From a virus: a DNA stretch of 20,999 nt. Location of the stretch: positions 1-20,999 of the IMG/VR virus record IMGVR_UViG_3300030106_006336; one strand, written 5' to 3'. The notes below the pieces were generated by a model. The model ran no database searches. It was not told where the DNA came from and worked only from the letters and a program-made list of their open reading frames with translations. The translations under genes were made by a program, and so were the position numbers. Below are positions 1-20,999 of the stretch, in pieces (the stretch's first letter is position 1; every line of letters begins with the position of its first letter).

Positions 1-114
1 GCATTTGTTGAATGGTACGATGGTCCTGCTGAAGTTGACGCTATCAGTAATTCAATAGCTGATTTTAAGCGAGCCCGGCCAGATATGGCTCCCAACTTGG
101 TGAGACTTAAGTAA
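1..114 (+). CDS. 3' end of an unidentified CDS
   Basis: Frame 1 is open from the first base to a TAA at 112-114 and encodes the last 37 residues of a protein, ending PNLVRLK. The tail is hydrophilic with one acidic stretch (WYDGPAEVDA) and a basic end. The stop is directly followed by the ATG of the next gene at 115, as expected in a tightly packed phage operon. Too little is visible to name a family, and the start lies outside the window. Confidence 0.6.
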   Translation, partial: AFVEWYDGPAEVDAISNSIADFKRARPDMAPNLVRLK

Positions 115-300
115 ATGCCCTATAAGCGTGTTGGTAAATGCGTTTATAAGAAAAAGCGTGATGGTTCTCAGGGAGAAAAGAAAGGCTGTTCTAAATCTGT
201 AGCCATGGCAAAAAAGTATTTAAAAGCTCTTTATGCTGTTGAAGAAGTTATCCGCGAGGAACTTAAGAAGTTTTTACATGAGAGGGTGAGTGTCCAATAA
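115..300 (+). CDS. Small basic phage protein of unknown function
   Basis: This 61-residue, Lys/Arg-rich protein begins MPYKRVGKCVYKKKRDGS and contains GCSKSVAMAKKYLKALYA followed by an amphipathic helix ending KKFLHERVSVQ. From memory, short proteins with a GKCVYKK...GCSKS pattern are common in marine T4-like phages, but I know no assigned function. Two cysteines (in GKCVY and KGCSK) might bind a metal or pair; this is inference. The gene starts immediately after the preceding stop and overlaps the next gene by 11 bases, so it is translated as part of the operon. The C-terminal FLHER resembles the FLxE motif near the N termini of two later genes. Confidence 0.7.
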   Translation: MPYKRVGKCVYKKKRDGSQGEKKGCSKSVAMAKKYLKALYAVEEVIREELKKFLHERVSVQ

Positions 301-559
301 AGAGCAAGAACAATTAGATTTATATTTTTCTCCTCATGGAGAAACTTTAAAAGCTAGCGCATCAACTCTCAAGGATAACCCAGTGGGTACTTCAGATTAT
401 ATTAATGAAAAACAAAAATCACTTCATTCTCCACGTGGTTACTATGATCCCGATGTTTTTTTAAGTCCACAAAAATTTGTTCAAAAATATAATCCCGATA
501 ATGTAAATGAATATAGACTATTTAAATTAAGCGTTATAGGAGAAAATAATGATGGCTAA
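290..559 (+). CDS. Hypothetical hydrophilic protein, 89 aa
   Basis: I place the start at the GTG at 290, which follows a purine-rich AGAGGG ribosome binding site at about 281-286 and overlaps the preceding gene by 11 bases. The product is hydrophilic and rich in Ser, Asp, Asn and Tyr, with short motifs such as SPHGETLKAS, SPRGYYDPDVFLSP and a hydrophobic C-terminal strand FKLSVIGEN. I do not recognise a family and see no membrane segment. It overlaps the following membrane-protein gene by 11 bases, so the two are probably translationally coupled. Codon use is AT-rich like its neighbours. Confidence 0.65.
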   Translation: MSNKEQEQLDLYFSPHGETLKASASTLKDNPVGTSDYINEKQKSLHSPRGYYDPDVFLSPQKFVQKYNPDNVNEYRLFKLSVIGENNDG

Positions 560-749
560 AGCACAAGCATTTTTAGATTCGTGGTTGGCAAAACTAACTT
601 CACGTAAACTCATGGTTTGGTTAACCGCTACGGGTCTTACACTCGCTGGGCATGTAACCAGCGAGGACTGGGTGATCATTTCAGCAATTTACATTGGTGG
701 ACAAACAGTTATTGATGGTATTTCTAGGCTACGAGGTTACAATGATTAA
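549..749 (+). CDS. Holin-like small membrane protein
   Basis: The 66-residue product has two hydrophobic segments, at about residues 21-34 (LMVWLTATGLTLAG) and 41-57 (WVIISAIYIGGQTVIDG), joined by a short charged turn (HVTSED). The N terminus is amphipathic and basic, and the C terminus is short and charged. Two close membrane helices in a protein under 100 residues are typical of class II holins, which form pores in the inner membrane at lysis. The next two genes have spanin-like architecture, which supports a lysis role. Tandem ATG codons at 549 and 552 are both possible starts. It overlaps the next gene by 8 bases. No catalytic motif can confirm the holin call, so it rests on size, topology and context. 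Confidence 0.6.
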   Translation: MMAKAQAFLDSWLAKLTSRKLMVWLTATGLTLAGHVTSEDWVIISAIYIGGQTVIDGISRLRGYND

Positions 750-1125
750 AGCAAAAATTCTTGATTTTGTTATTAAAAATTGGAAGATCTTACTCATTTT
801 GTTTTTAGCTGGCGTCATTGCTCTAAAAAGTCGATACGATTATGCCCTTATGCAGAATGCCTACGAGACACAGATAGAATCACACCAAGCACAAATTGAA
901 GGCTTGAAAGAGATTCACAAACAAGAGCTAAGAGAAAAACAGAAATTGATGGAAAAACATCTGGAAACTATAGCTGAGATTGAAGAAGACTATGAAGATG
1001 CTTTAGGCATGATTAACGAGATTAGAGAAGATAAAAAATCAAAATACAGAAACAAATTCAATAGTGACCGTGAACAACTAATTAAAGATATAGAAGAAAA
1101 ATTTGGTATCCAATATGTTCCTTAA
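742..1125 (+). CDS. N-anchored coiled-coil protein, possible inner-membrane spanin
   Basis: I chose the ATG at 742, which overlaps the stop of the holin-like gene; the same frame is open further upstream but lies inside that gene. The 127-residue product has a short basic N terminus, one membrane helix at about residues 14-29 (NWKILLILFLAGVIAL), then a long highly charged helix from about 35 to 115 rich in Glu, Lys and Gln, with a heptad-like pattern. This N-in, C-out coiled-coil plan is that of Rz-type i-spanins, which connect the inner and outer membranes at lysis. Family membership is not proven by sequence; topology and position after a holin-like gene are the evidence. Confidence 0.55.
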   Translation: MIKAKILDFVIKNWKILLILFLAGVIALKSRYDYALMQNAYETQIESHQAQIEGLKEIHKQELREKQKLMEKHLETIAEIEEDYEDALGMINEIREDKKSKYRNKFNSDREQLIKDIEEKFGIQYVP

Positions 1126-1531
1126 TTTGTTATTGATGTTAACCTTAACAGCTAATGCGACTGAGCCTGCTAAGTTTACTGTTCTTGAATATAACGCACC
1201 GGCTCCTTTCGCCGGTGTTTTGTTTGATGAATTTGCCATGTCTCAAATCATGGCAGATTTTGACATATACAAATATTCATGTGACATAAGAACCGATTAT
1301 CAACTAAAGATCCAAAAAGAAGAATATGAATTTAAACTTGAAAACATGAGAATTGAAAACAAAGCCTTAACAGATGAGTACGATTTGTTTATAATGCAGA
1401 AAGACAAAGAGATAAATGTGTTGACTGATGCACTAAAAAAAACTTCACCCCGGCACAAATGGTTATATTTTGCTGGTGGGATCCTCATTGGTACTGCCGC
1501 ATCATATGGCGCATATAAGGTTTTAAAATGA
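1115..1531 (+). CDS. Exported coiled-coil protein with C-terminal membrane anchor
   Basis: I start this at the ATG at 1115, where the product opens with a typical signal peptide (MFLNLLLMLTLTANA, cut probably before TEP). A TTG at 1103 would only add four residues. After the signal comes a PAPFAGVLFDEFA segment, a charged coiled coil at about residues 55-105, and a C-terminal hydrophobic helix at about 116-137 (WLYFAGGILIGTAASYGAY). I recall the APFxGVLF pattern in phage proteins encoded near lysis genes, but I know no proven function. The gene overlaps the preceding spanin-like gene by 11 bases. It could be the partner of that protein in a two-component spanin, although there is no obvious lipobox cysteine. 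Role in envelope disruption is inference. Confidence 0.6.
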   Translation: MFLNLLLMLTLTANATEPAKFTVLEYNAPAPFAGVLFDEFAMSQIMADFDIYKYSCDIRTDYQLKIQKEEYEFKLENMRIENKALTDEYDLFIMQKDKEINVLTDALKKTSPRHKWLYFAGGILIGTAASYGAYKVLK

Positions 1532-1917
1532 GTAAAAATTATGATCAAATTGCTGCAACCGAAAAGGCGATTGCAGAGAAGTACGGTGCTGAAGCTATAC
1601 AGAACCCAAAAGCTAACTGGGATGAAGCTAAAGAAAAAGAATATCTTGAACAAATGAAAGAGCTGTATCAAAAAACTAAGTCCAACGAAGAGACAGCGGA
1701 GAAAATAGATATAAATGGTATAAAGGTATCAAAAAAACTACTTAATAGAGAATCAGTGCAGACGTGTCCAGTTTGTGGAGCTTATCCTAAAAAATCTATG
1801 GACAATGTTTGTATGGTCAAATTTGAATGTTGCGAAAAATGCTATTACAAATACGTGCAGCAGCGCGAAGACAGATGGTTAAAAGGATGGCGCCCAAATG
1901 AAAATAACAAAAAATGA
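1528..1917 (+). CDS. Zinc-ribbon-like phage protein
   Basis: The 129-residue product has a helical, charged N-terminal half (residues 1-60) and a C-terminal metal-binding region: TCPVC at 79-83 and CCEKC at 101-105, with a further Cys at 95, followed by a conserved-looking REDRWLKGWRPN tail. Paired CxxC and CxxC motifs 18 residues apart fit a zinc ribbon. Such domains mediate protein or nucleic-acid contacts; nothing shows which here. The start ATG overlaps the preceding stop (ATGA at 1528-1531), and the end overlaps the next gene by 20 bases. It precedes the packaging genes, so a transcription or packaging accessory role is possible but unproven. Confidence 0.65.
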   Translation: MSKNYDQIAATEKAIAEKYGAEAIQNPKANWDEAKEKEYLEQMKELYQKTKSNEETAEKIDINGIKVSKKLLNRESVQTCPVCGAYPKKSMDNVCMVKFECCEKCYYKYVQQREDRWLKGWRPNENNKK

Positions 1918-2485
1918 TATCAAGGTTGCAATTTTAGAAGCACTTGAAGAGCAATCACCTTTAGATGTAAAAAAAGACCGTGCTAGCGCCGGAGTTGGAA
2001 AAGCTACGGCGATGACTCGTGCGGTAACAAAGGATACTGCTGGCGAGATTAGCCCGCAAGAGCGAAATATCGCAACTAAGGTTTATGAATATATGCTTCA
2101 ATTAGCTGCCGAAGAAGGCATGGATTTGAATACAAAAAGAAATGTCATACAAATTGTTTTTAATTTGCTCGATAAAAGACTTAAGCCCGGTGGCGCCTCT
2201 GATACAGAGGTTGACGACGGACAAACAGTTACCACGGAAGGCCACTGCCCATCCGCCTCACCTGAGCCTTTACCGCAGATGACACACGATTCCGATCATG
2301 GAGAGGGTAGGATGGCTAAGTCTCAATTATATAGAGCAGCGGAGTATGCCTCAGAATTAGAGCAAATGATTCAGGACGGCGATGAATTAGATGCTTGGGT
2401 GCAAGCTAAAATCACCAAAGCTTCCGATTACCTTTCCTCAGTTAAACACTATTTATATTACAAGAACGTCAGAGGAGACCAGTAA
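1898..2485 (+). CDS. Hypothetical protein with C-terminal helical YASELEQMI domain
   Basis: The 195-residue product has three parts. Residues 1-18 form a basic-acidic helix (MKITKNDIKVAILEALEE) of a type repeated at the N termini of other genes here. Residues 20-98 are mainly helical. After a low-complexity Pro/Ser/Asp/Thr linker (about 98-137) comes a compact helical domain at 139-187 with AAEYASELEQMIQDGDELDAWVQAKITKA as its core, spelled here only in part: the key residues are the DELDxWVQAKITKASDY segment. I recall this domain as free-standing small proteins in T4-like marine phages, with no known function. A second, in-frame ATG at 2312, preceded by AGAGGG, could produce that domain alone (57 residues). 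Confidence 0.7.
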   Translation: MKITKNDIKVAILEALEEQSPLDVKKDRASAGVGKATAMTRAVTKDTAGEISPQERNIATKVYEYMLQLAAEEGMDLNTKRNVIQIVFNLLDKRLKPGGASDTEVDDGQTVTTEGHCPSASPEPLPQMTHDSDHGEGRMAKSQLYRAAEYASELEQMIQDGDELDAWVQAKITKASDYLSSVKHYLYYKNVRGDQ

Positions 2486-3033
2486 TGGCAACAGTTTATG
2501 AAATTATACAAGGCTTATCGCAGGCCGCAGCTAATGCTTATGATGGAGCATTGGACGAAAACGGAGAAGCCTTAAAGCCCGGTCTTCAACGTGATGAAGG
2601 GCGCCCACTTATTGACAAAAGAGTGATGGATGGCTTTAATGTAACTTTTTATGGCAACAAGATGTGCTTGGGTTATCATTCTGAAGTACACCTTCGTGAA
2701 GTATATGCTAATGGTTTTGAACAAGAGATTGAACAGCGTCTTGCTGATGTCGTTAAATTTCTCAAAAAAGAATACAAAAAGATTGTAGGCAGCGCCGTAA
2801 CTCTCACAAAAGAGGGAGAGGTGGATGTTTGCGTTGAAAATTCCTCTAGAGTTAGAAGCTGGGTTACTGCTAAAATGCATTATAAGATTGGTGGTTTAGA
2901 CGAAGAGATGGCCTACAACCAACCATCAGAGGATCGTCTTGAGGATAGTTTTAAAAAGTTTTTAGAACAAGGTGGTTGGAATGGAGACGGCGGCAAGCGC
3001 CCAGAAAATGATTCTAGAAAAAAGGAATCATAA
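2485..3033 (+). CDS. Hypothetical protein, 182 aa
   Basis: The start ATG at 2485 shares its A with the preceding stop (TAATG) and is preceded by AGAGGAG at about 2469-2475, a strong ribosome binding site. The product has an acidic N-terminal third, a central alpha/beta region (FNVTFYGNKMCLGYHSEVHLREV then a long amphipathic helix ending FLKKEYKKIVG) and a beta-rich part (VTLTKEGEVDVCVENSSR, VTAKMHYKIGG). The last 30 residues are hydrophilic and probably disordered. I do not recognise a named family. Its place just before the packaging genes suggests a head or neck component, but that is only position. Confidence 0.65.
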   Translation: MATVYEIIQGLSQAAANAYDGALDENGEALKPGLQRDEGRPLIDKRVMDGFNVTFYGNKMCLGYHSEVHLREVYANGFEQEIEQRLADVVKFLKKEYKKIVGSAVTLTKEGEVDVCVENSSRVRSWVTAKMHYKIGGLDEEMAYNQPSEDRLEDSFKKFLEQGGWNGDGGKRPENDSRKKES

Positions 3034-3034
3034 A

Positions 3035-3664
3035 GTGAAACTTACTAAGGCTAGCCTCCAAAAAATAATTATTGAAGAGTATGTGAAAGATACTTTTTTA
3101 GATGAAGCCATGAGCAAAAAGAAAGCTGAGCAAGTTTTGGCTTGGATTAGAGGCGAAGCTCCTCGCCCGGAGTGGCTTACAGATGATTATGGCCTTAGTG
3201 GCAAAGCAAAATCTGGCCAATCGCCTAATGACTCAAATGTGGATAGAGCAGCCCAAACAATGCCTATGGCTAATTTGGGCGACCAAGATCCTGAGCCTGC
3301 AAATGTTGAGGACAAAATCGTCAGCTTGGTACAAGATATGCCGGCCGAAGAGATGCTAGACTTATTTACAGCAGTTATTGAAAAGCTTGCCCCAGAGTAT
3401 ATTGAGCCACAGCGTAGGCAAATAGGTTTTAGAGAAGTAAAGTATATTATCCAAGAAGTATTAAACGAAGTTGGTGATTATCATTTTGGCTTTGGCGATG
3501 AAGAAAAATACGATGCTCTAGATCCACATGGTTTTGGCAGTATGTCAGATGCAGAATTAATGGACATGATTGAAAGAGAAGGTATGGAAGAGATTTTGGT
3601 TACTGATGGTGATGGCGATCTTATCAATCGTGAAGAAGTGATAGCGGCCTTGAAAAATGTATGA
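3035..3664 (+). CDS. Hypothetical acidic protein upstream of terminase
   Basis: I choose the GTG at 3035: it lies two bases after the preceding stop, has AAAGGA at 3021-3026 as ribosome binding site, and gives the N terminus MKLTKASLQKIIIEEYVKD, which matches the N-terminal helix type seen in neighbouring genes. The 209-residue product is acidic and helical, with a second similar helix at about 130-146 (GFREVKYIIQEVLNEVG). Near the C terminus, TDGDGDLINREEV (190-202) looks like a degenerate calcium-binding loop with one position missing. The gene occupies the place where a small terminase subunit is often encoded, but I see no helix-turn-helix or other feature that would support that. It overlaps the terminase start by 4 bases. 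Confidence 0.65.
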   Translation: MKLTKASLQKIIIEEYVKDTFLDEAMSKKKAEQVLAWIRGEAPRPEWLTDDYGLSGKAKSGQSPNDSNVDRAAQTMPMANLGDQDPEPANVEDKIVSLVQDMPAEEMLDLFTAVIEKLAPEYIEPQRRQIGFREVKYIIQEVLNEVGDYHFGFGDEEKYDALDPHGFGSMSDAELMDMIEREGMEEILVTDGDGDLINREEVIAALKNV

Positions 3665-5244
3665 GCTTCAAACTAACAAAAAAAGAAATATTAAAAGAAG
3701 TAGTTAAATGCGGCAAGGACCCATCTTACTTTCTTAAAACATATGCTCGCATCTCACATCCAATGCATGGGTTAATTTTATTCAATACGTTTGATTATCA
3801 AGACGAGTTGCTGAACGACTTCAACGATTATCGCTTTAATGTAATCAACAAGGGACGACAGCTTGGTATTTCCACACTGACTGCTGGATACATTGTGTGG
3901 ATGATGCTCTTCCACCGCGATAAGTCTATTCTTGTTATGGCAACTAAGTTTGAAACGGCTGGAAACCTTGTGCGTAAAGTTAAAAGCATTATGAAAAATT
4001 TGCCTGACTGGATTCGGATTGCCTCCATCTCTACAGATAACCGCACATCTTTTGAGTTATCAAATGGCTCAACTATCAAGGCAGCCTCGACTTCTGGCGA
4101 TGCTGGCCGCTCTGAAGCACTGTCTTTGCTGGTGCTTGATGAGGCCGCACACATTGATGGGCTTGAAGATTTGTGGACTGGTTTGTATCCTACACTTTCT
4201 ACTGGTGGTCGATGCATAGCTATATCAACGCCAAATGGTGTTGGTAACTGGTTTCATAAAACTTGTGTTGGAGCAGAAACAAAAGAAAACAATTTTAAAT
4301 TGACTACATTGATGTGGGATGTACACCCTGAGCGTGATGAAGAGTGGTTCAAGAAAGAAACCAGAAATATGTCACGAAGACAGATTGCACAAGAGCTTGA
4401 GTGCAACTTCAATACTTCAGGGGAAACAGTTATTGATCCTGACGCGCTGGAATGGATAGCAGCAAACGTAACTGAGCCAAAATACAGAACGGCTTTTGAT
4501 CGTAATTTTTGGATTTGGGAAGAGTACGATCCATCTTGCAATTATCTATTGACTGCAGACGTTGCCCGCGGAGACGGGGCTGACTATTCGACATTCCATC
4601 TCATTAAATTAGAGACATTACAGGTTGTCGGAGAGTACCAAGGTAAGCCAACTCCTGATTTATATGCTAACATGTTAAATCAGATTGGAAGAGAATTCGG
4701 AAACGCGATGGTGGTTATTGAAAATAATAGCATAGGATACACAGTTTTAGATAAATTAATTGACTATGCATACCCAAATATTTATTACTCTGTAAAATCT
4801 ACACATGAATATATTGAACAACACATGGCTGAACACAGGAACTCTGCCGTTCCCGGTTTTACCACATCATCTAAGACTCGTCCCTTGGTAGTAGCTAAAT
4901 TAGAAGAGTTTATAAGAAACAAACTAATTACTACATATTCATCCCGATTGGCAAATGAATTGAGAACATTTATTTGGACAAACGGAAAACCCCAAGCATT
5001 AAAAGGATACAATGATGATTTAGTTATGGCACTTGCGATTGCTTGCTGGGTTAGAGACACAGCTTTGCAGACAAATCAAAGAGATTTGAACTACAAGAAG
5101 GCTTTTGTTGATGCTATAATAACTTCACGAACCAGTTTTGACACAAAAATAAAAGGACAAATCGGGTACAAAGAAGATAGCGTTTTAGATAAAATGTCAA
5201 CGGCTGAGAACATGTATAAAGAATTTATGTGGATTATAAAGTGA
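3661..5244 (+). CDS. terL: Terminase large subunit (T4 gp17-like)
   Basis: This 527-residue protein is the DNA packaging motor: an ATPase that pumps DNA into the prohead and a nuclease that cuts the concatemer. The ATPase domain shows a Walker A-type loop at 64-72 (KGRQLGIST, the degenerate form usual in T4-like terminases), Walker B LLVLDEA at 156-162 with D160 and E161, and the coupling motif STPNG at 189-193. The C-terminal RNase H-like nuclease has the expected acidic residues: D300 in LLTADVARGDGADYS, E354 in VVIENNSIGY, and D452/D453 in GYNDDLVMAL. Length and domain order are normal and I see no intron or intein. The start ATG overlaps the preceding stop (ATGA). No small subunit is recognisable upstream. 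Confidence 0.96.
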   Translation: MSFKLTKKEILKEVVKCGKDPSYFLKTYARISHPMHGLILFNTFDYQDELLNDFNDYRFNVINKGRQLGISTLTAGYIVWMMLFHRDKSILVMATKFETAGNLVRKVKSIMKNLPDWIRIASISTDNRTSFELSNGSTIKAASTSGDAGRSEALSLLVLDEAAHIDGLEDLWTGLYPTLSTGGRCIAISTPNGVGNWFHKTCVGAETKENNFKLTTLMWDVHPERDEEWFKKETRNMSRRQIAQELECNFNTSGETVIDPDALEWIAANVTEPKYRTAFDRNFWIWEEYDPSCNYLLTADVARGDGADYSTFHLIKLETLQVVGEYQGKPTPDLYANMLNQIGREFGNAMVVIENNSIGYTVLDKLIDYAYPNIYYSVKSTHEYIEQHMAEHRNSAVPGFTTSSKTRPLVVAKLEEFIRNKLITTYSSRLANELRTFIWTNGKPQALKGYNDDLVMALAIACWVRDTALQTNQRDLNYKKAFVDAIITSRTSFDTKIKGQIGYKEDSVLDKMSTAENMYKEFMWIIK

Positions 5245-5252
5245 GAAAATAA

Positions 5253-7238
5253 ATGGCACCAAGAAACAATAGAAAAGGCAAAAACCCAGTTAACACACAG
5301 TCATCGTTGTTCAAATCGTTGACCAGACTGTTCTCTGGGCCTATCGTTACATATCGCTCACAATCAGGGCGCAAAATACGGAGACAACATCTTGACAAAT
5401 ACGCTGCAAGATTTAAGACTGCCTCTGGCCAACAGTTTAAAAAGCAAACTTATAATCCTTTGGATACCATAGCGTCTAACGCCATAGCAAACCAGAGAAG
5501 AAGCGAAAGATATATTGATTTTGATCAAATGGAGTACATGCCTGAGATTGCCTCATCGCTTGATATTTACGCAGATGAGATGACAACGTTCTCAGCGCTC
5601 CGTCCTATGCTGAATATCAATTGCACCAATGAAGAAATTAAAGCAGTGCTTGATTTGCTGTACCATAACATTTTGAATATTGAATATAATCTTTTTGGTT
5701 GGTGTCGTACTATGTGCAAATACGGCGACTTCATGCTTTACTTGGATATTGACGACAAGATGGGCGTTCAGTCTGCAATCGCACTGCCCCTGCAAGAAGT
5801 CGAGAGACTTGAGGGTTTAGATTCAACAAACCCTAACTACGTCCAGTATCAGTGGAACTCTGCCGGCATGACCTTTGAAAACTGGCAAGTTGCACATTTC
5901 CGTATATTGGGTAATGATAAGTACGCACCTTATGGCTCTTCTGTTTTGGAACCAGCCCGTCGTATTTGGCGACAGCTTACTCTTATGGAAGACGCTATGA
6001 TGGCATACCGTGTTGTTCGCTCATCCGAGCGACGTGTGTTTAAGATTGACGTTGGCGCAATTCCCCCACAAGATGTGGAAGGGTACATGCAAAAAATTGT
6101 ATCTCAACTGAAGAGGCACTCTATCGTTGATAAAGATACTGGTCGTGTTGATCTTAGATATAACCCTCTCTCAATTGAAGAGGACTACTACATCCCAGTG
6201 CGTCAGGGTTCGGCAACGGACATAACAAACTTGGCTGGTGGTTCAAATACTACGGAAATTGACGATATCAAATACCTCCGTGATAAGCTTTTCTCGGCTT
6301 TAAAAATTCCTCAATCATATCTTTCAATGGGCGAGGGAGCAACCGAAGATAAGACTACGTTAGCGCAGAAAGATATCCGTTTTGCCCGTACCGTACAAAG
6401 GTTACAAAGGACAGTTATACATGAACTTGAAAAAATCGGAATTATCCATCTTTATACTCTTGGTTTCCGCGGAGACGATCTTATTAATTTCAAACTTTCT
6501 TTGAATAACCCATCTAAGATTGCCGAGCTTCAAGAGATTGAGCACTGGAAAGCTAAGTTTGATATTGCAGGAGCGGCCACTGAGGGCTATTTCTCACGCA
6601 GATGGGTAACAGAAAACATATTCAATATGTCTCACGAAGAGTTTGCTAGAAACCAACGCGAAATGTACTATGATCGTAAGCATGATGCAGCCCTTCAAGC
6701 TGTGGCAGAAGCACAAGCTGCAGGCGCCGCCGGCGGTGGGGGAGGCTTAGACCTTGGTGGCGGAGACGACGCCGGCGGTGGCTTAGATCTTGGTGGTGAC
6801 GCTGGTGGAGACGCCGGCGCGGAAGGCGGTGGTTTAGACTTGGGCGCTGACGCACCCGCGGCTGAACCAGAAGGCGGTGGTGAAGATGATACACTACTAG
6901 CCGCCCCTCCCGGCTCTAGAAATGCTCCACGCTTGACACCCGGTTCAAAAGGTAAGGTCTACCATCCGGTTAAGACAGATTCTCGTCCTTCTGGTGCTCG
7001 CACAAGAAATTATGCACGTATCGCAACACCAGAAACAAACACATATCGCACCAATAATTTAGGTGGTGCCGAGCTTAGATCCTTGTCTAGAGGCATTTAT
7101 GAGGAAGAAGAGCCTATTTATTCATTGAATGAGCAAAAAGAAGAACAGAAAATGTTATCGATGAATAAATCTTTAACAAATCTTCTGGAAGATCTTAGCA
7201 ATAAAGAAAAGTTAACGGAGCAAAATGATGAAGGCTAA
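5253..7238 (+). CDS. gp20: Portal vertex protein (T4 gp20-like)
   Basis: The portal is the dodecameric ring at one head vertex through which DNA is packaged and to which the tail attaches. Supporting segments are EYMPEIASSLDIYADEMTTF (94-113), SSERRVFKIDVGAIPP (257-272), DDIKYLRDKLFSALKIPQSYL (337-357, here a key T4-portal signature) and TLAQKDIRFARTVQRLQ (369-385). The fold is complete by about residue 480. The remaining 180 residues are unusual: a Gly/Asp/Ala tract (491-548) with repeated GGGLDLGG units, a Pro/Arg/Thr-rich linker (550-605), and a charged helical end. At 661 residues it is longer than T4 gp20, mainly through this tail. It starts 8 bases after terminase, and overlaps the next gene by 14 bases. 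Confidence 0.95.
   Translation: MAPRNNRKGKNPVNTQSSLFKSLTRLFSGPIVTYRSQSGRKIRRQHLDKYAARFKTASGQQFKKQTYNPLDTIASNAIANQRRSERYIDFDQMEYMPEIASSLDIYADEMTTFSALRPMLNINCTNEEIKAVLDLLYHNILNIEYNLFGWCRTMCKYGDFMLYLDIDDKMGVQSAIALPLQEVERLEGLDSTNPNYVQYQWNSAGMTFENWQVAHFRILGNDKYAPYGSSVLEPARRIWRQLTLMEDAMMAYRVVRSSERRVFKIDVGAIPPQDVEGYMQKIVSQLKRHSIVDKDTGRVDLRYNPLSIEEDYYIPVRQGSATDITNLAGGSNTTEIDDIKYLRDKLFSALKIPQSYLSMGEGATEDKTTLAQKDIRFARTVQRLQRTVIHELEKIGIIHLYTLGFRGDDLINFKLSLNNPSKIAELQEIEHWKAKFDIAGAATEGYFSRRWVTENIFNMSHEEFARNQREMYYDRKHDAALQAVAEAQAAGAAGGGGGLDLGGGDDAGGGLDLGGDAGGDAGAEGGGLDLGADAPAAEPEGGGEDDTLLAAPPGSRNAPRLTPGSKGKVYHPVKTDSRPSGARTRNYARIATPETNTYRTNNLGGAELRSLSRGIYEEEEPIYSLNEQKEEQKMLSMNKSLTNLLEDLSNKEKLTEQNDEG
6723..6896 (+). 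repeat. Gly/Asp-rich repeat tract in portal C-terminal region
   Basis: Codons for portal residues 491-548 are almost entirely Gly, Asp, Ala, Leu and Glu. The unit GGGLDLGG or a close variant recurs at about residues 496-503, 508-515 and 525-531. The DNA is GC-rich compared with the flanking portal sequence and uses varied Gly and Asp codons, so the repeat is not a very recent duplication. The encoded segment is probably disordered, acidic and flexible. Confidence 0.8.
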
Positions 7239-8058
7239 ACATAATAAAAAACGCAATACTGCATTTGTTTATGAGGCTTTAATAAAAGAAGCGACTATCG
7301 CTGTTTTAAAGAACGACAATGAGAGAAGCAAGAAAGCAGTTGATATTATCAGAGAACATTTTAATAGCGACTCCCTGCTTACAAAGGATTTAGAGTGTTA
7401 CAGATCTCTTTATGAAAATCAATCTCTTGAGCCCGAAATGAGTGAAAAAATTCTAAGAGAAGCTAATATTTCCAGAAGAATGATTAACCCTGATGACCTC
7501 TTCGCTCAACAAACCAATATTATCAATGATGTGAACAAGACACTCTCGCCATCTGTGTTTAATAATTTTGTGCCTAACTATAAAGCTTTAGCCACAATTA
7601 ATAAAATGTTTAATACCTCATCACCGAAAGAAAAGATTATCTTAGAAACTAAAATAATTAACGAGATGTCTAATACTGCAGAAGTTGATGATAACCAAAT
7701 TGCTATAGACAATGTTGTTTACAGAACATTTGTCACGAAGTTTAATGAAAAGTACGACGAGCAACTTTTGGAAGAACAAAAAAACTTGCTGTCTCACTAC
7801 ATCACTTCGTTCTCTGACAATTCATTAGAACTAAAAATGTTCTTAAACGAAGAAATTGGCAGACTAAAAGAAAAACTTACGACTGCGAAGAACAGTGATG
7901 AAATAAACTCCGACTCTTCTATGTCAGATAAAACACAACAAATTTTAGATCGCTTAGATGGATATTCTCAAGAGACAATTAGCGAAAACGTTATTATGAC
8001 TGTGCTCAAAACACAACAACTTGTAAAGGAAATATTCGAAGATGTCAGTCAAGATTAA
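7228..8058 (+). CDS. Helical protein between portal and protease, probable head-assembly factor
   Basis: The 276-residue product is mostly helical and charged, beginning MKAKHNKKRNTAFVYEALIKEA. I recall proteins with a KKRNTAFxYExLIKE start beside the portal gene in marine T4-like phages, always without an assigned function. Tandem ATG codons lie at 7225 and 7228; GGAG at 7217-7220 is better spaced (7 bases) for the second, so I use 7228. It overlaps the portal gene by 11 bases. In T4 the small core proteins gp67 and gp68 occupy this place between portal and protease, so a prohead-core or assembly role is plausible, but I see no sequence similarity to them. No membrane segments or catalytic motifs are visible. 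Confidence 0.7.
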   Translation: MKAKHNKKRNTAFVYEALIKEATIAVLKNDNERSKKAVDIIREHFNSDSLLTKDLECYRSLYENQSLEPEMSEKILREANISRRMINPDDLFAQQTNIINDVNKTLSPSVFNNFVPNYKALATINKMFNTSSPKEKIILETKIINEMSNTAEVDDNQIAIDNVVYRTFVTKFNEKYDEQLLEEQKNLLSHYITSFSDNSLELKMFLNEEIGRLKEKLTTAKNSDEINSDSSMSDKTQQILDRLDGYSQETISENVIMTVLKTQQLVKEIFEDVSQD

Positions 8059-8620
8059 TTTTATACCCTCTGACGAGCCAATTACTATTAAAGTTGGTGC
8101 TGCAGCCCGCAAGCCTACTCCGTCTGTCACTCTTGAATTGAACATTCGCAAGAGCCTTAGTGGTGATCTAATGATTTTTGACCACGCAGATATTGATATT
8201 GTAATGTCATCTAAGAATAACAAAATCACTGCTTTCCCTAAAGAGACAATGAACGATTTAGTTTATGGCGCTCAAAATAGATTATTTGCATTCTTACGCA
8301 AGAAAGGTATTGTGGTTGCTGAATCTGTGCAGGGTGGCTCTTATTATGGAGCGCTTGAAGCCCTGCTAGAAACACCCAACAGTGACAAGTTAAATGCCGC
8401 AAAGCTTGCTCTTATTAACATTAGTAAATTTATTGAAGAAGAGCGCCCATACTTTGAAAACATTGAAGCTATGGTCTCTGCCACTGACTCAGAATTTGTG
8501 GATCCAGACAAGGCCGATTCAACAGAGCTTGGTGAAGTACCACAGCAAGCTCAACAAGGTTCTATCCGACCCGGATACGTTAGAGACCCGTATTCGTTCT
8601 CTTATATGTACACTGTTTGA
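8042..8620 (+). CDS. Conserved-type phage structural or assembly protein, 192 aa
   Basis: The N-terminal 65 residues are beta-rich (VKINFIPSDEPITIKVG, SVTLELNIRKSLSGDLMIFDHADIDIVMSS), followed by helices (ETMNDLVYGAQNRLFAFLRKKG and an ALEALLETP segment) and a Gln/Pro-rich tail ending RDPYSFSYMYTV. I do not recognise a named family. It lies between portal and protease and overlaps the preceding gene by 17 bases, with a weak GGAAA ribosome binding site inside that gene, so it is probably made together with it. An accessory head-assembly role is inferred from position only. Confidence 0.65.
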   Translation: MSVKINFIPSDEPITIKVGAAARKPTPSVTLELNIRKSLSGDLMIFDHADIDIVMSSKNNKITAFPKETMNDLVYGAQNRLFAFLRKKGIVVAESVQGGSYYGALEALLETPNSDKLNAAKLALINISKFIEEERPYFENIEAMVSATDSEFVDPDKADSTELGEVPQQAQQGSIRPGYVRDPYSFSYMYTV

Positions 8621-8631
8621 GGAGACTAGAG

Positions 8632-9138
8632 ATGGCTGAAATGAAAACAATAATGGAACGCTGGGATAGTTTTTTATTTTTTGAAAACGAAAACCTTGAA
8701 AATATTAAAGATAATCCAGATGCAGTAAAATCTTTAGGCAACGAGTTGGTTCGTGCCAACAAAGACAAGCTTCAAGGCTTTCTAGATATTGTTTCAAATG
8801 ATCCTGAGATAATGGATTTAGTAAAATCGTTTGAAAAAATGTCCGACCTTGTTGACGATGATCTACAAGAGGGCATCTTAGATCAGCTTGGAGCGACAGT
8901 CTATGTAAAAGCCCAAGAGTTTTTTGACACAGACTTGGGACAAAAGATTAAAACTTATGGTGCACCCGCCGCAGCAATCGCCTTTATGGCTTTTCAGATG
9001 TCCCAAGGTGGAGACATTGACCCCGACATATTGAAAGATGCTATCGAGATATTATCAAAAGGAAAAAGCCTCAAAGCTGCAGATGTCGTAGGTATGGCAG
9101 CGGGCGTAGAAACTGGTTTAACAGAACAGGATAACTAA
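8632..9138 (+). CDS. Hypothetical protein with FLxxEN N-terminal motif
   Basis: I choose the ATG at 8632 because GAGGAG at 8619-8624 sits 7 bases upstream; a TTG at 8617 in the same frame overlaps that site. The 168-residue product begins MAEMKTIMERWDSFLFFENE, similar in pattern to the start of the 10126 gene (HENWNKFLKE) and to the capsid targeting sequence of T4 internal proteins. The middle is acidic and helical. A short Ala-rich hydrophobic stretch at about 111-122 (APAAAIAFMAF) is too weak to call a membrane helix firmly. No enzyme motif is seen. I suggest a head-core or internal virion protein, as inference from the motif and from its position between portal and protease. Confidence 0.6.
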   Translation: MAEMKTIMERWDSFLFFENENLENIKDNPDAVKSLGNELVRANKDKLQGFLDIVSNDPEIMDLVKSFEKMSDLVDDDLQEGILDQLGATVYVKAQEFFDTDLGQKIKTYGAPAAAIAFMAFQMSQGGDIDPDILKDAIEILSKGKSLKAADVVGMAAGVETGLTEQDN

Positions 9139-9503
9139 TGGAATTATTAACTTTTATATTATGTGCCTATGGCCTTACACAAATTTTAGTGTACAGCGAC
9201 CTTCCACTTTTAAAGAGATGGCGACCATCAAGAGACGCCGCCGGCGGATACGGCAAAGTATTTCACTGCCCAATGTGCATGGGATTTCACGTTGGGTGGC
9301 TTTTAATGCTGCTTTCTCCGTTCACAGAACTATTTAGCTATGATGTTACAGTAGCAAACTTTTTCCTTCTTGGTTGGTTGTCATCTGGCACATCCTATGT
9401 AATGAACATGGTATTCGGAGATAATGGAGTTAAACATGAACACAAACACGCAAACGAACAGTCTTGCCACTTGGACAAGAAAGTGGATGCTTCAGCCAGT
9501 TAG
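9138..9503 (+). CDS. Small membrane protein with FHCPMCMGFHVG motif
   Basis: The 121-residue product has three hydrophobic segments at about 1-18, 50-64 and 72-92. Before the second is FHCPMCMGFHVGWLL (42-56). A Cys-x-x-Cys-x-Gly-Phe pattern entering a membrane helix is known in the DUF1360 family of small membrane proteins, whose function is unknown, and I recall phage homologues; this link is by motif only. The C-terminal tail is hydrophilic with His residues (VKHEHKHANEQSCH). The start ATG shares bases with the preceding stop. T4-type proheads assemble on the inner membrane, so a membrane protein encoded beside the protease could be an assembly anchor; that is inference. Confidence 0.7.
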   Translation: MELLTFILCAYGLTQILVYSDLPLLKRWRPSRDAAGGYGKVFHCPMCMGFHVGWLLMLLSPFTELFSYDVTVANFFLLGWLSSGTSYVMNMVFGDNGVKHEHKHANEQSCHLDKKVDASAS

Positions 9504-9525
9504 ACACTGCTGTAAAGGGTCTTAG
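9436..9525 (+). CDS. Possible 29-residue small protein
   Basis: A short reading frame begins at the ATG at 9436, with GGAG at 9426-9429 six bases upstream, and ends with TAG at 9523-9525, two bases before the protease ATG. The product has a Thr/Asn-rich start and a compact basic-aromatic end, TWTRKWMLQPVRHCCKGS. It overlaps the 3' end of the membrane-protein gene in another frame. For it: a well-spaced ribosome binding site, a start beyond the membrane domain of the overlapped gene, and coupling to the protease. Against it: very small size, and no homologue I can recall with confidence. Confidence 0.4.
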   Translation: MNTNTQTNSLATWTRKWMLQPVRHCCKGS

Positions 9526-9527
9526 CT

Positions 9528-10133
9528 ATGGGCCAGAAGCTACTTAGAGAATTTTATGAACTGTGCGAAGGCGGCGTATGCCAAGACCTTCTTACTGAAG
9601 ATGAAAAGCGTTATGTTGCCGATGGCGGCATGATGCTTACTGGCAAACTTCAAGAAGCCGATGTATTAAATGGAAACCAGCGCGTATACCCATATAAAGT
9701 ATTGGCCCGAGAAGTAAAGAACTATAAAAAGCTTGTAGGTGAAAACAGAGCACTAGGTGAGTTAGATCACCCAGATGACTCAGTTATTAATCTTAAAAAC
9801 GCATCTCACTTAGTCACTGATATATGGATGGAAGATAAAGCCGTAATGGGTAAGGTGAAAGTGCTAAACACTCCATCTGGTCAGGTTTTAAAATCTCTGG
9901 TAGAAAGTGGAGTCAAGCTTGGTATTTCTAGCCGCGGCATGGGTTCTGTTTCTGAATCAAATGACACCACCGTTGTTCAAGAAGATTTTCAGTTAATATG
10001 CTTTGACTTTGTTTCTGAGCCCTCGACGCCCAATGCTTTCATGATGAAAGAAGCAAAAGATTACAACAATCAAGTATTCACCAAAGCCGACCGTATTAAC
10101 AGACTGTTAAACGAGGTTTTGGATTGTGAGTAG
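9528..10133 (+). CDS. gp21: Prohead core protease (T4 gp21-like)
   Basis: This 201-residue serine protease matures the prohead by cutting scaffold, capsid and internal proteins, usually after Glu in (L/I)xE sites. The catalytic His is in GELDHP (H81) and the Ser is in GISSRGMGSV (S134 or S135), both hallmark segments of T4-type prohead proteases. FDFVSEPSTPNAFM (159-172) is also typical of the family. Length is close to that of T4 gp21 (about 210 residues). AAAGGG at 9514-9519 gives a good ribosome binding site 8 bases before the ATG. The end overlaps the next gene by 8 bases, so the protease and a probable core protein are translated together. Confidence 0.93.
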   Translation: MGQKLLREFYELCEGGVCQDLLTEDEKRYVADGGMMLTGKLQEADVLNGNQRVYPYKVLAREVKNYKKLVGENRALGELDHPDDSVINLKNASHLVTDIWMEDKAVMGKVKVLNTPSGQVLKSLVESGVKLGISSRGMGSVSESNDTTVVQEDFQLICFDFVSEPSTPNAFMMKEAKDYNNQVFTKADRINRLLNEVLDCE

Positions 10134-11532
10134 TCAAAAACAAATACACGAGAACTGGAACAAGTTCTTGAAGGAACGACCCAGCACTACTTTACCGGGC
10201 CATAAACAGATACAAGGCTCCGGCTTCGCGAAACTAGAACCTGAAGAAGACCCACGCGTTATGGGTCCAGACAAGCAAGCTGATGCGCCCGCAGCCTTGG
10301 CTTGGTGGGAAACACTGCCAGAACCACAAAAGAGCGATCTCCAGAAAGCCGGCGAAGCGGCAATGATTAATGCATGGCGCGAAGCTGGCAAACCAGAAGC
10401 TGGTGGAGAAGAAGCAGCAGAAGAGCCTAGTAAAATTATAGCTGGCATTAACAGCCTCTCTTATCCTGACTCACTTCTCAACATGTTAAAGAATGTTGAA
10501 CTTACTGGACCTCAAAAGCGTCAATTATTGTCACTAATGCTAAAAGCTACAGAACAGGACGACATTGTTCTGGAAGCAATAGGAGATGCACAGCGTGATC
10601 CAAGAACTTTCTCTCCTAAAACTTCTGAAAGATTAAATGATTTGATAGATTCTTTTAATTTGAAGCCTAAAGCTAAAAACAACTTAGAAAAAGTTCTTAA
10701 TAAATGGGCCAAGATGAATACAGTCAAATTTAGCAAGGCTCCTAGCTATGGCACAGCTTTATCTCCAGATGAACTTCCACCAGAAGCCCCTATGGATGAT
10801 GAAGATACCTCAGATGAACCTACCGTGACCGGCAGGGCAGTTTCGCCAGAAGCCCCTATGGATGATGAAGATACCGCAGATGAGCCTACCGTGACCGGCC
10901 AGCCCGAGACCGCTCCACAATCACAGCCTGATGAGATTGAGATGGATGGCGTTCGATACAGTTCCGTTGCTGGTCAAGCATGGGATTCAGTTAATTCTAA
11001 ATGGATAGAAAACCCAACACCCGAAGACGCGATTAATGCTATTATGCGAGAAATGGGTAATTGGCGCGCGGGTGAAGATGTCAAATATAAAGATGCTAGA
11101 AAACAATTAGAGTATCTAGAAGCTTTGGTCAAACGTGGGGGAGGGTTATCTATTGAAGATACGGCCACCGGTGATAAAGACATAATCCCTAAGTGGGTTC
11201 CCGCAAGGAGTGATGACCCGCGCGCCGCAGGAAGTTATGAGTTGTATCCAGATAATAATTATACTTATGCCCTATACACACCCTTCAGTATGGAAAACTT
11301 TTTTAAACAAATGAGAGCAAACGTTCCTAAGATTTTGGATCCTTTCGGGGCCCGTGCTGGCATGAAACTTTCAAAAAACGTGAGCCCTAGATCTCAAGAA
11401 TTTTTAAAGATGTTTGTCAAAGAATTTAAAAGAGTATTTCAATCAAGAAGAAAGCCGGAAGACCCCAAAAATCTTGAGGAATCATTTGACCGTTTACAAA
11501 CTTTAGCTGGAATTAACAAGAGGATATTATGA
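10126..11532 (+). CDS. Probable head-core or internal protein, 468 aa
   Basis: Translation starts at GTG 10126 inside the end of the protease gene. The N terminus (QIHENWNKFLKERPS) resembles the targeting peptide of T4 internal proteins, and the C terminus (SFDRLQTLAGINKRIL) carries the same LAGIN as the scaffold C terminus. Between them are a helical region (105-200), two tandem 22-residue acidic repeats (PEAPMDDEDT..DEPTVTG, 219-262), a short folded segment around MDGVRYSSVAGQAWDSVNSKWIE (given here by its key VRYSSV and WDS parts, about 273-295), and a C-terminal helical domain (295-450) with DPFGARAGMKLSKNVSP. I do not recognise the family. It follows the protease where T4 encodes the scaffold, but the scaffold here is at 18521, so it is more likely an additional core or internal protein. 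Confidence 0.7.
   Translation: MSSQKQIHENWNKFLKERPSTTLPGHKQIQGSGFAKLEPEEDPRVMGPDKQADAPAALAWWETLPEPQKSDLQKAGEAAMINAWREAGKPEAGGEEAAEEPSKIIAGINSLSYPDSLLNMLKNVELTGPQKRQLLSLMLKATEQDDIVLEAIGDAQRDPRTFSPKTSERLNDLIDSFNLKPKAKNNLEKVLNKWAKMNTVKFSKAPSYGTALSPDELPPEAPMDDEDTSDEPTVTGRAVSPEAPMDDEDTADEPTVTGQPETAPQSQPDEIEMDGVRYSSVAGQAWDSVNSKWIENPTPEDAINAIMREMGNWRAGEDVKYKDARKQLEYLEALVKRGGGLSIEDTATGDKDIIPKWVPARSDDPRAAGSYELYPDNNYTYALYTPFSMENFFKQMRANVPKILDPFGARAGMKLSKNVSPRSQEFLKMFVKEFKRVFQSRRKPEDPKNLEESFDRLQTLAGINKRIL
10780..10911 (+). repeat. Two tandem 66-bp coding repeats
   Basis: Copies start at 10780 and 10846 with the sequence ccagaagcccctatggatga and stay nearly identical for about 53 bases (differences include cctcagatgaa against ccgcagatgag). 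Each encodes 22 residues: PEAPMDDEDT, Ser or Ala, DEPTVTG, then a variable end. The high identity at synonymous positions indicates a recent in-frame duplication. Confidence 0.9.
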
Positions 11533-11951
11533 AAAAAGCTGACCTAAAAAAATTAATCAAACCATTAGTGAAAGAATGTATTCACGAAGTGCTTATTGAA
11601 GAGGGCGTTTTATCTAACGTTGTTTCTGAAGTTGCCAAAGGAATGCAGACTAATGTTGTTGTTGAAAGCAAAAAGCAAGATGAACAGCTATTTAATGAAG
11701 ACTTGCAAATGAAGCGAAGTCAAGAAGAAGGCCGTTTGAAGCTACAAGAGCATAGAAAAAAATTATTAGAAGCTGTTAGTACAGATGCTTATAACGGTGT
11801 TGATTTATTTGAGGGCACGACTCCCATGGCTGCTCAGTCTGAACCGAACGCCGGCTCAGTTGATCTAGGAGATCCCGGTAGTTCTGGCGTTGACATTTCT
11901 TCGCTTATGGGCGGTGCTTCACAAGTCTGGAAACAAATGAACAGGAAATAG
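11529..11951 (+). CDS. Hypothetical phage protein, MKKADLKKLIKP type
   Basis: The 140-residue product begins MKKADLKKLIKPLVKECIHE and continues VLIEEGVLSNVVSEVAKGM, a long amphipathic helix that I recall from conserved hypothetical proteins of T4-like marine phages. A charged coiled-coil region follows (about 48-82), then a Gly/Ser/Asp-rich tail with VDLGDPGSSGVDISSLMGG. The start helix is of the same kind as in the 1898 and 3035 genes, and contains IEE and LIEEG, which fit T4-type protease site rules. It overlaps the 468-residue gene by 4 bases (ATGA). A structural or core role is likely by position; no function is known to me. Confidence 0.7.
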   Translation: MKKADLKKLIKPLVKECIHEVLIEEGVLSNVVSEVAKGMQTNVVVESKKQDEQLFNEDLQMKRSQEEGRLKLQEHRKKLLEAVSTDAYNGVDLFEGTTPMAAQSEPNAGSVDLGDPGSSGVDISSLMGGASQVWKQMNRK

Positions 11952-11952
11952 T

Positions 11953-12192
11953 ATGGGTAGCAATGTAGTAGTTCGCTCGAAAGAGTGTCGTGGCAATCAC
12001 GAAAGAATGATAAGACGCTTTATCAAAAAATGCAAAAAAGAAAGAATTATTGAAGAGTATAAAGATAGGCGAAGATACAAAAAGCCCTCTGAAAAGCGCC
12101 GAGAAAAACGAGCGAGAGCTGAAAGAGAAAGAAAAAGGCAGGAACTTAAAAGAAAGAGACTGTTAGAAAAACGTAGTAGAAGAAAAAATTAG
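11953..12192 (+). CDS. rpsU: Ribosomal protein bS21 homologue
   Basis: The 79-residue, extremely basic product aligns without gaps to bacterial bS21: RMIRRFIKKCKKERIIEEY (18-36) matches E. coli ALRRFKRSCEKAGVLAEV, and DRRRYKKPSEKRREK (38-52) matches RRREFYEKPTTERKR. The C-terminal Arg/Lys helix is also typical, and length is slightly above the bacterial 71 residues. bS21 binds the small ribosomal subunit near the 3' end of 16S rRNA and helps initiation. Phage-borne bS21 genes are known, notably in aquatic phages. This one lies 1 base after the preceding gene, has AGGAAA at 11943-11948, and is the last gene before the first real intergenic gap, so it is expressed in the late structural operon. 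Its effect on translation here is inference. Confidence 0.9.
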   Translation: MGSNVVVRSKECRGNHERMIRRFIKKCKKERIIEEYKDRRRYKKPSEKRREKRARAERERKRQELKRKRLLEKRSRRKN

Positions 12193-12195
12193 ATA

Positions 12196-12202
12196 CTATT
12201 TA
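12196..12202 (+). promoter_or_regulatory. CTATTTA motif, candidate late-promoter core
   Basis: The gap 12193-12233 holds CTATTTA (context ATACTATTTACTA), 31 bases before the ATG at 12234. Four further copies lie in the other gaps of the structural block. It differs from the T4 late promoter TATAAATA but has similar size and composition. A promoter role is inferred from repetition and placement. Confidence 0.45.
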
Positions 12203-12233
12203 CTACGAATGATTTAAATTTTGGAGAATTAAC

Positions 12234-12701
12234 ATGTCAAATTGGTCAGACCCATCATGGAAAATGCGAGTAGGAGTTAACCATGCTCCTGCTTATCAAG
12301 TTAGCGGCCGTCCCTTTGCTTCAGGAGGCATTGATGCTTTACCTGATCAGGCAGTTGTAAACTTCCCATATGTTACAAGATGGGTTCAAGTGATCAACTC
12401 CACTTCAGCATCAATTAAAGTCGGATTCGGTCCTAACTCTTTTGATCCCGCAATTAATAACTATTTTGTAATTCCTAGCGGTTCTAATAGTGAACGACTG
12501 GAGGTTAAGGTCAGCAGACTTTATGTTAGTGGTGGTAGCGATTCAGGTAGAAGCGGCGGAGATCTTGGTATCTCTGTCGTTGCAGGACTTACAAGTATTG
12601 ACGCTAGCCAAGTTAACCCTCCGACAGGCTCTAGAGATCAGTGGCACTTAGAGCCCGGTAACAACATTAGCTGGTCAGGTTCATATAACGGAGTCGGCTA
12701 A
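12234..12701 (+). CDS. Probable virion surface protein, YQVSG type
   Basis: The 155-residue product begins MSNWSDPSWKMRVGVNHAPA and then YQVSGRPFASGG; beta-rich segments follow (VVNFPYVTRWVQVINSTS, SIKVGFGP, NYFVIPSGS, LEVKVSRLYVSGG, LGISVVAGL). I recall a family of marine T4-like phage structural proteins with a N-terminal xYQVSGxP motif followed by FPxVT strands, but it has no firm function; a decoration or fibre-base role would fit a small all-beta protein. It is the first gene after the first real intergenic gap, with GGAG upstream and a CTATTTA motif, so it probably opens a new transcript. Ends 3 bases before the next start. Confidence 0.65.
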   Translation: MSNWSDPSWKMRVGVNHAPAYQVSGRPFASGGIDALPDQAVVNFPYVTRWVQVINSTSASIKVGFGPNSFDPAINNYFVIPSGSNSERLEVKVSRLYVSGGSDSGRSGGDLGISVVAGLTSIDASQVNPPTGSRDQWHLEPGNNISWSGSYNGVG

Positions 12702-12704
12702 TAT

Positions 12705-13436
12705 ATGTCAAGATTTGGTTGGGCATATGTAAACTGCGATGAAACATCTAGCGGAGCCAACGCCGAGGGCGTCACAGGCTCCGTAATGTTCTTGACTGGA
12801 AGCGGTAACATTTCCGGCTCGAATTACTTTATGTACAATTATGATGGTTCTGTCCCCGGAGCCGGCGGTACAACCAGCAGTCTTATCCTGACTGGGACAT
12901 TTTTTATCTCTGGGGCAATCTCCGCTAGTAGTTATCACTTTGAAGATATAACTAGGATTGAAGCAAGCGGCTCAACAAGGTTTGGTAATACAAACGATGA
13001 TCAGCACGTTAGAACTGGTAGCTTAACAATCGGCCGAACAAATCAAGTGACATTTCATGTAGACTCAGAAAATCGCCAAATCAGTATGCCATATGGTATC
13101 AAATATGGATACGCTACTGTTTCAGGCAACACAGGTGTGATAACTTACGCTTCATCTTCTAACCGTAATTACATTATCGGTGTAAAAGGCCAATGCCCAG
13201 TTGAAATTAGATTACACTCTGCATCTGGATCCGGTGACGTTGCCCAGACTGGATCGCTGATTGTTATCAAAGATGAATTCACCGGTGAACGCATGCCAAT
13301 TGACGGTGTTCCTGCCTCAATTGTTCTGTCTGGAACCGATGGAGAAACAATTGATGGCGAGCCGTATTACGAAATGACAGGCACAATGACCGCATTATCT
13401 GTTTATTCTAATGGCTCTAATTGGTTTGTCTTCTAA
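12705..13436 (+). CDS. Fibre-like protein 1 with shared C-terminal beta module
   Basis: The 243-residue product is rich in Gly, Ser and Thr and looks all-beta, with repeating strand-turn motifs (GSVMFLTGSGNISGSN, LILTGTFFISGAISAS) of the kind seen in phage fibres. Residues about 155-243 form a module shared with the next two genes: Y-I-I-G-V, an EIRL strand, SLIVIKDE (184-191), then ETIDG (214-218) and TALSVYSNGSNWFVF at the end (229-243). I recall such IKDE...TIDG...LYS.G.NWF.. endings in many phage fibre proteins. It probably forms trimeric fibres or surface spikes. Only a distant GGAG (12690-12693) precedes the ATG, so initiation may be weak or coupled. Confidence 0.7.
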   Translation: MSRFGWAYVNCDETSSGANAEGVTGSVMFLTGSGNISGSNYFMYNYDGSVPGAGGTTSSLILTGTFFISGAISASSYHFEDITRIEASGSTRFGNTNDDQHVRTGSLTIGRTNQVTFHVDSENRQISMPYGIKYGYATVSGNTGVITYASSSNRNYIIGVKGQCPVEIRLHSASGSGDVAQTGSLIVIKDEFTGERMPIDGVPASIVLSGTDGETIDGEPYYEMTGTMTALSVYSNGSNWFVF

Positions 13437-13453
13437 TTATAATTGTATAATTA
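13434..13453 (+). promoter_or_regulatory. AT-rich inverted repeat in the 13437-13472 gap
   Basis: TAATTATA at 13434-13441 and TATAATTA at 13446-13453 form a perfect 8-bp inverted repeat around ATTG, overlapping the stop of the preceding gene. The second arm contains TATAAT, but no convincing -35 element is seen at the right distance. It may be an operator, a weak hairpin, or chance in AT-rich DNA. This gap is the only one of the larger gaps in the block without CTATTTA. Confidence 0.35.
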
Positions 13454-13472
13454 TATTAGAGGGCTGATATAG

Positions 13473-14255
13473 ATGGGATACAATATCTTATCGGGAAACG
13501 TATTACTTCCCGGTCAATTGTTGGCAGATGGTCAAGTTTCTTCTAGCGCTTTTGTAGGAGATGGCAAAGAATTAGAGCATGTTCTAAAAATCACATCTGG
13601 TCCCGATCAATATAACTTAACGACAATTGGAACCGATGCCTATAAATTAACCGGCCAATCTAATTTAACTTTTAACGGTTCAGCGCTCACAGTAACTGGA
13701 GAAGTCTCAGCAAGTGTTGGAATGTCTTCATCATTTTTTATTGGTGATGGCAGGTTCCTAACGAATGTTCCGGGTGCTGGTTCCGCTGGTGGAATATTTA
13801 CACAACTCAGTGCAGATAAAGCTGCAACCACCAGTAGTATAGCAATTGGCGGTACCACCGCCCCTGATCATGCTATAGCTCTTAGTGGTGCCATGTCGGC
13901 CAGTTTAAATGTTTCCGCTTCTGGCTTTGTCGGTGGGCGCTTACATATATCTGGCGCAGTAGTTTATCACCACAAAACTTCAACGGCAACTATGACTGCA
14001 TCAGTGGATGATTTTTATATTGGAATGGACTCTACTGCTGGTGCAATAGAATTAAGACTGCCTGATGCCGCAGTCCTGACAGATGGTCATACTTATATAA
14101 TTAAAGATGAGGGAGGTGAAGCTGGGACCAACAATATAACAATTTTAGCCTCTGGTTCCCAAACAATCGACGGTGAAAATTCACTAATTTTGGAGTCACC
14201 CTATGCATCTCTTTCACTTTATTGTAATGGCTTTGATCGGTACTACGTTTACTAG
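13473..14255 (+). CDS. Fibre-like protein 2 with shared C-terminal beta module
   Basis: The 260-residue product begins MGYNILSGNVLLPGQL, resembling the starts of the 14343 and 15859 genes (MAYKFQFGTT, MAYNIIKGRV). The middle is a run of strand-turn units (LTFNGSALTVTGEVSAS, ALSGAMSASLNVSASGFVGG), typical of fibre shafts. Residues 181-260 are the clearest copy of the shared module: IELRLPDAAVLTDGHTYIIK, DEGGEAGTNNITILASG, QTIDG, ESPYASLSLYCNG and a final RYYVY. AGAGGG at about 13461-13466 precedes the ATG. Function as a fibre or spike attached to the head or tail is inferred; the capsid-gene setting makes a head attachment possible. Confidence 0.7.
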   Translation: MGYNILSGNVLLPGQLLADGQVSSSAFVGDGKELEHVLKITSGPDQYNLTTIGTDAYKLTGQSNLTFNGSALTVTGEVSASVGMSSSFFIGDGRFLTNVPGAGSAGGIFTQLSADKAATTSSIAIGGTTAPDHAIALSGAMSASLNVSASGFVGGRLHISGAVVYHHKTSTATMTASVDDFYIGMDSTAGAIELRLPDAAVLTDGHTYIIKDEGGEAGTNNITILASGSQTIDGENSLILESPYASLSLYCNGFDRYYVY

Positions 14256-14321
14256 TTGATTTTAGACCTATTTATGAGCAACAGGCGTCTTGTACGTCTG
14301 TTTAAACTATTTAAAAATCAA
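14256..14321 (+). promoter_or_regulatory. Nested hairpin leader with two CTATTTA motifs
   Basis: The gap 14256-14342 begins right after a stop. Outer arms TTGATTTT (14256-14263) and AAAATCAA (14314-14321) are perfectly complementary. Inside, AACAGGCG (14280-14287) pairs with CGTCTGTT (14295-14302) with one G-U pair around a 7-base loop. CTATTTA occurs at 14268-14274 and 14307-14313, the latter 29 bases before the ATG at 14343. There is no U tract after the inner stem, so I read it as a leader or regulatory structure, not an intrinsic terminator. Confidence 0.5.
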
Positions 14322-14342
14322 TTTATATGGAGGGTTTTATAA

Positions 14343-15767
14343 ATGGCTTATAAATTTCAATTTGGTACCACCAAACTCAGCGGTTCAACGACATTCGAAG
14401 AAGCGTTAGTTGGTGAGTCCACAATCTCAGGTTCAGGAAGACTTTCTGGTAAAGAACTTATTCTTGATGCTGTTGGTGTCATTGGAACCAGTGGAGACGC
14501 TGATCTTTTGACTCTTAGTTCTAACAAACTTACCGTTGCTGGCGATGTTTCAGCTTCTATTGATCTTCAAGGCGCAAGCGTCGTGATCAAGCAAAATGGT
14601 ACGGTTGGTGTCGCTGGCGACATCGATCTTATGACACTTGCTCCTAACTCAGTTAGCGTTGCAGGTGCACTTTCAGCTTCTGGTCAAGTTGATCTTCCGG
14701 GCGCTGTGCGCTTCGGTACTGAAAACCAATTAACTGTTTCAGGCGTTGGTCTTCTTTCCGGTTCTGCTACTGCTACTTTAGCAAACGCAACATTAGACCG
14801 CATTACTGTCGGTGACGCTGACATTAACGGCGGCGCTATTGATGGTGCAGTTATTGGTGGCAACAGTGCTGCTGCCGGTACCTTTACTAACATTTCTGGT
14901 TCTGGTACATTACACGCTGGCGGCGTGGTTACATTCGGTGAAAGAGCGCTTACAGTTTCGGCTGCTGGTGTACTGTCATCTTCTGCAACTGCTACTTTGG
15001 CAAACGCTACTTTAGATCAAATCACTGTCGGTTCTGCTGACATTAACGGTGGTGCGATTGACAACACAGCGATTGGTGGAACTACTCAGGCAGCTGGTGA
15101 GTTCACTACTCTTTCAGCTTCAAGCACTTTGAACGTTGTCGGTGCTTCTAACTTTGGTCCCGGAAACCTTGCTAGCATCTCTGCTGCTGGTGTTGTTTCT
15201 GGTTCTGGTGATTCTACACTTCACAGACTTGATTCTAACCGACTTGTCTTTGCCTCTGGTTCACTTAACGGACCAATGTACATCAACAAGTTGGCTACTA
15301 CGGTAGACGAAATCATGGGCTTAAGTTCCGGTAGTCTTCTCTATCACGATGAAGCGACTGGCTTACAGAAGCTTGGTTCATTCTCAAGCTATGCCACAGC
15401 TCTTGCTGGTACAGGTATTACTGCTACTGACGGTGTTCTTTCTGTTGATACCACCGGTGGTGACAGCATGTCTGCTACTCACATTCCAGTAGCTAGCTAT
15501 GGTAACGCCACTCTTGTTGTTGGACTTAACTTCATGGTAAATGACGCAACTGGCTCTTGCAGCTTCTTGCTTCCTTCTGCTTCGGCTGGAGATGTCGTTA
15601 TCGTTAAGGCCCCAGCGGGTGTTAGCTCAACTAACTTCGTTAAAATCTCATCTTCTGTTGCCCAAGGTGACGAGATTGATGGTTTCTCTGAAGCACGTAT
15701 TGAATCACCACATGGTGCTGTATCGTTGATCTATTCTAACTCTGATAGTAAGTGGGTCATCTACTAG
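14343..15767 (+). CDS. Fibre-like protein 3, probably very highly expressed
   Basis: The 474-residue product begins MAYKFQFGTTKLSGSTTFEE and consists of beta repeats. Residues 130-202 and 203-275 are tandem copies of 73 residues carrying SATATLANATLD, TVGxADINGGAID and AIGG..AAGxFT, a pattern known from phage fibre shafts. The C-terminal module (394-474) matches the two preceding genes: CSFLLPSAS, VVIVKAPAG, DEIDG, ESPHGAVSLIYSN, WVIY. Codon use stands out: 20 of 22 Asn codons are AAC, against 4 of 11 in the gene just upstream. With the strong GGAGGG site (14329-14334), the structured leader and the terminator behind it, this suggests an abundant virion protein. Attachment site in the particle is unknown. 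Confidence 0.72.
   Translation: MAYKFQFGTTKLSGSTTFEEALVGESTISGSGRLSGKELILDAVGVIGTSGDADLLTLSSNKLTVAGDVSASIDLQGASVVIKQNGTVGVAGDIDLMTLAPNSVSVAGALSASGQVDLPGAVRFGTENQLTVSGVGLLSGSATATLANATLDRITVGDADINGGAIDGAVIGGNSAAAGTFTNISGSGTLHAGGVVTFGERALTVSAAGVLSSSATATLANATLDQITVGSADINGGAIDNTAIGGTTQAAGEFTTLSASSTLNVVGASNFGPGNLASISAAGVVSGSGDSTLHRLDSNRLVFASGSLNGPMYINKLATTVDEIMGLSSGSLLYHDEATGLQKLGSFSSYATALAGTGITATDGVLSVDTTGGDSMSATHIPVASYGNATLVVGLNFMVNDATGSCSFLLPSASAGDVVIVKAPAGVSSTNFVKISSSVAQGDEIDGFSEARIESPHGAVSLIYSNSDSKWVIY
14730..15167 (+). repeat. Two tandem 219-bp coding repeats in the fibre gene
   Basis: Copies at 14730-14948 and 14949-15167 encode 73 residues each. The clearest anchor is gacattaacggyggygc, at 14820 and 15039, exactly 219 bases apart. 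Protein identity is high (SATATLANATLD and ADINGGAID are the same in both), while many third positions differ, so the duplication is older than that at 10780. A third, shorter relation (SISAAGVVSGSGDSTL) follows at 15177. Confidence 0.85.
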
Positions 15768-15795
15768 GCCGAGATTGTTTTACAATTTCTTTTTT

Positions 15796-15828
15796 GGATG
15801 TCTCCCGAAAGGGGGGCATCCTTTTTTT
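15796..15828 (+). terminator. Strong intrinsic terminator
   Basis: GGATGTCTCCC (15796-15806) pairs with GGGGGGCATCC (15811-15821) in an 11-bp stem with two G-U pairs, closed by a GAAA tetraloop (15807-15810) and followed by seven T (15822-15828). This is a textbook Rho-independent terminator. It lies 28 bases after the 14343 gene stop. A weaker 5-bp stem (ATTGT/ACAAT, 15774-15786) with a T-rich tail precedes it. Confidence 0.92.
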
Positions 15829-15832
15829 CGTA

Positions 15833-15839
15833 CTATTTA
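15833..15839 (+). promoter_or_regulatory. CTATTTA motif just after the terminator
   Basis: CTATTTA begins 5 bases after the terminator T tract and 19 bases before the ATG at 15859. Since the terminator would stop most transcripts, the gene behind it needs its own promoter, which makes this copy the strongest support for the motif being a promoter element. Confidence 0.5.
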
Positions 15840-15858
15840 GAATGAGGAAGGTAAAAAC

Positions 15859-18414
15859 ATGGCTTATAATATCATTAAAGGAAGGGTAGAATTTTCAAAC
15901 TCATCCACTGGATCTATTGAAAGTTTAGTAGACATTTGGAGAAATCAATCAGTTGGGGGCACCAAAACATTCACTAATAACATTACTGCTAGTGGATATT
16001 GGGATTCAACTCGCAATGCTAAATTGGAGCCACTATCCACCTTGATTTCTACTGATGGTGCCAATAGAGTTTTAACTTCCGATGGTGATGGTACTTTAAC
16101 GGCGGAGACGTATGTATCTATTACAGACGTTGGGGCTAATGCCTCTTCGGTTTCAGTCACCGGTCACATAACAGGCTCTACATTTTCGGGGTCTGCCCAC
16201 GGCTTAACTGGCATTATATTAAACAAGGATCACCTTGCTGCCACAAACTATGACGGACTTGTAAACAGATTGTCAGCATCAAATATTGTTTTGGGTATTG
16301 GTATGTCTAGTAGTGTTGATCCGGGCGGAACCGGCCATGGCGCTGAATTACAAGTTACTGGTGGTCAAGGTATCACTGTTGATACTGAGGGCGTTCGCGT
16401 TCTCACAGCCTCAAATGGTGGATTGGCATTTACGGGCTTAACTTTGCAAGTAGACGCGTCCAAGACTTCAAATAAAGGAGGAGGCCCGTCTAACAATGAT
16501 GAATTTATTATCGCTGATTCAAGCGACAGTGACTCAATTAAAAACTTGACATATAGTCAAATTAAAACAGCGATCACTGACAGTATTTCAGTTCCAATCG
16601 CGTCGTACACAAATAGTGGAGATAACAGAATTATCACCTCAGTTAACTCAACAACGGTTAATGGCGAAGCAAATTTATCATTCGATGGCAGCAGTCTTGA
16701 AGTTAGTGGAAACATTAGCGTTAGTGGTTCAGAAAACATGCCGGGCTTTTATATTGATAATTCCCAAATAGCTTCCCACAGCAACACAAATATTGGTATT
16801 AACACTGATAATCCAGACGGAACACTTACTGTCACAAGACATGGTGCTCAATCAATCACCTACATACAGCGCTCAGGCTCAGCTTTTGCTAGTGATGGGT
16901 TAGATATTGGTGAATTGAGATTTCAAAACAAAACTCCGGGCCTTCTTTCATCTAGATACTCCGCTAGAATTTTAGCAGAGGCAGATGGTTCAGAACATAA
17001 CGCTGAATCGCAACCGGGCCGACTTTCATTTTGGACATGCCCAACAGGGACAGTTGATCCTGTTGAGCGTATGGTCATCAATAACTCTGGTAACATTGGA
17101 ATTGGATTCAACTCGCCATCAAGCGTTCTTTATGTCAATGGCGATATTACTTCCTCGCTTGGAGTACACGTCACAGGTTCGGATCCACATATTTCAATTG
17201 GTTCCCGCCGCGGCTCTTCAACAAACGCCATTATGCTTAATGTAAAACCGGGCCAAGGCGCCGGCGAAGCGATGAATAATAAAATTTTAGCGCTATTTTC
17301 AAGATCAGAAGAAACTGATGAACGAACTATTCTTGCTGTAACTGGCTCTGGTAAAGTCGCTGTTGGCGGTGCTAACTTGGCTGGTGTTTTCAACGTGAGT
17401 GGTTCCGATAACGAAAAGCTTGTCAATGTCAAAAGCGATTCCGCCTCTGATATCCTTGCCATTACAGGTTCCGGAAGAGTCGGGGTTATGAAAACTTATC
17501 CGAGCAGTAGTTTGCATGTAGGTGGAAATTTGACCGTTGAAGCTGTAACCCCAACTCTACACTTCAGCAGCAGCACTGCTGACTTGGGGCAGATTGGATT
17601 TAATGACTCAAGCAACATTGTAGTTCAAAATAATACGATAAACAAACATATCGTTTTTAAAACTAACGACGCTAGTACAATGAGAGAGGGACTTAGAATA
17701 GATGGCGCGGTACCTGAAGTTGTGGTTAATCAGGGCGATGATTCATTGATTGACTTTAGAGTGGAAAGCGCCAACAATACACACATGCTGTTTGTCGATG
17801 GTGGCAACGAAAAGGTTGGTATCAACACTGATACTCCATTACACACGCTATCAGTCACTGGTTCAACTTCAGTTTCAGCCGGTATTACGGGCTCAGGTGG
17901 TTTCCACGCTACAGGTAGTAACCCACATGTTGCTATCGGTGACAATTATGGGCATGATGCATCGTCTGGAATGCTGTCAATCAGACCATCAGACTCAAAC
18001 AACAAAGTTTTGTGCTTAATGCAGTCCAAACAAGGTGGCCCAAATGCAAATAGAATAATTTTTGGAGTCACTGGTTCTGGCCAAGTATTGGTCGGCGGCG
18101 CTCATTTTGGCGGTGTCTTAAATGTTTCCGGCGCAAGCAATGAAAAACTTATATCTGCTAAATCAAATACTCATAACCCGGCGTTTTACGTTAGTGGTTC
18201 TGGTGATACCTTTCAGACTGGATTTTTGTCGGCTTCGTACATTAAAACTACGACCTATACAGTGGCTGACTTGCCAGCTGCCGCCGACGCCGGCGCCGGA
18301 GCAAGAGCTTTTGTTACAGATGCCTCTGCGACCACATTTGCTTCAACTGTATCAGACGGTGGTTCCAACGCTGTGCCGGTATATTCAGACGGCACTAACT
18401 GGAAAATAGGATAA
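15859..18414 (+). CDS. Large fibre-like protein, 851 aa
   Basis: The N terminus MAYNIIKGRVEFSNSSTGSI resembles those of fibre proteins 2 and 3. The body is beta-repeat sequence. Four units of the (N/R/K)(I/V)G(I/V)xxxxPxxxLxVxG type, common in phage fibre shafts, occur at about 311-326, 412-428, 540-557 and 652-668; ERMVINNSGNIGIG (403-416) is a classic form. A domain of about 130 residues is present twice (411-540 and 650-782). The C terminus ends GARAFVTDASATTFAS..YSDGTNWKIG (814-851), an ending I recall from many tail-fibre proteins. It lacks the shared module of the preceding three. GAGGAAGG before the ATG is a good binding site. Probably a receptor-binding or head fibre; the receptor is unknown. 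Confidence 0.8.
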   Translation: MAYNIIKGRVEFSNSSTGSIESLVDIWRNQSVGGTKTFTNNITASGYWDSTRNAKLEPLSTLISTDGANRVLTSDGDGTLTAETYVSITDVGANASSVSVTGHITGSTFSGSAHGLTGIILNKDHLAATNYDGLVNRLSASNIVLGIGMSSSVDPGGTGHGAELQVTGGQGITVDTEGVRVLTASNGGLAFTGLTLQVDASKTSNKGGGPSNNDEFIIADSSDSDSIKNLTYSQIKTAITDSISVPIASYTNSGDNRIITSVNSTTVNGEANLSFDGSSLEVSGNISVSGSENMPGFYIDNSQIASHSNTNIGINTDNPDGTLTVTRHGAQSITYIQRSGSAFASDGLDIGELRFQNKTPGLLSSRYSARILAEADGSEHNAESQPGRLSFWTCPTGTVDPVERMVINNSGNIGIGFNSPSSVLYVNGDITSSLGVHVTGSDPHISIGSRRGSSTNAIMLNVKPGQGAGEAMNNKILALFSRSEETDERTILAVTGSGKVAVGGANLAGVFNVSGSDNEKLVNVKSDSASDILAITGSGRVGVMKTYPSSSLHVGGNLTVEAVTPTLHFSSSTADLGQIGFNDSSNIVVQNNTINKHIVFKTNDASTMREGLRIDGAVPEVVVNQGDDSLIDFRVESANNTHMLFVDGGNEKVGINTDTPLHTLSVTGSTSVSAGITGSGGFHATGSNPHVAIGDNYGHDASSGMLSIRPSDSNNKVLCLMQSKQGGPNANRIIFGVTGSGQVLVGGAHFGGVLNVSGASNEKLISAKSNTHNPAFYVSGSGDTFQTGFLSASYIKTTTYTVADLPAAADAGAGARAFVTDASATTFASTVSDGGSNAVPVYSDGTNWKIG
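17089..18204 (+). repeat. Dispersed pair of about 130-codon repeats in the large fibre gene
   Basis: Residues 411-540 (17089-17478) and 650-782 (17806-18204) share, in order, VGI..xxP...L.V.G, a TGSxPHxxIG segment, a helical-looking KxLxLxxx stretch, then VTGSGxVxVGGAxxxGVxNVSGxxNEKLxxxKS and a final GSG. Protein similarity is clear but DNA identity is modest, so it is an old duplication or a module with structural constraint. Confidence 0.75.
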
Positions 18415-18520
18415 CAACATATAAAACTACAACAGACGGTGATTACTAATTGTAAAAAAATGGTTTTTGTAGATAGTGGACACTATTTACAGTGAATTAC
18501 TGTTTTATAGGAGTTTTTAC
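18415..18520 (+). promoter_or_regulatory. Intergenic region before scaffold with CTATTTA and two dyads
   Basis: This 106-base gap contains CTATTTA at 18483-18489, 31 bases before the scaffold ATG. A dyad ATAGTG/CACTAT (18473-18478 and 18481-18486) overlaps its start, and ACAGT/ACTGT (18489-18493 and 18499-18503) follows, then TTTTAT. AGGAG at 18508-18512 is the scaffold ribosome binding site. I see no strong terminator after the fibre gene. A promoter, possibly with an operator or a short leader hairpin, is the likely content. Confidence 0.5.
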
Positions 18521-19834
18521 ATGTCATCTTTACTTGAGCAAGCATTCGTTGATGCTAAGGCACTTAAGGAGGCAGCCTTGAAAAATGCCGAGGCTACTAT
18601 TGTCGAAAAATATTCGGCTGAGGTTAAGGAAACCTTAGAAAAAATTCTTGAACAAGATGCTTTAGGCTTAGGAGCTGCAGCAGGTGATGCAATGGGGGCT
18701 GCACCGATGGGCGGTGGCGCTGACGGCATAGAAGATGTGCCGCTTGGCGCTGCAGAGGGAGAGGATCTTTGCCCTTGTGATGATGAGGGAGAAGAGTCTA
18801 CAATTAAAATTAATTTTGATGAGCTTGCCGAGACACTTCAAAAACTTGAAGAAGACTTGGATACTTCTGTTATTGAGGAAGATGAAGAAATTGAGCTTAC
18901 CGAAGAAGATTTTGCTGCCCTTACTGAAGATGATGACGAGGACCCACAGGGTTCAGGAGAAATGGCTGGCGATTCTGGCAGTGCAGGCGAAGGAGAGGCT
19001 GCAGCAGCCCAAACCGCCGCGGCTGGAGAGCAAGATGAAAAAGCTATGAAGGGAATGGAAGAAGAAATTAACTTTGATTCACTCGTAGATGCAATTATGG
19101 AAAAGATTTCGCTTGATGAGGCTGAAGAAGAAATTGAAGAAGCCAAAGGCGAAAAAGGTGATGCAGATCCACTTGATGGAGAGCGCGCTAAATTTGATAA
19201 AGATCATGATGGTGTCCCAGACGGCGCAGATAAAGACAAAGATGACCCGGATGTTAAAGAAGAAATTGAATCCGACTCTTTGATTGATGCTGTAATGGAA
19301 AAACTGTCAGTTGATATGGGAGCATCCTTGTCCGGTTGGGCAGGACGCTCCTCTGATGAAAAGAAATTTGAAATGGAGAAGGAGCTTGCCCACCGACGCA
19401 ACACTGAACTCCAAGACGAATTAAACGATTTGAAACAAGCTCAAGAAGAGTTGGTTTTTGAAAATAACCAACTCAAAGAGAAGCTTCAAAACTACGAAAA
19501 CGTAGTTGAGCAATTAAAAGAAAGCGTCACAGACGTTAATCTTTCTAATGCTCGTTTATTATACACGAACCGCGTGTTAAGAAATACCTCCTTAAATGAG
19601 CGACAAAAAGATAAAGTTGTCGAAGCGATTTCTAAAGCTGGTTCTGTTCCGGAAGCAAAGACAATTTTTGAAACGCTTCAAAGCACAGTGGAGTCTACGC
19701 CTAAACGTGGGCCACAATCACTGAGCGAAACGATCAACCGTCGTTCTTCCATTCTTCGTGCTAGCAGCCGCAGTGAGGCGAAACCCGCCGATCCGCTGTC
19801 AGATAGAATGAAGAAACTAGCAGGTATTAATTAA
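18521..19834 (+). CDS. gp22: Prohead core scaffold protein (T4 gp22-like)
   Basis: The scaffold fills the prohead, shapes the capsid and is destroyed by the prohead protease before DNA entry. I start it at ATG 18521 (AGGAG 8 bases upstream); an in-frame GTG at 18476 lies before the binding site. The 437-residue product is very acidic and helical: a N-terminal helix (MSSLLEQAFVDAKALKEAAL), Gly/Ala-rich and Glu/Asp-rich stretches with many (L/I)xE sites, a coiled coil at about 285-335, and NLSNARLLYTNRVL (340-353) with NERQKDKVVEAISKA, typical of T4-like scaffolds. It ends MKKLAGIN. Unusual are a DKDHDGVPDGADKDKDDPD segment (226-244) and a duplicated DSLxDAxMEKxS helix flanking it. Position directly before the capsid gene matches T4. 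Confidence 0.9.
   Translation: MSSLLEQAFVDAKALKEAALKNAEATIVEKYSAEVKETLEKILEQDALGLGAAAGDAMGAAPMGGGADGIEDVPLGAAEGEDLCPCDDEGEESTIKINFDELAETLQKLEEDLDTSVIEEDEEIELTEEDFAALTEDDDEDPQGSGEMAGDSGSAGEGEAAAAQTAAAGEQDEKAMKGMEEEINFDSLVDAIMEKISLDEAEEEIEEAKGEKGDADPLDGERAKFDKDHDGVPDGADKDKDDPDVKEEIESDSLIDAVMEKLSVDMGASLSGWAGRSSDEKKFEMEKELAHRRNTELQDELNDLKQAQEELVFENNQLKEKLQNYENVVEQLKESVTDVNLSNARLLYTNRVLRNTSLNERQKDKVVEAISKAGSVPEAKTIFETLQSTVESTPKRGPQSLSETINRRSSILRASSRSEAKPADPLSDRMKKLAGIN
19196..19252 (+). other. Calcium-loop-like Asp motif within the scaffold
   Basis: Scaffold residues 226-244 read DKDHDGVPDGADKDKDDPD. The spacing DxDxDGVxDxxDxDxDDxD resembles thrombospondin type 3 repeats and EF-hand loops, which bind calcium through such Asp side chains. 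Metal binding is inference. The motif lies between two copies of a helix with DSL(V/I)DA(I/V)MEK(I/L)S. Confidence 0.6.
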
Positions 19835-19852
19835 TATAAGGAGAAATTAAAA

Positions 19853-20999
19853 ATGGCTGGTATTATTGAAAGATTGACCGAAGGTGTTGTCAATCGTGAT
19901 ATGCGTGCCGAAGGTCACGCCCTACTGTCAAAGTGGGAAAAGACTGGACTCTTAGAAGGACTCGGTGATGAGCGCACCAAGAATGGTATGGCTCGTCTTC
20001 TTGAGAACCAAGCTAAGGAGCTTCTTCGCGAAGCAACCGCCATGAACGCTGGTGATGTGCAAGGTTTTGCTGCCGTCGCATTCCCTATCGTTCGTCGCGT
20101 TTTCGCAGGCTTGATCGCAAACGATCTTGTTTCTGTACAACCTATGAGCCTCCCAAGTGGACTCATTTTCTTCCTTGACTTCACATTCTCAGAAGATCTT
20201 GGTGGAGATGGAACACAAATTGGTAAGCTTGGTAACGTTGCTGGAAAATCCATCTACGGTACTGATCGAGTTGGTGCTGAAATCACCGGCGGTGTTGACA
20301 TTGTTGACGTCCGTGGTGGTGACCTTTCTGGTCCACGCGCTTCCGCTCGCGGTTACGCTTATGGCTCTCCAAGTGGTTCGGACGCATCTGTTGTAGGTGT
20401 TTACGTCACTGGTGCTGCTATTTTCCCAAGCATGACCAACCTTGATAGAAAGTTAATCGAATTCGATCCTGACCTTCTTTCACATGATGATGGCACTGGT
20501 ACTGCCACACACGCATATGCAGTTATCGCAATCTCTGCATCTGCTCTTGATCAGCTTGATCTGGACAACTTGTCCGCTATTACCTCTTCTGCCACAACTA
20601 CAGTAAGCGCTGCAGACATGTTGGCTGGTGAGACTGGTAAGACAAGAATTGTTGGTAATGGTGCACGTCTTGTACGTCGTCTGACCCGCCCAGTTCCAGA
20701 GGGTATCGCTTCAAGCCTTAAGATTGGTTTGGACGATGCTACCGCTGGTGATTCAATCCTTCTTACTTGGGTTGGTAGAACCGGTTCTGCTGCTGATGAG
20801 GTCCGTGTGACTGGTGCTAACCTTGGTCAGGACGGTGCTCCCGCGCCTACTAAGGCGATGAGTGCTTCTTGTACTTGGTTGTTCCCACAAACCGACGACT
20901 TCTCCAATGGTGATAACTCCATTGGTTCTGTCCAAGGTACTACAGTTTGGGGCCTTGAAGGTCAAGCAGACATTCCTGAGATTGACATCAAGGTTGACA
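19853..20999 (+). CDS. gp23: Major capsid protein (T4 gp23-like), 5' part
   Basis: The frame is open from ATG 19853 to the window end, 382 codons, with AAGGAG 10 bases upstream. It begins MAGIIERLTEGVVNRDMRAE and contains the signatures of T4-like major capsid proteins: KWEKTGLLEGL (28-38), FPIVRRVFAGLIANDLVSVQ (77-96), QPMSLPSGLIFFLDF (96-110). The N-terminal 60 residues are helical and would be the propeptide; LLRE-A (57-61) fits the T4 protease rule and lies close to the T4 gp23 cut at residue 65. A serine/glycine-rich stretch follows around 125-160. T4 gp23 has 521 residues, so about a quarter or more is missing here. Codon use favours highly expressed forms (about 8 of 12 Asn codons are AAC). 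Confidence 0.96.
   Translation, partial: MAGIIERLTEGVVNRDMRAEGHALLSKWEKTGLLEGLGDERTKNGMARLLENQAKELLREATAMNAGDVQGFAAVAFPIVRRVFAGLIANDLVSVQPMSLPSGLIFFLDFTFSEDLGGDGTQIGKLGNVAGKSIYGTDRVGAEITGGVDIVDVRGGDLSGPRASARGYAYGSPSGSDASVVGVYVTGAAIFPSMTNLDRKLIEFDPDLLSHDDGTGTATHAYAVIAISASALDQLDLDNLSAITSSATTTVSAADMLAGETGKTRIVGNGARLVRRLTRPVPEGIASSLKIGLDDATAGDSILLTWVGRTGSAADEVRVTGANLGQDGAPAPTKAMSASCTWLFPQTDDFSNGDNSIGSVQGTTVWGLEGQADIPEIDIKVD

Follow-up and report, generated by a model that had tools for sequence, protein, structure and literature searches.

Mizuno et al. described 1310 viral genomes or contigs bearing a gene for ribosomal protein bS21, mostly aquatic and with the gene under purifying selection, and found bS21 to be by far the commonest ribosomal protein in uncultivated viruses, at 88% of those detected (PMC6375957). 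In that study, the bS21 of Pelagibacter phage HTVC008M (accession number AGE60443) was incorporated into E. coli 70S ribosomes. Chen et al. (2022) reported bS21 genes next to head genes in Bacteroidetes phages, co-transcription of the two in an infection judged to be at a late stage, and a structural gene within ten genes of bS21 in 388 of 900 published bS21 phages; the divergence between phage and bacterial bS21 was located in the N-terminal helix (PMC9723584). That phage bS21 genes can lie next to head genes has already been published, as has the ribosome-swap model (PMC9723584, PMC6375957). What is added here is a fixed slot for the gene, an origin separate from that of the HTVC008M gene, a candidate promoter motif and a plain account of ribosome binding site strength.

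Two named phages are related to the one described here through TerL. Microcystis phage Mel-JY01 (accession number PP395634; locus L133) carries an annotated RpsU at 20395–20622, on the same strand and in the equivalent slot, with the protease gene, one further gene and then bS21. Its TerL matches at 44% and strong Shine-Dalgarno (SD) sites are also frequent at its gene starts, but its bS21 is far diverged (hmmsearch with the clade profile, E 1.1e-9; end branch 3.0). A limited check found no literature on Mel-JY01, which is a named phage in which the bS21 question could be addressed. Within the phage collection, the nearest TerL is that of Flavobacterium phage immuto (accession number MW353177; 47%), which also has a similar order of head genes, but neither bS21 nor SD use was found in the 29-kb stretch around its head genes.

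The window analysed here is a stretch of 20,999 nucleotides, bases 1–20999 of a 44,627-base IMG/VR record (IMGVR_UViG_3300030106_006336). An open reading frame of 79 codons on the plus strand (11953–12192), which a sequence-only reading had identified as a bS21 gene, scored above the Pfam cut-off of 27 bits for Ribosomal_S21 (PF01165; E 3.9e-9, 36.5 bits) over residues 14–60, confirming that identity. A second match was to PHROG 21469 ('ribosomal protein S21'; E 0.0015), and the record gave no other bS21 match. In a structure predicted with AlphaFold2, helices at residues 16–41 and 45–78 are joined at KKPS (mean pLDDT 83; pTM low, 0.42). A Foldseek search of the PDB with this model gave no match, which means little for two long helices. 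The gap-free alignment to bacterial bS21 claimed earlier holds from RRF to KPS, but not before RRF, where the phage protein has an extra residue or residues that include the C of ECRGN in the alignment with host proteins. A tblastn search of the phage collection with the bS21 query found no match, perhaps because the low-complexity filter masks this K/R-rich protein, as Mel-JY01 does encode one.

The genes around bS21 were then compared with Pfam and PHROGs, and all those named here lie on the plus strand. Genes for the terminase large subunit (3661–5244; phrog_2, E 3.9e-56), the portal protein (5253–7238; phrog_213, E 4.4e-70) and a T4 gp21-like prohead protease (9528–10133; PF03420, E 1.4e-30; phrog_207) are followed by two genes of 468 codons (g10126; 10126–11532) and 140 codons (11529–11951), which match neither Pfam nor PHROGs, by bS21, and by a run of genes to the major head protein (19853–20999, continuing past the window end; phrog_138, E 2.1e-15). 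None of the genes between bS21 and the major head protein scored above the Pfam cut-off, and the first of them, g12234 (12234–12701), has a strong SD and no assigned function. The placement of bS21 within a head-gene block was thus borne out. The bS21 reading frame begins 1 base past the stop codon of the 140-codon gene, as had been noted, but the description of this neighbour as a probable core-protein gene is unproven. The gap that follows bS21 (41 nt; 12193–12233) is, in our gene calls, the first of at least 25 nt past position 1527, consistent with the earlier description of it as the first real intergenic gap.

The locus resembles those that Chen et al. describe in Bacteroidetes myoviruses, where bS21 lies a few genes from terL, the portal, prohead protease and major capsid protein genes, is separate from bacterial bS21 in trees and diverges in the first helix (PMC9723584). 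However, in the phages of that report bS21 and the head genes are on different strands, whereas here it is codirectional with a 1-base junction; their bS21 has an aromatic residue at position 54, where the protein examined here has R; and their predicted hosts are Bacteroidetes. The use of SD sites by the phage examined here is a further contrast.

A search of viral contigs with the bS21 query found 166 relatives, and the counts that follow use the best 80 of these 166, many of which are near-copies (65 distinct bS21s, 66 with that of the window). The 140-codon gene lies directly upstream of bS21 in 78 of the 80 loci, and on the other two contigs only 129 (L003) and 4 (L065) bases precede bS21, too few to show the neighbour. 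A converse search with the 140-codon gene, meant to avoid circularity, found 48 loci (8 on contigs already among the 80), with bS21 downstream in 46, directly in 45 and about 1 kb further on in L130; the remaining two contigs (L095 and L114) stop no more than 80 bases from the 140-codon gene. The pair is thus present wherever the sequence extends far enough (78 of 78 and 46 of 46 loci), and no contig that reaches the bS21 slot lacks bS21. The gene stands after the prohead protease wherever the loci include a protease gene. Further upstream, gene order is mostly shared by the loci that cover it, though not always; only some loci have a relative of g10126, which most lack, and the order of g8042 and g9138 is exchanged in L038.

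For bS21, pN/pS against eight close relatives was 0.06–0.21, within the range of 0.03–0.44 for seven other genes of the block, and the gene is under purifying selection. The bS21 gene is a real, strongly conserved gene that is standard in the head block of an aquatic T4-like phage lineage. A chance reading frame at 11953–12192 was ruled out by the Pfam match, the purifying selection and the fixed neighbour. In four loci (L006, L008, L009 and L010), the protease is only 61–63% identical to that of the window and terL, where present (L006 and L009), is 93–94% identical; the protease seems to have been swapped next to a conserved bS21.

The gap after bS21 contains the sequence ACTATTTA (12195–12202, plus strand), which also occurs in the window at 517, 2448, 9329, 14306, 15832 and 18482, with further copies elsewhere in the record. 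Counts were made with the motif CTATTTA, of which the record has 16 copies on the plus strand and none on the minus strand, and the 80 loci have 333 against 13 by strand. Of the 80 loci, 76 (52 distinct contexts) have a copy in the 90 nt 3' of the bS21 stop codon, beginning 0 or 3 nt past it, compared with 307 of 9616 control windows; three of the four loci missing it (L064, L065 and L067) have CTACTTA instead. The motif is also upstream of g12234 in 51 of 54 loci and of g18476 in 39 of 39, at a median of 38 nt from the ATG. Elsewhere there were 0–3 copies per strand in each of four other 20-kb stretches of a 194-kb relative and, in about 29 kb, 9 and 3 copies by strand in immuto and 5 and 2 in Mel-JY01. 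From this distribution, ACTATTTA is probably a late-promoter element of the phage clade. The T4 late promoter, TATAAATA, was looked for and is not enriched. A limited literature check found no published phage late promoter with the CTATTTA motif, which is no proof of novelty.

Two copies further upstream may bear on the transcription of bS21 itself. The copy of ACTATTTA at 9329–9336 (plus strand), within the end of the preceding gene and 198 nt 5' of the protease start, is a candidate start for a protease-to-bS21 unit; among the 67 loci whose sequence extends far enough upstream, 30 have CTATTTA 150–230 nt 5' of the protease, usually at 177 or 198 nt, whereas 302 of 9946 control windows, each of 87 nt, contain it. 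The CTATTTA at 11688–11694 (plus strand), inside the 140-codon gene and 265 nt 5' of the bS21 start, is a possible internal start for bS21, with an equivalent about 265 nt upstream in only 9 of 80 loci. The bS21 gene may be read as the last gene of a unit starting upstream of the protease or, for some of the phages, within the 140-codon neighbour. The gene listed from the GTG at 18476 has the motif (18482) after the GTG, which makes the ATG at 18521 (MSSLLEQ), 39 nt past the motif, the probable true start. A terminator-like hairpin and T run, seen by eye at 15768–15858 immediately 5' of a promoter-like motif, suggests separate late units.

The interpretation preferred here, with a probability of about 0.6, is that the phage has its own bS21, which would be made late together with the prohead proteins, enter host 30S subunits and replace or supplement the host bS21 there. 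The place of bS21 in the 30S subunit is known to be exchangeable. The benefit would be enough initiation-competent 30S subunits while strongly SD-led capsid mRNAs are translated. Late expression with the virion genes, as first proposed from the DNA alone, is consistent with the candidate motif and with what is reported for other phages (PMC9723584).

The same location would also suit a bS21 packaged in the prohead with the core, injected with the genome and active at the start of the next infection, a possibility raised in the Discussion of Chen et al. (PMC9723584), and the position of the gene after the prohead protease wherever one is present is in keeping with it. However, placement among late genes is accounted for without packaging, and the HTVC008M gene, which has cobS on one side and a hypothetical gene and then a heat-shock gene on the other, is outside the head block, indicating that a head location is not general. 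Packaging of bS21 as virion cargo is therefore considered unlikely.

Whether the protein has kept the features of a ribosomal component was assessed from 19 columns that are nearly invariant by residue class among 53 host bS21s. The window protein retains 14 of these, among them the turn residues K, P and S, and it also keeps most of the basic positions conserved in hosts. The other five are altered in it, and at two of these the change extends to almost every phage row. A host A is replaced by M in 27 of 33 phage rows and retained in none of the 33, a host K by I in 29 of 33 (retained in one) and a host G by R or K in 27 of 33, and these consistent changes are mainly within or adjoining the first helix. 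Given the altered columns, binding by the phage bS21 could differ from that of the host protein, and a preference of ribosomes with phage bS21 for phage mRNA is possible, arising from the altered first helix. The clade-wide changes in helix 1, together with the very basic C-terminal helix, would also fit a basic two-helix protein that is no longer a ribosome component and regulates phage mRNA or genome packaging. However, the KPS turn and the conserved basic positions would be needless off the ribosome, and such a role appears improbable.

The strength of the ribosome binding sites was examined using duplex energy with the anti-SD, with values of −5 kcal/mol or below scored as strong; counts for the record use first-ATG/GTG gene calls of at least 80 aa, and counts across loci use ATG starts only. 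In the record, 23 of 40 gene starts are preceded by strong sites, compared with 29 of 283 in-frame ATGs inside genes (Mann-Whitney p 1.2e-9), and the phage uses Shine-Dalgarno sites. As yardsticks, strong sites were found at 1 of 28 starts in immuto and 12 of 27 in Mel-JY01. The bS21 gene itself has a moderate site, AGGA at 11943–11946 (plus strand; energy −4.0), just 5' of the stop codon of the upstream gene, and its own SD is strong in 15 of 42 loci. The major capsid protein gene has a strong SD at 23 of 23 starts across loci (mean −10.6), followed by the protease (23 of 61), portal (3 of 50) and terL (0 of 26) genes. Among the genes without an assigned function, strong sites were found for g13473 (66 of 66), g14343 (45 of 47), g12234 (53 of 53), g18476 (37 of 37) and g8042 (6 of 30). 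Other stretches of the 194-kb relative have 35 to 67% strong sites, so the head block is not exceptional in SD strength.

In T4 biology, the capsid protein is needed in many copies and the portal and terminase in few, and SD strength fits the expected copy number for the genes of known function (three or four, using first-ATG starts). As SD strength is conserved for each gene and, where function is known, tracks expected copy number, the range of ribosome binding sites, which had been offered as a hint of selective initiation, is explained without special initiation and is in keeping with ordinary SD-tuned expression; variation with 23 of 23 strong sites for the capsid gene and none of 26 for terL was rejected as a sign of it. 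The site before 12705, earlier called nearly absent, has CGGAG upstream with a duplex energy of −6.1 kcal/mol.

The host was sought mainly through tRNA genes, all of them from relatives, as no tRNA was found in the record of the window. In the closest long relative (G007, the record of locus L005; TerL about 95%), a 10-kb stretch has six tRNAs, all of which encode CCA, as do 16 of 18 in the records of four more relatives; among the bacterial tRNAs checked, CCA is encoded in six proteobacterial loci and absent in 3 of 3 Bacteroidia loci. In searches covering three classes (185, 190 and 198 genomes), with class names inferred from MAG titles, the tRNA cluster had its best DNA match in an alphaproteobacterial genome (89%, 104 bits), followed by gammaproteobacterial (85%, 88 bits) and Bacteroidia (88% over 66 bases, 84 bits) matches. 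With modest confidence, a proteobacterial, perhaps alphaproteobacterial, host is favoured. A scan of genomes for bS21 relatives found eight loci, of which L134, L135 and L140 carry relatives of other phage genes of the window, indicating that they are phage contigs in bacterial bins. Related contigs were binned in MAGs of Flavobacteriaceae, Acidiferrobacteraceae and Micavibrio, and these labels were not taken as proof of host.

The host bears on a further explanation, in which at least some members of the clade infect a Bacteroidota-like host and the phage bS21 replaces an anti-SD-hiding host bS21, switching ribosomes from SD-blind to SD-reading and favouring the strongly SD-led capsid mRNAs. 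In F. johnsoniae, a strong-SD mRNA yielded about 3-fold more protein on ribosomes with bS21 Y54A (PMC9976891). Counting from the KPS turn, the residue that corresponds to F. johnsoniae Tyr54 is Y in 14 of 14 sampled Bacteroidia bS21s, while the 66 distinct phage bS21s have R (65) or Q (1), and hiding of the anti-SD by the phage bS21 in the Bacteroidetes manner was ruled out as none of the 66 has an aromatic residue there. The strong SDs in the phage, set against 1 of 28 in a Flavobacterium phage that is also the source of the nearest TerL, and the contig binned in a Flavobacteriaceae MAG would agree with such a switch. However, alphaproteobacterial (R, 20 of 20) and gammaproteobacterial (K, 19 of 19) bS21s also lack the aromatic residue, related contigs were likewise found in Acidiferrobacteraceae and Micavibrio MAGs, and both the encoded CCA and the best tRNA matches point away from Bacteroidia. 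Such a switch is thus very unlikely.

The ancestry of the phage bS21 was examined in two trees, in accordance with the comparison to host bS21 that the sequence-only reading had called for. The first included 33 phage bS21s (24 distinct, including that of the window, and 9 others), 53 bacterial ones drawn from three classes and 5 further sequences; of the host rows, bac_L171 (X residue) and L218 (false hit) were dropped, and the near-copies L137 and L143 were left out. The phage bS21s were apart from the sampled Alphaproteobacteria, Gammaproteobacteria and Bacteroidia, and candidate-phylum rows L136 and L139 were beside them on long branches. In the second tree, which omits L136, L139 and Mel-JY01, includes HTVC008M, and has only 73 columns and a bootstrap that had not settled, 32 head-block bS21s are on one side of a branch with support of 100/98, forming a separate clade nested in no host class. 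The HTVC008M bS21 grouped with Alphaproteobacteria (95/86 with one row, 100/97 with 20 alphaproteobacterial rows) and looks like a separate acquisition. For the deep origin, a joint clade with Alphaproteobacteria (AU p 0.457) or with Bacteroidia (0.374) was not rejected.

As HTVC008M groups with Alphaproteobacteria and the head-block bS21s form their own clade, bS21 seems to have entered phages at least twice, in the head-block lineage not recently. A recent host copy was ruled out, as the head-block clade is apart from the sampled host classes in both trees and is not a fresh copy of a host gene. Phages do capture host bS21, HTVC008M being an example, but a recently captured passenger gene of little consequence is scarcely credible here, being largely refuted by the pN/pS values, the separate clade and the fixed upstream neighbour. 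With its bS21 in a fixed place, phage-specific and apparently old, the clade is a clean test case for why phages keep bS21, and its shared first-helix changes and clear SD-led late mRNAs would permit a comparison of the phage protein with host bS21, using matched mRNAs in a laboratory strain.

Some bS21s depart from the common form. In the alignment, the L023 bS21 (around 8001–8228 of that locus) has the KKPS/second-helix segment duplicated in tandem. The bS21s of L126–L131, L135 and L140 have a shorter, more host-like N-terminal stretch and are mostly on long branches, and their genes are in or near the same slot.

Follow-up and report, generated by a model that had tools for sequence, protein, structure and literature searches.

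The octamer ACTATTTA, which recurs in the gaps between the genes of this virus, is very probably a single-box late promoter (-10-like, spanning -13 to -6) of a clade of T4-related viruses, as judged from its sequence context. It is probably an altered form of the T4 late promoter that is read by a divergent relative of gp55 carried by these viruses. The late promoter of T4 is TATAAATA, which is read by gp55 (PMC2988020, PMC1524935, PMC7892883). A first-pass annotation of the 20,999-nt stretch of DNA analyzed here (the window) had suggested that CTATTTA is a late promoter variant, and this reading was supported by the enrichment of the motif, its T4-like geometry, the virion genes behind it, and the gp55 homologue found in its relatives. 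The viruses that share the motif form a large, abundant, almost uncultured, and mainly marine group of T4-related viruses of bacteria.

The five CTATTTA copies reported in the first-pass annotation (12196, 14268, 14307, 15833, and 18483) were all located exactly, and their clustering within ~380 nt of gap sequence was confirmed. The window contains 10 copies, all on the + strand, which is the coding strand, compared to 3.8 expected over both strands, and none of 100 shuffles attained this number. Five of these copies lie in non-coding DNA, which accounts for ~5% of the window by the present gene call (p=6e-5). On the 44.6-kb contig to which the window belongs, all 16 copies run forward and none in reverse, and 10 are non-coding (p=1.4e-9). 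The same bias was observed in the non-coding DNA of 11 related contigs, with 89 sense and 3 antisense copies; the density was 2.26/kb in sense non-coding DNA, compared to 0.076/kb in antisense and 0.14/kb in sense coding sequence. When intergenic 8-mers were ranked across the related contigs, ACTATTTA came first (78 observed, 2.0 expected under an order-2 Markov model, z=48), and its reverse complement was found twice. As positive controls, ATAAATA was recovered by the same method in phages S-CAM3 and OC; T4 was unfit as a control because its k-mer ranking was dominated by early promoter words. In 17 further contigs that carry the sigma gene described below, the sense:antisense ratio, summed over contigs, was 257:16, compared to 116:111 for the reversed pattern; the related contigs do not count as independent samples, and all genes of the relatives lie on one strand. 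The expected enrichment in intergenic DNA held strongly, both across the genome and across the clade.

The individual sites are listed in Table 1. The gaps between the motif and the ATG (31 nt at 12196, 29 nt at 14307, 19 nt at 15833, and 31 nt at 18483) were as first described, and so were the strong terminator ahead of 15833 and the absence of a well-placed TATAAATA in these gaps. At 14268 and 14307, the motif was found in one of four orthologous upstream regions, namely the window's own. The evidence for 14307 as a promoter is weaker because of its predicted start base, and the 14268 copy is doubtful and may be a chance occurrence. The coding copies had been regarded as background, which does not apply to all of them. 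The copy at 2449 recurs upstream of the orthologous gene in 29 of 48 cases. The copy at 518 is well placed but is kept in 1 of 28 and could be a lineage-specific promoter.

Table 1. Predicted late promoter sites, terminator, and associated genes in the window
Feature	Position	Strand	Remarks
ACTATTTA in ORF end, possible promoter	517..524	+	31 nt before ATG 549
Late promoter core ACTATTTA, predicted	2448..2455	+	within 3' end of preceding ORF; 36 nt before ATG 2485
Late promoter core ACTATTTA (-13 to -6), predicted	12195..12202	+	+1 A 12208; before gene 12234; 10/10 orthologous upstream regions
Gene downstream of 12196 promoter	12234..12701	+	155 aa; no PHROG match
CTATTTA without A at -13	14268..14274	+	75 nt before ATG 14343
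Probable late promoter core ACTATTTA	14306..14313	+	before gene 14343; 29 nt gap; predicted +1 C
Intrinsic terminator (GC-rich hairpin and T run)	15796..15828	+	closes upstream operon just before 15833 promoter
Late promoter core ACTATTTA, predicted	15832..15839	+	+1 A 15845; before gene 15859; 4/5 orthologous upstream regions
Tail-fibre-like protein gene downstream of 15833 promoter	15859..18414	+	phrog_9942 tail fiber, E 5e-8
Late promoter core ACTATTTA, predicted	18482..18489	+	+1 A 18495; before gene 18521; 7/7 orthologous upstream regions
Probable prohead scaffold gene downstream of 18483 promoter	18521..19834	+	directly before major capsid gene; immuto match
Major head protein gene	19853..20999	+	phrog_138, E 2e-15

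In the related contigs, the motif sites lie 15-35 nt upstream of start codons, mostly those of virion genes, and their position is conserved at orthologues down to ~40% protein identity. In T4 numbering, the element reads A-13 C T A T T T A-6. Of the T4 bases, T-11, A-10, T-7, and A-6 are retained, which gives a TAnnTA core within a single octamer from -13 to -6. Of positions -9 and -8, only -9 is tolerant, where C or A also occurs. Downstream of the box, the signal was strongest at the predicted +1, which is a purine in 85% of the sequences (p=4e-9). This position coincides with the T4 geometry, and the same peak was observed in cyanophage S-CAM3 and Ochrobactrum phage OC. Gaps with the motif were preceded by a terminator more often than gaps that lack it (odds ratio 5-6, p about 4e-4). 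Only 2 sense copies of TATAAATA itself were found in 39 kb of non-coding DNA of the related contigs, and ACTATTTA was therefore classified as a variant and not as the T4 promoter.

Genes preceded by the motif include those for tail sheath, tail tube, and head-tail adaptor, whereas those behind TTGAC-type promoters include DnaB, GroEL, primase, SbcC, and exonuclease. As exceptions, the motif also precedes a gene for a DNA polymerase, one for PhoH, and one for an HNH protein, none of them a virion gene. We also considered GTTATATT as a second phage motif, which was rejected because it belongs to the early TTGACA-type promoters. In the window, the C-terminal part of the 18521 product matches the protein that precedes the major capsid gene in Flavobacterium phage immuto (MW353177). 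The major head protein gene at 19853 has no CTATTTA of its own, and the motif was absent from all six orthologous upstream regions; this gene is presumably co-transcribed from 18483.

The relatives encode a protein of 230-245 aa that is homologous to the promoter-reading region of gp55. Alignment of this long sigma to gp55 with hhalign covered 108 columns in the sigma region 2 part (probability 94.8, E 5e-8); the match is remote, with an hmmscan E of 0.003 against the whole library. The gp55 homologue family phrog_234 was found in all five large relatives searched and is conserved across 80 matching contigs. A further homologue of the long sigma is a phage OC protein that bears the annotation late sigma factor (E 1e-3). 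Nothing was found for phrog_12791, a longer late sigma. Foldseek searches with the whole sigma model and with its region-2 part returned weak hits, several of them to sigma factors (sigmaE region 2, SigA, SigW), with none below an E of 0.001 for either. The 44.6-kb contig around the window lacks the sigma gene, and we therefore infer its presence in this particular phage from the relatives.

Unlike in T4, the sigma genes adjoin baseplate-hub-like genes. A C-terminal sliding-clamp-binding tail was not found on the sigma, which ends in ..FKSDWENGKI; instead, an SLFDM-like tail sits on an adjacent protein of ~100 aa. The ORF for this small protein is present in 80 of 80 sigma contigs, and in nearly all of them its C-terminus is of the DKxxLFDxIQ type, resembling KASLDFLFG of T4 gp43. 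No family match was found for this protein, which is a possible counterpart of the gp33 coactivator. Searches for a gp45 sliding clamp found neither phrog_223 nor the bacterial clamp PF02768, and phmmer searches with T4 gp43, gp44, gp45, gp62, and gp33 gave no hits, which indicates that the replication apparatus is not T4-like. The T4 pocket residues H95/Y97/T99 align to F92/Y94/S96 in the long sigma. These residues alone were rejected as the cause of the TT, because cyanophages also have the F and Aeh1 also has the S, and both keep A at -9/-8.

We infer that the sigma binds the box, where transcription starts, and when. The host RNA polymerase core would join the phage gp55-family sigma, which would open the DNA at ACTA(T/c/a)TTA. 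Transcription would begin on the purine 5 nt past the box, so that the virion genes would have a short leader (about 10-30 nt). Early and replication genes would be served by host sigma-70-type TTGACA/TATAAT promoters. More tentatively, these viruses may form a separate branch of the gp55 system, a proposal to which we give less than even weight. In such a branch, specificity would have moved at -12, -9, and -8, and the activation apparatus would have been rebuilt, with a longer sigma bearing an extra C-terminal helical domain, a small partner with a clamp-binding-like tail, and no recognizable clamp of its own; late genes might then couple to a host clamp or an unknown one.

Strand specificity and a site upstream of start codons would equally be expected if the motif were not a promoter but an RNA element, such as an mRNA processing site or a regulator-binding site in 5' leaders. 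We consider this very unlikely, as the purine peak falls exactly at the gp55-type +1, sites immediately follow terminators, a position that calls for a new promoter, the distance to the start codon varies, and a matching core occurs in another phage with the same kind of sigma. It is also very unlikely that a host sigma factor reads the motif as the -10 box of one of its ordinary promoters. TATTTA has a loose likeness to a -10 hexamer; however, no strong -35 box was found upstream of the motif (maximum 0.36 bit per position), TTGACA/TATAAT-type promoters serve a different gene class in the same genomes, and the region has no more sigma-70-like sites than chance predicts (14 compared to 14.1). 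Moreover, the TATTTA core recurs in phage immuto, where 0 copies of the Bacteroidota-like TATATTTG stand against 31 of TATATTTA. An origin by chance or from the base composition of AT-rich gaps, to which the AT-rich CTATTTA and the two non-conserved copies among the five would point, is refuted for the motif as a class by its intergenic excess over the reverse complement and the Markov expectation and by its conserved position in divergent relatives, and applies only to single copies such as 14268.

Late transcription in T4 is the textbook example of how a sigma factor is linked to the replication clamp, and its structure is known from one phage. The late promoter variant proposed here, a different box together with a rebuilt sigma in a marine group, offers a natural experiment in promoter specificity. 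The bases that are flipped in the T4 structure are precisely the ones that have changed, and specificity is thus directly testable. The motif can also serve as a practical rule for recognizing late operons during the annotation of hundreds of metagenomic contigs, in which the sigma gene is now labeled 'hypothetical'.

Compared to T4, the system has in common a single box from -13 to -6 with T-11, A-10, T-7, and A-6 and no -35 element, a predicted purine start at equal distance, virion genes behind the promoter, and a gp55-family protein. The box differs by A for T at -13, C for A at -12, and T for A at -9 and -8; positions -12, -9, and -8 are the bases that T4 gp55 flips into pockets (PMC2988020, PMC1524935, PMC7892883). 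The sigma is 45-60 residues longer than T4 gp55, and an extra helical part replaces the clamp-binding tail. The closest published box that we found is that of Aeromonas phage Aeh1, CTAAATA starting at -12 (PMC1524935), which shares the C at -12 and a divergent gp55 but has AA at -9/-8 where TT is found here. Classic gp55 phages use TAAATA. The cyanophage-type element ATAAATA, computed here for S-CAM3, has the same start-codon spacing and +1 purine position, but a TAAATA core and a classic short gp55, in contrast to the TATTTA core described here.

Related sigmas are also encoded by other phages. The 484-kb uncultured phage LR756508 gave a weak CTA(C/T)TTA signal. In Microcystis phage Mel-JY01, ATATTTAT was observed 18 times (2.6 expected, 1 antisense), and the strand bias of ATATTTA over all non-coding DNA was weaker (31:21), so that this phage provides weaker support than immuto. 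The element of immuto, a culturable relative, is TATATTTA; it was computed here and has mostly A instead of C at -12, with many copies extending to TATTTAGGTATCAATAATTAA. It shares the TATTTA core with TT at -9/-8, and the likeness extends to a nearly one-strand genome, a TerL that is 47% identical, and a 240-aa homologue of the long sigma (29-34% identity), whose gene is annotated as hypothetical.

The window comprises bases 1-20999 of G000, a 44,627-base IMG/VR virus contig. Every predicted gene lies on the + strand, and the content is a T4-related head and packaging block. IMG/VR relatives are abundant (terminase identity 79-97%) and include contigs of 146-194 kb; the search for the sigma gene described below added relatives of up to 203 kb. 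Among isolates, Flavobacterium phage immuto is closest (47% terminase identity). All predicted genes of a 194-kb relative lie on one strand. In the relatives G001-G003, the T4-related virion module is joined to a non-T4 replication module (e.g., L090:12517-15951, - strand) with a large polymerase (phrog_405), DnaB-type helicase, primase, UvsX-like recombinase, and phage GroEL.

Annotated features of the window
Feature	Position	Strand	Profile match
Terminase	3661-5244	+	phrog_2, E 4e-56
Portal	5253-7238	+	
Protease	9528-10133	+	
Tail-fibre-like genes	13473-18414	+	
Major head protein	from 19853	+	

The five intergenic CTATTTA copies that the first-pass annotation proposed as a late-promoter element (12196, 14268, 14307, 15833, and 18483) were all located exactly. 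CTATTTA occurs 10 times on the + strand of the window and 0 times on the - strand (expectation 3.8), and 16:0 over the whole contig; non-coding DNA accounts for 5 of the window's 10 copies (p=6e-5) and for 10 of the contig's 16 (p=1.4e-9). Extended by the A before it, the motif becomes ACTATTTA, of which the window has 7 copies versus 1.0 expected. The enrichment extended to 11 contigs of the clade, whose genes were called with a simple self-written ORF caller: 89 sense and 3 antisense copies of CTATTTA were found in non-coding DNA (2.26 and 0.076 per kb), while coding DNA had 117 sense and 22 antisense (0.14 and 0.026 per kb). The T4 late promoter TATAAATA had just 2 sense copies in the same non-coding DNA. 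When intergenic 8-mers were ranked against an order-2 Markov expectation, ACTATTTA came first (78 versus 2.0 expected; reverse complement 2); TTGACA-type and Shine-Dalgarno words were the next families in the 7-mer ranking. In an independent set of 17 further contigs, found via the sigma gene, ACTATTTA summed to 257 sense and 16 antisense copies (8:4 only in one of them, G028), and the same word read backwards to 116 and 111.

Together, the 89 non-coding sites give the profile A(88%)-CTATTTA. There is no strong -35 box, because all upstream positions carry ≤0.36 bit. The T4 late promoter spans -13 to -6 (PMC1524935); if the last A of the box is likewise set at -6, +1 falls 12 nt after the C. 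At 85% of ACTATTTA sites this predicted start is a purine (p=4e-9), and no other position downstream of the box gives as strong a signal. Cyanophage S-CAM3 and Ochrobactrum phage OC show a purine peak at the same position of their ATAAATA sites. The sites cluster 15-35 nt upstream of start codons. Position -9 tolerates T, C, or A (78, 15, and 11 sense; 3, 0, and 0 antisense) and almost nothing else, and CTACTTA replaces CTATTTA in tail-tube and tail-sheath promoters of some relatives. Terminator-like structures precede motif gaps ~5-6 times (odds ratio) as often as other gaps of comparable size (p about 4e-4), and the strong terminator noticed earlier just before copy 15833 was confirmed.

The motif was found upstream of orthologues of the genes at 12234 (10/10 distinct regions), 18521 (7/7), and 15859 (4/5), with protein identity down to about 41%. 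Outside the window, it was kept at tail sheath (5/6) and tail tube (3/5), or at 6/6 and 5/5 when CTACTTA was counted too. Orthologous upstream regions of operon-internal genes carried none (portal 0/43, 13473 0/13, major capsid 0/6). Copies 14268 and 14307 were not conserved. The first-pass annotation had treated coding copies as background, which does not hold for copy 2449: it lies within an ORF end and is kept in 29 of 48 orthologous upstream regions, so that background was partly signal. Copy 2449 is predicted to be a conserved promoter.

In G001, scaffold-like, tail sheath, tail tube, baseplate, and fibre-like genes have the motif upstream, whereas TTGAC-N-TA...T sites stand before the genes for helicase, polymerase, GroEL, and primase. 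PHROG scans of both gene sets in three genomes agreed with this split, giving tail sheath (three times), tail tube, and head-tail adaptor for the motif, and DnaB, GroEL, primase, SbcC, and exonuclease for TTGAC-type sites; the motif set had three exceptions, namely a DNA polymerase gene, a PhoH gene, and an HNH gene. The DNA polymerase gene of G003 (L107:11735-15169) has a late-type motif and its G001 orthologue a TTGAC-type site, possibly a switch of expression class. Strong, repeated early promoters (TTGACATTT..TTGACA..GTTATATTATA) precede small genes at 86748-96856 of oriented G001.

Many otherwise unrelated proteins have common short N-terminal leaders, MKLLxENWRxYLxE or MKITKxxLKQIIKEEL, both in the window (8632, 10126) and in oriented G001 (1049, 1305, 1696, 10981, 12543, 105884, 109770, 111021, 193440, 193754). 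They are reminiscent of T4 capsid-targeting sequences, which are cut off by the prohead protease, and their bearers are possibly internal head proteins.

The suggestion of a divergent gp55 gained support: phrog_234, the profile of the T4 gp55 late sigma family, gave a single match in each of five large relatives and likewise a single one in immuto, with weak matches against the whole library (E 0.003-0.005). The 230-245 aa sigma homologue is at least 62% identical to the first sequence among 50 aligned contigs. Profile-profile comparison with 25 gp55 sequences (probability 94.8, E 5e-8) covered the RNAP- and promoter-binding part of gp55. AlphaFold2 models were all-helical (pLDDT 77 and 82), and their weak Foldseek matches included sigmaE region 2 and other sigmas. 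Compared with gp55, the long sigma has an extra helical domain after the gp55-like part and lacks the clamp-binding tail. The 44.6-kb contig that contains the window does not carry the sigma gene, whose presence in this phage is deduced from the relatives. A 484-kb uncultured phage (LR756508, L352) has a long-sigma homologue (29% identical) and only a weak CTA(C/T)TTA signal in its gaps.

Directly downstream of the sigma, all 80 contigs (L138-L217; e.g., L138:10672-10974) encode a ~100-aa protein of no known family, nearly always with a DKxxLFDxIQ-type C-terminal tail. T4 DNA polymerase ends in EEKASLDFLFG, and the T4 gp43, gp55, and gp33 tails are interchangeable clamp-binding motifs (PMC2988020); given its tail, the small protein is no more than a candidate for the counterpart of gp33. 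Searches with phrog_223 and PF02768 turned up no gp45 and no bacterial clamp.

In the most likely mechanism, the phage sigma would join the host RNAP core to open ACTATTTA, transcription would begin on the purine at +1, and virion operons would thereby be driven late in infection. The analysis establishes the motif, its geometry and conservation, the class of genes behind it, and a sigma homologue in relatives; recognition, start sites, timing, partner, and clamp are inferred. Searches of the open-access literature turned up no CTATTTA or TATTTA phage late promoter.

In immuto and Mel-JY01, related long sigmas are accompanied by a TATTTA core. In immuto, TATATTTA occurs 31 times sense versus 2 antisense, and the Bacteroidota-like TATATTTG is absent; the signal in Mel-JY01 is weaker (ATATTTAT, 18 versus 2.6 expected). 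Immuto (MW353177, L334-L341) also carries, ~15 times and ahead of genes, an extended element, TATTTAGGTA(TCAATAATTAA), which exceeds the usual late promoter box in length. The short-gp55 phages S-CAM3 and OC have a TAAATA core. In the T4 structure, gp55 flips A-12, A-9, and A-8 into pockets (Y97; N13 and H95; T99) (PMC7892883). The clade box shares T-11, A-10, T-7, and A-6 with T4 and has C, T, and T at precisely the flipped positions, which makes the variant informative. Pocket residues F92, Y94, and S96 were rejected as the sole cause of the TT switch, because F and S are each found in phages keeping AA. The Aeh1 late promoter (PMC1524935) resembles the clade box in its C-12 but differs at -9/-8, where it keeps AA instead of TT.
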